A DNA stretch of 54,113 nucleotides from Clostridia bacterium. GTDB lineage: Bacteria > Bacillota > Clostridia > Oscillospirales > CAG-272. The notes under the pieces were generated by a model. The model worked only from the letters and a program-made list of their open reading frames with translations, was not told where the DNA came from and did no database searches. Position 1 is the stretch's first letter. Each line of letters starts with the position of its first letter. A program made the position numbers and the translations under genes. Location: assembly GCA_017456985.1 (NCBI GenBank), contig JAFTIH010000002.1, forward strand, positions 1 to 54,113. Reading direction: 5' to 3'. Positions 1-54,113 of the stretch are shown one piece after another.

Positions 1-360
1 CTGTACCAGAGCGCTGTAGCCGCCGATAAAATTGATGCCGAGCGTGTCGGCGGCGCGGTCCATCGCACGGGCAACGTCGATGACGCGGTCCTCGGAAATG
101 CCGCCCGCAACGAGCGACACAGGGGTCACGGACACGCGCTTGTTGATGATCGGAATGCCGTATTCCTTTTCGATCGTCTCGGCGGTGGGGCAAAGATGCT
201 CCGCCGTTTTGGTGATCTTGTCGTAGATCTTGTCGCAAAGACGGTCCGCGTCCTCGCTCACACAGTCGTACAGGGAAATGCCCATCGTTACGGTGCGGAT
301 ATCGAGGTTTTCGTCGCGGATCATCCGTATAGTTTCGTGTATTTCTTCGGTGTTATACAT
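1..360 (-). CDS. PFL family protein (UPF0210/DUF711), partial
   Basis: The first 120 codons of a minus-strand gene are visible; the rest lies left of the window. The N-terminus (MYNTEEIHETIRMI, then NLDIRTVTMGISL) and the later segment INKRVSVTPVSL match the UPF0210/PFL family, whose full members are about 450 residues. The biochemical role of the family is not firmly established; it resembles pyruvate-formate-lyase-like proteins in overall fold. The gene starts 12 nt after the stop of the ACT-domain gene, and this ACT-UPF0210 pairing is conserved in many Firmicutes, so the ACT protein may sense a ligand for it. Start ATG is at 358-360. Family call is confident, function is not. Confidence 0.85.
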   Translation of the reverse strand, partial: MYNTEEIHETIRMIRDENLDIRTVTMGISLYDCVSEDADRLCDKIYDKITKTAEHLCPTAETIEKEYGIPIINKRVSVTPVSLVAGGISEDRVIDVARAMDRAADTLGINFIGGYSALVQ

Positions 361-372
361 AGCGTCTTTTCC

Positions 373-642
373 TTAAATTTTGTGCATTGCGGCGAAGATA
401 TCCTCGTGCATCGTGTGGATCTCCAAGCCCGATTCCTCACCGAGCACCTTCATCGTATCCACGAAGGAGGCAAAGGGTACGGTCATGTTGTCGATCTCCA
501 CGACCATCACCATCGAGAAAAATTCCTTCATAACGGATTGCGAAACGTCAAGAATGTTGGCGCCCGCCTCGGCGCACTTGCCGCTGACCTTGTTGATGAT
601 GCCGATCGCATCACGGCCGATGACACTGATAACAGCTTTCAT
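373..642 (-). CDS. ACT domain-containing protein (UPF0237 type)
   Basis: An 89-residue protein made of a single ACT domain (MKAVISVIGRDAIGIINKVS at the N-terminus, the usual beta-alpha-beta start of small-molecule-binding ACT domains). I chose the ATG at 640-642 because GGAAGG lies just upstream and the homologous fold begins at that Met; an upstream in-frame extension to 693 looks non-coding. It probably binds an amino acid or similar ligand and works with the PFL/UPF0210 protein that follows 12 nt downstream in the same operon. A good minus-strand promoter lies at 678-706, giving a short leader. Confidence 0.88.
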   Translation of the reverse strand: MKAVISVIGRDAIGIINKVSGKCAEAGANILDVSQSVMKEFFSMVMVVEIDNMTVPFASFVDTMKVLGEESGLEIHTMHEDIFAAMHKI

Positions 643-677
643 AATGCTTTTCCTTCCTTTATCTTTAATACAGCACA

Positions 678-706
678 AGTATATCACATCCAACGGGCAA
701 AATCAA
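678..706 (-). promoter_or_regulatory. Promoter of the ACT-PFL operon
   Basis: Read on the minus strand: TTGATT (706-701) and TATACT (683-678) separated by exactly 17 bp, about 36 nt upstream of the ACT start codon. This is a sigma-A-type match with a small deviation at each box. Confidence 0.6.
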
Positions 707-781
707 GAGCAAATCGAACAAAAAGAGGAAATCTTTCTCCCCTCCGCTCTTGTAAAAAACGACGAATTTTTCATTTTAGTC

Positions 782-810
782 TTTACAAATCGAATTTTAT
801 CCGATATAAT
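782..810 (+). promoter_or_regulatory. Promoter of the Na/Pi cotransporter gene
   Basis: TTTACA (782-787), a 17-bp spacer, and a perfect TATAAT (805-810). The predicted start of transcription is about 50 nt before the ATG at 867. The promoter is divergent to that of the ACT-PFL operon. Confidence 0.65.
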
Positions 811-866
811 AAAATCGCAGAATTTCGGTTTTTTTATCCTGATTTTTTTACAGAAAGGATTTTGAT

Positions 867-2651
867 ATGAGCTTTTTCAATCCGTCTTCCCCCTTTAGCA
901 TCTTCAACATTTTCACGTTGCTCGGCGGCCTTGCTTTGTTCTTGTACGGAATGAAGATCATGTCCTCGGGACTTGAAAAGCTTGCGGGCGGTAAGCTTGA
1001 GGGTCTTCTCAAAAAGATGACCTCCAATCCCTTCAAGAGCCTTGCGCTGGGCGCGGGCATCACCATCGCCATCCAATCCTCCTCTGCACTGACGGTTATG
1101 CTCGTGGGTCTTGTCAACTCGGGCATTATGCAGCTGCCCCAGACGGTGGGCATCATTATGGGCTCCAACATCGGCACCACGCTGACGGCGTGGATCACCT
1201 CGCTTGCGGGCATCGACGGCGGCAACTTCTTTATGACGCTGCTCAAGCCCTCCTCCTTCTCCCCCATCATCGCCCTCATCGGCGTGCTTCTCATTATGGT
1301 GGCGAAGTCGGACAAGCGTCGCTCGGTCGGCTCCATCTTCATCGGCTTTGCCGTTCTGATGTTCGGTATGGGCTTTATGTCCGACGCGATGGAAAGCCTT
1401 GCGGAGCTTGAGGGCTTCACGAGCGTTCTGACCGCCTTCAACAATCCCCTTCTCGGCGTGCTCGTCGGTACCGTCTTCACGGGTATCATCCAGAGCTCTG
1501 CCGCATCCGTTGCCGTATTGCAGGGCCTTGCGGGTACGGGTCACGTCACCTTCGCAATGGCGTTCCCCATTATTATGGGTCAGAATATCGGTACGACCGT
1601 GACCGCCGCCATCTCCTCCATCGGCGTTAATAAGAGCGCCAAGCGCGTTGCCGTGGTGCACGCGGCGTTCAACATCATCGGTACCGTTTTGTTCCTCATC
1701 GTTTACGGCGTGCTTTACCTGTTCGTTCCCAAGCTCCCGCTCTTTCAAATGGCGATCGACGAGTTTGGCATCGCCATCTCGCACACCGTCTTTAACGTCG
1801 TTTCCACCGTTATCCTGCTTCCCTGCTCAAAGCTCCTCGTCAAGATCGCGGAGCGCCTTATCAAGGAAAAGAGCGAGGACGGCAAGGACAGCGAGGTCGT
1901 CTGCTTCCTCGACCGCCGTCTGTTTGCGACCCCCTCGATCGCGGTCGGCGAGTGCGACGCCCGCGCAACCGAAATGACGCGCCTTGCAAGAGAGGCGATC
2001 ACCTCGGCGCTCGATTACTTAAAGAAGCCCGACGCAAAGCTGCGCGACCACATCCTCGACCTTGAGGACCGTATCGACAAATACGAGGACGCCCTCGGCA
2101 AATATCTTGTGGCGCTCTCCGCGCACGCTCTGTCCGACCGCGACTCGCGCGAGTCGGCGAAGCTCCTTCACTCCATCGGCAACCTTGAGCGTATCGGTGA
2201 CCACGCGGTCAATCTCGTCAAGGTCGCGGACGAGATCGCGGACAAGGGTCTTGCTTTCTCCCCCGCCGCCGAGCGTGAGATCGCGGTGCTTGACCGCGCA
2301 ACGCGCGACATTCTCGACATCACCGTCGCGGCGTTCTGCCAGGACGATGCCGAGAGCGCAGGCCGCGTTGAGCCGCTGGAGCAGGTTATCGACTATCTCA
2401 TCGCCGAGATCCGCTCCCGCCACATCAGCCGCTTGCAGAAGGGCAATTGCACGGTGGAAATGGGCTTTATCCTCGCGGACCTGCTCAACAACTACGAGCG
2501 CGTTTCCGACCACTGCTCCAACATTGCCGTTGCCGTGATCGAGTCGGAGAGCGCTAGCGATCCCGGTGCGCACGCCTACCTGCAGGAGTTCAAAAGCAGC
2601 CACGGCTTTAACGAGGTCTTTGAGCGCTATATGGGCAAGTACGCACTGTAA
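867..2651 (+). CDS. Na/Pi cotransporter family protein with C-terminal PhoU-like domain
   Basis: A 594-residue membrane protein. The N-terminal part (about residues 10-340) carries the duplicated NptA/PNaS signature: IQSSSALTVMLVGLVNSG in the first half and IIQSSAASVAVLQGLAGTG in the second, with many hydrophobic segments between. The C-terminal part (about 360-570) is hydrophilic and helical, with the repeated heptad-like pattern of PhoU domains (NLERIGDHAVNLV and NNYERVSDHCSNIAV). It should import inorganic phosphate driven by the sodium gradient, with the PhoU part tuning activity to phosphate status. It is monocistronic: own promoter upstream and a terminator at 2694-2738. AGAAAGGA precedes the start. 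Confidence 0.92.
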   Translation: MSFFNPSSPFSIFNIFTLLGGLALFLYGMKIMSSGLEKLAGGKLEGLLKKMTSNPFKSLALGAGITIAIQSSSALTVMLVGLVNSGIMQLPQTVGIIMGSNIGTTLTAWITSLAGIDGGNFFMTLLKPSSFSPIIALIGVLLIMVAKSDKRRSVGSIFIGFAVLMFGMGFMSDAMESLAELEGFTSVLTAFNNPLLGVLVGTVFTGIIQSSAASVAVLQGLAGTGHVTFAMAFPIIMGQNIGTTVTAAISSIGVNKSAKRVAVVHAAFNIIGTVLFLIVYGVLYLFVPKLPLFQMAIDEFGIAISHTVFNVVSTVILLPCSKLLVKIAERLIKEKSEDGKDSEVVCFLDRRLFATPSIAVGECDARATEMTRLAREAITSALDYLKKPDAKLRDHILDLEDRIDKYEDALGKYLVALSAHALSDRDSRESAKLLHSIGNLERIGDHAVNLVKVADEIADKGLAFSPAAEREIAVLDRATRDILDITVAAFCQDDAESAGRVEPLEQVIDYLIAEIRSRHISRLQKGNCTVEMGFILADLLNNYERVSDHCSNIAVAVIESESASDPGAHAYLQEFKSSHGFNEVFERYMGKYAL

Positions 2652-2693
2652 AAAACGCCCTTTTCCCCCTGATTTTATCAAGATTTTATCAAG

Positions 2694-2738
2694 AAAAACC
2701 GCCGTTTTCCCCTCGTTTCGGGGGCATTCGGCGGTTTT
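2694..2738 (+). terminator. Rho-independent terminator after the Na/Pi gene
   Basis: AAAAACCGCCG (2694-2704) pairs with CGGCGGTTTT (2729-2738), with further inner CCCC/GGGG pairing. It ends in a T run. Confidence 0.8.
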
Positions 2739-2787
2739 CGCCATTTTGCACAAAAAACACAAGATGTTGTGGTACAAAACATCGAAA

Positions 2788-2839
2788 ACACAAAATATAG
2801 TTTTTAGGGGTTGACAAACACTACCCATTGTGGTATAAT
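2788..2839 (+). promoter_or_regulatory. nrdG-nrdD promoter with two NrdR-like boxes
   Basis: TTGACA (2811-2816) and TATAAT (2834-2839) with a 17-bp spacer form a consensus sigma-A promoter. Two 16-bp imperfect palindromes resembling NrdR boxes overlap it: ACACAAAATATAGTTT (2788-2803) and ACACTACCCATTGTGG (2818-2833). Their centres are 30 bp apart, close to three helical turns, which is the usual tandem arrangement for NrdR. The second box fills the spacer, so a bound repressor would block RNA polymerase. No nrdR gene is in the window. The promoter is clear; the NrdR assignment is inference from box shape and from the ribonucleotide reductase genes downstream. Confidence 0.6.
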
Positions 2840-2846
2840 TTTTGAT

Positions 2847-3027
2847 GCAAGCCCAAAAGCTCTCGCAAAATCGCGCGGGCGTGCTTGCAACCGCTTAAAA
2901 AAGAAGCTGTCGGAATGTGATTTTCGGCGGCTCTTTTCACGCCTTAGCCTATCACAACCGAAATCGAACCCGTTTTAAGGGGTGGATTTCGTGATATGCT
3001 TCGCTTAAAATTCTTGTAGACAGGCTA
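2847..3027 (+). promoter_or_regulatory. Structured 5' leader of nrdG-nrdD
   Basis: The 406-nt gap before nrdG holds, after the promoter, a leader of about 210 nt with two foldable parts. First, GCAAGC (2847-2852) faces GCTTGC (2883-2888). Second, an outer TAGCCT (2945-2950)/AGGCTA (3022-3027) stem encloses ATCAC (2951-2955)/GTGAT (2991-2995), GAAATC (2960-2965)/GATTTC (2985-2990) and AACCC/GGGGT. I recognise no known riboswitch class and see no U-tract terminator, so control would be translational if any. Confidence 0.4.
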
Positions 3028-3057
3028 CGCACATTTTTCACGGAAAGGAGTGGCAAA

Positions 3058-3750
3058 ATGCTCTTACGCGGACTGCAAAAAACAACCCTGCTTGACTTTC
3101 CCGGCAAGGTCGCCTCGACGGTGTTCACGGGCGGTTGCAACTTCCGCTGTCCCTTCTGCCACAACGCATCGCTCATCCGCGCCGACGGCGGTGAGGACCG
3201 TCTTTCCGAGGAAAATTTCTTTGCCTTCTTAAAAAAACGCCGCGGGCTCAACGACGGCGTTTGCATCACGGGCGGAGAGCCGCTCTTACAAAAGGACATC
3301 GTTCCTTTTATTAAACGCATTCGCGATGAGGGCTTCTTCGTCAAGCTCGACACCAACGGCTCGTATCCCGAGGTGCTCGGCACGCTGTGCGACGAAGGGT
3401 TGCTCGACTACGTAGCGATGGACGTGAAGAACGCGCCCGCAGCATACGCAAAGACGGCGGGCGTTTCGGAGGATATCCTTCCCAAAATTGAGCAAAGCAT
3501 CGCCATTTTAAAGCGCGGCACCGTTCCCTACGAGTTCCGCACCACCGTCGTCAAGGGTCTGCACACCGAGCAAACGATGCGGGCGATTGGCGAGTGGCTC
3601 GGCGACGTACCCGCCTACTTCATCCAGAACTTCACCGATTCGGGGGACGTTCTCGTGGGCGGACTTTCGGGCTTCACCCCGAGCGAGCTTACGGCACTGC
3701 TTGACGCCGTCAAGCCCTATATTCCGAGCGCCCGCGTGCGCGGAATGTAA
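3058..3750 (+). CDS. nrdG: Anaerobic ribonucleoside-triphosphate reductase activating protein
   Basis: A 230-residue radical SAM enzyme. The cluster-binding motif C-x3-C-x2-C is present as CNFRCPFC in the context FTGGCNFRCPFCHN, and TGGEPLLQ is the SAM-binding GGE motif. It uses a [4Fe-4S] cluster and SAM to generate the glycyl radical on NrdD. The opening LQKTTLLDFPGKVAST is typical of NrdG-type activases. AAAGGAG sits just upstream of the ATG. The gene precedes nrdD by 44 nt, the reverse of the common nrdD-nrdG order, and shares its promoter and leader. Confidence 0.92.
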   Translation: MLLRGLQKTTLLDFPGKVASTVFTGGCNFRCPFCHNASLIRADGGEDRLSEENFFAFLKKRRGLNDGVCITGGEPLLQKDIVPFIKRIRDEGFFVKLDTNGSYPEVLGTLCDEGLLDYVAMDVKNAPAAYAKTAGVSEDILPKIEQSIAILKRGTVPYEFRTTVVKGLHTEQTMRAIGEWLGDVPAYFIQNFTDSGDVLVGGLSGFTPSELTALLDAVKPYIPSARVRGM

Positions 3751-3794
3751 AAAGATTGTATTAAAAAAACGATAAACGAAAGAAGGAGCACATC

Positions 3795-6194
3795 ATGTAT
3801 CAGGTACTCAAGCGCAACGGCAAGGTCATTGATTTTGATCTTGACAAGATCGCCTCTGCCATCAAGATGGCATTCGAGGCACAGGAAAAGCAGTATCACC
3901 CCAACGTCATTGACTTTCTCGCACTGAAGGTCACCGCAGAATTTGAGCCCAAGATCAAGGAAGGACTGATTGCTGTCGAGGACATTCAGGACAGCGTGGA
4001 GTCCGTTCTCGTACAGGCAGGCTATGCTGACGTCGCAAAGGCGTACATTCTGTACCGCCGTCAGAGAGAAAAGCTGCGCAATATGGAAAGCACCGTCCTC
4101 AACTACAAGGACATCGTAGATAGCTACCTGCGCGTCACCGACTGGCGCGTGAAGGAAAACTCCACCGTTACCTATTCGGTGGGCGGTCTGATCCTCTCCA
4201 ACTCGGGTGCGATCACCGCAAACTACTGGCTCTCCGAGGTTTATGACGACGAGATCGCCAACGCACACCGCAACGCAGACATTCACATTCACGACCTTTC
4301 GATGCTGACGGGCTATTGCGCAGGCTGGTCGCTCAAGCAGCTTATCAAGGAGGGTCTTGGCGGCGTTCCCGGCAAGATCACCTCGGCTCCTGCATCCCAC
4401 CTTGCAACGCTCTGCAACCAGATGGTCAACTTCCTCGGCATTATGCAGAACGAGTGGGCAGGCGCACAGGCATTCTCCTCCTTCGACACCTACCTCGCTC
4501 CCTTCGTCAAGGCGGACAACCTCACCTACGATCAGGTCAAGAAGTGCATTGAGTCCTTCATCTACGGTGTCAATACCCCCTCCCGTTGGGGTACGCAGGC
4601 ACCCTTCTCCAACATCACGCTCGACTGGACGGTTCCCGCAGACCTTGCGGAGCTGAACGCCATCGTGGGCGGCAAGGAGATGCCCTTCAAGTATAAGGAT
4701 TGTAAGGCAGAGATGGATATGGTCAACCGCGCATTCATCGAAACGATGATCGAGGGCGACGCCAACGGCCGCGGCTTCCAATACCCCATCCCCACCTATT
4801 CCATCACCCGCGACTTTGACTGGTCCGAGACCGAGAACAACCGTCTGCTCTTCGAGATGACCGCAAAGTACGGTACTCCCTACTTCTCCAACTATATCAA
4901 CAGCGATATGGAGCCCTCGGACGTCCGTTCGATGTGCTGTCGCTTGCGCCTTGACCTTCGCGAGCTTCGCAAGAAGTCGGGCGGCTTCTTCGGAAGCGGT
5001 GAGTCCACCGGCTCGATCGGTGTCGTTACCATCAATATGCCCCGTATTGCATACCTTGCTGAGGATGAGGCAGACTTCTACCGCCGCCTCGACCATATGA
5101 TGGACATCTCCGCTCGCTCGCTCAAGGTCAAGAGAGAGGTCATCACCAAGCTTCTGAACGAGGGTCTGTATCCCTACACCAAGAGATATCTCGGTACCTT
5201 CACCAACCACTTCTCCACCATCGGTCTGATCGGTATGAACGAGGTGGGTCTGAACGCAAAATGGCTGCGCGCGGATATGACGCACGCGTGCACGCAGAAG
5301 TTCACCGCAGAGGTGCTTGACCATATGAGAGAGCGCCTGTCCGACTATCAGGAGCTGTACGGCGATCTTTACAACCTCGAGGCTACCCCCGCAGAGTCCA
5401 CCACCTACCGCTTCGCAAAGCACGACAAGAAGCGCTTCCCCGAGATCTTCACCGCATCCAACGGCTCGACGCCCTACTACACCAACTCCTCTCACCTGCC
5501 CGTAGGCTACACCGAGGACGTTTTCGACGCGCTCGCTATCCAGGATGAGCTGCAGACCCGCTACACCTCGGGCACGGTATTCCACGCCTTCATCGGCGAA
5601 AGACTTCCCGACTGGCGCAGTGCCGCAACGCTCGTGCGCAAGATCGCAGAGAACTACAAGCTCCCCTATTACTCCATCTCTCCCACCTACTCCGTATGTA
5701 AGGACCACGGCTACCTGCCCGGCGAGCAGTTCGTCTGCCCCGAGTGCGGCGGCGCGACCGAGGTTTACAGCCGTATCACGGGCTACTACCGCCCCGTTCA
5801 GAACTGGAACGACGGTAAGGCTCAGGAGTACAAGGAAAGAAAGCTCTACAACATCGCAGGCTCCTACGCGCGTCACGAGGGCAAGGGCGACTTTGATACC
5901 CCCCTTTCCGACCGCACCGAAGCCATCGGTGAGAGCGCTCCCATCGTCGATTTAGAGGCGGGCAACCGCACCATCCTCTTCGCTACCAAGACCTGCCCCA
6001 ACTGCAAGATGGCAATGGCATTCCTTGACAAGGCGGAGATCCCCTACGAGCACGTGCTCGCTGACGAGAACCGTGAGCTCGTAGAGCTGTACGATATCCA
6101 TCAGGCACCCACGCTCGTGGTCGTACGCGGCGGCACGGTCGAGAAGATCGTCAACGTGTCCAACATCCGCAAATTCATCGAAGCAAACAGCTAA
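3795..6194 (+). CDS. nrdD: Anaerobic ribonucleoside-triphosphate reductase with fused C-terminal glutaredoxin-like domain
   Basis: A 799-residue class III reductase that makes dNTPs without oxygen. Residues 1-95 are an ATP-cone (MYQVLKRNGKVIDFDLDKIA), the allosteric domain. The catalytic domain follows, ending with a metal-binding segment (VCKDHGY...FVCPECGG) and the glycyl-radical loop RITGYYRPVQNWN, where Gly663 is the likely radical site. Ordinary NrdD ends soon after this. Here a linker is followed from about residue 722 by a complete thioredoxin-fold domain with CPNC at 734-737 and the cis-proline region HQAPTLVV, like glutaredoxin/NrdH. Together with trxB downstream this suggests thioredoxin-type rather than formate reduction. 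nrdG is 44 nt upstream. Confidence 0.95.
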   Translation: MYQVLKRNGKVIDFDLDKIASAIKMAFEAQEKQYHPNVIDFLALKVTAEFEPKIKEGLIAVEDIQDSVESVLVQAGYADVAKAYILYRRQREKLRNMESTVLNYKDIVDSYLRVTDWRVKENSTVTYSVGGLILSNSGAITANYWLSEVYDDEIANAHRNADIHIHDLSMLTGYCAGWSLKQLIKEGLGGVPGKITSAPASHLATLCNQMVNFLGIMQNEWAGAQAFSSFDTYLAPFVKADNLTYDQVKKCIESFIYGVNTPSRWGTQAPFSNITLDWTVPADLAELNAIVGGKEMPFKYKDCKAEMDMVNRAFIETMIEGDANGRGFQYPIPTYSITRDFDWSETENNRLLFEMTAKYGTPYFSNYINSDMEPSDVRSMCCRLRLDLRELRKKSGGFFGSGESTGSIGVVTINMPRIAYLAEDEADFYRRLDHMMDISARSLKVKREVITKLLNEGLYPYTKRYLGTFTNHFSTIGLIGMNEVGLNAKWLRADMTHACTQKFTAEVLDHMRERLSDYQELYGDLYNLEATPAESTTYRFAKHDKKRFPEIFTASNGSTPYYTNSSHLPVGYTEDVFDALAIQDELQTRYTSGTVFHAFIGERLPDWRSAATLVRKIAENYKLPYYSISPTYSVCKDHGYLPGEQFVCPECGGATEVYSRITGYYRPVQNWNDGKAQEYKERKLYNIAGSYARHEGKGDFDTPLSDRTEAIGESAPIVDLEAGNRTILFATKTCPNCKMAMAFLDKAEIPYEHVLADENRELVELYDIHQAPTLVVVRGGTVEKIVNVSNIRKFIEANS

Positions 6195-6200
6195 AACCCC

Positions 6201-6234
6201 TACGCCCCCGTGTCCATCGGAACATGGGGGCGTA
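6201..6234 (+). other. Intercistronic hairpin between nrdD and trxB
   Basis: TACGCCCCCGTGT (6201-6213) pairs over 13 positions (one G-U) with ACATGGGGGCGTA (6222-6234), with an 8-nt loop. There is no T run after it, so it is more likely an RNA-stability or processing element than a strong terminator. Confidence 0.6.
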
Positions 6235-6253
6235 CTACAAGGAGAATTGCATT

Positions 6254-7162
6254 ATGTACGATATTATCATCATCGGCTCGGGTCCTGCGGGACTGACCGC
6301 CGCTGTGTATGCCTTGCGCGCAGATAAAAGCGTGCTCGTGCTGGAAAAGGAGACCTTCGGCGGACAGATCACGCTTTCCCCTCACGTAGAAAACTGTCCC
6401 GGCTTTGCACACATCAGCGGAAGCGAGCTGGGCGAAAAGCTTCTTGAGCAGGCAATGGGGCTTGGCGCAGAGATCGATATGGGCGAGGTCACGGGCATCC
6501 GCCGTCAGGGCTCGACTTGCATCGTTGAGACCGCCGAGGGCAGCGAGTACGCCTCGCGCGCCGTCATCATCGCTACGGGCTCGCGTCACCGTCCCTTAGG
6601 CGTTGCGCGAGAGGAGGAGCTGATCGGTAAGGGAATTTCCTATTGTGCCGTCTGCGACGGCGCCTTCTTCGCGGGGATGGAGGTCGCCGTGATCGGCGGC
6701 GGAAATTCCGCGCTCCAAGAGGCTGTGATGCTCAGCGACCTTTGCAAGAAGGTCACCGTGGTGCAGAACCTCGGCTTCCTCACGGGCGAGAAGCGCCTTG
6801 CCGACAAGCTCGCCGCCAAGGATAACGTAACGATCATTCTTTCCACCGTCGTGGATGCGCTTGAGGGCGGCGATAAGCTGGAAGCGCTCTCCCTCAAAAA
6901 CACGGAAACGGGTGTTAAGACCCGCCTTGCCGTGGACGGCGCCTTCGTTTGCATCGGACAGATCCCCGATTGCGGCGCCTTTGCAGAGCACGTACCGCTC
7001 AACGAGTACGGCTATATCGAAGCCGCCGAGGACTGCTTGACGCCCGACGAGGCGATCTTCGTCGCAGGTGACTGCCGATCGAAGCGCGTGCGTCAGATCA
7101 CCACAGCGACCGCGGACGGTGCGGTCGCCGCGATCGCCGCTTGCCGCTACCTTGATAAGTAA
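6254..7162 (+). CDS. trxB: Thioredoxin reductase (NADPH-dependent, FAD)
   Basis: A 302-residue flavoprotein. The FAD-binding motif GSGPAGLTAA is at the N-terminus, the redox-active pair is CAVC (131-134) and the NADPH-binding motif is GGGNSALQEA. The C-terminal FAD-contact GDCRSKRVRQITTATADGA is complete. The start ATG at 6254 has GGAG 10 nt upstream; an upstream GTG/ATG at 6224 falls inside the intercistronic hairpin and is rejected. It lies 59 nt after nrdD and ends at a terminator. The natural partner would be the glutaredoxin-like CPNC domain fused to NrdD, since no separate thioredoxin gene is adjacent. It may also serve other thioredoxins in the cell. Confidence 0.93.
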   Translation: MYDIIIIGSGPAGLTAAVYALRADKSVLVLEKETFGGQITLSPHVENCPGFAHISGSELGEKLLEQAMGLGAEIDMGEVTGIRRQGSTCIVETAEGSEYASRAVIIATGSRHRPLGVAREEELIGKGISYCAVCDGAFFAGMEVAVIGGGNSALQEAVMLSDLCKKVTVVQNLGFLTGEKRLADKLAAKDNVTIILSTVVDALEGGDKLEALSLKNTETGVKTRLAVDGAFVCIGQIPDCGAFAEHVPLNEYGYIEAAEDCLTPDEAIFVAGDCRSKRVRQITTATADGAVAAIAACRYLDK

Positions 7163-7188
7163 AAGGTAAGAGGTAAGAGGTAATAAGC

Positions 7189-7219
7189 AAAAACGCGCAG
7201 GGGCATCCTGCGCGTTTTT
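7189..7219 (+). terminator. Terminator after trxB
   Basis: AAAACGCGCAGG (7190-7201) and CCTGCGCGTTTT (7207-7218) form a 12-bp stem followed by T residues. Just before it are short direct repeats of GGTAAGA. Confidence 0.9.
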
Positions 7220-7278
7220 AAAAAAGAAAAAACGGTACATACTAATCCCATCGACCGTCTTCTAAAAGGAAAAAAACT

Positions 7279-8316
7279 ATGCTGAAAATCGCTTTTTTTG
7301 ATACCAAGCCCTACGACAAGGAGTCCTTCGACGCCGCCGTCGCGGGCAAAGAGATCGAAATCAAATATTTTGAAACCAAGCTTTGTGAGGACACCGTATC
7401 GCTCGCGCAGGGTGCGGACGCCGTGTGCGCCTTCGTCAACGATACCGTCACCGCCGCCGTCATCGACCGCCTGTGTGAAGCGAACGTGCGCGTGCTGCTA
7501 CTGCGCTGTGCGGGCTTCAATCAGGTGGATATGGCGCACGCCTTTGGGCGCATTCACGTCCTTCGCGTGCCCGCCTATTCTCCCTACGCCGTCGCAGAGC
7601 ACGCTATGGCGCTCTTGCTCACCTCCATCCGCCGCATCCATAAGGCGTATATCCGCACCAAGGACTTCAATTTTAGCCTTGCGGGACTGACGGGGTTTGA
7701 CTTGCACGGCAAAACGGTGGGCGTGATCGGTACGGGCAAGATCGGGCGCGTCTTTATCGACATCTGCCGCGGCTTCGGGATGCACGTGCTTGCCTTTGAT
7801 AAATTTCCCGCCGCCGACCTTTCGCGCGACGGTAGCGTGCGCTACGTGCCGCTTGACACCCTCTTCGCCGAGAGCGACGTGATCTCTTTGCACTGTCCCC
7901 TCACCGAGGAAACCTACCACCTGATCGACAAAGCCGCCCTCGACAAATGCAAAAAGGGCGTGGTGCTGATCAACACCTCGCGCGGCGCGCTCGTGGATGC
8001 CGAGGACCTGCTTGACGCCATCCGCGCACGGCAGGTGGGCGCCGCCTGCCTCGACGTGTATGAGGAGGAGTCGGAGCTGTTCTTCGAGGACTTTTCGGGA
8101 CACATTCCCAAGGATGAGATCCTCTCGCGGCTCATCTCGATGCCCAACGTCATCGTCACCTCGCACCAGGCGTTTTTGACGCGCGAGGCGCTCAAAAACA
8201 TTGCGGACACCACCGTTGAGAACCTTCTTTCCTTCTATCAGACGGGAGAATGCCCCAACGAGCTTTGCTATCGCGGTGGCTGTGCGGAGGACTGCAAGAG
8301 CGGAAAATGCTTCTAA
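7279..8316 (+). CDS. D-lactate dehydrogenase / 2-hydroxyacid dehydrogenase with Cys-rich tail
   Basis: A 345-residue D-2-hydroxyacid dehydrogenase. The NAD-binding motif GVIGTGKIG, the conserved RCAGFNQVD and NTSRGALVD segments and the catalytic SHQAF histidine region match D-lactate dehydrogenases of the LdhA type, which reduce pyruvate to D-lactate to regenerate NAD+ in fermentation. The C-terminus carries an extra tail with five cysteines in 22 residues (ECPNELCYRGGCAEDCKSGKCF), not needed by the E. coli type enzyme, whose C-terminus stops at about the NEL position. AAAAGGA precedes the ATG. The gene is flanked by terminator-like hairpins on both sides and looks monocistronic. LdhA is the best guess; other 2-ketoacid substrates are possible. 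Confidence 0.88.
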   Translation: MLKIAFFDTKPYDKESFDAAVAGKEIEIKYFETKLCEDTVSLAQGADAVCAFVNDTVTAAVIDRLCEANVRVLLLRCAGFNQVDMAHAFGRIHVLRVPAYSPYAVAEHAMALLLTSIRRIHKAYIRTKDFNFSLAGLTGFDLHGKTVGVIGTGKIGRVFIDICRGFGMHVLAFDKFPAADLSRDGSVRYVPLDTLFAESDVISLHCPLTEETYHLIDKAALDKCKKGVVLINTSRGALVDAEDLLDAIRARQVGAACLDVYEEESELFFEDFSGHIPKDEILSRLISMPNVIVTSHQAFLTREALKNIADTTVENLLSFYQTGECPNELCYRGGCAEDCKSGKCF

Positions 8317-8328
8317 AGCATTTTCCGC
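8300..8328 (+). terminator. Hairpin spanning the stop codon of the dehydrogenase gene
   Basis: GCGGAAAATGC (8300-8310) and GCATTTTCCGC (8318-8328) form a perfect 11-bp stem whose 7-nt loop holds the TAA stop (8314-8316). The T run is inside the stem and the 3' flank is GGTTATGA, so termination is uncertain. Confidence 0.5.
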
Positions 8329-8336
8329 GGTTATGA

Positions 8337-8628
8337 TTGCCCTAGGCAAGAGAGAATAGTATGAACTCGGTTTTGAAGGGCAAATATCTGTATCATGCTT
8401 CGATATTTTTTCTTGCAATATCCGCATATTGCCGCAAAAAAATATCTCGCCTATCCTAAATATTTGCTCCTTAAAAACTCGTAAGACTCTCAAGCCTTAA
8501 TTTTATGATGATTTTGGTGCTTGGCGAACGCCGCCAAGTGTGGACTTTGCAAGTGAGTCAAGTGCCGAAAGCACTGAAAATTCAGGCTTGAGAGCGAGTT
8601 CGTACTATTCTCTCTTGCCTACGGGCAA
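8337..8628. mobile_element. MITE-like palindromic element with 7-bp target duplication
   Basis: A 292-bp element with long terminal inverted repeats: TTGCCC (8337-8342) with GGGCAA (8623-8628), then a 25-bp near-perfect pair at 8345-8369 and 8595-8619 (one mismatch). GTTATGA flanks it on both sides (8330-8336 and 8629-8635), as expected of a target-site duplication. Inside are two further imperfect palindromic arms, about 8370-8473 and 8484-8594, so the RNA would fold as a three-way junction. There is no coding capacity, so it would depend on a transposase elsewhere. It sits inside an array whose linker is also GTTATGAG, so the flanking repeat could instead pre-exist. Confidence 0.6.
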
Positions 8629-8758
8629 GTTATGAGTTATGAGAGGCTTCGCCACGTTATGAGTGCCTTCGGCACGTTTGCAGTGAGCGGGCATAAAGGA
8701 TTTATTTTATGCACGACCGAAGGACGTAAATTTCAAGATTACGCAATAACATTTCATC
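8629..8758. repeat. Hairpin array with GTTATGAG linkers
   Basis: Short GC hairpins with TTCG loops (GGCTTCGCC, GTGCCTTCGGCAC) alternate with the linker GTTATGAG, and later with a TTTATTTTATGCAC stretch. It has no coding potential. It resembles the arrays at 17.7 kb and 21.7 kb in design though not in exact linker sequence. Confidence 0.55.
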
Positions 8759-8760
8759 AA

Positions 8761-8790
8761 AAAGGAGCGTTTGCAAGAAACGCTCCTTTT
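8761..8790. terminator. Bidirectional terminator
   Basis: AAAGGAGCGTTT and AAACGCTCCTTT form a 12-bp stem with a 5-nt loop. It serves the minus-strand DUF4830 gene, with a T run also on the plus side. Confidence 0.8.
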
Positions 8791-8803
8791 CATTCTACTT
8801 ATT

Positions 8804-9277
8804 CTACTTTCCAAGCGGCTTTACGAAGCCCTTGCCCTCGCCCGTCCCCGTCAGGTCGGCACCGATGACGCGGTCGCGATAGGTGATGAGATTGGCATAG
8901 ACCTTGCCCTCATACCCCTCGTATCCCTCGATCTCGTAGGTATAGCGGGTGACCGTCTTACCCGTGTATTTTGACAGATCGAAGCCCTGCTCCTTTTGCA
9001 GCTCGTTATAGCCGAGAAGCACCGCGTCAAGCGTCGCGGGGAGCGCGTATTCTACCGTGCTTTTTGCGTCCCCCGTCGTTTGATACCCGAACGCCGAGAG
9101 AAAACCGCGGCGATCCGTTTCGGTGCGGATGCCCTCGTAGGAAACGGAGGACAGCACGGGCTCCTCGGCGGCGTAAAACGCGGAAAGCCCGATGAGCACG
9201 GACACGGAGAGCACAAGAATCAGCACGAAGCGAAGCGTCGTCGCCTTTACGGAATAAATAAACATGGCATATTCCAT
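8804..9277 (-). CDS. DUF4830 domain-containing protein, membrane-anchored
   Basis: A protein of about 157 residues with one N-terminal membrane segment (FVLILVLSVSVLIGLSAFYA) and an outside domain that matches DUF4830: a conserved YNELQKEQGFDLSKYTGKTV block followed by RYTYEIEGYEGY and a C-terminal GADLTG strand. Such proteins are small, Clostridia-specific and of unknown function, often near sporulation or housekeeping genes. The start is ATG 9277 (AAAGGA 6 nt upstream) or the next ATG at 9265; both lie in one arm of an inverted repeat. It has its own terminator at 8761-8790 and no clear partner gene. Confidence 0.75.
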   Translation of the reverse strand: MEYAMFIYSVKATTLRFVLILVLSVSVLIGLSAFYAAEEPVLSSVSYEGIRTETDRRGFLSAFGYQTTGDAKSTVEYALPATLDAVLLGYNELQKEQGFDLSKYTGKTVTRYTYEIEGYEGYEGKVYANLITYRDRVIGADLTGTGEGKGFVKPLGK

Positions 9278-9324
9278 CCTTTCTTTCACGACATCCTATG
9301 CAAAAGAAGGGGGGAATATGCCAT
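9264..9324 (-). promoter_or_regulatory. Inverted repeat covering the DUF4830 start codons
   Basis: ATGGCATATTCC (9264-9275) and GGAATATGCCAT (9313-9324) are a perfect 12-bp inverted repeat. In the minus-strand mRNA the downstream arm contains both candidate start codons and the loop contains the AAAGGA ribosome binding site, so folding could limit translation initiation. Confidence 0.4.
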
Positions 9325-9371
9325 ATGCGATAGAAAAGCCCGCAAGGATGAGAAAACGGACGAGCCGCGCC

Positions 9372-10163
9372 TTACAGTCCGAGCAAACGCTCGGCGTTTT
9401 TGTGGGTGATCTTCTCCCATTCATCCTGTGAAAGCCCAAGAGAGGACAAGAGCCGAAGCTCCATCTCGGCAGTATGCCAGGGGCTGTCCGTGCCAAACAG
9501 AAGGCGGTCGGCGCCGTGGCGCTCAAGAATCTTCTCGGCGTAGTATTTAGGCATCTGCGCGTAGCCGAAGGACGTGTCGAAATAGACGTCAGCCCCTGCA
9601 AGAAGCGCTAACACGTCGGCGTAGCACCCAACACCGCCCCAGTGTGCCGCCACGACGGGCGACTCAAACTGCTCGAGCGCGCGCACAAGCTTTTCGGGCG
9701 TGTTGCCGTAGGGCGGTGCAAAGCCGTAATCCACGCCCGCGTGAAAGACGGTCACAAGACCGAGCGAGGAGATCTTTTTATAGAGAGGAAAAAGTGCGGG
9801 ATCGTCCACCGAAAAGCCCTGATAGTCGGGGTGGAGCTTGACGCCCTTTAACCCCATCGCGGCGATCCGCTCCAGCTCTTCGAGAGCGTCGGGTGCCGAG
9901 GGGAAGACCGAACCAAAGGCGATCAGCTCTTCCCTCTCGTTTAAGCAGGCGGCAAAATCGTTGACGCTCTTTTGCTGGTGCGCGTTGGTCGCGATCGACA
10001 GCACCACCGAGCGGTCAACTCCGCTCGCCTTCATCCGTGTAACGAGTCCCCCCGCCGTTCCGTCCGTGTAATATTCCATACCACCCGACGCGTCCGACAG
10101 CTTTTCCACCGCCCTTGCGGCGATCCTGTCGGGAAACGCGTGGGTATGAAAATCGATCAGCAT
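9372..10163 (-). CDS. Amidohydrolase family protein (TIM-barrel metal hydrolase)
   Basis: A 263-residue protein of the Amidohydro_2/ACMSD-like group. The metal ligands HTH are at residues 6-8 (MLIDFHTHAFP), followed by KLHPDYQG, FHAGVDYG, VAAHWGGVG and the terminal metal-binding GTDSPWH. These are the usual positions of the H-x-H, His, His and Asp ligands. It is a probable hydrolase or decarboxylase of a small cyclic or carboxylated substrate; the substrate cannot be read from the sequence. Start ATG at 10161-10163 with AAGGAGA upstream. It stands alone on its strand, 94 nt before the DUF4830 start. Confidence 0.85.
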   Translation of the reverse strand: MLIDFHTHAFPDRIAARAVEKLSDASGGMEYYTDGTAGGLVTRMKASGVDRSVVLSIATNAHQQKSVNDFAACLNEREELIAFGSVFPSAPDALEELERIAAMGLKGVKLHPDYQGFSVDDPALFPLYKKISSLGLVTVFHAGVDYGFAPPYGNTPEKLVRALEQFESPVVAAHWGGVGCYADVLALLAGADVYFDTSFGYAQMPKYYAEKILERHGADRLLFGTDSPWHTAEMELRLLSSLGLSQDEWEKITHKNAERLLGL

Positions 10164-10267
10164 AGTTTCTCCTTACCTTAAATTGCCTTCTCTCAGTCGA
10201 GAGAAGGCAATTTGTAAAGTATTGTTTGCATTTTTATGGGTTTGTATGCATCGCAAGCAAAGACGCC

Positions 10268-10604
10268 TACGGGAAATTTAAGTCGTTAACGAAAATCCCA
10301 AGGCCCCGTCTTTTGCTTGAAAAAGAGCTTACAATTTTCCGTAGGCTAGGCGTGAAGTCGGGGGAGCTATGCTTAGCACTGCCCTCCGCGAACAACGGCG
10401 CATACGGGAAATTTAAGTCGTTAACGAAAATCCCAAGGTCCCGTCTTTTGCTGAAAAAGAGCTTACAATTTTCCGTAGGCTAGGCGTGAAGTCGGGGGAG
10501 CTGTGCTTAGCACTGCCCCCCGCGAACAACGACGCATACGGGAAATTTAAGCCTTTTTCAATTAGCACTGCCCCCCGCGAACAACCACGCATACGGGAAA
10601 TTTA
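10268..10604. repeat. Tandem repeat (135/134/55 bp) running into the ileS stop
   Basis: The phrase TACGGGAAATTTAAG recurs at 10268, 10403, 10537 and 10592, giving units of 135, 134 and 55 bp. The first two units are nearly identical; the third is internally deleted. The last copies contain TTAAGCCTTTTTCA, which in the final copy is the 3' end and stop codon of ileS, so part of the ileS end was duplicated with the repeat. It fills most of the 438-nt gap between the amidohydrolase and ileS genes; I see no gene in it. Confidence 0.85.
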
Positions 10605-13600
10605 AGCCTTTTTCAAAAAGAGCGTTGCCTTTTCATCATTAATAGCCCACTCTTTTCCTCCAACGATCTGTGCATCCGCATAGATAAAACCGTCCGCGAG
10701 AACGACGGCGGCGATCTTGCCCTCGTTTGCCTTGGCAACTGCGGTCAGCTTTTCGGATGCCGCGAGCGTCACGTAGATGTGGTCGGTCACGTCGAAGCCG
10801 TTTTCCTTGCGCATCGTCTGGATCTTGCTGACGAGCTCGTTGACGTAGCCCTCCTCGATCAGCTCGGGAGTGAGGGTAACATCGAGCACGACGGTCACGC
10901 CGCGGTCGGAAGCCGTTTCAAAGCCGGGCATCTTGACGGCGTCGATGAGCAGGTCGTCCTTGGTCAGCTCGGCAACCGTGTCGCCTACGGTGATCTTGAG
11001 CACGCCGCTCTCCTCAAGCTCTGCCATCGCCGCGTTGCCGTCCAGCGTATCGAGCGCCGCACGGATGCCGCCGAGGATCTTGCCGTACTTGGGACCCACG
11101 GTACGAAGCTGGGGCTTGAAGGTGTAGGTGGTGAAGCGGGAGAGGTCGTCGGTAAAGACGATCTCTTTGACGTTCAGCTCGTCCTTGATGATGTCGCAGA
11201 AGAATGCGGGAAGCGCCTCGTCCGCCTTGACGAACATTCTGCCGATGGGCTGACGGTTCTTGACCGAGGCGGCGTTTCTTGCGCTTCGACCCAGAACGGT
11301 CACAGCAAGGACCTCCTTCATCCGCGCCTCAAGCTCTGCATCGATGCGCGAAGCGTCGGACACGGGGTAAGAGCAAAGATGCACGCTGCGAGGTGCGGAC
11401 GCGTCCTGCTCTGCTACGAGGTTCTGATACATATTTTCCGCCATAAAGGGCAGAAGAGGAGCAACTGCCTTGACGGTGGTCACGAGTGCGGTGTAGAGCG
11501 TGGAGTACGCGGCGATCTTGTCCGCCGTCATCTCCTTGCCCCAGAAGCGCTCGCGGTTGCAACGCACGTACCAGTTGGAAAGCTCGTCCACGAAGTCGTC
11601 GAGCAGGCGGGTCGCCTCGGGGATCGCGTACGCTTCGAGATTCTTATCCACGCCGCCCACCATCGTGTGCAGACGCGAGAGGAGCCACTTATCCATCACG
11701 GTGAGGGCGCCCTCGTCAAGCACGTGCCTCTTGGGATCGTAGCCGTCAATCCCCGCGTACAGTGTAAAGAACGCGTAGGTGTTCCACAGCGTACCCATAA
11801 AGCGGCGCTGTCCCTCCACGACTGCCTCGCGATAGAAGCGGTTGGGAAGCCAGGGTGCAGAATTGGAATAGAAGTACCAGCGGATGGCGTCCGCGCCGAA
11901 CTCCTCAAGTGCCTCGAAGGGATCGACCGCATTACCCTTGGACTTGGACATCTTCTGTCCGTCCTTGTCCAGCACGTGACCCAGCACGAGAACGTTCTTG
12001 TAGGGCGCCTTATCAAAGATGAGCGTGGAGATCGCCATCAGCGAATAGAACCAGCCGCGCGTCTGGTCAACGCCCTCGGAAATCCAATCCGCAGGGAAAT
12101 GCGCGTCGAAGATCTCCTTGTTTTCAAAGGGGTAGTGCCACTGCGCGAAGGGCATCGCACCCGAGTCAAACCAGCAGTCGATGACCTCGGGAACGCGGCG
12201 CATCTCGCCGCCGCAATCGGGGCAGCGAAGCGTCACGGCGTCGATATAGGGACGGTGAAGCTCAATATCCTCGGGGCAGTTGTCCGACATCGCACGAAGC
12301 TCCTCAATCGAGCCGATGGCGTGCGTCTTGCCGCAGGAGCACTCCCAGATGTTAAGAGGCGTACCCCAATAGCGGTTACGGGAAAGACCCCAGTCCTGAA
12401 TGTTTTCGAGCCAGTCGCCAAAGCGTCCCTTACCCACGTTCTCGGGGATCCAGTTGACGGTCGCGTTGTTGCGAAGCAGCTGCTCCTTGACTGCCGTCAT
12501 ACGGATAAACCAGCTCTCGCGGGCGTAGTAGATGAGGGGGGTGTTGCAGCGCCAGCAATGGGGATAATCGTGCTCGAATTTGGGGGCGGAGAAGAGCTTG
12601 CCCTCTTTATCAAGGTCAACGAGCACGAGGGGGTCAGCATCCTTGACAAACTTGCCCGCGTAGGGGGTCTCTGCCGTCATCTCGCCCTTGCCGTCCACGA
12701 ACTGCACGAAGGGCAGGTCGTAGTTTCTTCCCACGCGGGAGTCGTCCTCACCAAACGCGGGCGCGATATGAACGATACCCGTACCGTCGGACATCGTAAC
12801 GTAGCCGTCCGCCGTCACGAAGTGTGCCTTTTTCTTCTGTCTTGCCGCCTCGGCGCCCGTGCAGGCGAAGAGGGGCTCGTATTCCAAGCCCTCAAGCTCG
12901 GCACCCGTCATGCGGGTGATGATTTCGTAAGCGGGCGCGCCGTCCTTGCCGAGCGATCCCAGCACCGCGTCAAGCAGTGCCTCTGCCATATAGTAGGTAT
13001 AGCCGTCAGCCGCCTTCACCTTGACGTAGGTTTCCTTGGGGTTGACGCAAAGCGCGACGTTGGAGGGAAGCGTCCAGGGCGTGGTCGTCCAAGCAAGCAG
13101 ATAAGCGTCCTCGCTCTTGACGCGGAAGCGCACGACTGCCGAACGTTCCTTGACCGTCTTATAGCCCTGCGCGACCTCGTGGCTCGAAAGCGGGGTGCCA
13201 CAACGGGGGCAATAGGGGACGATTTTGAAGCCCTTGTAGAGCAGTCCCTTGTCGAAGATCTTTTTGAGCGCCCACCACTCGGACTCGATGAAGGAGTCGT
13301 GATAGGTGACGTAAGGGTCGTTCATATCCGCCCAGAAGCCAACGCGGTCGGAGAAATCCTCCCACATTCCCTTATACTTCCAAACGCTCTCCTTGCACTT
13401 GCCGATAAAGGGGTCAAGACCGTATTTCTCGATCTGCTCCTTGCCGTCAAGACCGAGAAGCTTCTCGACCTCAAGCTCAACGGGAAGACCGTGCGTATCC
13501 CAGCCCGCCTTACGAATGACCTCGTAGCCCTTCATCGTGCGGTAACGGGGGATCATATCCTTGATGACGCGCGTAAGCACGTGACCGATATGCGGCTTGC

Positions 13601-13754
13601 CGTTTGCGGTGGGGGGACCGTCGTAGAAGGTGAAGGAGGGCGCGCCCTCTCTCTCCCTTACACTCTCTTCAAAAATGCCTTTTTCATTCCAGAAACGCAG
13701 CGTTTCTGCCTCTCTTTCGCGGAAAGAGAGATTGGTGTCAACCTTCTTGAACAT
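10602..13754 (-). CDS. ileS: Isoleucine--tRNA ligase
   Basis: A 1050-residue class I aminoacyl-tRNA synthetase that charges tRNA-Ile. HIGH is present in GKPHIGHVLTRVIKD near residue 57, KMSKS in DKDGQKMSKSKGNAVD, and the CP1 editing domain lies between (WTTTPWTLPSN). Length and N-terminus (FKKVDTNLSFREREAETLRFWNEKG) resemble the longer, eukaryote-like IleS2 type, which in other bacteria is often insensitive to mupirocin; that is an inference from family resemblance. It is preceded by a T-box leader and a consensus promoter. The stop codon lies in a copy of the downstream tandem repeat. Confidence 0.97.
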   Translation of the reverse strand: MFKKVDTNLSFREREAETLRFWNEKGIFEESVREREGAPSFTFYDGPPTANGKPHIGHVLTRVIKDMIPRYRTMKGYEVIRKAGWDTHGLPVELEVEKLLGLDGKEQIEKYGLDPFIGKCKESVWKYKGMWEDFSDRVGFWADMNDPYVTYHDSFIESEWWALKKIFDKGLLYKGFKIVPYCPRCGTPLSSHEVAQGYKTVKERSAVVRFRVKSEDAYLLAWTTTPWTLPSNVALCVNPKETYVKVKAADGYTYYMAEALLDAVLGSLGKDGAPAYEIITRMTGAELEGLEYEPLFACTGAEAARQKKKAHFVTADGYVTMSDGTGIVHIAPAFGEDDSRVGRNYDLPFVQFVDGKGEMTAETPYAGKFVKDADPLVLVDLDKEGKLFSAPKFEHDYPHCWRCNTPLIYYARESWFIRMTAVKEQLLRNNATVNWIPENVGKGRFGDWLENIQDWGLSRNRYWGTPLNIWECSCGKTHAIGSIEELRAMSDNCPEDIELHRPYIDAVTLRCPDCGGEMRRVPEVIDCWFDSGAMPFAQWHYPFENKEIFDAHFPADWISEGVDQTRGWFYSLMAISTLIFDKAPYKNVLVLGHVLDKDGQKMSKSKGNAVDPFEALEEFGADAIRWYFYSNSAPWLPNRFYREAVVEGQRRFMGTLWNTYAFFTLYAGIDGYDPKRHVLDEGALTVMDKWLLSRLHTMVGGVDKNLEAYAIPEATRLLDDFVDELSNWYVRCNRERFWGKEMTADKIAAYSTLYTALVTTVKAVAPLLPFMAENMYQNLVAEQDASAPRSVHLCSYPVSDASRIDAELEARMKEVLAVTVLGRSARNAASVKNRQPIGRMFVKADEALPAFFCDIIKDELNVKEIVFTDDLSRFTTYTFKPQLRTVGPKYGKILGGIRAALDTLDGNAAMAELEESGVLKITVGDTVAELTKDDLLIDAVKMPGFETASDRGVTVVLDVTLTPELIEEGYVNELVSKIQTMRKENGFDVTDHIYVTLAASEKLTAVAKANEGKIAAVVLADGFIYADAQIVGGKEWAINDEKATLFLKKA

Positions 13755-13780
13755 ATTTTCAGACCTCCGTCAGTTTTTTA

Positions 13781-14012
13781 CAAAAGAAAAAGGCGCCTCG
13801 CACGAACGAGAACACCCGGGAAAACCACTCATTCCATACCCACGATATGTTGCCCTTTTACGGCGGGCGCCCGTCGCGCCTTACTCCCTTCGGGCGCGCG
13901 GCTCGGGAGTGATCTTCGCAAAGGTCGTCACCTGCCGCCTTGCACCGTACGCGGCTCGCTAAAGGGACCCATCCTTCGTTACTCTCTCCGTCATTGCCTT
14001 TATGATTTTACT
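13781..14012 (-). promoter_or_regulatory. T-box leader of ileS (Ile specifier ATC)
   Basis: On the minus strand a leader of about 230 nt shows T-box features. It begins with an AGAGAGTAACG-like stem I base, then an apical AGCGAGCC...GGTG-AAGGCGGC region, then GCGAAGATCACTCC, where ATC (13913-13911) fits an isoleucine specifier. Later TGGT (13827-13824) can pair with the tRNA-Ile ACCA end. The leader ends in a GGTG..CTCG/CGAGGCGCC terminator stem (13792-13816) with a T run. Uncharged tRNA-Ile should favour antitermination and raise ileS expression. The T-box bulge sequence deviates from the common GGTGGNACCGCG form. Confidence 0.8.
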
Positions 14013-14018
14013 TCAAGT

Positions 14019-14047
14019 ATTATAATATATTTTTTTGTTTCTGTCAA
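14019..14047 (-). promoter_or_regulatory. Promoter of ileS
   Basis: On the minus strand, TTGACA (14047-14042), a 17-bp spacer and TATAAT (14024-14019): a consensus sigma-A promoter just upstream of the T-box leader. Confidence 0.85.
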
Positions 14048-14107
14048 GTCTTTTTTCTTCACAAAAAGATAAAAAGCCAAAAAGTTAAACTTTTTACAAA
14101 AAAGGGC

Positions 14108-14136
14108 TTTATTTCCGCCCTCGGCTGTTGTATAAT
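14108..14136 (+). promoter_or_regulatory. Possible promoter toward the U32 peptidase
   Basis: TATAAT at 14131-14136 has only a weak TTTATT (14108-14113) at the 17-bp position. Transcription would run through the tandem repeat that follows. Confidence 0.35.
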
Positions 14137-14180
14137 AAAGTGATAAAAGAATTTTTTTACGGTTTGACGGATTTTAACCT

Positions 14181-14423
14181 TGCCCCGCGCAAGTAACGAC
14201 GCATCTACACGTTTTCGTCAACCACGGTTTGATGAAAGCTTGTGGAGGCGAGGCAGCTTGCGAGGGTGCCGTACCGCCGCCGTACTGCCCCGCGCAAGTA
14301 ACGACGCATCTACACGTTTTCGCCAACCACGGTTTGATAAAAACTTGTAGAGGCGAGGCAGCTTGCGAGGGTGCCGTACCGCCGTACTGCCCCGCGCATG
14401 TAACGACGCATCTACACGTTTTC
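14181..14423. repeat. Tandem repeat of about 105 bp before the U32 peptidase gene
   Basis: TGCCCCGCGCAAGTAACG recurs at 14181, 14286 and (with one change) 14388, giving units of 105 and 102 bp plus a partial third copy. Each unit also contains GAGGCGAGGCAGCTTGCGAGG. The junction phrase CCCCGCG..AACGACGCAT is shared with the 10.3 kb array. Open reading frames through it are repeat translations, not genes. Confidence 0.8.
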
Positions 14424-14450
14424 GTCAACCGTTCAGAAAGGAGGAGCCGT

Positions 14451-16469
14451 ATGAACCGCAAAGCTATTCTTCCCGAGCTTCTTGCGCCCGCAGGGAGCGA
14501 AGAGGCGCTTCTTGCCGCCTGTGCCGCAGGCGCCGACGCCGCATATCTCGGCGTTGCCGAGGGCGTATCCAACGCGCGCACGCTTGCCGAAAACTTCACG
14601 CGCGAGCAGCTTTTACGGCTCATCCCGCTTGCCCACGCCCACGGCGTGCGCATCTACGTCACGCTCAACACCCTCGTTTACGACCGCGAGATGCCCGCCC
14701 TGCTTGACCTTGCCCGTTTCCTTTACGAGGCGGGCGCGGACGCGCTCATCGTCGCAGATCTCGGACTCGCGCGCGCCCTGCGCGAGGCACTTCCCGACCT
14801 TCCCCTGCACGCATCCACGCAAGCCTTCACCCATTCCGCACGCGGCGTGCGCGCGCTCTCGGCGCTCGGCTTTTCCCGCGTGGTGCTTGCACGCGAGCTT
14901 TCCGAGGCAAATATCCGCGAAGCCACCAAAAGCACCCCCGCCGAAACGGAGATCTTCTTGCACGGCGCGCTTTGCGTGTCCCATTCGGGACAGTGCCTGT
15001 TTTCCTCGCTCGTGGGCGGTCGAAGCGGCAACCGCGGCGCCTGCGCCCAGCCCTGCCGTCTGCCCTACGGGGAGGGGTACCCCTTAAGCTTAAAGGACTA
15101 CTGCCTTGCGCGGCATATCCCCGCGCTCATCGATAGCGGCGTCGCCTCGCTCAAAATTGAGGGACGCATGAAAAGCCCCGCCTACGTATACGGCGTCACG
15201 CGCATTTACCGCCGTCTTCTCGACGAGCGCCGCGCCGCAACGGACGCCGAAATGGAAGCGCTCGCGCGCATCTTCTCGCGCGACGGCTTTACCGACGGTT
15301 ATTTTACGGGCGACCTCTCGCATATGGGCGGCGTGCGCCGCGCCGAAGATAAAGCGGCGTCACGCGAGGAGAGCACCGTCCCACCCCTCGCTCCCGTCCC
15401 GCTTCATATCGAAGCCGCCATTCGGGCAAACCGCCCCGCCGCGCTTGCGCTTACCCTTCGCACAAGGGAGGGCAAGGAGCACCGCGTGCGCATAGAGGGC
15501 GAGGTGCCGCTCGTCGCCGAGCGCGCCGCACTAACCCCTGAAAATGTAAACGAGCGGTTAGCAAAACTCGGGGGAACGGGCTTTGCCGCCGCCGAGATTT
15601 CTCTCTCACTTGACGAAGGGCTGTTCCTGCCCGTCGGCGCGCTCAACGCCCTGCGCCGCGCGGCGGTAGAGGCTCTTTACGCGTCGCTCCGCACCCGCAC
15701 CGAGGAAGCCGCCCCGCCCACAGCGGCGGAGCAAGGCACCCCCGCACCCCTTGCGTTAGCGCGTACCGCGCAGTTTTTCCGCGCAGACACCTTCGTCGGG
15801 ACGGATACGCAGGATTTTGACGCGTGTTTTTTATCCCTCGCACAGTTTGACGCGCTTCCCAAGGAGGGCAAAACGCCAAACGGCGTCGCCCTGCCCCCCG
15901 TGATTTTTGACAGTGAGGAGAGCGCCGTCAAGCGGGCGCTTCTTGCCCTCGCCGCACGCGGGGTGCGCTACGCGCTCGTGTCCTCGCTCGGCGCCGTATC
16001 GCTCGCGAAGGAATGCGGATTTCTCCCCTTCGGGGACTTCCGTTTGAACATCACCAACGAAAAAAGCGCCGCACTCTATCGCGAAATGGGGCTTTGCGGC
16101 TTTCTTTCGGCGGCGGAGCTTGCCCCGTCCGCCGCGCGCCGTCTTGGCGCCTCGACCGTCGTTTACGGGCGCATCCCGCTGATGCTCACCGAGCGTTGCT
16201 TCGTCAAGGAGAGCGCAGGGTGCGGCGCGTGCGGACGCTTCTCCCTTCTCGACCGCAAGGGCGTGCGCTTCCCCGTTTTGCGCGAGGCACCCCACCGCGC
16301 GCTCGTCGTCAACAGCGTCCCCACCTATCTCGGGGACACGCGCGACGGCGAGGGCGTAGGCGCCCACTTCCTCTTTACCGTCGAGAGCGCGCGCGAGGCA
16401 AACGATGTCCTGCGCGCCGCCTCTCGCCGCGCGCCGCTTGCAAAGCCCGTGCGCCGCGCCTTCAAATAA
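14451..16469 (+). CDS. U32 family peptidase (RlhA/TrhP-like)
   Basis: A 672-residue protein. The N-terminal domain (LLAPAGSEEALLAACAAGADAAYLGV, then HGALCVSHSGQCLFSS and GNRGACAQPCRLPY) is the U32 core, and LKIEGRMKSPAYVY is its conserved signature. The cysteines of the middle segment and the later CGACGRF match the metal or iron-sulfur-cluster cysteines of U32 proteins. Characterised relatives are mostly involved in tRNA or rRNA hydroxylation (TrhP, RlhA) rather than proteolysis, so an RNA-modification role is likely here. The length fits the longer RlhA-like form. The ATG at 14451 has AAAGGAGG upstream; in-frame codons before it fall in the tandem repeat. Confidence 0.88.
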   Translation: MNRKAILPELLAPAGSEEALLAACAAGADAAYLGVAEGVSNARTLAENFTREQLLRLIPLAHAHGVRIYVTLNTLVYDREMPALLDLARFLYEAGADALIVADLGLARALREALPDLPLHASTQAFTHSARGVRALSALGFSRVVLARELSEANIREATKSTPAETEIFLHGALCVSHSGQCLFSSLVGGRSGNRGACAQPCRLPYGEGYPLSLKDYCLARHIPALIDSGVASLKIEGRMKSPAYVYGVTRIYRRLLDERRAATDAEMEALARIFSRDGFTDGYFTGDLSHMGGVRRAEDKAASREESTVPPLAPVPLHIEAAIRANRPAALALTLRTREGKEHRVRIEGEVPLVAERAALTPENVNERLAKLGGTGFAAAEISLSLDEGLFLPVGALNALRRAAVEALYASLRTRTEEAAPPTAAEQGTPAPLALARTAQFFRADTFVGTDTQDFDACFLSLAQFDALPKEGKTPNGVALPPVIFDSEESAVKRALLALAARGVRYALVSSLGAVSLAKECGFLPFGDFRLNITNEKSAALYREMGLCGFLSAAELAPSAARRLGASTVVYGRIPLMLTERCFVKESAGCGACGRFSLLDRKGVRFPVLREAPHRALVVNSVPTYLGDTRDGEGVGAHFLFTVESAREANDVLRAASRRAPLAKPVRRAFK

Positions 16470-16522
16470 CCAAAGTCCGCCGCAAGCGCGCGGCAACCGA
16501 CTACGAAAGGACGTCCTCTTTT

Positions 16523-17716
16523 ATGCTTATCCTCGCTTCGAAATCCCCCCGCCGCCGCGAGCTGATCACTGCGCTTGGCAGACCCTTCGTCGCCACGAGC
16601 GCAGACGCGGACGAAACGCTTCCCGCAGGGCTCTCCCCGCGCGAGGCGGTCACCCTGCTTGCCACGCGCAAGGCAGAGGCGGGCGCCGCAACCGCCGCTC
16701 CCGACGACCTCGTCGTGGGCGCAGACACGCTCGTTTTCTATCGGGGCGAGGCGCTCGGCAAGCCGAGCGACGAGAAGGACGCCGTTAGAATGCTCACCCT
16801 GCTTTCGGGAACGGAGCACGAGGTATGGACGGGCGTCGCCGTATGGCACGGCGGTCACATCTTTGCCGACGCCGCGCTGACCACCGTGCGCTTCCGCAAG
16901 CTCACGGAGCGCGAAATTCTCCGCTACGTGAAAACGGGGGAGCCGATGGACAAGGCGGGCGCCTACGGCATCCAAGGCAAGGGCGGCAAGCTGGTCGAGT
17001 CCTACAAGGGCGCCTTCGACAACGTCATCGGACTGCCCGTTTCCCTGCTCGCGCACCTGATCGAGCAGCACGAGAAGCGCGACCGTATGCTTTCGGTCGT
17101 GCGCATCTTAAAGGAGGTCTATCCCGACGCCGCGTGTGCGCTCGAGTTTGGCGGCGACCCCTGGCGGCTGCTCGTGATGGGACGGCTCTCGGCACAATGC
17201 ACGGATGCACGCGTCAACGAGGTCTGCCGCGACCTTTTCTTGCGCTACCCCACCCCCGAGGCGATGGCAAACGCCGCGCTCGACGAGCTTTGCGAGGCGG
17301 TGCGTCCTTGCGGGCTCCACCGCACCAAGGGCGAAAACCTGCGTGACGCGGCGCGCCTGCTTCTTGACCGCTTCGGCGGCACGCTCCCCGACACGATGGA
17401 GGAGCTGCTGCTCTTCCCGGGTGTGGGACGCAAGATCGCCAACCTGCTCCTCGGGGACGTCTTCGGCAAGCCCGCCATCGTCACCGACACCCACTTTATC
17501 CGCATCTGCGGCAGACTCGGCGCGTACGACGAGAGCGAAAAGAACCCCGAGAGGATCGAGCGGCTGATGACCCCCCTTATCCCGCCCGAGGAAAGCTCCG
17601 ACTTCTGCCACCGCATCGTGCAGTTCGGCAGAGATACCTGCACGGCGCGCGCCCCCAAATGCGCGGGCTGTCCCTTGCGCTCCGTCTGCGCGCACGGCGC
17701 GCAGAGCGCGCAATGA
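16523..17716 (+). CDS. Fusion of Maf nucleotide pyrophosphatase and endonuclease III
   Basis: A single uninterrupted 397-residue frame carries two enzymes. Residues 1 to about 180 are Maf/YhdE: LASKSPRRRELI, GADTLVFYRGEALGKP and YGIQGKGGKLVESYKGAFDN. This enzyme hydrolyses non-canonical or excess NTPs. From about residue 190 the protein is endonuclease III (Nth): SAQCTD, the helix-hairpin-helix FPGVGRK with catalytic Lys304, Asp322 18 residues later (TDTH), and the [4Fe-4S] motif C-x6-C-x2-C-x5-C at 373, 380, 383 and 389. Both halves keep their key residues. The ATG at 16523 has GAAAGGA about 10 nt upstream. Codons upstream in this frame overlap the U32 gene and are not coding here. Confidence 0.9.
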   Translation: MLILASKSPRRRELITALGRPFVATSADADETLPAGLSPREAVTLLATRKAEAGAATAAPDDLVVGADTLVFYRGEALGKPSDEKDAVRMLTLLSGTEHEVWTGVAVWHGGHIFADAALTTVRFRKLTEREILRYVKTGEPMDKAGAYGIQGKGGKLVESYKGAFDNVIGLPVSLLAHLIEQHEKRDRMLSVVRILKEVYPDAACALEFGGDPWRLLVMGRLSAQCTDARVNEVCRDLFLRYPTPEAMANAALDELCEAVRPCGLHRTKGENLRDAARLLLDRFGGTLPDTMEELLLFPGVGRKIANLLLGDVFGKPAIVTDTHFIRICGRLGAYDESEKNPERIERLMTPLIPPEESSDFCHRIVQFGRDTCTARAPKCAGCPLRSVCAHGAQSAQ

Positions 17717-17900
17717 AATGAATCCCTTGCGGGATTCGTGAAATAACCTTACCGTCTTGAAATTCGCCGTGCGGCGAATGAGAGCCTGTGGGCATGAGGG
17801 ATTCATTTTATTTCATGCACGCAAAGCGTGTATTTCATGCGCGACCGCAGGGAGCGTATTTCATGATGCGAAAGCATCATTTCATCACCACACGCTCCGC
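17717..17900. repeat. Hairpin array with ATTTCATG linkers
   Basis: Short palindromes (AATCCCTTGCGGGATT, ATTCGCCGTGCGGCGAAT, CACGCAAAGCGTG, ATGATGCGAAAGCATCAT) are strung together with the linker TATTTCATG, which occurs several times. It fills most of the gap between the Maf-Nth and rnmV genes and has no coding potential. Confidence 0.65.
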
Positions 17901-17949
17901 GAACGTGATTTTCACAAACCCAAGAATATCGAAAATGAAAGGAACCGTT

Positions 17950-18537
17950 ATGGAAAAGCTATCCGTTTCCCTTCCCGTCATCGTGGAAGGAAAATACGAC
18001 AAGATCACGCTTTCGTCCGTTCTTGACGCGCACGTCCTCACGCTCGGCGGCTTTTCCGTATTCAACGCCAAGGAAAAGCAAGCGCTCTTGCGGCGCCTTG
18101 CCGAGGCGGGCGGCGTGATCGTCTTAACGGACGCCGATGGCGGCGGACGGCAGCTCCGCTCCTTTTTGTCGGGCATTTTGCCCCCCGACAAGGTCTATCA
18201 CCTCTATATCCCCGCCATCGCGGGCAAGGAGCGCCGCAAAACACGCGCAGGCAAGGCGGGACTTCTCGGGGTCGAGGGTATGACGCCCGCACTCCTTCGG
18301 GAGCTCTTTGCCCCCTTCGCAACCGACGCACCGCCCCCTTCGCGCGGCACACTCACCAAGGCTGACCTTTACCAAAACGGACTGTCGGGTACGGACGGCG
18401 CCGCCGAGCGACGGCGCGCTCTTGCGTGCGCGGCAGGGCTGCCGCCCGATATGACGGCAAACGCGCTTCTCGAGGCGCTCAACCTCTTATACACCAAGGA
18501 AGCCGTCCTTTCCTTGCTCGAAACCATTAAAATGTAA
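17950..18537 (+). CDS. rnmV: Ribonuclease M5
   Basis: A 195-residue Toprim-domain protein. The Toprim acidic motifs are visible as VIVEGKYDK near the N-terminus and LTDADGGGRQLR in the middle, followed by YIPAIAGKERRK and the C-terminal domain with VEGMTPALL. Ribonuclease M5 cuts the 5S rRNA precursor in Firmicutes. The Asp-x-Asp pair is present as D-A-D. GAAAGGA precedes the ATG at 17950; an in-frame upstream extension to 17788 lies in the hairpin array and is rejected. It is 27 nt upstream of the serine hydrolase gene and may share its transcript. Confidence 0.88.
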   Translation: MEKLSVSLPVIVEGKYDKITLSSVLDAHVLTLGGFSVFNAKEKQALLRRLAEAGGVIVLTDADGGGRQLRSFLSGILPPDKVYHLYIPAIAGKERRKTRAGKAGLLGVEGMTPALLRELFAPFATDAPPPSRGTLTKADLYQNGLSGTDGAAERRRALACAAGLPPDMTANALLEALNLLYTKEAVLSLLETIKM

Positions 18538-18564
18538 ACAAAAGATTACAAATCGGAGGAAAAA

Positions 18565-20328
18565 ATGGATCTTAAAAATACCGTATCCGCCGCCCGTATT
18601 CTTTACGATAGTATCTTCGCAGGCAAGACCGAATTTGCGCAAATTCCCTACACCCCCGCAAAAACGCACGCGTTTTCGCTCGATCGCGAGCCCTTCTTTC
18701 CCAAAGCCTCGCCCCGTGCGGTGGGAATGGACGGCTTGCGCCTTTTGCAGCTCGTCGAGGAGCTTTCCAACGACCCTGCGGCAGACGTGCACTCGCTGAT
18801 CGTCTTGAAGGAGGGCAAATGCCTTTTTGAAGCCGCCAAAGCGGGGTACGACACCCGTCTTCCCCACGCGACCTTCTCCTTCTCGAAGACGCTCACGGGC
18901 ATCGCCGTCGGCTTTCTTTGCGAGGAGGGCAAGCTCAAGCTGACCGACAAGGTCGCCACCTTCTTTCCCGAATATAAGCCGAGCGCCAAGCTCCGCGCGC
19001 TCACCGTCGCGCATCTGCTCACAATGCAAACGGGCATCACCTTTAACGAGGCAAACGCCGTTACCGAGGAAAGCTGGCTTCGCGGCTTCTTCTCGTCCGA
19101 CGTCCGCTTCGCCGCGGGAAGCCGCTTCGCCTATAACAGTATGAACAGCTACGTGCTCGCCGCGCTCGTCAAGCGTCTTTCGGGCAAGTCGCTCTCGGCA
19201 TTTCTCGACGCCCGCCTCTTTGCCCCGATGGGCATCCGCAATTACGAGTGGGAGACCTCGGCGGACGGCGTCGAAAAGGGGGGCTGGGGACTTTATCTTT
19301 CGCCGCGCAATATGGCGAAGATGGGTCAGCTCTTCCTTGACGGCGGCAAGTGGGAGGGCAAGCAACTCATCCCCGCGAATTGGTTCCGCCTGATGACCAC
19401 GCCGCACGCAAGCACGCCCAAGGAGATCGGTACCCCCTTTGATTACGGCTATCATATCTGGGTGCATCGGCAAAACGGCGCCCTGCTCTTAAACGGTATG
19501 CTCGGGCAAAACGTCCTCGTTTATCCCGACCGCGCCCTCGTTATCGCATTCACGGCGGGCGAAAACAGCGTCTTCCACGACGCGCGCAGTCTGCTCGCGG
19601 CAGAGCGCATCCTTGGCGGCGAGCTGCCTCACAGCCGCGACACGCTTTGCGCCCGCATCGCGCGCGCACGGCTTTCGCGCCGCTTCGGTGAGGGCGGCTC
19701 CTTCACCTCGCCCCACAACACCACCGAGGGCAAGGAGGCAGAGGCGATGCTCGCGCCCCTGCTTTCGGGAAAATACCTGCTTTCCAAGAACAATAGCGGC
19801 GTCCTTCCTCTTCTTACCCGCCTCGTGCAAAACAGTCCCACCAAGGGCGTTAGCGCGATCCTTCTTGCGGGGGGCGAGAAAAAGGGGACCTTCGAGATCA
19901 GCTTCCTTGAGGGCGACGCCATCTATACCGTCACCGCGGGCGAGCGGCGCTTCCTCTTTGGCATCTTGAAGATCTACGGCGAAGAATATCGCTATGGCGC
20001 CGCATACAGCTACGGCAAGGACGAAAACCGCATTCCCTATTTCAAGGTGGAGATCCGCTTTGGCGAAATCCCCAACACCCGCCGCCTGCTCTTCCGCAAA
20101 TCGGACGACGGATTACTTCTTCTGATGCAAGAGCATCCCGGGATCCTGTTCGTCGATAAGCTGATGCACGTGCTTCCCTACTCGGTGCGGGAATCCAAGT
20201 TTATGGTGGACGTCACCAAGCACCACCTGCCGCGCGGCTACCTGATGCGCAAGCTCGGCAACGCCTTCTCGCCGCTTTTGCACTTAACGCGCGCCCCCGA
20301 GGGCGACGGCGAGGACGCCAAGCTTTAA
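18565..20328 (+). CDS. Serine hydrolase, beta-lactamase class C / D-Ala-D-Ala carboxypeptidase-like
   Basis: A 587-residue protein of the beta-lactamase-related family. The catalytic S-x-x-K is S105-F-S-K108 (FSFSKT) and the second motif is Tyr190-Asn-Ser (AYNSMNSY). There is no obvious signal peptide at the N-terminus (MDLKNTVSAARILYD), so an intracellular esterase or peptidase role is more likely than penicillin resistance. The C-terminal 200 residues (from about 380) form a separate beta-rich domain of unknown role. CGGAGG precedes the ATG. It follows rnmV by 27 nt. Confidence 0.85.
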   Translation: MDLKNTVSAARILYDSIFAGKTEFAQIPYTPAKTHAFSLDREPFFPKASPRAVGMDGLRLLQLVEELSNDPAADVHSLIVLKEGKCLFEAAKAGYDTRLPHATFSFSKTLTGIAVGFLCEEGKLKLTDKVATFFPEYKPSAKLRALTVAHLLTMQTGITFNEANAVTEESWLRGFFSSDVRFAAGSRFAYNSMNSYVLAALVKRLSGKSLSAFLDARLFAPMGIRNYEWETSADGVEKGGWGLYLSPRNMAKMGQLFLDGGKWEGKQLIPANWFRLMTTPHASTPKEIGTPFDYGYHIWVHRQNGALLLNGMLGQNVLVYPDRALVIAFTAGENSVFHDARSLLAAERILGGELPHSRDTLCARIARARLSRRFGEGGSFTSPHNTTEGKEAEAMLAPLLSGKYLLSKNNSGVLPLLTRLVQNSPTKGVSAILLAGGEKKGTFEISFLEGDAIYTVTAGERRFLFGILKIYGEEYRYGAAYSYGKDENRIPYFKVEIRFGEIPNTRRLLFRKSDDGLLLLMQEHPGILFVDKLMHVLPYSVRESKFMVDVTKHHLPRGYLMRKLGNAFSPLLHLTRAPEGDGEDAKL

Positions 20329-20371
20329 GTGCGCTTAACCAAGGTTTAACCAAGGTTTTTTGCAAAAAGAC

Positions 20372-20400
20372 TTGCTTTTACACGCCCTTTTTGCTATAAT
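20372..20400 (+). promoter_or_regulatory. Promoter of icd
   Basis: TTGCTT (20372-20377), a 17-bp spacer and TATAAT (20395-20400), 55 nt before the start. Directly upstream is a doubled TTAACCAAGG (20336 onward) that could be a binding site or a remnant repeat. Confidence 0.6.
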
Positions 20401-20454
20401 AATTCGGTATCAAAAATTTTTATCAACTTTTCCTATTTTCGGAGGTATTGAAAC

Positions 20455-21675
20455 ATGGAAAAAATCAAAATGACGACCCCGCTCGTCGAAATGGACGGCG
20501 ACGAGATGACCAGGATCCTCTGGCAGATGATCAAGGACGAGCTCCTTCTTCCCTTCGTGGATTTAAAGACGGAGTATTACGACCTCGGTCTTCCCGAGCG
20601 CGAGCGCACCCGTGACAAGGTCACCTTTGACTCGGCGTACGCCACGCAAAAGTACGGCGTTGCCGTCAAGTGCGCCACCATCACCCCCAACCGTCAGCGC
20701 GTCGAGGAGTATAATCTCTCCGAGATGTGGAAGAGCCCCAACGGCACCATCCGCGCCATCCTTGACGGTACGGTCTTCCGCGCACCCATCCTGCTCGACT
20801 TCATCCATCCCGCAGTGCGCAACTGGCACCGCCCCATCACCATCGCCCGTCACGCCTACGGCGATATTTATAAGGCAACCGAGTACCGCGTTCCCGCCGA
20901 GGGCAAGGCAGAGCTCGTCTTCACGGATAAGGACGGCAAGGAAACCTTCCGCGAGACCGTCTACGACTTCGAGTGCGCAGGCGTTTTGCAGGGCTCCTAT
21001 AATAAGGACTCCTCTATCCGCTCCTTCGCACACGCTTGCTTCAAGTACGCCCTGTCCACCAAGCAGGACCTCTGGTTCTCCACCAAGGACACCATCTCCA
21101 AGCAGTACGACCAGACCTTCAAGCTCATCTTCCAGGAAATTTATGACAACGAGTACAAGAAGGACTTCGAGGCGGCAGGCATCACCTACTTCTATACCCT
21201 CATCGACGACGCCGTCGCGCGCGTCATCCGCAGTGAGGGCGGCTTCATCTGGGCTTGCAAGAACTACGACGGCGACGTGATGAGCGATATGGTCTCCACC
21301 GCCTTCGGCTCGCTCGCTATGATGACCTCGGTGCTCGTCTCCCCCGACGGCAAGTACGAATACGAGGCGGCACACGGCACCGTCACCCGCCACTACTATA
21401 AGCACTTAAAGGGCGAGGAAACCTCGACCAACCCCATGGCAACCATCTACGCCTGGTCGGGCGCGCTCCGCAAGCGCGGCGAGCTCGATAACCTCGCCGA
21501 CCTCGTCGCCTTCGCCGACGCGCTCGAAGGCGCGTGCATCGATACCCTCTCGGAGGGCATCATGACCAAGGACCTCGTCGCCCTCTCGGACGATACCGTC
21601 ACCCCCAAAGCCGTCAACTCGCTCGACTTCATCAAAGCCATCCGCACCCACCTCGAAGCGCGCCTCGGCGCGTAA
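20455..21675 (+). CDS. icd: NADP-dependent isocitrate dehydrogenase
   Basis: A 406-residue enzyme of the eukaryote-like (type II homodimeric) group, oxidising isocitrate to 2-oxoglutarate with NADP+. The start [18 protein letters not shown], the substrate-binding [10 protein letters not shown] and [18 protein letters not shown] with its metal-binding Asp, and the [10 protein letters not shown] motif are all in place. CGGAGG precedes the ATG. In an anaerobe it would supply 2-oxoglutarate for glutamate synthesis and NADPH. No other TCA gene is near. A hairpin array and terminator follow. Confidence 0.95.
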
Positions 21676-21866
21676 GCGCGAAGCGGCGCAAGCGCCTCGC
21701 GCAGTGATATTCGCCCCACGGCGAGTGCTATGCACAAGCGCGTGATATTTGCTTCGCAAGTGATATGCGCTACGCGCGTTCCACGAAAAAGGCGAACATC
21801 ATACCACTGCGAGCATAGTGAGCAATACCTCTGTCGCACGCGACAACACCACGCCGACAAAGTCGG
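21676..21866. repeat. Hairpin array with AGTGATAT linkers
   Basis: After icd a run of short hairpins (TTTGCTTCGCAA, TGCGCTACGCGC, and GCCGACAAAGTCGGC) is separated by AGTGATAT-type linkers. There is no coding potential. It is of the same design as the arrays at 8.6 and 17.7 kb. Confidence 0.6.
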
Positions 21867-21875
21867 CATACCACT

Positions 21876-21906
21876 AAAAAAAGGACAGCCACGGCTGTCC
21901 TTTTTC
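21876..21906 (+). terminator. Terminator after icd
   Basis: AAAGGACAGCC and GGCTGTCCTTT form an 11-bp stem around 21880-21903 with A and T runs on both sides. Confidence 0.85.
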
Positions 21907-21927
21907 TTTTCATCATTCCATCTTTTC

Positions 21928-21957
21928 ATTTGATCATTTTGCGAAAAATGATCAAAT
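21928..21957. repeat. 13-bp perfect palindrome before the RM island
   Basis: ATTTGATCATTTT (21928-21940) and AAAATGATCAAAT (21945-21957) with a 4-nt loop. AT-rich, located at the compositional border of the island. It may be a second terminator or an integration scar. Confidence 0.5.
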
Positions 21958-21992
21958 TAGCACGCGAACCCTCGCGAAAACACAAATTTTTT

Positions 21993-22042
21993 ATTTCATT
22001 TTGAAATATTTTATTGCAAAATGAAATATCCCGTGCTATAAT
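21993..22042 (+). promoter_or_regulatory. Promoter and operator of the RM island
   Basis: TTGCAA (22014-22019) and TATAAT (22037-22042) have a 17-bp spacer. A perfect 11-bp inverted repeat, ATTTCATTTTG (21993-22003) and CAAAATGAAAT (22017-22027), overlaps the -35 box. It lies directly before the small XRE regulator gene, so autoregulation is likely. Confidence 0.65.
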
Positions 22043-22081
22043 AAAAACGGTAAATACAATTCTCACATAGGAAGGTGTATT

Positions 22082-22330
22082 ATGGCAGTCAGCTATAAAA
22101 AGCTCTGGAAGCTCCTCATCGAAAAGGATATGAACAAAACCGACCTGCGCCTGAAAGCAGGCATCTCCACCGTCGCCCTCGCCAAGCTCGGGAAGAATGA
22201 GAATGTCAACACCGAGATACTCGTGAAGATCTGCCAAGCGCTGGAGTGCGGGGTAGAAGATATTATGGAGATTTCGCCATCCAATGAGCAAGACCTCGAC
22301 TTTACATCAACCGACCTGTTTGTTGAATAA
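22082..22330 (+). CDS. XRE-family regulator, RM controller-protein-like
   Basis: An 82-residue helix-turn-helix protein consisting of little more than a Cro/C1 domain (LIEKDMNKTDLRLKAGIS, then ICQALECGVEDIMEI). It lies 18 nt before the methylase gene and just after a promoter with an 11-bp inverted repeat, the arrangement of the controller (C) proteins that time restriction-modification expression. AGGAAGG precedes the ATG. Its codon use is more like the chromosome than the AT-rich genes after it. The controller role is inferred. Confidence 0.85.
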   Translation: MAVSYKKLWKLLIEKDMNKTDLRLKAGISTVALAKLGKNENVNTEILVKICQALECGVEDIMEISPSNEQDLDFTSTDLFVE

Positions 22331-22348
22331 ACATAGAAGGAGATTTAT

Positions 22349-23806
22349 ATGAAAGCATCAAAAAGAAGCATTACCGCTGAAAAAGAAAACGGTAGAATAT
22401 ACACCCCTTTGAGCATAGTTGAAAACATCCTTGACTTGTCAGGGTATTATGACAAAAACATTATAAAAAAGCACGCAATCGACAACAGTTGTGGCGACGG
22501 AGCTTTTTTATGTGAGATTATAAAAAGATATTGTGAAGCTTCGCTCGAATTTGGGAATTCTCTATCAGAATTGAGAAATGATCTTCAAACTTATATTCAC
22601 GGCATAGAAATTGATACTATTGAACATCAACGCTGCATTGAAAATGTTAACAAAGTTGCGGCTTCTTTTGGGTTAACCGAGATAGATTGGGATATTATTT
22701 GTGCTGACACCTTAACGATTCATAAATATGACGGCAAAATGGATTTTGTTTTAGGAAATCCACCTTATGTCAGAGTTCATAATTTAGGAGATTCTTTTAG
22801 TGCGATAAAAAGTTTTTCCTTTGCACAAGAGGGAATGACCGATTTATTCATAGTTTTCTACGAACTCGGGATAAAAATGCTTTCTGCCAAAGGAACATTG
22901 GGATATATTACTCCTAGCTCTTTTTTCAATAGTTTAGCGGGAGCGAACATGAGAAAGGCATTTGTCGAAAATCATTATTTGGAAAAAATTGTTGATTTAA
23001 AACATTATCAAGCCTTTTCTGCAACAACATATACAACTATCGTCATTTTAAAAAAATCCAATAGCAAACATCATACGGATTATTATGAATATGACACTAA
23101 AAACGGTATTCCGTACTACGTAGATTCCTTAGAGTCTTCTGATTTTTACATTGGAGGCAATTACTTTTTTGCTCCCAAAAATAATCTTATAATTCTTAAA
23201 AAAGTGTTTTTTAATTATGGAAAATGTGATATAGCAGTCAAAAACGGTTATGCAACTCTTTGTGATACTGTTTTTATCCACGACTTCGACTTTGAATCTG
23301 AATATATCATTCCTGTTGTAAAAGCCTCCAAAGGCACCAAGAAAAAAATATTTTTTCCTTATGGTACAAACGGGAAGCTCATACCCGAAGAGCAAATCAA
23401 AAAAGACTATAAAATGTATGATTATTTGATTAAAAACAAAGGAGCTTTAACACAGAGAAGCCACGAAAAAGGGGATGATCGCTACTGGTATTCTTTTGGC
23501 AGAAGTCAAGCTATCAATGACACATTCAAAAACAAATTAACAATCAATGCAATAATTAGAGATGAACGCGATTTAAAGTTTGTAGAAGCACCTTCTGGAA
23601 CAGGTGTTTACGGTGGGTTATATATTACAAGCGAAACGATTCCTTTTTCTAGTATTATTGAAGCAATAAAATCAAAAGATTTCGTTGATTATATTGCGCT
23701 TTTAGGAAAGTATAAAAGTGGCGGGTATTACACTTTTTCCTCTAAGGAACTCAAAATGTACTTAGATTACAAATTCAATTATGATGGGGGTTTATTAGAA
23801 TGCTAA
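22349..23806 (+). CDS. Type II-like adenine-N6 DNA methyltransferase (Eco57I-type)
   Basis: A 485-residue methyltransferase. Motif I is [13 protein letters not shown] (SAM binding), and the catalytic motif IV is N137-P-P-Y140 in [10 protein letters not shown], typical of adenine-N6 enzymes. A C-terminal half with [16 protein letters not shown] is the probable target-recognition domain. It methylates host DNA against the cognate endonuclease that follows with a 7-nt overlap. The gene is strongly AT-rich compared with the flanking chromosome. AGAAGGAGA precedes the ATG. The target sequence cannot be predicted. Confidence 0.88.
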
Positions 23807-24534
23807 CAAATAAACAATTCTTAGAAGTTATTAGAGAATCTTTTTTCACTTATTTAAAAATTGATACATCTCGTAGCACTGCAAAATTAAAGACGCTGCA
23901 TGGTCATATTGCACAAGACCTACAAGAACTGTTTGGAAAAGACTACACCATCCAATCGCAGGGGTACTCTGATGATAAAGAAGGAGTTATTGATGGACGA
24001 TATTACCCCAAGAATGTCGATATAACAGTTAGTTACAAAGGAAAACCTGTTGCAGGTTATGCCGTGAAGTTTGTAATGCGCAACTATTCTCAAAACAGCA
24101 ACAATTATTTTGAAAACATGTTGGGAGAAACTGCTAACATTAGATCCAATAATATACCTTACTTCCAAATGTTCATTATTTTTGACAAAGTCCCGTACTA
24201 CAAATCAGGAGGGATATTCTCAAAATACGATATAATAACCCAGCACAATCTTGATAAATACTTTGCGTTATCCAAAGACAATCCTGATGCTTTCTACCAT
24301 ACGCCTGACAAAACTTTGCTCGTTTTGCTCACTTTGAAAGAAAAAAGCCCTAATTTTACTTTTGCCTCATCACAGGACTATGCGTCTTATTATATGTCGA
24401 TTATCAAAGATAATGATTTAATTTCCTACTCAACAAAAATCAAAGATACTTTTAATGACAGTGTTGTTTTTAACAATTATGCCGATTTCATACGGAGAAC
24501 TTACTATCTTGTAGAAGGAAAAAGAAAAGCTTAA
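23800..24534 (+). CDS. Probable restriction endonuclease, C-terminus possibly frameshifted
   Basis: A 244-residue AT-rich gene overlapping the methylase by 7 nt. A PD-(D/E)xK-like core is visible: Asp74 in [11 protein letters not shown] and Lys90 in GYAVKFVM, followed by the conserved [20 protein letters not shown] segment. The acidic residue before Lys90 is missing (Ala88), a known variation in such nucleases. Immediately after the stop, a shifted frame reads [19 protein letters not shown] and stops at 24586-24588, ten nt before the next gene. Removing one A from the AAAA run at 24524-24527 would join it, so the intact protein may be about 18 residues longer. Function is inferred from position and core motif. 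Confidence 0.7.
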
Positions 24535-24598
24535 CTCCAATGACATCAACAGCGAAGAATGGACGTTTCTCGAAGAAGCTTTGAAATGAGGTAATATA

Positions 24599-25639
24599 AT
24601 GCAAAAAAAGAAAGCATTTATTTTCGATACAAATTTTATTATCCAAAATCCCAAACTCGATGAAGTAATCGAAAAACTAAAAGACAAGTATGTTATTTAT
24701 GTATCTCAAGTTTCTATTGATGAAAGAATTGCTCAGCAATGTCGCAATCTAAAAGAAAAGTTTGACGAAATAGATAATTGCGCAAACAAATACAGCGATT
24801 ATGTAGAAATGACATTTAAAAGATCTTATGAAAGGGAAGCAGATGCTCTTCGCATTGCAATCCAAGAAAAGTACGCTTTCTTTTTTGAAGATAAAATTAT
24901 TCCTTTTCAAAAAAACAGAAAAATCTTTGAAACTATAATTGATCGTGCAAACAAAAAGGAACCGCCTTTTTCTCGCGAAAAAGAGGCAAGCGACAAAGGC
25001 TTTAAAGATTGTTTGCTTTGGTTATCGCTGTTAGAGTATTTCAAAGACAACGGAGAAGAAGAAATTGTTTTTCTAACAGACGACAAAAAAGCATTTAAAA
25101 ATCATACGGATTTTTTAGTCAAAGAATTTGAAAGAAAAACAGGAAAAACAATTATTTTTTATCCCAATAGTTACTACAAGGAAATGGTAAAACCGAGCAA
25201 CACAACACAGCAACAGGACAATAAAAAAGCAATTATCAAAATAGAAGAATTTAGAGATGAGATTGAAAGCGTTATTGACGCATTAAGAGGGGTAGAGGTA
25301 GAGACTTTTTGGGGCAATTCTCAGTGGTTGCGTACCTTTACCACGCACATTCCCTTTGACACTACATATATCAAAAACTTTTTTATTGAATTACAATCTG
25401 ATATATCTACACATCTTTTTGAAAAGTCTATACCTGCTACAAAAGTGTTAGATTTTGATGGACGACTTTTTGACTGTACTGCAGAAATCCCTCTAAAACA
25501 TCTCGAAAAAGCCCTCGAATTATACCAAAGAGTATTGAATGAATGTCCACAGTATACTGAACAATTTTTTGAAGCAGCAACCAAAATATTAAATCGAAAC
25601 TTTGTCGAAGCAAGCGAAGAGGACGTTTTACCATTTTAA
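24599..25639 (+). CDS. PIN-like domain protein (DUF4935 type), defence-island nuclease candidate
   Basis: A 346-residue protein. The N-terminal half is a PIN-like nuclease domain: FIFDTNFII with Asp10, the central DKGFKDCLLWLSLLEYF and FLTDDKKAF provide the acidic residues expected for metal-dependent RNase activity. The C-terminal half (after about 210) is helical with no match that I recognise. TGAGGT lies just before the start. AT-rich like the two genes before it, and in line with them, so it probably belongs to the same transferred defence module. There is no antitoxin-like partner next to it, so a classical VapC role is unlikely. Confidence 0.75.
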   Translation: MQKKKAFIFDTNFIIQNPKLDEVIEKLKDKYVIYVSQVSIDERIAQQCRNLKEKFDEIDNCANKYSDYVEMTFKRSYEREADALRIAIQEKYAFFFEDKIIPFQKNRKIFETIIDRANKKEPPFSREKEASDKGFKDCLLWLSLLEYFKDNGEEEIVFLTDDKKAFKNHTDFLVKEFERKTGKTIIFYPNSYYKEMVKPSNTTQQQDNKKAIIKIEEFRDEIESVIDALRGVEVETFWGNSQWLRTFTTHIPFDTTYIKNFFIELQSDISTHLFEKSIPATKVLDFDGRLFDCTAEIPLKHLEKALELYQRVLNECPQYTEQFFEAATKILNRNFVEASEEDVLPF

Positions 25640-25669
25640 TTTTGTGCTATACAACTTCAAGGAGCCCCT

Positions 25670-26044
25670 ATGACCAAACAAGAATTTCTTTCCCTTTGTC
25701 GGGAGAGCTACGGGACGGTGGCGGACTATCCGTTCGACGAGGCTTTCGAAACGGCGGTGTTGCGACACGCGGACACGCGCAAGTGGTATGCGCTGGTGAT
25801 GACGGTGTCGCGGCGGCGGCTCGGGCTGGACAGTGACGAGCGCATCGACGTGGTGAACCTCAAGCTCCCGACCGAGATGTTCGGCGCCTTCGGCGCCAAG
25901 GATGGCGTTTATCCCGCCTATCATATGAACAAGCTCCACTGGATCTCGGTGGCGCTCCCCGACGCGCCCGCTGACCTAGTCGCCTTCCTCGTCGGCGTCA
26001 GCCACGCGGCAACCGCGCGCAAGGCAAGCAAACGAGGAAAATAA
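25670..26044 (+). CDS. MmcQ/YjbR family protein
   Basis: A 124-residue protein with the family signature MNKLHWISVAL (the CyaY-like DNA-binding fold) and an N-terminal CRESYGT helix. The family is predicted to bind DNA or act in stress, without a firm function. GC-rich again, so it marks the right border of the island. AAGGAG precedes the ATG; a convergent terminator follows at 26109-26141. Confidence 0.8.
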   Translation: MTKQEFLSLCRESYGTVADYPFDEAFETAVLRHADTRKWYALVMTVSRRRLGLDSDERIDVVNLKLPTEMFGAFGAKDGVYPAYHMNKLHWISVALPDAPADLVAFLVGVSHAATARKASKRGK

Positions 26045-26108
26045 GGCTTGCTTCGAGCTTGTTGTAAGCGCGATTTTCTCGTTCAAAACAATACCTTTCA
26101 AAGAAAAA

Positions 26109-26141
26109 GGCACAGCCCCACCATTTTGGTGGGGCTGTGTC
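26109..26141. terminator. Convergent terminator
   Basis: CACAGCCCCACCA (26111-26123) and TGGTGGGGCTGTG (26127-26139) form a 13-bp stem with a 3-nt loop between two convergent genes. Confidence 0.85.
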
Positions 26142-26148
26142 ATCTGGA

Positions 26149-26613
26149 TTATGAAAAAAATCGCTTTATGCGTGAAACCAACTTATCCCAAATCGAACGA
26201 CTCTCGACAGGGGGCGTTTGCTGTTGAGGCAGGCTCTTTATTTCCTGTTTTTCGGCACGCGCCCGTTGCGCTGCGCGACGTGCCTCCTCCTCTTTTGCTT
26301 TTCGCAGAAGCGTGAACGGATCGGTACCGTTTATAATTCGCTCATAAAAGCTTTCGACCCACGCTAAATCCTCCTCCGTACAAATGTCGGATTCAAGTGT
26401 GCCAACCTCGTGGGCAAGCTGATTGCGCACCCAGCGAACATGCTTTAACTGCTGATAATCGTCCTCCCACGTGCGTACAAAGCGGCGACCGCTATACGCC
26501 GTCGCTTCCATTTGTCGAATATACTCGGAAACGCCTTCTCCGCTTCGCAAACAATCCTTGCACAAGTGATCAAGACGCTTATACTCCTCTTGAAAATCAA
26601 TACTTAAATACAT
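26149..26613 (-). CDS. Hypothetical helical protein, 154 residues
   Basis: I do not recognise a firmly named family. The chosen start (MYLSIDFQEEYKRLDHLC, ATG 26613) has GGAGG upstream; an earlier in-frame ATG at 26688 adds a hydrophobic stretch without a ribosome binding site. The protein is helical: a conserved-looking KHVRWVRNQLAHEVGTLE segment resembling HEPN-type N-x2-A-H patterns, then a charged region rich in Lys, Glu and Arg (KEEEARRAAQRARAEKQE) and a basic C-terminus. Soluble. It stands alone between the tRNA-Ser and YjbR-like genes. Confidence 0.7.
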   Translation of the reverse strand: MYLSIDFQEEYKRLDHLCKDCLRSGEGVSEYIRQMEATAYSGRRFVRTWEDDYQQLKHVRWVRNQLAHEVGTLESDICTEEDLAWVESFYERIINGTDPFTLLRKAKEEEARRAAQRARAEKQEIKSLPQQQTPPVESRSIWDKLVSRIKRFFS

Positions 26614-26695
26614 AAAAAGAGCCTCCAAAAATATCGCATTTCCGATACCCCGCAAAACACAAAAGCTTGCGCAAAGCGTAAATGCCAAATCGGGA

Positions 26696-26725
26696 AAAAG
26701 AAAAGCACCTCGCGGTGCTCTTCTT
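26696..26725 (-). terminator. Terminator after tRNA-Ser
   Basis: Minus strand: GAGCACC, GCGA loop, GGTGCTTTTC, then a T-rich tail. It lies directly after the tRNA CCA. Confidence 0.75.
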
Positions 26726-26729
26726 CTTT

Positions 26730-26816
26730 TGGCGCAGGCTGAGGGATTCGAACCCCCGTGGCGTAAGCCTAACGGTTTTCAAGACCGCCTCGTTGTGACC
26801 GCTTCGATAAGCCTGC
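26730..26816 (-). tRNA. tRNA-Ser (anticodon TGA)
   Basis: The minus strand folds as a long-variable-arm tRNA. The acceptor stem is GCAGGCT (26816-26810) with AGCCTGC (26740-26734), then discriminator G and encoded CCA (26732-26730). The anticodon loop CTTGAAA gives TGA, reading UCA/UCG and other UCN codons; the stem is GCGGT/ACCGT. A variable arm follows, then the T arm with GTTCGAATC. Class II shape and discriminator G confirm serine. Confidence 0.97.
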
Positions 26817-26848
26817 GTATAAACATGAAATTGTAAACTATTCTTTGC

Positions 26849-26880
26849 AAAAGGCAGTTGTTTTACAACTGCCTTTTGCT
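26849..26880 (-). terminator. Terminator at the end of the pnp transcript
   Basis: AAAGGCAGTTGT (26850-26861) and ACAACTGCCTTT (26865-26876) form a 12-bp stem; on the minus strand TTTTGC follows. The tandem repeat of 26.9-27.2 kb therefore lies in the pnp 3' untranslated region. Confidence 0.75.
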
Positions 26881-26896
26881 TTTAGCCGTTACGGGA

Positions 26897-27170
26897 ATCC
26901 CGTCAAAAGCATTCTGTTATGATTTTGCGGGATTTTGGCGAGGAGATTTTAGGCGAGATTGCGTGATTCGCGTGCGCCGCTGTATTTTATACTGCAAGCT
27001 AAGCGAGCGCGCAAGGGCGCCAAAAGATCCCGTCAAAAGCATTCTGTTATGATTTTGCGGGATTTTGGCGAGGAGATTTTGAGCGAGATTGCGTGATTCG
27101 CGTGCGCCGCTGTATTTTATACTGCAAGCTAAGCGAGCGCGCAAGATCGCCAAAAGATCCCGTCAAAATC
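26897..27170. repeat. 130-bp tandem repeat in the pnp 3' region
   Basis: ATCCCGTCAAAA starts units at 26897, 27027 and 27157, period 130 bp; the third is cut at the pnp stop codon. Each unit has GGCGAGGAGATTTT, a GTATTTTATAC hairpin and AAGCTAAGCGAGCGCGCAAG. The architecture (GATTTT block, GTAC-type hairpin, AAGCGAGC) is shared with the array at 40 kb, suggesting one repeat family. No gene lies in the 351-nt gap apart from this and the terminator. Confidence 0.85.
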
Positions 27171-29259
27171 ATTTGTCGGCGTCTTTGATGGACAAATTCT
27201 GTCTTCCCTTCTCGTCCGTACCCAGGAACTTCACGCGCACGGGCATACCGACGTGCACGACGTCCTCGCACTTCTCGGTGCGGGTGGGAGCGAGCTTGGA
27301 GATGTGGACCATACCCTCCTTGCCGGGAGCGAACTCAACGAACGCGCCGATGGGGATGATGCGGGTAACGACACCGTCGTAGGTGGTGCCGGGAACGGGC
27401 TCGAACACGATGGCGTCGATGATCGCCTTCGCGCGGTCAGCGCTGTCGCGGTCAACGGCGGCGATGAATACGGAGCCGTCGTCCTCAATGTCGATCTTGG
27501 CACCCGTGTCAGCGACGATCTTCTGGATGACCTTACCGCCCGAACCGATGACCTCGCGGATCTTGTCGGGGTTGATCTGCATGCTGATCATCTTGGGAGC
27601 GTACTTGGAAACGTCCGCTCTGGGTGCGGGGATCGCTGCGAGGATGATGTCGTCGATGATATAATCTCTGCCGCGATGGGTCGTAGCAAGCGCCTCGCGG
27701 ATGATCTCAGGCGTAAGACCGTCGATCTTCAGGTCCATCTGAATAGAGGTGATACCCTTGTGCGTACCTGCTACCTTAAAGTCCATATCGCCGTAGAAGT
27801 CCTCAAGACCCTGGATATCGATCATCGTGGTCCAGCTGCCGTCCTCCTCGGTGATCAGACCGCAGGAGATACCCGCAACGGGCGCCTTGATCGGAACACC
27901 TGCATCCATCAGTGCGAGCGTAGAGCCGCAAACGGAAGCCTGCGAGGTGGAGCCGTTCGAGGAAACGACCTCGGAAACGAGGCGGATGGCATAGGGGAAC
28001 TCCTCGACAGAGGGAAGCACGGGAACGAGCGAGCGCTCAGCGAGTGCGCCGTGACCGATCTCACGACGGCCGGGGCTGCGCATTGCCTTGGCTTCACCCG
28101 TGGAGTAGCCGGGCATATTGTAGTGGTGCATATAGCGCTTGCTGTCCTCGTCGTCGATGCCGTCGAGCTTCTGGGACTCGGAGAGCGTGCCAAGCGTTGC
28201 AATCGTCAGAACCTGCGTCTGACCGCGGGTGAACAGACCCGTGCCGTGGGTGCGGGGCAGAATGCCAACCTCAGCGGCGAGGGGACGGATCTCATCCATA
28301 CGGCGACCGTCAACGCGCTTCTTGTCGTTGATGAGCCAACGGCGGACGATCTTCTTCTGGATCTTATAGATCAGCTCGGGGAGCTGGAAGGACAGGTCGG
28401 GATACTTTTCAATAAAGGTCGCCTTGATGTCCTCCTCGATGGGCTGCATTCTCGCGTCGCGAACGTTCTTGTCGTCCGTGTCAAGAGCCTCCATCACGCG
28501 CTCCTCGCAGTATGCGAAGATCTCGTCGAACATCTCGTGGTCGAGCTCGCAAGAGGGATAAGAGAACTTGGGCTTGCCGACCTCGGCGATGATGCCGTCG
28601 ATGAAGACGAGCAGGTCCTTGATGACCTCGTGCGCCTTCATAATAGCGGCGAACATCGTGTCGTCATCGACCTCGTTTGCGCCCGCCTCGATCATAACGA
28701 CCTTGCCTGCGGAAGCGGCAACGGTCAATTCAAGATCGCTCTTCTTGCGCTGCTCAAGAGTGGGGTTCACGACGATCTCGCCGTCAACAAGACCCATAAA
28801 CGCACCGCCGATCGGACCGTTCCAGGGAATATCCGAGATGGACAGCGCGACGGAGGCACCGATCATAGCAGTGATCTCGGGCGAGCAGTCGGGGTCAACC
28901 GACATGACCGTCAGCGACAGAGCAACGTCGTTGCGCAGGTCCTTGGGGAAGAGGGGACGGACGGGGCGGTCGATCACACGGCTGGTGAGGACTGCCTTCT
29001 CGGAGGGCTTGCCCTCGCGCTTCAGGTAGCCGCCGGGGATCTTACCCACGGAATACATCTTTTCGTCGTAATCGACGGAAAGGGGCAAAAAGTCGATGCC
29101 GTCGCGGGGTGCGGCAGATGCGGTCGCGCAAGCGAGGATGACCGTTTCACCGTAGGAGATCATGCAAGAGCCGTTCGCAAGTCCTGCAACCTTTCCTACC
29201 TCGATCTTTAAAGGTCTGCCTGCGTAGGTGTACTCAAAAACCTTGTAGTTTTCAAACAT
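27169..29259 (-). CDS. pnp: Polyribonucleotide nucleotidyltransferase (PNPase)
   Basis: A 696-residue 3'-5' phosphorolytic exoribonuclease. Two RNase PH domains frame a helical linker (first near ILACATASAAPRDG, second around TRGQTQVLTIATLG), followed by a KH domain (IREVIGSGGKVIQKI) and an S1 domain (YDGVVTRIIPIGAFVEF) that ends at DADK. It degrades mRNA and tails RNA. The start ATG at 29259 has AAAGGAAG upstream; extra in-frame codons to 29346 are the leader. It is the second gene of an rpsO-pnp operon, with a strong hairpin in between. Confidence 0.97.
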   Translation of the reverse strand: MFENYKVFEYTYAGRPLKIEVGKVAGLANGSCMISYGETVILACATASAAPRDGIDFLPLSVDYDEKMYSVGKIPGGYLKREGKPSEKAVLTSRVIDRPVRPLFPKDLRNDVALSLTVMSVDPDCSPEITAMIGASVALSISDIPWNGPIGGAFMGLVDGEIVVNPTLEQRKKSDLELTVAASAGKVVMIEAGANEVDDDTMFAAIMKAHEVIKDLLVFIDGIIAEVGKPKFSYPSCELDHEMFDEIFAYCEERVMEALDTDDKNVRDARMQPIEEDIKATFIEKYPDLSFQLPELIYKIQKKIVRRWLINDKKRVDGRRMDEIRPLAAEVGILPRTHGTGLFTRGQTQVLTIATLGTLSESQKLDGIDDEDSKRYMHHYNMPGYSTGEAKAMRSPGRREIGHGALAERSLVPVLPSVEEFPYAIRLVSEVVSSNGSTSQASVCGSTLALMDAGVPIKAPVAGISCGLITEEDGSWTTMIDIQGLEDFYGDMDFKVAGTHKGITSIQMDLKIDGLTPEIIREALATTHRGRDYIIDDIILAAIPAPRADVSKYAPKMISMQINPDKIREVIGSGGKVIQKIVADTGAKIDIEDDGSVFIAAVDRDSADRAKAIIDAIVFEPVPGTTYDGVVTRIIPIGAFVEFAPGKEGMVHISKLAPTRTEKCEDVVHVGMPVRVKFLGTDEKGRQNLSIKDADK

Positions 29260-29412
29260 TTTCTTTACTTCCTTTCTTTTTCTTTGGGAAGATCGCATCT
29301 TCCTCTGTTTTTCTTCGTTACGATAAAATAGGCGAACAGAGGACATAGCACTTCATACGCACCGAAGGATTTCGATGCATATGAGCTGCTACCTTCCCTG
29401 CCCGCCGTCTGG

Positions 29413-29440
29413 GTGCGTGTCTGAGAAAGCAGACACGCAC
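29413..29440 (-). promoter_or_regulatory. rpsO-pnp intercistronic hairpin
   Basis: GTGCGTGTCTG (29413-29423) and CAGACACGCAC (29430-29440) are a perfect 11-bp inverted repeat with a 6-nt loop. It resembles the E. coli rpsO-pnp stem cut by RNase III that autoregulates PNPase. No T run follows, so termination is unlikely. Confidence 0.6.
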
Positions 29441-29457
29441 GACAGCGCCGCGTGGGA

Positions 29458-29724
29458 TTACTTTCTCAAGCCAAGCTTTGCGATGATGGCACGGTATCTC
29501 TCGGTATCCTTCTTAGCCAGATAAGCGAGAAGCTTCTTTCTGTGACCAACCATCTGCGAAAGACCTCTCTGAGAGTGGAAGTCCTTGGGGTTCTTCTTGA
29601 GGTGCTCGGTGAGCGTGTTGATTCTCTCGGTGAGAATAGCAACCTGTACCTCAGGGGAGCCCGTGTCGCGCTCGCCGGTCTTGTAGGTCTCGATGAGAGC
29701 CGCTTTGGTTTCCTTGCTGATCAT
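29458..29724 (-). CDS. rpsO: Small ribosomal subunit protein S15
   Basis: An 88-residue ribosomal protein that binds 16S rRNA early in 30S assembly. The full family pattern is present: [51 protein letters not shown]. Start ATG with AAAGG upstream. The 85-nt leader after the promoter at 29815-29843 contains GC-rich hairpins that could be an S15 autoregulatory structure. pnp follows 198 nt later. Confidence 0.97.
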
Positions 29725-29814
29725 GTTTTTTCACCTTTCTTTTAAATTTCGCCGCAAGCACAGCATACGGACGGGTGAAACGCCGTAAGCCGCGAAAGCG
29801 GTCGCACGGAGATT

Positions 29815-29843
29815 ATTATACAATAGAAAGCTTCTGATGTAAA
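29815..29843 (-). promoter_or_regulatory. Promoter of rpsO-pnp
   Basis: On the minus strand TTTACA (29843-29838), a 17-bp spacer and TATAAT (29820-29815). Confidence 0.75.
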
Positions 29844-29867
29844 TAGCCTTCACGGAAAGTTTACAAT

Positions 29868-30503
29868 TTATTTTTCGTAAGCGCTTTCGTATTGCATCGT
29901 ATAGCTTGCGGCAACCTTTTCTGCCGTCGCACCGAGCGCAAGCCACTCTTCCTCCGTCCCCGCGTAATGCACAGTAAGCTGCGCGGCGACGGTGTCGGGA
30001 ACGGTGAGCCCCTTAAAATAGGTGATGCTTGCGGGGAGATAGACCGCCTTCAAGGCGGGGACGTTACCGAAATTTAATCTAATCAGTTCCGTGCTACCTT
30101 CTGCAAATACAACCGTTTCAAGCTCTAACCAATCATCAAAAATTCCGTATTTATCTGGCATAAAAGCAATTGTTTTTGGAACAACGACCGTTCGAATTCG
30201 AAAAACGGGATAATCGATTTTTTTCAATATGCTGTTGGCGTAACCATTGGTCACATCGGGAATAATCAACGTATCTGAAAAAAGAATCTTATAAGGATAA
30301 AGTGTAAAAACACCCTTTTCGTCCGTATAGATCCACGGGGAGCGCGCGGTGTCCGTCACGGTGACGTCGGGATCACCAAGCGCCTCGCGCACCTTGGCGT
30401 CCTCGACGAGGGGACGGATAAAAAAGGAAAGGAGGGTGCCGAGCATTAATAAAAGCACCGCCCCTGCCGAGAGGATCTGCAAGCGCCGTTTGCTCTCGCT
30501 CAT
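29868..30503 (-). CDS. Membrane-anchored protein with leucine-rich-repeat-like domain
   Basis: A protein of about 211 residues. After a basic N-terminus (MSESKRRLQ) there is one membrane segment (ILSAGAVLLLMLGTLLSFFI) and an outside domain with degenerate LRR_5-like strands (LELETVVFAEGSTELIRLNFGNVPALKAVYLP). This fits surface BspA-type proteins but is short. The start ATG at 30503 is chosen because the membrane segment follows it and AAGGGAAG is upstream; earlier in-frame starts overlap recX. Function unknown. Confidence 0.65.
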   Translation of the reverse strand: MSESKRRLQILSAGAVLLLMLGTLLSFFIRPLVEDAKVREALGDPDVTVTDTARSPWIYTDEKGVFTLYPYKILFSDTLIIPDVTNGYANSILKKIDYPVFRIRTVVVPKTIAFMPDKYGIFDDWLELETVVFAEGSTELIRLNFGNVPALKAVYLPASITYFKGLTVPDTVAAQLTVHYAGTEEEWLALGATAEKVAASYTMQYESAYEK

Positions 30504-30616
30504 ACCCTTCACTTCCCTTCTGAACATTCTAAATGTAAAGTTTTGTTTGCATTTTGCCGAAATACGATCCGTTTGACGAGCAACCCTTGGAAGCGTTTCG
30601 TCCGCAGGCGCCCGCG

Positions 30617-31201
30617 TCAAAACCCGTGCTTATACAGCCACGCGCGGCGCGCGTTTTCGTCGTCCGACGGAAGGGCGGCGAGAAGCGCCGCGCGGACCTC
30701 GTCCGCGTCGTAAACGCCCTCTTCCTTTGCCCGCTCCATCGCGCGGCGGATCGCCTCGCGCGAAAAGCCCTTTCCTAAAAGCGTGGGGAGGATCTTTTTC
30801 GGTCCCCAAGAGCGCTTTGCGTAAATGGCAAGCTGGCGAAGAAGCATTTCTTCTTCCTTAATATAGCCCTCGTCCGAAAGACGTGCGACTGCGCTCTCTG
30901 CCGCCGTGCGGGAAAAGCCACGCTCGGTAAGCTTACGAAGCAGCGCCGCGCGGGTGTTGTCGCCCGCCGCAAGGATCTTTACGGCGCGCGCATACGCAAG
31001 ACGCGCATCCTCTTTCTCGGTCAAGAGCGAAAGCGCCTCGTCCGAGAGGACCTCATCCTCCGCAGGCGCGCCCGCCTCGTCATATGCTTCGCGCGGGACG
31101 CGATAGGTATGCGTGCGCGGCACGGCGCCCGTGAAAAGGATGGTCAAAAGCATCTCAGCACCCGCACGCACGGGCGTGAGCTTTTGCAGTGTTGCTTTCA
31201 T
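30617..31201 (-). CDS. recX: Regulatory protein RecX
   Basis: A 194-residue RecX family protein that inhibits or modulates RecA filaments. Three-helix repeats are visible (RAALLRKLTERGFSRTAAESAVARL, then YIKEEEMLLRQLAIYAKRSWGPKKI, then GFSREAIRRAMERAKEE). The start lies 5 nt after the recA stop, so the two are co-transcribed, the standard arrangement. The N-terminal 60 residues are longer and less conserved than in the enterobacterial form, as in other Firmicutes. Confidence 0.9.
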   Translation of the reverse strand: MKATLQKLTPVRAGAEMLLTILFTGAVPRTHTYRVPREAYDEAGAPAEDEVLSDEALSLLTEKEDARLAYARAVKILAAGDNTRAALLRKLTERGFSRTAAESAVARLSDEGYIKEEEMLLRQLAIYAKRSWGPKKILPTLLGKGFSREAIRRAMERAKEEGVYDADEVRAALLAALPSDDENARRAWLYKHGF

Positions 31202-31206
31202 TCGTT

Positions 31207-32292
31207 TTAATCTTCCTCAAGTCCCGACAGGTCGAACTCCTCGTCAAGCTCGAAGCTCTCGCCCTCGGCGCCGCCTGCGATCGCCTCGCGGATGGCGGCT
31301 TCGATGCGTGCGGCGATCTCGGCGTTCTCTTCGAGGAACGCCACCGTCTTATCTCTGCCCTGTCCGATGCGCTGGCCCTCGTAGGAGTACCAGGAGCCGC
31401 TCTTTTCGAGCACGCCGAAGGTGACGCCCATATCGCAAAGCTCGCTCATCTTGGAGATTCCCTTACCGTAGAGGATGTCAAACTCCGCCGTACGGAAGGG
31501 AGGCGCGACCTTGTTCTTGACGACCTTGCAAAGCACGTGGTTACCGTAGCTCTCGCTGCCGTTTTTAAGAACCTCTTTTTTGCGGATCTCGATGCGCACG
31601 GAGGCGTAGAACTTGAGTGCGCGGCCGCCGGGCGTGACCTCGGGGTTGCCGTATGCGATACCCACCTTCTCACGAAGCTGGTTGATGAAGATGACGATGC
31701 AGTTGGAGCGCGAGATCGACGAGGAGAGCTTACGCATCGCCTGCGACATCAAGCGCGCTTGCAGACCGACGTGGGCGGCGCCCATATCGCCGTCGATCTC
31801 CTGTTGGGGCGTGAGTGCCGCGACGGAGTCCACGACGATGACGTCGATAGCGCCCGAATGCGCCAGGGCGTCGGCGATCTCCAGCGCCTGCTCACCCGAG
31901 TCGGGCTGGGAAACGAGCAGGTTGCCGATATCCACGCCAAGGTTCTTGGCGTAAACGGGATCGAGCGCGTGCTCCGCGTCGATAAACGCCGCCTCACCGC
32001 CCATCTTCTGCACCTCTGCAACGACGTGCAGCGCGACGGTGGTCTTACCCGAGGACTCGGGACCGTAGATCTCAATAATTCTTCCGCGCGGAACACCGCC
32101 GATGCCCAGCGCAATATCAAGCGACAGCGAGCCCGTAGAAACGGCGGATACCGCCATTTTGGTGTTCTCGCCCAGCTTCATGATCGTGCCCTTGCCGTAT
32201 TCCTTTTCGATACGCAGAATGGCGGTTTCGAGTGCCGCCTTCTTGTCTGCGTTTGCCTCTTCCTTGGCGACGGGCTTTTTCTTGGTTGCCAT
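31207..32292 (-). CDS. recA: Recombinase RecA
   Basis: A 361-residue recombinase that coats single-stranded DNA for strand exchange and SOS induction. Walker A is GPESSGKTT, Walker B is around [11 protein letters not shown], and the L2 loop reads [25 protein letters not shown]. The C-terminus is acidic ([19 protein letters not shown]). It lies 25 nt after galK. I do not see a clear LexA/SOS box in the short gap, so SOS control, if any, would act further upstream in the operon. Confidence 0.98.
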
Positions 32293-32317
32293 ATCGTTAT
32301 CCTACCTTTTTCAAAGA

Positions 32318-33592
32318 TTAAAGCTTGATCTCGGTTGCACCGACGGGACGGATGATGAGCGTCATACAAGCGCCCTCACCGAACACGCTGTCGGTCACGA
32401 GCTTGTAATCCTCGGCAAGCTCACGGCGCACGAATGCCTGCGTGGTGCCTGCAAAGCCGCCGCCGTGGACGCGATACGCACAGCCCTTGCCCGCAAGCAA
32501 GCCCTCAGCAACGGCAAGCGCGAGGGAAAGCCCCTGCTCCTCGACGTTCTTGACGGTGTAAACGTTCTGCAAATACTTGTACGAGGAATCGCCCGAGGCA
32601 AGCTCCTGCGACAGGAATCCCTGGACGTCGCCCGCCCTCAGCATCGCCGCGGTTGCCTGCACGCGCTCATTCTCGCGCACGAAGTGGATGGCACGCAGAA
32701 GCGCACGGTCGCCTACCGTCTTGCGAAGCACGGGGGCGTTGGCAATGAGGTCGCCCTCCGTGATGCCGCGAAGCACGTCCTTGCCGAAGTATGCGGCAAC
32801 GCTCTTCATTTCTGCGGGAACGGACGCATAGTCGGCGTTCAGATCGGCGTGGTTGCCGCCCGTATTGAGAATACAAAGCACGAAGCCCGCATCCGAAAGC
32901 GAGAAGGCGATGGGCTCGATCACGGGGTTCTTGGGGTCCGCGAAGTCGATAAACACGAAGCCGCCGACCGCGCACGCCATCTGGTCCATCAGACCCGAGG
33001 GCTTGCCGAAATAAACGTTCTCGGCGAACTGCGCGATCTTCGCAAGCTCTACGTTCGGAACGGTGCCGTCGTTGTAAAGATGGCTCATAATGTTACCGAT
33101 CATCACCTCAAACGCCGCACTCGAGGAAAGTCCCGAGCCCTTGAGCACGCGGTTCACGGTGTAAGCAACGAAGCCGCCCACCTTATAGCCGTTTTTGCGG
33201 AAGCCGCCTACCGTACCGCCGATGAGGGATGCGGAGGAGAAGTCCTTGAAGTTTTCGGGCGCGTCACAGTCGGCAAGCGCGACGGTATCCTCGGGGAAGC
33301 CCTCGCTCTTGACGCGGATGACGCCGTCGTCGGTAGGGGATGCGACTGCCACGATGTCGCGGTCAATGGCGGCAGCAAGCACGCAACCGTGCTGGTGGTC
33401 GGTGTGGTTGCCCTGCACCTCGGTTCTGCCGGGAACCGAGAAAAGGAACGCCTCTCTGTCGCCGTACAGCTCGATAAAGGACTCGATTGCCGCGACGTAG
33501 CGGCTCTTCTGATCGGCAAGGTCGGGATAAATGTGCGCGTATGCGTCCAGCGCGCCGCTTTGGATCTTTTGGATCAACTCTGTTGCTTTCAT
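32318..33592 (-). CDS. galK: Galactokinase
   Basis: A 424-residue GHMP-family kinase. The sugar-binding signature is GRTEVQGNHTDHQHG, the ATP-binding motif is LKGSGLSSSAAFEVM, and GGGFAGTT is the third motif. It phosphorylates galactose to galactose-1-phosphate for the Leloir pathway. The signature has GNHTDHQ in place of the common GEHTDYN, so a related sugar is possible. It lies between miaA and recA with 25-30 nt gaps, away from other galactose genes. Confidence 0.85.
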   Translation of the reverse strand: MKATELIQKIQSGALDAYAHIYPDLADQKSRYVAAIESFIELYGDREAFLFSVPGRTEVQGNHTDHQHGCVLAAAIDRDIVAVASPTDDGVIRVKSEGFPEDTVALADCDAPENFKDFSSASLIGGTVGGFRKNGYKVGGFVAYTVNRVLKGSGLSSSAAFEVMIGNIMSHLYNDGTVPNVELAKIAQFAENVYFGKPSGLMDQMACAVGGFVFIDFADPKNPVIEPIAFSLSDAGFVLCILNTGGNHADLNADYASVPAEMKSVAAYFGKDVLRGITEGDLIANAPVLRKTVGDRALLRAIHFVRENERVQATAAMLRAGDVQGFLSQELASGDSSYKYLQNVYTVKNVEEQGLSLALAVAEGLLAGKGCAYRVHGGGFAGTTQAFVRRELAEDYKLVTDSVFGEGACMTLIIRPVGATEIKL

Positions 33593-33621
33593 AATCGTTC
33601 TCCTATGTATGTGTATTTTTA

Positions 33622-34584
33622 TTATTCGCTTAAAAATGCGTTTGCGTGGGCAATTGCCTCGGCGAGAAGGTCTTCGCGCGGGCGAAGCGCTCCCTCGGCG
33701 TCCGCGCCGATGCGGACGTGCGGATGTGCCGAGAACCAGGTTTTCTGTCGCTTGGCGTAGTGGTGCGTCGCGACCTTCAATTCCTCAATCGCTTCCTCGC
33801 GGCTCTTCGTGCCAAGCACGGCACCAAGGCATTCCTTGTAGCCGATCGCACCTGCGGCGGTGGTCCCGGGGACGAGAAGCCCCTCGCGGTACAGCCGTTC
33901 CGTTTCCTCAAACAGCCCCGCCGCGACCATCGCCTCTACCCGCTCGTCGATGCGGCGGTAAAGAAGCGCGCGGTCGGAAAAGTCGAGAAAGAGCGTCAGA
34001 ATGCGCAAACGCGGATTTTCCGAAGAAGCAAGACGGTCCGTTTCGGTCTTGGTCCTTCCCGTCAGGTGGTAAATTTCAAGCGCGCGGATGACGCGCTTGA
34101 CGTTGTTGGGGTGCGTTGCCTCTGCCGCCTCGGGATCGATCGCGGCAAGGCGGGCGTGGAGCGCGAGGGCGCCCTCTCGCTCGGCAAGCGCCTGCATTTC
34201 GGCGCGAAAGGCGCCGTCGCTTTCCATCGGCTCGCCGTGGCGCGCACTCCGCACCGCTTCTAGGTACAGTCCCGTACCGCCGCAAAAGATGGGAAGCGCC
34301 CCGCGCGAGGCAACGGCAAGCGCGCACGCCTCGGCGCGCGTTGCGTAGTCCGCCGCGGAAAAAGGCTCCGTGGGGGATAAAATATCAATCATATGGTGGG
34401 GCGCCGCCGCCTGCTCCTCTACCGTTGGCTTTGCGGTGCCAATATCCATATGGCGGTAGATCTGCATCGAGTCGCAGGAGATGATCTCCCCGCCCATCGC
34501 CCGCGCAAGGTCGATCGCGAGTGCCGTCTTTCCGCTGGCAGTCGCGCCCACGACGGCAAGGCATTTGCATACGGTGTTTTCCAT
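33622..34584 (-). CDS. miaA: tRNA dimethylallyltransferase
   Basis: A 320-residue enzyme that adds the isopentenyl group to A37 of tRNAs reading codons starting with U. The P-loop is GATASGKTALAIDLA and the substrate region is DSMQIYRHMDIGTAKPT. Its ATG at 34584 overlaps the stop of the preceding kinase gene, so translation is coupled. mutL/mutS and hfq, often adjacent elsewhere, are absent here. Confidence 0.95.
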   Translation of the reverse strand: MENTVCKCLAVVGATASGKTALAIDLARAMGGEIISCDSMQIYRHMDIGTAKPTVEEQAAAPHHMIDILSPTEPFSAADYATRAEACALAVASRGALPIFCGGTGLYLEAVRSARHGEPMESDGAFRAEMQALAEREGALALHARLAAIDPEAAEATHPNNVKRVIRALEIYHLTGRTKTETDRLASSENPRLRILTLFLDFSDRALLYRRIDERVEAMVAAGLFEETERLYREGLLVPGTTAAGAIGYKECLGAVLGTKSREEAIEELKVATHHYAKRQKTWFSAHPHVRIGADAEGALRPREDLLAEAIAHANAFLSE

Positions 34585-35522
34585 CAGACGCTCTCACCCT
34601 GCTGCTCTAAAAATTCTGCGACCTCCTTCGCCGTAGGAACCGCGTAAGCGGCACCCGCACGGGTGGCGGTCAAGGCGCCTGCGGCACAGCCGTAGCGCAC
34701 CGCGCCCACGATATCGCCGCCGTTTTCAAGGTAGCGAAGCGTCAGGGCGGCGGTAAAGGCGTCGCCTGCGGCGGTCGTATCCACCGCAGACACGGGAAAC
34801 GCCGAAAGAAATTTAAAGTGCCGTCCGTTGCACACGAACGCGCCGCGGTCGCCAAGCTTCAAAACGATATACTCAGCGCGCACGCGCGAGAACAGCTCCA
34901 TCGAGGCGGCAAGCATACTGTCCGAGCCCGTCAGGTGGATGCCCGTATAGACCTCCGTTTCCACCTCGTTGGGGGAAAAGACGGTCACGGGCGGTAAGCT
35001 TTCAAGCGGGAAATCCGCTCTTGCGGGGCCCGCATCGATAAAGATGGGGATCTCGTGACGATAGGCGTAATCGGCGGCGGCAAGCACCGTTGCCTCCCCG
35101 ATCTCAAGCTGTAAATACAGCGCGTCGGGACACGAGAGAAACGCCTCGTCCACGTCGGATTCGCTGATATAGCGGTTGGCACCCGGATAGCAAAGGATGC
35201 GATTTTGTCCACTCGGCTCCACCAGGATGACGGCGCATCCCGTGGGACGGTCGCGGTCAATGGCAATATGCCGCGTATCGATGCCGCACTCCTTGTAATA
35301 GTCGTACAGCGTTTCCCCGTGACTGTCCCGTCCGAGGCGGGTGCAGAACACCGTTTCGGCGCCAAGCTTTGCAAAAGCGACAGCGGAATTGGCGCCCTTG
35401 CCCCCCGGGGTGTAGGACACGCCGCCGCCAAGGATGGCGGTCTCTCCCGGTGCGGGAAAGCGTGCTACGGGAAGCGTAATATCCATATTGGCAGAGCTGA
35501 CCACTAAAACTCGTTTGCCCAT
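34584..35522 (-). CDS. PfkB-family carbohydrate kinase, ribokinase-like
   Basis: A 312-residue sugar kinase. The glycine-rich PGGKGANSAVAFAKLGA and the catalytic-base motif DTTAAGDAF are those of ribokinase, with SSANMDI at the N-terminus. It should phosphorylate ribose or a related sugar or nucleoside. It overlaps miaA by one base and lies 43 nt after the YhaN-like gene. There is no sugar transporter next to it. Confidence 0.85.
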   Translation of the reverse strand: MGKRVLVVSSANMDITLPVARFPAPGETAILGGGVSYTPGGKGANSAVAFAKLGAETVFCTRLGRDSHGETLYDYYKECGIDTRHIAIDRDRPTGCAVILVEPSGQNRILCYPGANRYISESDVDEAFLSCPDALYLQLEIGEATVLAAADYAYRHEIPIFIDAGPARADFPLESLPPVTVFSPNEVETEVYTGIHLTGSDSMLAASMELFSRVRAEYIVLKLGDRGAFVCNGRHFKFLSAFPVSAVDTTAAGDAFTAALTLRYLENGGDIVGAVRYGCAAGALTATRAGAAYAVPTAKEVAEFLEQQGESV

Positions 35523-35565
35523 ATCCGTCGTTCCTTTCGTCGTTTTCGGAAACCCGTTTGCTCGT

Positions 35566-37860
35566 TTACACGGACATCACAACGTGTCCGTAGGTGGAAA
35601 AGACTTGCTCCACCATCGCGCGCTCCCGCGCGTGAGATGCGAAGAAGAAGCACTGACGCCCCTCCTCGGTCATCGTGCGGACGGCACGCAGGAAGGAAAG
35701 CGCGCGCTCGTCGTCCTGTCTTGCCGTACAGCCGTCAAGACAAATGGGGGGACTCTCGCGATAGATCAGGGAAAGCAACGCAAAGCGCAGCGCAAAGTAG
35801 GTCAAGTCCTCGGTGCTGTGGCTGAGATACGCCACCGCACGCGCGCCGTCGCCCTCGTCGAAGGAGAGTCCCATATCGCCCGAAACAGACAGCTCGCTAT
35901 ATTTTCCATCCGTCATCTCGTACAGATGACGGCAGGCGTCAAGGCTGAGTCGGGGCGTGATCTCCGCGCGCAAGCGTCCTTCGCCGCCCTTTACGGCTTC
36001 ACACGCAAGGCGAAGCGACGCCGCCGTTTCCCTTAGCGCCGCAATGCGTGCGTCAAGCGCAAGAATGCGCTCCGCGATCGCCGCAGGCGGCTCATCGGGC
36101 ATCGTTGCCGCAGCAAGGCGGGCAAGCAGATTTTTTTCATCCTCGCTAAGCGTACCCAAACGGTCGCGGTAAAGCTCGACGTCGTGGCGCAAAGCATCCG
36201 CGTCCTGATCGCGGTATAGGCTTCGCTTATCGGGCGCGACCAGCGCGCGCACCGCAACCTCATTTTGCCCCTGCAGCTTTGCGCGCAGGGCAAGGACCTC
36301 CTCCGTCGCCGCCTTATGCTCGGCGTGAAGGCGCTCGTCCTCATATAAGAAATCCTCGCCGCGGGCGATGACCTCATCCACCTGCGCACCAAGATCCTCT
36401 GCCACATCTAACGAGCAGCCCCAGCGTGCAAGATGTGCCTCTAACGCCTTTTGCGCCAGAACGAAGCGTTCCTTCGCGCGGGAAAGCCGCACCTGTGCGC
36501 GCTCCCGCTCTGCGTCCGCGTGAGTAGCGCGAAGCTTCGCCTCCGCCGCGCGCTTGACCGCACTGAGAAAATCGTCACGGTCGATCGCAGAGAAGGATTC
36601 GTAAACATCCGTCAAGCGACGGTGCGCACGGACGCCCTCCACGAACAGCAAAGCGGCAGCACCCAAGCAAAGGATCGCCGCGCCGCCAAACACGACGGCA
36701 AGCACGCTGCGAAAGCCGCTCACGAAAAAGAGCACGGAAAAGAGGAGCGTAAGGAAAGCAAGCACGCCGCCAAGCGTCAGCTTGCGATGCTTGTTTTGCA
36801 GATCGCTCTTTTCGCGTCCCAAAAGCGCCTCCTCGCCACCGTCACGCTCCACACAGGCGATCAAAAGAGATTCGTCCGTGCTGACGACTTCCTTGCCCGC
36901 GGGAAGAGCGTCAAGTGCCTCTTGCGCCTCGCTCACCTCGCGCTCGGCGCTTTGCGCCTCGGTGCGATGGGTCGAAAGCGCGTACAGATATTCTCTGTCG
37001 GGCAAAAAATCCGCCGCGCGGTACGCCCTCTCGTGCGCACGAATGGCGTCAACGCGCCCCTCGGCGGCATCCTCTAACGCGTGAAGACGGTCGTAATCCT
37101 CGATCATCATCGCGTTGTAATAGTTGGTTTCGTTTTGTAAAAGCTCCTCGACCTTCTCGCGCGCCTCGGTCATCTTGCGGCGCGTCAAAAACAGCTCCTC
37201 TTCCAAGCGATAGTGCTCGCGCTCAAGGCAGGTTTCCTCGGCAAGCTCGGCTTCAAGGAGCGCCTTCTCCTTTTCGAGCACCGCAACCGCACCGCTGATC
37301 GTGCCCTCGGCGTCGATCTCGTGCGCCGCCTCGGAAAGGGCGATTGCCGCACGGGCGGCAGAGAGGCTCTCATCTCCCGAGAAGAGAATGTTTTCGATCG
37401 CCGTGTGCATTTCGTCCGCGTCGGGAGCGCCGCGGCGCACGTCCGACAGCATTGCTGTGTCAAGGAAGGCGCGGCAGGAAACGCCGAGAAACCGCGCACC
37501 AAGGTCGGTGCCGCTCCGCTCGTCCTCGCCCGTATCCAAATTTTCAAGGGCGAAGGTATCCTGCCAGCCGCGATCGGTAAAAGCAGAGGAGCGCGTCACG
37601 CGATAGCGTACGCCCGATACCGAAAAGACCATACTGCCCGAAACCTCCGCGCCGTCCCAAGGGGTGCGCAGCATGCGCTCGTCGAGCGCGGCACCCGCTT
37701 TTGCGGTGGGAAAGCCGTACAGCATATAGACGAGGAATGCGGCAAGCGTCGTTTTGCCCGACTCCGCAGGTCCCTCGATCAAGTTAAAACCGCGGTCAAA
37801 GGCAAACTTCGCGTCGGTCAGCCGACCAAAGCGCCGAATATCAAAGCTCTCTACGATCAT
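35566..37860 (-). CDS. AAA ATPase of the YhaN/SbcC type
   Basis: A 764-residue SMC-like protein. Walker A is GPAESGKTT near residue 30; a long coiled coil follows, interrupted in the middle (about 365-425) by two hydrophobic segments (LGGVLAFLTLLFSVLFFVSG and VLAVVFGGAAILCLGAAALLFV), as in YhaN proteins. The signature-like LSHSTEDLTYFALRFALL motif precedes Walker B, which reads ICLDGCTARQDDER: the usual glutamate or second aspartate after LD is Gly. It may act in DNA end processing at the membrane. The usual metallophosphatase partner (YhaO/SbcD) is not adjacent. Start ATG 37860 with AAAGGA upstream. Confidence 0.75.
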   Translation of the reverse strand: MIVESFDIRRFGRLTDAKFAFDRGFNLIEGPAESGKTTLAAFLVYMLYGFPTAKAGAALDERMLRTPWDGAEVSGSMVFSVSGVRYRVTRSSAFTDRGWQDTFALENLDTGEDERSGTDLGARFLGVSCRAFLDTAMLSDVRRGAPDADEMHTAIENILFSGDESLSAARAAIALSEAAHEIDAEGTISGAVAVLEKEKALLEAELAEETCLEREHYRLEEELFLTRRKMTEAREKVEELLQNETNYYNAMMIEDYDRLHALEDAAEGRVDAIRAHERAYRAADFLPDREYLYALSTHRTEAQSAEREVSEAQEALDALPAGKEVVSTDESLLIACVERDGGEEALLGREKSDLQNKHRKLTLGGVLAFLTLLFSVLFFVSGFRSVLAVVFGGAAILCLGAAALLFVEGVRAHRRLTDVYESFSAIDRDDFLSAVKRAAEAKLRATHADAERERAQVRLSRAKERFVLAQKALEAHLARWGCSLDVAEDLGAQVDEVIARGEDFLYEDERLHAEHKAATEEVLALRAKLQGQNEVAVRALVAPDKRSLYRDQDADALRHDVELYRDRLGTLSEDEKNLLARLAAATMPDEPPAAIAERILALDARIAALRETAASLRLACEAVKGGEGRLRAEITPRLSLDACRHLYEMTDGKYSELSVSGDMGLSFDEGDGARAVAYLSHSTEDLTYFALRFALLSLIYRESPPICLDGCTARQDDERALSFLRAVRTMTEEGRQCFFFASHARERAMVEQVFSTYGHVVMSV

Positions 37861-37907
37861 CCTCGGTTTTTCCTTTCTGTTGTTTTTGGTTTGGGGAAGA
37901 TGGGGGC

Positions 37908-38615
37908 TTACTCGCCCTTGCCCGTCAGAAAATCCGCCGCACGGACGGGCGCGTCTTTGGCGTTGCCCCAAGGCTCGTCGGCATAGCGATAGTCAAATTT
38001 CTTGCAAAAAAAGCTCACGTCCTCGCGCAAAGCGTCCATATAGCGGAACGCGATGCCAAGCGTCACGTCCGTAAACGCCGCAAGGCTCTTGCCCGAAAGC
38101 TCGCGCTTCGCGCCCTCGAGCACGGCGCGTGCGTGGGGTAGGCAAAGCAAAGGGGCTTTTTCGTATTTTTTGCGGAACGCCTCGTCGGCGGCGTACATCG
38201 CCGCGAGGTTTGCCATCGAGCGCGCCATATGAAACGCTACGCGCTCGCAAACGTAACAGCTCTCCTCTTTTTTCGCCACGGCGCGAGAGAAGTGCTCCCC
38301 CTTCTTGCCGCGAAGCGCGTCGATGGGCGTAGGGGAGAGCGCCTTTTTTAATTCGTCAAGATGGCTCTCGAGCATAAGCGCCAGCCCAAGACGGTTTTTC
38401 ATCCCGAGCATCTTTTTGTAATGCGTGCGGCAAAAGCCCGCCGCGTTGGTCTTGATGCGGATGGCGGGCTCCATCATCGAAGCCCCGAGGATCAGATCAA
38501 GCTCGTTCTCCTCCAAGCGGCGCTCGAGCACGCAAAGCGCGCACTCGCATTTTCCTTCGCCCGCCGTGACCTCGTCAAACGCCTCGTTTAACGGAATGGT
38601 ATAGATCTGTTCCAC
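37908..38615 (-). CDS. DUF6062 family protein
   Basis: A 235-residue soluble protein with paired cysteines that could bind a metal: CECALC near residue 23, FCRTH near 60, CYVC near 120 and CLPH near 157. This cysteine and histidine spacing and the opening MEQIYTIPLNEAF match DUF6062, a Clostridia family of unknown function. GTG start (38615) with AAGGAGAGG upstream. It is the first gene of the minus-strand run that continues with the YhaN-like ATPase 47 nt later. Confidence 0.75.
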   Translation of the reverse strand: MEQIYTIPLNEAFDEVTAGEGKCECALCVLERRLEENELDLILGASMMEPAIRIKTNAAGFCRTHYKKMLGMKNRLGLALMLESHLDELKKALSPTPIDALRGKKGEHFSRAVAKKEESCYVCERVAFHMARSMANLAAMYAADEAFRKKYEKAPLLCLPHARAVLEGAKRELSGKSLAAFTDVTLGIAFRYMDALREDVSFFCKKFDYRYADEPWGNAKDAPVRAADFLTGKGE

Positions 38616-38690
38616 GCGAACCCTCTCCTTCGTGCCGCACCTCTTCTTTTCAAGCGGAAAACGCTTTTTGAAGTTGTACGGCTTCGGTAC

Positions 38691-38719
38691 TTGATTTTTT
38701 CAAAAAAATGGTGTATAAT
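38691..38719 (+). promoter_or_regulatory. Promoter of the glycosyltransferase gene
   Basis: TTGATT (38691-38696), 17-bp spacer, TATAAT (38714-38719). The leader is about 115 nt. Confidence 0.6.
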
Positions 38720-38837
38720 GTTCTCGCTACGGCGAGAAGATCTCAAAAACCGTATACTCTATACTATTATATAACAAATCTGTTCTTTTTTCAAGACTTA
38801 CAGTCAATATTTTTTATAAGAGAGGGGGCGAATACGG

Positions 38838-39974
38838 GTGAAGGTGCTTTTATTTTCCGTGACCGCAGGCGGCGGGCACAACGCAACGGCAAGGGCGATC
38901 GCGGCGATGCTCACGTCGTACGGTGCCGAGTGCGAGATCGTGGATGCGTACCGCACGGCGGGATGGCTGATGTACCACACCGTTTCCAAGGGCTATCTGC
39001 TTGCCGCCTCTCCCGGATTTCGCCATATCTACGGCATGATCTACCGTATGTGCGAAAAGCGCAAGGGCAACTCCTTCAAAAGCTCTGCCATCCGCCGCTC
39101 GGGGCGCTCGCTCGCAAAAAAATTCAAAAAGGTCATCGACCGCTTTGACCCCGACGTCATCGTCTGCACCCACAGCTTTGCCGCACGCATCGTGGATATC
39201 ACCAAGGAGCGCCACGGCTTCCGCGCAAAAACGGTGGGCATCGTGACCGACTTCACGATGCATCCCTATTGGGAGGAAGCGCTCCGCTTTGACCGCATCG
39301 TGCTTCCCCACGAAAAAATGATCCCGATGGCGATGCAAAAGGGCTTCCCCGAGGAAAAGCTCCTCTCGCTCGGCATTCCCATCCATTCCCGCTTTTCAGC
39401 CGCCACCCAAAAGGACGAGGCAAGAACGCTTCTCGGGCTCGACCCCGCGCTCCCCACGCTGCTTTTGATGAGCGGATCGATGGGTCACGGCAATATGGCA
39501 AAGGCACTGCGCACGATCGACCGCTCTCCCCTATCCTTCCAGATGATCGTCGTTTGCGGCACCAACCGCGCCGCGCGCCGCCGCATCGAGCGCACGAAAT
39601 TCCGCCGCCCCGTCCTCACGCTCGGCTATGCGGACAACGTCCCGCTCTTGATGGACGCCGCCGACCTCATCGTTTCCAAGCCCGGGGGATTAACCACGAG
39701 CGAAGCGCTCGTCAAAGGACTCCCGATGATCATCTGTAACCCCATCCCGGGTCACGAGGACCGCAACGTCACCTTCCTCTCGGCGTGCGGCACCACCCTC
39801 GCCGCAGGAAGAAAGCTTTCCTTGCGTAGGGCGGTGGAAACCGTCTTCTCGGACGCTTCGCGCGCGTGCGCAATGCGCGAGGCAATTGCCGTGCTGCGCA
39901 AGCCTAGCGCCCTCCCCGATCTGTGCGAGGAGATCCTGCGTCTTGCGGCAGAAGCGCAAAACGAAAAAGAATAA
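38838..39974 (+). CDS. MGDG synthase-family glycosyltransferase
   Basis: A 378-residue GT28/MGDG-synthase-type enzyme. The N-terminal part has SVTAGGGHNATARAIA, the acceptor-binding motif of diacylglycerol glycosyltransferases (UgtP-like); the C-terminal part has LGYADNVPLLMDAADLIVSKPGGLTTSEAL, the nucleotide-sugar-binding motif. It probably transfers a sugar from a UDP-sugar to diacylglycerol at the inner face of the membrane, making glycolipid or a lipoteichoic-acid anchor. GTG start at 38838 preceded by AGAGGGGG. A terminator and repeat array follow. Confidence 0.88.
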   Translation: MKVLLFSVTAGGGHNATARAIAAMLTSYGAECEIVDAYRTAGWLMYHTVSKGYLLAASPGFRHIYGMIYRMCEKRKGNSFKSSAIRRSGRSLAKKFKKVIDRFDPDVIVCTHSFAARIVDITKERHGFRAKTVGIVTDFTMHPYWEEALRFDRIVLPHEKMIPMAMQKGFPEEKLLSLGIPIHSRFSAATQKDEARTLLGLDPALPTLLLMSGSMGHGNMAKALRTIDRSPLSFQMIVVCGTNRAARRRIERTKFRRPVLTLGYADNVPLLMDAADLIVSKPGGLTTSEALVKGLPMIICNPIPGHEDRNVTFLSACGTTLAAGRKLSLRRAVETVFSDASRACAMREAIAVLRKPSALPDLCEEILRLAAEAQNEKE

Positions 39975-39983
39975 GCAAAAAAA

Positions 39984-40016
39984 TAAAAAAAGCGGAGCTA
40001 AGGCTCCGCTTTTTCA
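39984..40016 (+). terminator. Terminator after the glycosyltransferase gene
   Basis: AAAAAGCGGAGC (39986-39997) and GCTCCGCTTTTT (40003-40014). This hairpin is itself duplicated in the array that follows (AAAGCGGCGCTTTGCTCCGCTTT near 40155). Confidence 0.85.
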
Positions 40017-40446
40017 GTTATGTCAAATGATGCCCCTCGTTTCCCCGCCCTACTCCCGTTTCTTGCGAAGGCGGCGGCAGATTTTAGGCAGAATTTTTCG
40101 TGCGTGAGCGCAGGCGTACGGGGGTACGTCAAGCGAGCGACCGAAAAAAGAAAAAGCGGCGCTTTGCTCCGCTTTTTCGGTTGTGTCAAAATATGCCCCT
40201 CGTTCCTCCACCCTACTCCCGTTTTTTGCAAGGGCACGAATGGATTTTGAGCAGATTTTTTCGACCGCGAGCGCAGGCGTACGAGGGTACGTTAAGCGAG
40301 CAAGCGGGAAATTATGCCAAAAGGCAAAGGTTTTCCATCCTGCCCCCGTTTTTTGCAAGGGCGCGAATGGATTTTGAGCAGAATTTTTCGATTGTGAGCG
40401 CAGGCGTACGAGGGTACGTCAAGCGAGCAAGCGGGAAATTATGCCA
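39986..40446. repeat. Tandem repeat array of three degenerate copies
   Basis: Three copies, marked by the phrase (T)ACTCCCGTTT or TGCCCCCGTTT at 40051, 40214 and 40341 (spacings 163 and 127 bp). Each has a CAGATTTT/GGATTTTGAGC block, GCGCAGGCGTACG.GGGTACGT hairpin and CAAGCGAGC. The first unit also includes the upstream terminator hairpin. The shared architecture with 26.9-27.2 kb points to one repeat family. It fills the 487-nt gap before hrb; no gene seen. Confidence 0.8.
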
Positions 40447-40461
40447 AAAGGCATCGCGCCC

Positions 40462-41076
40462 TTAATTAATCTTTTCGAAGTCGGATGCCCCATGCTTACA
40501 CAAAGGACAGATGAAATCCTCTGGCAGAGGCTCGCCCTCGTAAACGTAGCCGCAGATCTTGCATACGTACCCCGTTTTCTTGGGGGCGGCGGGCTTAGGC
40601 TTGACGTTTGCAAAATAGTAGGCATAGGACATCGGCGCCTCGGCGGACAGCACCGTCGCCTCCGTCACGTCGGCAAAGAAGCAGACGTGCGTGCCGAGAT
40701 CCACCTCTGAAAACACCTTCGCCTCGATCACGGACGACGCGCTCGCGGTGGGATAAAGAAGCCCGCCCTCCGTGCGCGCAAAGCCGTCAAGCGAGGGAAA
40801 CTTTTCCGCGTTCATTCCGCTTTGCAATCCGAAACGCTCAAAAAACGAGAAGGGCGTCTTCTCGGAGAGCGCCGTCACGGCAAAGTGTCCCGTGCGGGCA
40901 AGCATCATCGCCGTTAAGTTCTGCTTGTTGATGGTCACGGAAATGCGCTTGGGGTTATCGGTCACCTGCATCGCGGTGTTGATGATGCAGGCGTTATCCT
41001 TGTCACCGTTCCGTACCGAAAGCAGGTACAGTCCGTAGGTCATCGAAAAAAATGCTTTGGGATCGATCGTTGCCAT
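40462..41076 (-). CDS. hrb: High-molecular-weight rubredoxin (flavin reductase-rubredoxin fusion)
   Basis: A 204-residue two-domain protein. Residues 1-150 are a flavin-reductase-like FMN domain (MTYGLYLLSVRNGDKDNACIINTAMQV). After a Pro/Lys linker, the C-terminal 45 residues are rubredoxin with the iron ligands in CKICGY and CPLCKHG. This is the Hrb architecture known from acetogens: NAD(P)H electrons pass via FMN to the rubredoxin iron and on to FprA. fprA is directly upstream (57 nt), so the pair is an operon for O2 or NO detoxification. Confidence 0.9.
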   Translation of the reverse strand: MATIDPKAFFSMTYGLYLLSVRNGDKDNACIINTAMQVTDNPKRISVTINKQNLTAMMLARTGHFAVTALSEKTPFSFFERFGLQSGMNAEKFPSLDGFARTEGGLLYPTASASSVIEAKVFSEVDLGTHVCFFADVTEATVLSAEAPMSYAYYFANVKPKPAAPKKTGYVCKICGYVYEGEPLPEDFICPLCKHGASDFEKIN

Positions 41077-41133
41077 TGTACTTTCTCCTTGTGTTTTGAT
41101 TTTGCTCGGGAAACGGGTGCCACCCGTAGCCCT

Positions 41134-42333
41134 TCAAGCAAGCACCGACTCGGCAAGCGCGTCGGCAAGCGCGATCAGCTCCTCGCGCGTCTGCGCCGAA
41201 ACGGCAGAACGCACGCTGACGGCGCTCTCAAGCTCGGTCATATTCTTGCAAACGGAAAGGATCTCGCGCATCCCCTTGGCGGCAGAGGGCGCCCAAGAGC
41301 CGTTTTCTATGAGCGCAAAGGTGCGGTTTTGCAGGTTGTGCGCCGCAACGTCGCGAAGGAGCGCATCCATCGAAACAAAGACGCCCGCGTTGTAGGTGGA
41401 GGAAGCGAACACGAGATGCGAAAAGCGGAAGCATTCCGAAAGAATTTCGGACGCAGGCGTAACGGACACGTCAAAGACCTGTGTCTTGACACCGCGCTGG
41501 GCGAGGCGAGAGGCAACCGTTACCGCCGCGTTCTCGGTGTTGCCGTAAATGGAGGCGTACGCGATGAGCACGCCCTTTTCCTCGGGCGTGTAGGTTGCCC
41601 AAGCCTTGTATTTTTCAAGATAGGGACCAAACTCCTTCGCGCGGAACACGAAGCCGTGAAGCGGACAAACGAGCTTGATGTCAAGCCCCGCCGCCTTGCC
41701 GAGCAGGGTGCTCACCGAAGGACCGTATTTTCCCACGATGTTGGTGTAGTAGCGGCGCGCCTCGGGAAGAAACTCGCCCATAAAATCCACCTCGTCGGCA
41801 AACAAGCGCCCCGAAAGCGCCCCGAAGGTGCCGAAAGCGTCTGCCGAGAAGAGGATGCCCTCGCTCTCCTCAAACGTCACCATGACCTCGGGCCAGTGGA
41901 CCATCGGTGCCATCACGAAGCGAAGCGTGTGCGTGCCGAGCGACAGGGCGTCCCCCTCCTTGACCGTGATAGCGGACAGGGGCGTCACGCCGAAGGCGCG
42001 CATCATCACGAGTGCCTTTTCGGAGGCGATGACCGTCACGTCGGGATAGCGCGAAAGAAGCTCCGCAAGCGTCGCCGAGTGGTCGGGCTCCATATGGGAA
42101 ACCACCACGTAGTCAAGGCGTCTGTCGCCAAGCGCGTGCGCGAGGTTTTCAAAAAAGATCTTGCCGACCGCCTTATCCACCGTGTCAAAGAGCGCGGTGC
42201 GCTCGTCGGTGAGAAGGTAGGCGTTGTAGGATACGCCGCGCGGGACGGAATACACGCCCTCGAACATCGCAAGGCGGCGGTCGTCGGCGCCTACGTAGGT
42301 AAGACTATCGGTAATGGGTCTTGTCATATACAT
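41134..42333 (-). CDS. fprA: Flavodiiron protein (A-type flavoprotein)
   Basis: A 399-residue protein. The N-terminal metallo-beta-lactamase-like domain holds the diiron site (SHMEPDHSATL; later His and Asp in MVHWPEV and SADAFGTFG), and the C-terminal flavodoxin domain binds FMN (YASIYGNTENAA). It reduces O2 to water or NO to N2O in strict anaerobes. The start ATG at 42333 has GGAGGG upstream; earlier in-frame Met (42348) is less well placed. Electron donor is the rubredoxin domain of Hrb encoded next. Confidence 0.93.
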   Translation of the reverse strand: MYMTRPITDSLTYVGADDRRLAMFEGVYSVPRGVSYNAYLLTDERTALFDTVDKAVGKIFFENLAHALGDRRLDYVVVSHMEPDHSATLAELLSRYPDVTVIASEKALVMMRAFGVTPLSAITVKEGDALSLGTHTLRFVMAPMVHWPEVMVTFEESEGILFSADAFGTFGALSGRLFADEVDFMGEFLPEARRYYTNIVGKYGPSVSTLLGKAAGLDIKLVCPLHGFVFRAKEFGPYLEKYKAWATYTPEEKGVLIAYASIYGNTENAAVTVASRLAQRGVKTQVFDVSVTPASEILSECFRFSHLVFASSTYNAGVFVSMDALLRDVAAHNLQNRTFALIENGSWAPSAAKGMREILSVCKNMTELESAVSVRSAVSAQTREELIALADALAESVLA

Positions 42334-42401
42334 CGTATTTCCCTCCATTCTGTATCTCTTTTGACTTTTGACACAGATTTGTTTTTTAATCGTTTTTTTG
42401 A

Positions 42402-42450
42402 AAAAAACAGGGTTTTTGTAAACTTTTATTTACAGAAACCCTTGTTTTTT
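42402..42450 (-). terminator. Terminator of the exonuclease gene
   Basis: AACAGGGTTTTTGTAAA (42406-42422) and TTTACAGAAACCCTTGTTT (42429-42447) pair with one or two mismatches, and T runs lie on both sides. Confidence 0.75.
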
Positions 42451-43432
42451 ATTCGGTTGTTGCAGGGGTTGCTGTCTTTTTTCCCGAACGGCGGGAGCGG
42501 GGACGGCGGCGCGCACGGCGGAACTCCTTCTCGTTCGCGAGCTTTTCGCGATAGCGCGTCAGGCGCTCCTCGTCGGGGCGCATAAGGATCACGCGCACGC
42601 GGAAGGTTTCGTTGATGTTGCGCTTGACGGCGGCGCACATCATCATCTCTCCGTGCTCCTCGCAAGCAAAGAGTGCTTGGTATTTCTGACCCTTTGCGTG
42701 GAGCAGGGGCTCCTTTTGCAAAAGAGGCTTTTTGCAGGTGGGACAAACGGGAGCGGTGACCTCGGAAACGGCAACGGCACGCTCGGGCGTCGGGAAGCCG
42801 CGCTCACCCGAATCGGCGTCACCAAGCACCGCCTCGAAGAGGTGATCCCCCGTCTTGGCGTCCGCCACGCGAATGCCCTCGGCAATGTTGAGCTTTTGCG
42901 CCACGCGCGCGGTAAAGAGCGCGTCGTTGAGGGCGTCGTGTGCGGGAAGGTTCATATCAATGCCGAAATGCTCCATCGCGTATTCAAGCGAGCGCTGACG
43001 CTTCTCGCCGTCCGTTTCGCGGTTGAACATAGGCTGCATATCGTAGTAGCGGTCGAGGAAGGTGTACGACAGCTTGTTAGCGCGCAGATTGTCAAACAGC
43101 ATAGGCATATCGTCGGGTCCCCAAGTCAAGAACACCGCGTCGTCGGTGCAGAAGCGGTGAAAGGACTCCATCGCCTCGGCGAGCGGTACGCCGTGATCGA
43201 GCTGTGCCTGATCGATGCCCGTCAGACGCATCACGTGACGGTGGATCTTCTTATAAAAGCGCGGCTTGACGGTGATGCGGTAGCTGCCGCAAATGCGAAG
43301 CGCCTCGTCAAGCTTGACTGCCCCGATCTGGATGACCTCACCGCGCAGACGGATCGAAAGCTCCTTTTGCGTAGCGACCGCCTTTTCGTGATACGTCTGA
43401 TTCCATTCAAGGTCGATAACGATATAGTACAC
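42449..43432 (-). CDS. 3'-5' exonuclease (DnaQ/ERI-1-like) with C-terminal zinc-ribbon-like region
   Basis: A 327-residue DEDD-family exonuclease. ExoI motif is VIDLEWN with Asp7 and Glu9; later FLTWGPDDMPML (ExoII) and HDALNDALFTARV (ExoIII) complete the active site. The C-terminal third has CPTCKKPL, a second Cys-His cluster (FACEEHGEMM) and a very basic end (RRARRRPRSRRSGKK), suggesting nucleic-acid binding. Start is GTG 43432 with AGGA 7 nt upstream; the promoter at 43484-43512 excludes the long in-frame extension. Relatives process RNA ends or DNA; the substrate is unknown. Confidence 0.85.
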   Translation of the reverse strand: MYYIVIDLEWNQTYHEKAVATQKELSIRLRGEVIQIGAVKLDEALRICGSYRITVKPRFYKKIHRHVMRLTGIDQAQLDHGVPLAEAMESFHRFCTDDAVFLTWGPDDMPMLFDNLRANKLSYTFLDRYYDMQPMFNRETDGEKRQRSLEYAMEHFGIDMNLPAHDALNDALFTARVAQKLNIAEGIRVADAKTGDHLFEAVLGDADSGERGFPTPERAVAVSEVTAPVCPTCKKPLLQKEPLLHAKGQKYQALFACEEHGEMMMCAAVKRNINETFRVRVILMRPDEERLTRYREKLANEKEFRRARRRPRSRRSGKKTATPATTE

Positions 43433-43483
43433 CAGAAAGTCCTGCCTTCCTTCTTCTTCACTCAATAAAAATTCTACCTTATT

Positions 43484-43512
43484 ATTGTACCACACCGCGG
43501 GCGGCTTGTCAA
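43484..43512 (-). promoter_or_regulatory. Promoter of the exonuclease gene
   Basis: On the minus strand TTGACA (43512-43507), 17-bp spacer, TACAAT (43489-43484). Confidence 0.75.
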
Positions 43513-43664
43513 TCCAAAAAACCTTCTTTTTGAAAGTTTTTGCTTCTTTTTCACAGAACGCTTGCCCGTGTTCTATTTTTCTGCCTGTCCGCATAAGGAT
43601 AGAAATGCAAGAGGACAGGCAAAAAAAGAAAGCCGCCGCGGCGACCCTCTTTTGGGTTCTATGT

Positions 43665-43910
43665 TCAGAATTTGCTCTTAATATCCGCAATACAGTCGGC
43701 GCAAAGGCGCTTGCCCTTGTACTCGACCACCGTGCTCTCACTACCGCAAAAGAGGCAAGAGGGCTGATATTTTCTCAAAATGATACGGTCCTCCTCCGCG
43801 AAGAACTCGATCTCATCACCGCTCTCGATATCCATCTTACGACGCATTTCCTTGGGAAGCACCAGTCTGCCCATCTCGTCGATATTTCTTACGATTCCCG
43901 TGTCTTTCAT
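43665..43910 (-). CDS. AbrB-family transition-state regulator with zinc-ribbon tail
   Basis: An 81-residue SpoVT/AbrB-type DNA-binding protein. The swapped-hairpin barrel is MKDTGIVRNIDEMGRLVLPKEMRRKMDI, the typical N-terminus of AbrB. Residues 50-81 add CLFCGS...LCADC, a C-x2-C...C-x2-C pair in place of the usual AbrB multimerisation region. It is probably a transition-phase regulator and lies next to the spoIIIA operon, divergently, separated by 166 nt. It has its own promoter at 43973-44001. Confidence 0.88.
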   Translation of the reverse strand: MKDTGIVRNIDEMGRLVLPKEMRRKMDIESGDEIEFFAEEDRIILRKYQPSCLFCGSESTVVEYKGKRLCADCIADIKSKF

Positions 43911-43972
43911 CCTAACGTCCTTTCCGCAATTGCGTGGTCTTTCTTTGCCGACGGTGTCGTCGCGCGAGGATT

Positions 43973-44001
43973 ATTGTATCACATCCGCATTCATTTTTCA
44001 A
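43973..44001 (-). promoter_or_regulatory. Promoter of the AbrB-like gene
   Basis: On the minus strand TTGAAA (44001-43996), 17-bp spacer, TACAAT (43978-43973), about 60 nt before the start codon. Confidence 0.65.
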
Positions 44002-44076
44002 GTACCGAAACGAAAAAAAATGTGAATTTTTTGTCATAATTTCCCATAAACCGTCACAAAAGCCAAAGGAAGTGAA

Positions 44077-44934
44077 ATGATGTCCCTCTCGTCCCTTCTC
44101 CCCCTTCTCCCCGAGGCGCTGTGCCGCGAGGTGCGCACGCATCCCGCCGCGCGCTGCGCGCCGAGCGTCTGCGAGGTGCGCTTGCGGCGGGGGCGCCCCT
44201 CGTCGCTCTCCGTCTTCCGCGACGGCGCCCTATGCAATCTTCCGCTTTCCCATCACGCGAGCGAGGAGGAGCTGACGCAGACCCTCGCGCGTGCCGCCGA
44301 CGGCTCGGTCTATGCTCACGAGGAGAGCTTGCGCGAAGGATTTCTTCCGATGAAGGGGGGCATCCGATTAGGAGTGTGCGGACGGGCGACCCCCGACGGC
44401 GGGGGCGGCATCAAAGCGCTTTCGTCCATCAGCTCTCTCGTCTTTCGCCTGCCCCACGCACATCCCCACGCCGCCGACGAGCTGTGTAATTTCTTTGAAA
44501 AAACACAAGGCGGGATCCTTCTGTTTGCACCGCCGGGCGGGGGCAAGACCACCCATCTGCGCGCCTTCATCCAAGCACTCGGCACGCGCTACCGCATCGC
44601 GGCGGTCGATACGCGCGAGGAGCTTTGCGTTGAGGACGAAGCGCTTTTGCTCGACTGTCTTTCGGGCTATCCCAAGCGCTTGGGCGCCGAGATCGCCCTG
44701 CGTACTCTCTCGCCCGAGATCCTCGTGCTTGACGAGCTTGGCAAGGCGGAGTGCGACGCGCTGTGCGCGCTCGTTTCCTTCGGGGTGCGTACCGTCGCCA
44801 CCGTCCACGCGCAAAGCGCCGACGAGGTGCGGCGCGCCCCCGCCTTTGCCCCTTTGCTCCGCTCGGGGCTCTTTTCCCACCTTTGGGACGTGCGGGGGCG
44901 CCGCCCCTCCCCGCTTTGGGAGGAGAGGGCGTGA
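44077..44934 (+). CDS. spoIIIAA: Stage III sporulation protein AA
   Basis: A 285-residue secretion-type ATPase. Walker A is APPGGGKTTHLRAF, Walker B is PEILVLDELGKAEC, and an RVG-like N-terminus precedes. It powers or assembles the SpoIIIA-SpoIIQ channel from the mother cell. AAAGGAAG precedes the ATG at 44077. It is the first gene of a complete, tightly packed spoIIIAA-AH operon. I did not find a convincing sigma-E promoter in the upstream 166 nt. Confidence 0.95.
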   Translation: MMSLSSLLPLLPEALCREVRTHPAARCAPSVCEVRLRRGRPSSLSVFRDGALCNLPLSHHASEEELTQTLARAADGSVYAHEESLREGFLPMKGGIRLGVCGRATPDGGGGIKALSSISSLVFRLPHAHPHAADELCNFFEKTQGGILLFAPPGGGKTTHLRAFIQALGTRYRIAAVDTREELCVEDEALLLDCLSGYPKRLGAEIALRTLSPEILVLDELGKAECDALCALVSFGVRTVATVHAQSADEVRRAPAFAPLLRSGLFSHLWDVRGRRPSPLWEERA

Positions 44935-45413
44935 CGGGACTGATCGGGGGCGTTTTATGGGCGCTCTTTCTTCTGCTTTTGACCCTTCGTACCGCCGCCG
45001 AGGAAAGGCGCGTTGCAGAAGAGCTTGCGGGGCTTTGCCGTCTGCTTGACGCCCTGCGCGCCGAGCTTGCGGGCGCCTCCCGCCCCCTTCCCGTCTTTTT
45101 TGCGTCCTTCTCGGACGCGGCGCTTGCGGGATGCGGTTTTCTTACCGTTTTGCAAAAGGAGGGGCTGTGCGCCGCGCTACGCTCGCGCACGCTCCATCCG
45201 CGCACCGCACGGGCGGCGCTCCCCATCCTTTCGCCCTTTGCCGACGCGCTCGGGGAGCGCTTATTCAAGGAAGAGTGCCGCGCCGTCGAGGAAGCCCTCT
45301 CGCGCCTGTCCCCCATCGCGCATCGCGCGGCAGAGGATGCGCCACGTCGCGCGCGGCTCGGGGGTGTTCTGACGGTTTCGGGCGGCTTGCTTTTGCTTTT
45401 ACTTTTCATTTAA
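44931..45413 (+). CDS. spoIIIAB: Stage III sporulation protein AB
   Basis: A 160-residue membrane protein of the engulfed-forespore channel. It has one N-terminal membrane segment (GLIGGVLWALFLLLLTL), a helical cytosolic region resembling GspF-like type II secretion platforms, and a C-terminal hydrophobic end (GGLLLLLLFI). The GTG start at 44931 overlaps the spoIIIAA stop (GTGA), and GGAGGAG lies just upstream. A longer in-frame reading to 44751 is a shadow within spoIIIAA. Confidence 0.9.
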   Translation: MTGLIGGVLWALFLLLLTLRTAAEERRVAEELAGLCRLLDALRAELAGASRPLPVFFASFSDAALAGCGFLTVLQKEGLCAALRSRTLHPRTARAALPILSPFADALGERLFKEECRAVEEALSRLSPIAHRAAEDAPRRARLGGVLTVSGGLLLLLLFI

Positions 45414-45429
45414 GAAAGGAGCGTCCTTC

Positions 45430-45624
45430 GTGGATATTTCCCTTATTTTAAAGGTCGCGGGCATCGGGATGCTCGTTTCGGTCAGCTGCCAGATCTTATC
45501 CAAGTCGGGAAAAGACGAGCAGGCGCTGCTTTTGACGCTCACGGGGATGGTCGTGGTGCTTTTGATGCTCGTCGGACAGCTCGGGGACTTGATCAGCACC
45601 CTGCGCGCGGTATTCGGCTTATGA
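45430..45624 (+). CDS. spoIIIAC: Stage III sporulation protein AC
   Basis: A 64-residue membrane protein with two hydrophobic helices (LILKVAGIGMLVSV and LLLTLTGMVVVLLMLVGQ), the exact size and pattern of SpoIIIAC. GTG start with AAAGGAG upstream. Its stop overlaps the spoIIIAD start. Confidence 0.92.
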   Translation: MDISLILKVAGIGMLVSVSCQILSKSGKDEQALLLTLTGMVVVLLMLVGQLGDLISTLRAVFGL

Positions 45625-46001
45625 GCGTCGTGTCCGCCGTGGGTGTGTCCCTTCTTTGCGCGGTCTGCGCGCTCGTTTTGCGAGAATCCAAAAGCCCCGT
45701 TGCCCCCTTACTCTCCCTGCTTGGCGGATTATGCTTGCTTTTGGTCCTCTTCCCACGCCTCGGGGACCTGTTTTCGACGCTCAAAAACACGCTCGGTGCG
45801 CTGGACGGCGCGGGCGTTGAGAGCGTGGGCAAGATCCTTTCCGCCGCCCTGCTCGTCGGGGTGGGGTGCGACGCCTGCACCGAGCTTGGCGCCCCCCATC
45901 TTGCCGCGAAGTTAGATTTCTTCGGCAAGATCGAAATTCTGCTTCTCGCGCTTCCCACGCTTGACGAGCTTCTCTCGCGCGTGACAGCGCTACTCTCGTG
46001 A
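45621..46001 (+). CDS. spoIIIAD: Stage III sporulation protein AD
   Basis: A 126-residue membrane protein paralogous to SpoIIIAC, with membrane helices at both ends and the conserved IEILLLALPTLDELL near the C-terminus. It overlaps spoIIIAC (ATGA) and spoIIIAE (GTGA) at its ends, indicating coupled translation. Confidence 0.92.
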   Translation: MSVVSAVGVSLLCAVCALVLRESKSPVAPLLSLLGGLCLLLVLFPRLGDLFSTLKNTLGALDGAGVESVGKILSAALLVGVGCDACTELGAPHLAAKLDFFGKIEILLLALPTLDELLSRVTALLS

Positions 46002-47137
46002 GACGCCGCGCACTCGTCGGCGCGTTCCTTTTGGCACTTTTGTGGGTGCTTTTTATCCCCGTTTGCGCCAAAGGAACGGAAAGCGCCGCGCAAAACGAAG
46101 CACAAAAGGACCCCCTTACCGCCGCAGAGGACGAAACGCGCGAGGGACTGCTCGCCCTTCTGCCCGATGCGGCAAAAGCAAGGCTCCCCGACCCCACGGA
46201 CGCCGAGGCGGTAGAAGACGCCGTAGGCTTCCGCGCCCTCTTTTCCCTCTTTGCCGACGCCCTCACGGGAAGCGCGGGAGCGCACGCAGGACGCCTTCTT
46301 TCCCTCGTTATGCTCACGCTTGCCTTTTCCGTCGTCCCGCTTTTTTTCGCACGAAGCTCTCCCGTCACCGCGACGGTGCTTGAATGCAGTGCCGCGCTTT
46401 CCGTCTTCGCCCTGCTCTATCCCACGCTCGCGCGCGTGCTGTCCTTTTTTTCGGACTTAAAGGGGCTCTCTCTCGGTCTCTCTCCCATCTTTGTTTCCCT
46501 GCTTGCGGCAGGGGGCGGGACGGCGCAGGCGGGCGCGGCGGGCGCGGGCTTTTCCTCCTTTGCGGCGATGCTCTCTCTTTTCGGGGAGAGCGTCTTCCCG
46601 CCGCTTCTTCGCCTTTTGCTCGCCCTCGCCCTACTCGCGGCGCTCGGCAACTGCACGCTCGTTCGCGAGCTTTCGCGGCGGCTCTCGGGGGTGACGGTGT
46701 TCTTCTTTTCCGTGCTCTCGATGCTCTTTCTCGCCTCGCTCGCCTTTGAAAGCTCGCTGGCGGGGAGCGCCGATTCGGTGGCGCTTCGCACCGTCAAATA
46801 TACCGTTTCCTCTGCCATCCCCGTGGTGGGCTCCACCGTATCGGGCGCCCTCTCGGCGCTCTCCTCCTCACTTTCACTCTTACGGGGCGCGGCGGGCGGA
46901 ACGGCGGTCGTAGCACTGCTTGCGCTGTTGCTTCCACCGCTTGCCGAGGTCTTTCTTTTGCGGCTCGCGCTGTCGCTGTGCGAGAGCGTTTGCGTCTTCA
47001 CGGGTGCAGACCCGATGCGGGGCGTGCTGGGGCGTTTTCGCGGGGTGCTTGACCTTGCCCTCGCCGCCCTTGCCCTGCTCTCGGTGCTCTTTCTCGTCAC
47101 AGTCGGGACCTTTTCCCGCGCGCACGCCGCGCTTTGA
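45998..47137 (+). CDS. spoIIIAE: Stage III sporulation protein AE
   Basis: A 379-residue polytopic membrane protein with a signal-like N-terminus (LVGAFLLALLWVLFIPVCA), a hydrophilic region of about 80 residues, and several membrane helices in the C-terminal half (SVVPLFFARSSPVTATVLEC; YTVSSAIPVVGSTVSGAL is the conserved SpoIIIAE core). It forms part of the mother-cell channel. GTG start overlapping spoIIIAD. Confidence 0.92.
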   Translation: MRRRALVGAFLLALLWVLFIPVCAKGTESAAQNEAQKDPLTAAEDETREGLLALLPDAAKARLPDPTDAEAVEDAVGFRALFSLFADALTGSAGAHAGRLLSLVMLTLAFSVVPLFFARSSPVTATVLECSAALSVFALLYPTLARVLSFFSDLKGLSLGLSPIFVSLLAAGGGTAQAGAAGAGFSSFAAMLSLFGESVFPPLLRLLLALALLAALGNCTLVRELSRRLSGVTVFFFSVLSMLFLASLAFESSLAGSADSVALRTVKYTVSSAIPVVGSTVSGALSALSSSLSLLRGAAGGTAVVALLALLLPPLAEVFLLRLALSLCESVCVFTGADPMRGVLGRFRGVLDLALAALALLSVLFLVTVGTFSRAHAAL

Positions 47138-47193
47138 GGTGATCCGCGCACACCGCGCTTTTTATAAAAGAAAAAGGAAAGGAGGTAATCAAA

Positions 47194-47646
47194 ACGGAAG
47201 CGATCAAAAGCATCTGCATCGGGGCGGCGTGTCTTTCTCTCGTAACGCTCCTACTTCCGGAGCGCGAGGGGGTACGACGCGCGGCGTTGACGGCGTTCTC
47301 ACTCGTCTTTCTCCTCTTCCTTTTGCCAAGCGGCGCGGACTTCTCCTTCCCTTCGCTCTTACCGGGGATAGAGGAGGGCGAAGCGGTGTCGGGAGAGGCG
47401 TACGAGGAAACGGTCAAGCGAGAAACCCTCGCCGCCGTCAAGGCGGACCTTTGCCGCCGCTTTTCCATCGGCAAGGACGCGCTCGCTCTCTCGGGGGAGA
47501 TCACGCTCGACGGGGAGGACTTCGCCATCCGCTCGCTCACCCTGACGCTGTCGGGCACGGGCTTCTTTGCGGACGCGAGCTCGCTTTTGCGCTACGTCGA
47601 AGAAAACTATACCACGCATTGTGAGGTGCATTTCGTTGGATCTTAA
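47194..47646 (+). CDS. spoIIIAF: Stage III sporulation protein AF, non-canonical start
   Basis: A product of about 150 residues with two N-terminal membrane helices (ICIGAACLSLVTLLLPE and AFSLVFLLFLLP) and a soluble C-terminal domain, as in SpoIIIAF. The frame is open from a TGA at 47140, and AAAGGAGG (to 47185) is a strong ribosome binding site, but no ATG, GTG or TTG lies between the stop and 47287. ACG at 47194, 8 nt after GGAGG, is exactly where SpoIIIAF proteins begin (then EAIKSICIG). The next TTG (47287) would delete the first helix. Either ACG is used, or the genome has a T-to-C change or error. Confidence 0.8.
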   Translation, partial: TEAIKSICIGAACLSLVTLLLPEREGVRRAALTAFSLVFLLFLLPSGADFSFPSLLPGIEEGEAVSGEAYEETVKRETLAAVKADLCRRFSIGKDALALSGEITLDGEDFAIRSLTLTLSGTGFFADASSLLRYVEENYTTHCEVHFVGS

Positions 47647-48109
47647 AAAGCTTTTTTCCCGCCTTTCGGGCAACCGCTTGCTCTTTCTCCTTGGCGCCTT
47701 GGGGCTCGTGTTTCTGCTCTTCTCGGGCGTGGGCGGGAAAGCAAAAACCGAGGAGGGGGCGACGGCAATGGCGTGGGCAGAGGCGTACCGCGCCACCCTT
47801 GAGGAAGAGTTAGGCGCCCTTTGCACGCAGGTCGAGGGCGTCGGTGAGGCGCACGTTTTTCTCACGCTCGCCTCGAGCGAGATCGCCGTTTACGAGAAGA
47901 ATCAGAGCGGCGAGAGCGAAACGCTCGCCACCTCGGGGGGCGAAGCGGTGCTCCTTGCCTACCGCCCGCCCGAGATCGCGGGGGTGACCGTCGTTTGTGC
48001 GGGCGGCGACTCTCCCGCCGTCAAGCGGGAGCTGTGCGAGCTGCTTTCCACCGCGCTCGCGGTGGGGGCGTCGCAAATTCATATTGCGCCCCTTGTTCTA
48101 CACGGCTAG
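47636..48109 (+). CDS. spoIIIAG: Stage III sporulation protein AG
   Basis: A 157-residue ring-forming channel protein with one membrane helix (LLFLLGALGLVFLLFSGVG) and an outside ring-building domain ending SQIHIAPLVL. I chose TTG 47636 (DLKKLFSRLSG follows) because GAGGTG lies upstream and the family begins there; it overlaps spoIIIAF by 11 nt. Longer in-frame starts lie within spoIIIAF. Confidence 0.9.
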   Translation: MDLKKLFSRLSGNRLLFLLGALGLVFLLFSGVGGKAKTEEGATAMAWAEAYRATLEEELGALCTQVEGVGEAHVFLTLASSEIAVYEKNQSGESETLATSGGEAVLLAYRPPEIAGVTVVCAGGDSPAVKRELCELLSTALAVGASQIHIAPLVLHG

Positions 48110-48156
48110 GCGCGTGCATAAGATAAAGTGTCAAATCAAGAACGGAGGAAAATCCT

Positions 48157-48705
48157 ATGGCAAAAATCAAATTCAAAGGAGAGGACGGTATCTTCTCCAA
48201 AATCGGTCGCAGAAATCTTTTGATCGTGTGCGCAGTGCTGCTCATCGGCGGCGCGGTCGCCCTCAACTACTTCCTGTTTACGGGCGACGACAAGGTGGAT
48301 TACGACGGCTCGGGAATGACGGACGCAAACCCCGACGACGGCGCCGGCAACACCGCCGACACCTACTTCGCCGCCGCCGAGCTCTCGCGCGATCAGGCAA
48401 GAGATGAAGCACTCGCCGTTTTGCAAACGGTGCTCGCCAGCGAGGACGCGTTAGAGGAAACCAAAAACCAAGCGCTCTCGGACATCTCGCGCATCGCGCT
48501 TGAGATCGAAAAGGAAGCCAACATCGAATCCCTCGTGCGGGCGCGCGGCTTTGAAGAGTGCATCGCCGTCATCAGCGGTGACAACGCAAGCGTCATCGTG
48601 CGCTCGGATGCGGAGCTTCTTGGGAGCCACGTCGCGCAGATCAGCGAGATCGTTTACGAGCAGGCGGGCATTCTCCCCGCAAATCTCAAGATCCTTTGTA
48701 AATAA
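48157..48705 (+). CDS. spoIIIAH: Stage III sporulation protein AH
   Basis: A 182-residue membrane protein, the mother-cell partner of SpoIIQ. A cytosolic N-terminus, one membrane helix (NLLIVCAVLLIGGAVALNYF), an acidic linker and the YscJ-like C-terminal domain (AAAELSRDQARDEALAVLQ... ISEIVYEQAGILPANLKI) are typical. CGGAGG precedes the ATG. Last gene of the operon; a terminator follows at 48720. Confidence 0.93.
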   Translation: MAKIKFKGEDGIFSKIGRRNLLIVCAVLLIGGAVALNYFLFTGDDKVDYDGSGMTDANPDDGAGNTADTYFAAAELSRDQARDEALAVLQTVLASEDALEETKNQALSDISRIALEIEKEANIESLVRARGFEECIAVISGDNASVIVRSDAELLGSHVAQISEIVYEQAGILPANLKILCK

Positions 48706-48719
48706 TTGTTTACATTTTC

Positions 48720-48758
48720 GGGAAAGGGAGTCGAAAAAGGCTCTCTTTCCCTCTTTTT
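48720..48758 (+). terminator. Terminator of the spoIIIA operon
   Basis: GGGAAAGGGAG (48720-48730) pairs with CTCTCTTTCCC (48741-48751) with one mismatch, followed by a T run. Confidence 0.8.
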
Positions 48759-48787
48759 GAAAAAGTAGAAAAAAGTCTTGTTTCATC

Positions 48788-48816
48788 TTGACTTTTTCCC
48801 CTCTTTGTGCTAAAAT
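48788..48816 (+). promoter_or_regulatory. Promoter of asd
   Basis: TTGACT (48788-48793), 17-bp spacer, TAAAAT (48811-48816), 36 nt before the ATG. Confidence 0.7.
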
Positions 48817-48852
48817 AATCGCGTATTCTATATTGATTGAAGGAGTCCCGTT

Positions 48853-49935
48853 ATGGAAAAGCTCAAGGTTGGCATTATCGGCGCGACCGGTATGGTCGGT
48901 CAGCGCTTCATCACGCTGCTTGAAAATCACCCTTATTTTGAGATCACCGCACTCATCGCATCTCCCCGCAGTGCAGGCAAGACCTACGTCGAGGCGGTCG
49001 GCGAGCGCTGGAAGCTTGCCGCTCCTATGCCCGAGTGCGTCAAGGATATGGTCGTCATCTCCTCGGAGGAGGTGGAGCGCGTCGCATCTCTCGTTGACTT
49101 CGTTTTCTGCGCGGTCGATATGAAGAAGCCCGACATCCTCGCCCTGGAAGAGAAGTATGCCAAAGCCGAGGTCCCCGTCGTTTCCAACAACTCTGCAAAC
49201 CGTTGGACGCCCGACGTTCCTATGGTCATTCCCGAGATCAACGACGCGCACCTTGCCGTCATCGACGCACAGCGCAAGCGCCTCGGCACCAAGCGCGGCT
49301 TTATCGCCGTCAAGCCCAACTGCTCCATTCAGAGCTACGTGCCGATGCTCACTCCCCTCTTGAAATTCAAGCCCACCGTCGTCATCGCCACCACCTACCA
49401 GGCGATCAGTGGCGCGGGCAAGACCTTCCGCGAATGGCCCGAAATGATCGACAACGTCATCCCCTTCATCGGCGGTGAAGAGGAAAAGAGCGAGAAGGAG
49501 CCCCTGCGTGTTTGGGGTACCGTAGAGGGCGGCGAGATCGTCCCCGCCAAGTCCCCCATCATCACCTCGCAGTGCATCCGCGTTCCCGTGAGCGACGGTC
49601 ACACCGCGGCAGTCTTCGTCAGCTTTGAAGAGAAGCCCACGAAGGAAGACATTCTCGAGGCGTGGCGCACCTATCGCGGCAAGCCCCAGGAGCTGGGCCT
49701 TCCCTCCGCGCCCGCGCAGTTCATCACCTACTTTGAGGAAGACAACCGTCCCCAAGCAAAGCTCGACCGCGACCTTTACGGCGGTATGGGCGTGTCGGTC
49801 GGCAGACTCCGCGAGGACAGCGTGTACGACTACAAGTTCGTGGGTCTTTCCCACAACACGCTGCGCGGTGCGGCAGGCGGTGCCGTGCTGATCGCCGAGC
49901 TTCTTTACAGAGAAGGCTACATCACCAAGAAATAA
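48853..49935 (+). CDS. asd: Aspartate-semialdehyde dehydrogenase
   Basis: A 360-residue NADPH enzyme making aspartate semialdehyde for lysine, diaminopimelate, threonine and methionine. NADP-binding IIGATGMVGQRF is at the N-terminus and the active-site cysteine is in KPNCSIQ, the form of the archaeal/fungal-like subgroup. The substrate-binding SGAGKTF follows. Diaminopimelate made through it also feeds the spore cortex. Monocistronic: promoter at 48788-48816 and terminator at 49942. Confidence 0.95.
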   Translation: MEKLKVGIIGATGMVGQRFITLLENHPYFEITALIASPRSAGKTYVEAVGERWKLAAPMPECVKDMVVISSEEVERVASLVDFVFCAVDMKKPDILALEEKYAKAEVPVVSNNSANRWTPDVPMVIPEINDAHLAVIDAQRKRLGTKRGFIAVKPNCSIQSYVPMLTPLLKFKPTVVIATTYQAISGAGKTFREWPEMIDNVIPFIGGEEEKSEKEPLRVWGTVEGGEIVPAKSPIITSQCIRVPVSDGHTAAVFVSFEEKPTKEDILEAWRTYRGKPQELGLPSAPAQFITYFEEDNRPQAKLDRDLYGGMGVSVGRLREDSVYDYKFVGLSHNTLRGAAGGAVLIAELLYREGYITKK

Positions 49936-49941
49936 TTTTAA

Positions 49942-49972
49942 AAAGGAAGAATGCCCCGCATTCTTCCTTTTC
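49942..49972 (+). terminator. Terminator of asd
   Basis: AAAGGAAGAATGC (49942-49954) and GCATTCTTCCTTT (49958-49970) form a 13-bp stem with a 3-nt loop and a T-rich tail. Confidence 0.9.
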
Positions 49973-50020
49973 TTTTCGCGTCCGCTTCCAATCGCTGCCG
50001 TCGCTTCCAAGATTTTTGCA

Positions 50021-50049
50021 TTGCAATTATACCACGCATTCGGTATAAT
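50021..50049 (+). promoter_or_regulatory. Promoter with operator-like dyad before the SleB-like gene
   Basis: TTGCAA (50021-50026), 17-bp spacer, TATAAT (50044-50049). The spacer and -10 box are covered by ATTATACC (50026-50033) and GGTATAAT (50042-50049), an 8-bp inverted repeat, which could be a repressor site. Confidence 0.6.
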
Positions 50050-50179
50050 GGAAGCACCGAGGGTTCGGGGGGCTCACGGTGCGCATTTTTTTCTCCTTTC
50101 TTCCCCCTTTTCTTTTAATTCCTTTTTCTTTTCTTGCGCGCCGCCTCCCATCCTCGAGTTTTGACTATGGAGGTTTTCT

Positions 50180-51076
50180 ATGCAAAAAACCAAAACACGA
50201 CGGCGTATGCTCTCCGTGCTTTGCGCCGCGCTCCTCTTTTCGGTCTTCCTTGCGCTCCCCGCAAATGCGGCAACGCTGTCAAGGACACCGGGCAAGGTGT
50301 CAAGCATCGACGCCTGGCGCTACGAGCGCATCCCCATCCACACGGATGACGGCAGACTTGAAACGGATGGCAGGCTCATCGCGGGTACCACCTATCTCCC
50401 CCTGCGCGCCTTCTTCGAGGCGTACGCACCGGATGCCGTGCTTACATACCACGCAAGCATCCGCACCGCAGAGCTACGGGGCAAGGGGCTCACCGTCTCC
50501 GCACGCGACGGCTCGAACCTTCTCTACGCCAACGGCAGGTGTCTTTACAGCGATATGCCCATCAAGATCCTCTCCGACGGCACGATGTACGTTCCCATCC
50601 GCTCGCTCGCCAAGGTCCTCTCGCTTACCGTCTATTGGAGCGAAAAATGGCGCTCCGTCACCCTCTCGGGTACTCCCACACCGCTCGAGGACGGCGCCAC
50701 CTACTACGACGAAGCCGACCTTCATTGGCTCTCGCGGATCATCTCCGCCGAAGCGCGCGGCGAGCCCTTCATCGGGCAGGTCGCCGTGGGCAACGTGGTG
50801 CTCAACCGCACGCGCCATAAGGCGTACCCGAACACCGTCAAGGAGGTCGTCTTCGACCGCCAGGGCGGCGTCGTGCAATTCTCCCCCGTCGCGGACGGCT
50901 CCATCTGGATGACCCCGCACGCCACCTCCGTCACCGCGGCAAAGGTGTGCCTCGAGGGCGACACCGTATCCGAGCGCATCCTCTTCTTCTACGCGCCCAG
51001 TATGGTCACAAGCACCTGGATCGAGCGCAACCGCCCCTATGCGTTCACCATCGCCTCTCATCGGTTTTTCTATTAA
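50180..51076 (+). CDS. SleB/CwlJ-type cell wall hydrolase with copper-amine-oxidase-N domain
   Basis: A 298-residue secreted protein. The signal peptide ends near ANA (LLFSVFLALPANA). Residues 50-160 are a copper-amine-oxidase-like N-terminal (stalk) domain (LIAGTTYLPLRAF, MYVPIRSLAKVL). Residues 175-298 are the SleB hydrolase domain: LSRIISAEARGEPFIGQVAVGNVVLNR with the catalytic glutamate in SAEARG. Such enzymes cut cortex peptidoglycan during germination or vegetative wall turnover. AGGAGG-like sequence is less clear here (TATGGAGG before the ATG). Terminator at 51083. Confidence 0.88.
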   Translation: MQKTKTRRRMLSVLCAALLFSVFLALPANAATLSRTPGKVSSIDAWRYERIPIHTDDGRLETDGRLIAGTTYLPLRAFFEAYAPDAVLTYHASIRTAELRGKGLTVSARDGSNLLYANGRCLYSDMPIKILSDGTMYVPIRSLAKVLSLTVYWSEKWRSVTLSGTPTPLEDGATYYDEADLHWLSRIISAEARGEPFIGQVAVGNVVLNRTRHKAYPNTVKEVVFDRQGGVVQFSPVADGSIWMTPHATSVTAAKVCLEGDTVSERILFFYAPSMVTSTWIERNRPYAFTIASHRFFY

Positions 51077-51082
51077 AAAAAG

Positions 51083-51113
51083 CTTGCCCACCGCAAAAAG
51101 CGGTGGGCAATTT
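51083..51113 (+). terminator. Terminator after the SleB-like gene
   Basis: TTGCCCACCGC (51084-51094) and GCGGTGGGCAA (51100-51110) form an 11-bp stem. Confidence 0.85.
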
Positions 51114-51141
51114 GTATTTCGAAATGCTTTTATATCAATTA

Positions 51142-51214
51142 GCACGAGAGTGCCGTCCTTGTAAGCATAATTATACTCCTTTTTGCCGAAAAAGTCAAGA
51201 GAGCGCACGAGATT
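51142..51214 (-). pseudogene. RHS-repeat gene remnant, copy A
   Basis: The minus strand reads NLVRSLDFFGKKEYNYAYKD, a piece of an RHS core repeat. It is a 73-nt near copy of 52558-52630, and the homology ends abruptly on both sides. It holds a TTGACT-17-TATAAT promoter-like pair (51198-51193 and 51175-51170). With the terminator at 51241-51262 it forms a block of about 130 nt repeated at 52558-52682. Confidence 0.7.
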
Positions 51215-51240
51215 GCTATACCTTTGCGTATATAGAAAAA

Positions 51241-51262
51241 CTCCCCGCCCGAAGGCGGGGAG
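51241..51262 (-). terminator. Terminator of the membrane-protein gene at 51272
   Basis: CTCCCCGCC/GGCGGGGAG stem with a small loop; T run on the minus strand side. Identical in core sequence to 52655-52676. Confidence 0.85.
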
Positions 51263-51271
51263 AAAAATGTT

Positions 51272-51988
51272 TTAAGAGTTTTTAGAATCATCCACTCTTG
51301 GCATTTTTGAATAATCAATTTTAAAGAGGGGGACAAAAGCTCCCTTTCTGTAGCAAAGTATTACCGTTGTTCCTTTCTCAACTAGGCCATAATCTGTATC
51401 AATTGAAAGTTGGTCTATTTGAAAATTTTCGGCTCCTTTTATGTCATACAAATAATGGCGGTCAAAAAATGCACCTTTTAAAGGATCCTCTCCGTTAACT
51501 CGTTCTACGGTAGCTTTTATTTCTATTGCTTGTGACATATCAAAAGTGTAGTTAATTGTTGGAAACACACAAAACCCGATTAGACCTACAGATACCAAAC
51601 AATTTAAAACAAAAAGCCCCAAGAAATCTGCAACCTTCTTCTTTTTTAGAATCAAAAGAAGAGTTGCCGTCAAAAGAATAGCGGTTCCGACTATGGTTAT
51701 CAGCAGTCCCCCCGCGGAGTTTTTCTCTACTACCATAGCATAATTAAAATTCGTACTGTCATTAAACAAAAACACCTGTATGAGAACAGAGCAAGCAAGG
51801 CCGAACGGAAATTCTTTGTGCTTTACAAGGAAAATGCTAAGAACAATTTGTGACAAAAGGGAGAAGCAATAAATTATGCCAAGAACGCAAACCAGCAAAC
51901 GATGGGCTTCAACAGCGTAAGAAACGATGCGACTTGCTACAATTACAAGGATTAAAACAAATTCTAAAGCAAATTTCCCCCTCTTCAC
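51272..51988 (-). CDS. Membrane protein, candidate immunity protein of an RHS module
   Basis: A 238-residue protein unrelated to any family I know. Five or so membrane helices fill the first 165 residues (LEFVLILVIVASRIV; LLVCVLGIIYCFSLLSQIVL; LLITIVGTAILLTATLLLIL; FLGLFVLNCLVSVGLIGFC), followed by an extracytosolic tail with beta strands (GTTVILCYRKGAFVPLFKID). AT-rich. It starts 18 nt after the RHS-tip pseudogene, as an immunity gene follows a polymorphic toxin. The next module has a smaller membrane protein with a similar helix-plus-outside-domain plan. Confidence 0.6.
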   Translation of the reverse strand: MKRGKFALEFVLILVIVASRIVSYAVEAHRLLVCVLGIIYCFSLLSQIVLSIFLVKHKEFPFGLACSVLIQVFLFNDSTNFNYAMVVEKNSAGGLLITIVGTAILLTATLLLILKKKKVADFLGLFVLNCLVSVGLIGFCVFPTINYTFDMSQAIEIKATVERVNGEDPLKGAFFDRHYLYDIKGAENFQIDQLSIDTDYGLVEKGTTVILCYRKGAFVPLFKIDYSKMPRVDDSKNS

Positions 51989-52006
51989 AAAACTCTTCCC
52001 TCCGTT

Positions 52007-52630
52007 TTAAAAAATTTTAATACGATTATCTAATCGATTATCCGTAACTACATCCAATAACAGTGCAAAAATTCCACCTGTAGAAAAGAAGCAAGAGATA
52101 ACATCGACAACATCTTTGTTGCTTGCGCTAACCAATTTGTTTACAAAAGAGTTTATAACGCTAAAGAACCAATTTGTAGCAGAAGAAATTATTCCAGATA
52201 AAGCAATGTATCCTAATCGCCAAACAGTATTGCCGTAAGTGTATGCCTTGCCGTTCTTCGAAAGGATGTTGCCGTAGCCGTCGTAGGTCATCACGTTGAC
52301 AGCCGCGCCGTTCTTGGTCTCCGTCAGAAGCTGTCCCTGTGCGTCGTACGTATATTCCGTCACGCCCTCGGCACTGTCCGTGACCTTGGTGATGCGCTCC
52401 TCGGGGTCGTACTCGTGTAGCCAATGCAACCCCAGATCAAACTTGCTGAAAAGCCGAAAAATTGGCGCCTTTGTTGCGCTTCTCGCTTGAAAAGTCTGCA
52501 CTTTCGTCTTCTGCGTTACGATATCATTCGTAAACTCGACTGCCGCCTCGGTGGCACGCACGAGAGCGCCGTCCTTGTAAGTATAATTATACTCCTTTTC
52601 GCCGACAAAGTCAAGAGAGCGCACGAGATT
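52007..52630 (-). pseudogene. RHS-repeat protein fragment with foreign C-terminal tip
   Basis: Reads RNLVRSLDFVGEKEYNYTYK, then RHS/YD repeats (HEYDPEERITKVTDSAEG; YTYDAQGQLLTETKNG; MTYDGYGNILSKNG). The typical continuation stops after GKAYTYGNTVW and a new hydrophobic tip begins (LGYIALSGIISSATNWFFSV...). A TAG stop lies just before RNLV, so the large N-terminal RHS core is missing. It is best read as an orphan RHS C-terminal cassette, with the toxin tip spliced to a shortened core. The first 73 nt are the same sequence as 51142-51214. A GTG start is possible at 52624. Confidence 0.75.
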
Positions 52631-52654
52631 ACGCTATATTGCAGAGAAAGAAAA

Positions 52655-52676
52655 CTCCCCGCCCGAAGGCGGGGAG
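52655..52676 (-). terminator. Terminator of the membrane-protein gene at 52726
   Basis: The same CTCCCCGCC/GGCGGGGAG hairpin as at 51241-51262. Confidence 0.85.
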
Positions 52677-52725
52677 AAAAACTATTTTTCTTTGATTTCC
52701 ATTTCTCTTTTAAGATTTGAGTGCC

Positions 52726-53124
52726 TTATTCGAGCAATTTATACTCTTTTATTATATGGCTATTGTAAAAGTATTCCACCTCGTAAACTTTTCCTGCTTC
52801 CAAATTTGTTATATCTCGTGTGTAGATTGGTATATATACGTACAATCTACCACCTTCTCCTTCAAAAAAAGCCTTTTGTGTAGCGGGTAACGTATTGCTT
52901 GATTGATAGCTAACGTATTCCGCGACTACAGTATGAGTTTTTTGCAAAAACATATCTTTATAAATAGGTATTTCCAAAATTGTAAGAAGCACTATAAGGC
53001 CTATTAAAAACAATATTCTAAGCACATAAAACTTTGGTTTCTTAATGACATCGTGCACTATAATGCCAATAAAAACTGCATAACAAACAAAAGTTACAGA
53101 AAAAACAAGAAAAATATTTTTCAT
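52726..53124 (-). CDS. Small membrane protein, candidate immunity protein
   Basis: A 132-residue AT-rich protein: two N-terminal membrane helices (IFLVFSVTFVCYAVFIGIIV; YVLRILFLIGLIVLLTIL) and an outside beta-rich domain (GRLYVYIPIYT; AGKVYEVEYFYN). No family recognised. AGGAG precedes the ATG. It starts 15 nt after the short gene at 53140-53382 and ends at a terminator followed by an RHS remnant, the same order as in the neighbouring module. Confidence 0.6.
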   Translation of the reverse strand: MKNIFLVFSVTFVCYAVFIGIIVHDVIKKPKFYVLRILFLIGLIVLLTILEIPIYKDMFLQKTHTVVAEYVSYQSSNTLPATQKAFFEGEGGRLYVYIPIYTRDITNLEAGKVYEVEYFYNSHIIKEYKLLE

Positions 53125-53139
53125 AAAAACTCCTATAAA

Positions 53140-53382
53140 TTATACTGGATACGTTAAAAAAGAGAAAAGAAGCTCAAATACGTCTTCAACAATTTTATCA
53201 GTTGTCTCTTTGTTCTTTTGGTGTTTAGCCATTATATCATACATTTCTGGTTTAGTATAGTCATATCCCTTGCTTCGATAGTAATGTTGATACTGCGAAT
53301 AATTAGGAGCTTTGTTGAAAAATTTTGACGTCAATTTAGAAGTCAACTTAACGAAACTATTTGTTTTGTGATACGATTGCAA
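53140..53382 (-). CDS. Short AT-rich ORF, possible toxin-tip remnant
   Basis: An 80-residue frame (MQSYHKTNSFVKLTSKLTSK, later QYQHYYRSKGYDYTKPEMYD) with no recognised domain. It overlaps the preceding gene by 40 nt, and its start lacks a clear ribosome binding site, so it may be the tail of a broken larger gene. In the module layout it holds the place of the orphan toxin tip before the membrane protein at 52726. Real expression is uncertain. Confidence 0.4.
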   Translation of the reverse strand: MQSYHKTNSFVKLTSKLTSKFFNKAPNYSQYQHYYRSKGYDYTKPEMYDIMAKHQKNKETTDKIVEDVFELLFSFLTYPV

Positions 53383-53747
53383 TTTTTTTTAAAAAACAGC
53401 CAGAATATCGATAAGGAAATAGCTGTCCACAAGATGATCACCACGGGAAGTTCTTCTGCCGCTTCAATCAATATTGTTAAAAGTGCTATGATGCCACAGG
53501 TGGCTAAATATAGTGACAGTAGCAAGTTATCAATTTTTCGAAGATAGAACTTTAATCCAATAATATGTCCTTGTTTTGTAACACATCTCACCATGGGATG
53601 AAGAAAAGCTTTTGTCCAAAACAATTCTTCGTGAAACATAAACGATCCATCAGAAAAATCATATATATGCATGTTATTATCAGCTAAATCCAATTTGAAT
53701 TGATGAATTGAATGCGTTGTATTAATTGATATTTCGTGCTTAAACAT
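53343..53747 (-). CDS. Hypothetical protein with C-terminal membrane hairpin
   Basis: A 134-residue protein. The chosen start (MFKHEISINTTHSIHQFKLD, ATG 53747) has GGAGAG upstream; an earlier ATG at 53822 lacks one. A soluble N-terminal part of about 75 residues is followed by two membrane helices (LSLYLATCGIIALLTIL; LPVVIILWTAISLSIFWLFF) and a basic end. AT-rich, no family recognised. It may be another immunity or effector part of the RHS locus. A minus-strand promoter lies at 53966-53995. Confidence 0.6.
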   Translation of the reverse strand: MFKHEISINTTHSIHQFKLDLADNNMHIYDFSDGSFMFHEELFWTKAFLHPMVRCVTKQGHIIGLKFYLRKIDNLLLSLYLATCGIIALLTILIEAAEELPVVIILWTAISLSIFWLFFKKNCNRITKQIVSLS

Positions 53748-53965
53748 AACTCTCTCCTCGAAATCCCATCTTGTCAGTTTGAGGTATTGTGAATTTTGTG
53801 AGTTGCTGATATTACTTTCCAATGAATTTTTTTAGGCAAGAAGGCGATCGCAAAACATTAGATAAAGCCAGCCTTGATTCTTGAGCGCGAAACAAAACAA
53901 GTTTTTTTATTTTTTATGCTCTTCGAGATGCTTTTCAAAACTGTTTTTTCTCGTTTACATACTAT

Positions 53966-53995
53966 ATTTTAACACAAGCGCGCCCGTGTTGTCAA
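53966..53995 (-). promoter_or_regulatory. Promoter of the AT-rich cassette
   Basis: On the minus strand TTGACA (53995-53990), an 18-bp spacer and TAAAAT (53971-53966), about 210 nt before the start at 53747. Apart from this and the terminator at 54084, I see nothing in the 366 nt up to the window end. Confidence 0.55.
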
Positions 53996-54083
53996 GAGAT
54001 GAATAACCGCCCTCGGCAAGATCGAAAAGGTTTATTTCCCACATTAGCCTTTATCAAATTCTCCTTTATGTTTACCAACAAAA

Positions 54084-54107
54084 ACGGACCGCACAGGGCG
54101 GTCCGCA
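54084..54107 (-). terminator. Terminator of a gene beyond the right edge
   Basis: CGGACCGC (54085-54092) and GCGGTCCG (54098-54105); on the minus strand TTTTTG follows. It should end a minus-strand gene that lies outside the window. Confidence 0.75.
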
Positions 54108-54113
54108 AAACTA

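Follow-up and report, generated by a model that had tools for sequence, protein, structure and literature searches.

Orphan RHS remnants with predicted sigma-A promoters at the head of small membrane-protein units in a Clostridia contig

Orphan rhs-CT/rhsI and cdiA-CT/cdiI modules have been described as toxin-tip fragments, mostly without a translation start, that are followed by immunity genes (Poole 2011, PMC3150448). According to the account of the Salmonella promoters P2A and P2B, promoters lie inside the rhs main and orphan genes, and from this core DNA the C-terminal toxin and immunity genes are expressed independently (PMC7043789). Among spore-formers, WapA and WapI of Bacillus subtilis are encoded by one wapA-wapI operon, for which the relevant sections of the descriptions compared here mention no internal promoter (PMC8849057, PMC5717166, PMC6562991, PMC8321402), while the acquired defence systems of Bacteroidales are reported to hold orphan immunity genes answering T6SS effectors (PMC10470768). 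Orphan modules and internal rhs promoters are already known in Gram-negatives, and the locus analysed here is a spore-former variant of them. To our knowledge, the Bacteroidales orphan immunity genes are without toxin-gene promoters.

The window, meaning the whole stretch of DNA that was analysed (54,113 nt), is an entire contig and ends at the contig edge (table 1). Two minus-strand blocks share one layout, as the earlier note had described, namely an identical hairpin terminator (within direct repeat D3 of 31 nt, 51237-51267 and 52651-52681, 100% identical) and a 73-nt RHS-derived remnant (direct repeat D1, 95% identical). The two copies are spaced by 1416 in D1 and 1414 in D3, and the repeated unit therefore consists of terminator plus remnant, about 125 nt. 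Two further features, absent from the note, are a third RHS remnant beyond these blocks and a sigma-A type promoter match in all three remnants. Three insulated transcription units can be predicted from the sequence; in two of them strong ribosome sites precede small membrane-protein genes, and the other is empty. At the same site in relatives, a cell-wall hydrolase gene is followed directly by a phosphoribosyltransferase-type gene; because these genes adjoin there, the array looks like an insertion. An Rfam search returned nothing near gathering score.

Table 1. Features of the array and its left flank, in the order in which the minus strand is read
Feature	Position	Strand	Remarks
T1	54084..54106	-	intrinsic-terminator-like hairpin, 9 pairs then T run, at contig edge; would close the unit upstream
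RHS core remnant 1	53959..53996	-	LDNTGALVLKY; 38 nt, 95% identical to long RHS gene on contig C5 (same genome)
P1	53966..53995	-	TTGACA-18-TAAAAT, TG before second hexamer
134-aa ORF	53343..53747	-	two hydrophobic stretches; strong ribosome site GAGGAG; candidate orphan immunity protein
80-aa ORF	53140..53382	-	no ribosome site; possible toxin-tip remnant (weak)
132-aa protein	52726..53124	-	two hydrophobic stretches, then small domain; ribosome site AGGAG; candidate immunity protein
T2	52655..52676	-	hairpin terminator CTCCCCGCC; identical to T3
RHS remnant 2	52558..52630	-	NLVRSLDFVGEKEYNYTYKDG; 73-nt direct repeat
P2	52586..52614	-	TTGACT-17-TATAAT within RHS remnant 2
RHS C-terminal core fragment (module 2)	52241..52624	-	two internal losses relative to a 537-aa orphan frame of G005
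Dispersed repeat	52415..52497	-	in frame at first loss of core fragment; copies in relatives G019 and G024
Toxin-tip end	52010..52240	-	C-terminal ~75 residues; likeness to C end of G213 RHS protein
238-aa membrane protein	51272..51988	-	four hydrophobic stretches and C-terminal domain; ribosome site GGAGG; candidate immunity protein
T3	51241..51262	-	hairpin terminator; identical to T2
RHS remnant 3	51142..51214	-	head of empty unit
P3	51170..51198	-	TTGACT-17-TATAAT; no gene seen before next terminator
T4	51084..51110	.	terminator-like on both strands; between array and hydrolase gene
Cell-wall hydrolase	50180..51076	+	PF07486; flanking gene, left border of array

The RHS origin of module 2 is evident from profile matches over 52010-52624 (Pfam RHS_repeat, E 8e-8; NCBIfam YD_repeat_2x, E 2.8e-10) and from its similarity to an RHS fragment of relative G005 (tblastx E 5.6e-27); the lower RHS remnant gave a blastn match of 83% over 53 nt (E 6.8e-8). 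In this module an RHS core fragment is joined to a tip end, which is a feature of orphan Rhs-CT/immunity modules, with the tip truncated. Its 205-aa ORF starts within the RHS core and so has no N-terminal delivery part. Since AAGGA precedes an in-frame GTG (52561) of the RHS fragment, the tip remnant might be translated. All three small membrane-protein ORFs listed in the earlier note are present, each preceded by a ribosome site that the 80-aa ORF lacks, and the short gaps reported there were found again, 18 nt from the stop of the tip ORF to the 238-aa ORF and 15 nt from that of the 80-aa ORF to the 132-aa ORF. The window resembles the orphan rhs-CT and cdiA-CT modules, as far as PMC3150448 portrays them, in its arrays of tips without N-terminal delivery part followed by small candidate immunity genes, but differs in that its units end in their own hairpin and open at a promoter match in or beside an RHS remnant, in its spore-former host, in its truncated tips and in its one empty unit. 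With WapA/WapI, as described, it has in common RHS-repeat toxin sequence in a spore-former, followed immediately by an immunity gene (WapI) or, in the window, by a candidate one, and with the Bacteroidales systems, as outlined in PMC10470768, the retention of (candidate) immunity genes without toxins.

Each of the three RHS remnants holds, just after a terminator, a near-consensus match to a sigma-A promoter. P1, P2 and P3 score 11/12 and are the best three of 15 matches in 50900-54113; the pattern TTGACN, then TATAAT after 16 to 18 bases, is present at four places in the window (54,113 bases), two of them in the array. Any gene would be expected to have a start site where its unit begins behind a terminator, which counts against the explanation favoured below. 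The P1 site recurs in relative G009 as well as in the C5 long RHS gene (1409 aa, open at the contig end), and no main-gene copy of P2 or P3 was seen in the same genome. Relative G005 repeats the layout of the window; its RHS frame is broken by a stop codon at the -35, while its promoter match is 12/12. The predicted promoters of several relatives sit beside RHS code and not within it. We also considered whether the remnants might be copies of a promoter element dispersed in general, and rejected this: outside the RHS part, the extension of P1 is present in 2 of 69 genomes, in each case at RHS remnants. The other P2/P3 matches (L003, L004, L014-L016, L019, L020) have only the promoter stretch in common, with no RHS code by eye, and a 41-nt match in G004 (L013), in what by eye is a ParB-like gene, was judged a chance likeness.

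The proposal that these are orphan RHS C-terminal modules is supported by the long RHS ORF on C5, by further tip loci on contigs C37 and C43 of the same genome, by the RHS core domain, which 29 of 69 genus genomes contain (the own genome among them), and by relative G002, where at least eight modules stand in tandem, some with long open tips. We surveyed the 5' boundaries of orphan RHS fragments in a genus set of 49 sequences (weak core matches in G015:C4, G035, G064:C43 and G089 left out) and in an order set of 30 out-of-genus regions, consisting of contigs with two or more cores among the matches listed. RHS intervals above 3 kb were counted as long genes (16 in the genus set, 11 in the order set), and fragments whose visible upstream sequence was shorter than 250 nt were left out (22 and 12, respectively). 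Within the genus, a site scoring 11/12 or better lies between -200 and +150 at 18 of 37 boundaries. With cut windows the count is 17/37, in 8 of 16 genomes, leaving 20 boundaries without a site, as against 0/37 on the antisense strand and a mean of 0.26 (maximum 3 in 100 rounds) in dinucleotide shuffles; sites occur in 3.2% of random windows of the same loci and 2.4% of those inside long RHS genes. Strong terminators are present at 15/37 boundaries (antisense 1; random 6.8%). These counts are not independent events because the genes and modules are homologous, and one G002 array supplies 8 of the 18 positives (or 7 of the 17). Two fragments of the own genome were scored, of which that on C37 has no site; P1 and P3 lie outside the 37 since neither had a called RHS interval of 60 nt. 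Outside the genus the signal is weak, 7/75 boundaries among the matches listed (antisense 1/75; shuffles 0.84).

Near the 3' end of the long genes themselves, such sites are also in excess. In the last 2100 nt of 26 long ORFs (4 cut at the 3' end and 9 at the 5' end by the sequence edge), there are 12 sites of at least 11/12 as against 1.3 in synonymous shuffles of these same stretches (maximum 3, 40 rounds) and 6 perfect sites as against 0.1, with none antisense, while the remainder of these ORFs has 1 site as against 0.98; at the looser 10/12 threshold the excess is smaller, 37 versus 17.3 (maximum 30). As with Salmonella P2A/P2B, a predicted -35/-10 pair lies in core DNA common to the P1 remnant and the C5 gene. 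The present sites differ from P2A/P2B in falling in at least three different RHS motifs and in being known in silico only. The start of the Salmonella P2-type promoter, moreover, is placed 89 nt before PxxxxDPxGL in PMC7043789, whereas the C5 site starts 217 nt before the visible ORF end, still within the core, and the sites of the long ORFs lie between 0.2 and 2 kb before these ORFs end, 4/26 of which are cut at the contig end. (An LSm-like guess for another C5 ORF, L023:3759-4103, was dropped, as Pfam gives DUF6897.)

Altogether, we favour the reading that the locus is probably an array in decay, made up of orphan RHS tip/immunity modules, in which the remnants have been kept as sigma-A promoters and each module forms its own transcription unit. 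The array would have been inserted beside the cell-wall hydrolase gene, with each module headed by a short piece of RHS core DNA just past the previous terminator, retained because it holds a promoter of a kind that long RHS genes already contain in their 3' part. Transcription would cross a truncated, poorly translated tip remnant, then one or more small membrane-protein genes, and stop at the next hairpin. Toxin parts would decay while promoter, immunity gene and terminator stayed, presumably under selection for immunity, the third unit being reduced to a bare promoter.

The RHS remnants and terminators that the modules have in common, as well as the long open tips in G002, would also suit a store of toxin/immunity pairs awaiting recombination onto a full-length RHS gene through shared DNA, with incidental promoters, and orphan-to-main recombination is reported for Salmonella in PMC3967940. 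We consider this unlikely, for no complete toxin tip was recognised within the window, blastn homology between the window and the long C5 gene amounts to the 38 nt of remnant 1 plus short weaker pieces, and the codon choice of long genes yields promoter matches above those of synonymous shuffles.

Compatible with the promoter-remnant explanation, but quite improbable in our judgement, is a class of membrane-acting toxins paired with multi-helix membrane immunity proteins. The tip end of module 2, which matches the C end of a 2221-aa RHS protein of G213 at 36% over 73 residues, has one hydrophobic stretch; its intact relative in G213 has two, and immediately after the stop of that protein comes a 64-aa ORF, likewise with two hydrophobic stretches. 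Yet the window keeps no more of the tip than its C end, no profile names it in Pfam and NCBIfam family searches, and the 64-aa ORF has no clear ribosome site in the 27 bases inspected and scores no better than shuffles against the 238-, 132- and 134-aa proteins. A search for tip homologues in phages led nowhere, and the 80-aa ORF has no convincing relative (the proteins matched, at E 0.003-0.005, look unrelated).

The likeliest role of the small membrane proteins is immunity to sibling or neighbour RHS toxins, though Pfam- and NCBIfam-type profile searches gave no family match assigning immunity to any of them. The 132- and 134-aa proteins were compared with families and ORFs of selected loci, and a phmmer match (0.0024) of the former, to an ORF from a G364 region that bears RHS, was judged too weak. 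The 238-aa protein has one distant relative (25% identity over 100 residues, C-terminal part only), which adjoins a FeoB-like gene and not RHS, and none nearer in 69 genus and 295 order genomes; a search in plasmids led nowhere and one of genome contigs gave a single chance-like archaeal match. That relative matches DUF2500 (PF10694) weakly (E 0.0015, below cut-off), while the window protein has no Pfam match at gathering level, DUF2500 included. Of note, wide occurrence of the membrane proteins with no RHS tip upstream is one of the signs that the earlier note had set beforehand against its own proposal; the FeoB-side relative, a single case, points that way and counts against the membrane-acting class. 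That the array is merely dead RHS debris, with promoter-like sites arising by chance from the YD-repeat amino-acid pattern and membrane proteins as unrelated passengers, would accord with the internal losses, the dispersed repeat, the empty unit and the sole FeoB-side relative, but is the least probable account given the antisense and synonymous-shuffle controls, the intact membrane-protein ORFs with strong ribosome sites and the like layout in G005 and G002.

If the remnants of the decayed array do act as promoters, RHS genes of these spore-formers may, more tentatively, be dual-coded, with terminator-plus-promoter repeats as cassette ends. YD-repeat stretches in their 3' part (YDxLDR[IV]....YN; LDxTxxxxVKY; KEYNYxY) would be held by codon choice as sigma-A promoters expressing the immunity gene apart from the toxin, and insulated immunity cassettes would be gained, lost and emptied through the repeats, of which module 2, lying between direct repeats of the terminator-plus-promoter unit beside the empty unit, may be an example. 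Promoters in the remnants would answer how orphan immunity genes stay expressed once separated from the toxin gene, the leftover of the toxin gene being itself the promoter, and would explain the persistence of short RHS remnants of a fixed kind beside such genes. Internal rhs promoters, demonstrated in Salmonella, would then also be known from a lineage of spore-formers, and their codon-level signature could be sought in any RHS gene.

Two blocks on the minus strand have the same arrangement, as the earlier note had described, their 31-nt hairpin being 100% identical and their 73-nt RHS remnant 95% identical. What that description lacked are the promoter matches of sigma-A type within RHS remnants (P1 to P3, table below). 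A consensus scan of 50,900-54,113 returned 15 promoter-like sites versus 8.0 expected (sd 3.0), of which P1, P2 and P3 are the best three, at 11/12 each; the segment also holds 7 terminator-like sites versus 2.8 expected (sd 1.7), one of which lies 35 to 90 nt upstream of each of P1-P3. With T1 to T4 denoting terminator-like hairpins, the minus-strand order is T1-P1-134 aa-80 aa-132 aa-T2-P2-RHS fragment/tip end-238 aa-T3-P3-T4, the last unit (P3 to T4) having no visible gene. Ribosome sites precede the 134-aa (GAGGAG), 132-aa (AGGAG) and 238-aa (GGAGG) genes, and the 80-aa ORF is without one.

Promoter matches and the third RHS remnant in the window
Feature	Position	Strand	Remark
P1, TTGACA-18-TAAAAT	in remnant 53996-53959	minus	11/12 consensus match
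Third RHS remnant	53996-53959	minus	38 nt at 95% identity with the long RHS gene of contig C5
P2, TTGACT-17-TATAAT	52614-52586	minus	within 73-nt RHS remnant
P3, TTGACT-17-TATAAT	51198-51170	minus	within 73-nt RHS remnant

The window is the entire contig C11 (54,113 bases) of a genome of 1.80 Mb in 49 contigs, 93.6% complete, and therefore no sequence can be read to the right of 54,113. Its RHS region is AT-rich, with a GC of 0.32-0.42 from 51,001 on versus 0.54-0.65 over 44,001-51,000. (A further AT-rich island lies at ~22000-25500, with a GC of about 0.33 versus roughly 0.48-0.60 on both flanks.) Ten relatives were examined at this site. In the nearest two (G019 and G018, hydrolase 78% and 76% identical, respectively) and in five more, a phosphoribosyltransferase-type gene comes immediately after the flanking hydrolase gene and no RHS array separates the two; the other three were not resolved. 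The second gene was identified by eye through its VDDVIST motif (only VDDV is visible in one case). Because of this adjacency, the array is most simply seen as an insertion in this species. The host probably belongs to a spore-former lineage, given the matches to stage III sporulation proteins AC, AD and AE at 45,430-47,134 (AC over the cut-off, AD and AE under theirs). Contigs C37, C43 and C5 of the same genome each end in RHS core DNA; at their start C37 and C43 share one core end, behind which both the tips and the downstream genes differ.

The relative G005 has the same layout as the window, with orphan genes, hairpin and promoter, then a 537-aa RHS frame running through the core end into a tip. 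Compared with this frame, the RHS fragment of module 2 (between T2 and T3) lacks core DNA at two places, the first filled by a dispersed repeat and the second situated after GNTVW. Over 73 residues, the tail beyond GNTVW shares 36% identity with the C-terminal end of an RHS protein (2221 aa) of another family (G213). On account of the core losses and this match, the odd tail is indeed part of a tip, as earlier proposed, but represents only its C end and is not fused at the usual place. The repeat (~80 nt) lies in frame within RHS code at 52415-52497 of the window, at one place in G019 and at four in G024 (copies in loci L010, at 1510-1561, L012, L018, L021 and L022), and can be translated in frame as a peptide insert (QARSATKAPIFRLF...). 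Positions 52288-52333 match 46 nt of C37 (16467-16512) exactly; on C37 this stretch is out of RHS frame and adjoins a gene judged alaS-like by eye, and it has the look of a scar left by recombination or of an assembly join.

By position only, the 134-, 132- and 238-aa membrane proteins are immunity candidates; they have no useful match in Pfam, NCBIfam or PHROGs. Among 69 genus genomes the 238-aa protein was found in its own genome only, and among 295 order genomes it has one other likeness (25%, C-terminal), which weakly matches DUF2500 and has as its neighbour a gene that looks FeoB-like by eye; for the 132- and 134-aa proteins, the comparison covered only families and the ORFs of the compared loci. 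The membrane-acting toxin class suggested in the earlier note is consistent with the intact G213 tip, related to the module 2 tail, which has two hydrophobic stretches, and with a 64-aa ORF, also with two such stretches, that starts right behind the G213 RHS stop codon (L131 1708-1902, G213:C11), although this ORF is unlike the membrane proteins of the window. It is followed by an S8-protease-like ORF (named by eye).

RHS core domains are present in 29/69 genus genomes. From 49 sequences, 37 orphan RHS fragments with at least 250 nt visible upstream were scored (22 others were dropped), and the boundary of 18 of them bears a site scoring 11/12 or better (17/37 with cut windows), against 0 in antisense and a mean of 0.26 in shuffles (maximum 3 in 100 rounds). 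The positives come from 8 of 16 genomes, with 14 distinct promoter sequences; the window's own genome has a match at one of its two scored fragments. Terminator and promoter occur together at 11/37 boundaries, and in some relatives the promoter match adjoins the RHS code rather than lying within it. In G002, eight or more RHS modules form an array in tandem, and the eight heads all bear TTGACA-17-TATACT or TTGACA-18-TAAAAT. In six of the eight the match lies inside a core piece (DLDNL[SG]E.WYT), and in five of these six the core end follows that piece in a different frame. Some tip/immunity modules of this array (L091) are headed by near-identical terminator-promoter pieces. At L054 245-505 (G009:C1), an RHS gene is broken after LDSNGNIVVKYSM by ~200 nt in which two short hairpins with T runs were read by eye, and ~25 nt beyond the RHS code are common to the window at P1. 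With thresholds unchanged, the test was repeated outside the genus on 30 regions from 24 genomes. Promoter matches occurred at 7 of 75 boundaries, in 5 genomes, compared with 1 in antisense and 0.84 in shuffles (at most 3 in any of 50 rounds); terminators occurred at 11 of 75 (antisense 4; 3.1% at random). The orphan-head promoter pattern is thus mostly a feature of this genus.

Promoter matches also lie inside long RHS genes, for which we give counts and no probabilities since the genes are homologous. The 26 long ORFs, four of which are truncated at their 3' end by a contig edge, carry 13 sense-strand sites scoring 11/12 or better, one at a start codon, versus 2.4 in synonymous-codon shuffles (maximum 6 of 100), and 0 antisense sites versus 1.83 expected. 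All 12 internal sites fall within 2100 nt of the visible 3' end of the ORF (same-segment shuffles 1.3, maximum 3 of 40 rounds), where six perfect sites compare with 0.1 expected. The excess is smaller at 10/12 (37 versus 17.3, maximum 30; antisense 7). At 11/12, the 16 ORFs of the genus have 7 sites and the 10 from outside it 5, each versus 1.1 (maximum 4). The sites coincide with recurrent motifs that also head orphan modules: YDxLDR[IV]....YN or YT in six ORFs (G065, G005, G017, G054, G245, G212) and at heads in G002; LDxTxxxxVKY or VQY in three (own C5, G018, G004) and at P1, G009 and G061; and KEYNY in one (G212) and at P2, P3, G005 and G212. Two further sites lie on other stretches. Where a VYSxxGTKLVSY-like stretch replaces LDxTxxxxVKY (16 of 21 listed RHS copies), the promoter score is 8 or less.

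Internal promoters are reported in main and orphan rhs genes, with P2-like sequences also from E. coli, Shigella, Pseudomonas and Erwinia (PMC7043789). Other work describes orphan CT/immunity modules as mostly without translation starts, their immunity genes being expressible (PMC3150448), and the main rhs gene as able to receive orphan tips by recombination (PMC3967940). The spore-former counterpart is WapA/WapI, with wapA-wapI listed as an operon; the excerpts of its literature mention no internal promoter, and the open-access literature, in the part covered, yielded no Gram-positive case, which is not to claim absence from print.

From these sequences we infer promoter activity, immunity and selection in the following model. 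Internal promoters would allow the immunity gene to be transcribed apart from the long toxin gene, and a break upstream of such a promoter during tip displacement would leave a self-contained unit. The tip could subsequently decay without cost, while promoter, immunity gene and terminator would stay. Through the terminator-promoter direct repeats around module 2, one recombination could remove the module and leave an empty unit, like the third unit of the window. The G002:C5 array would be a good locus for the study of such cassette exchange.
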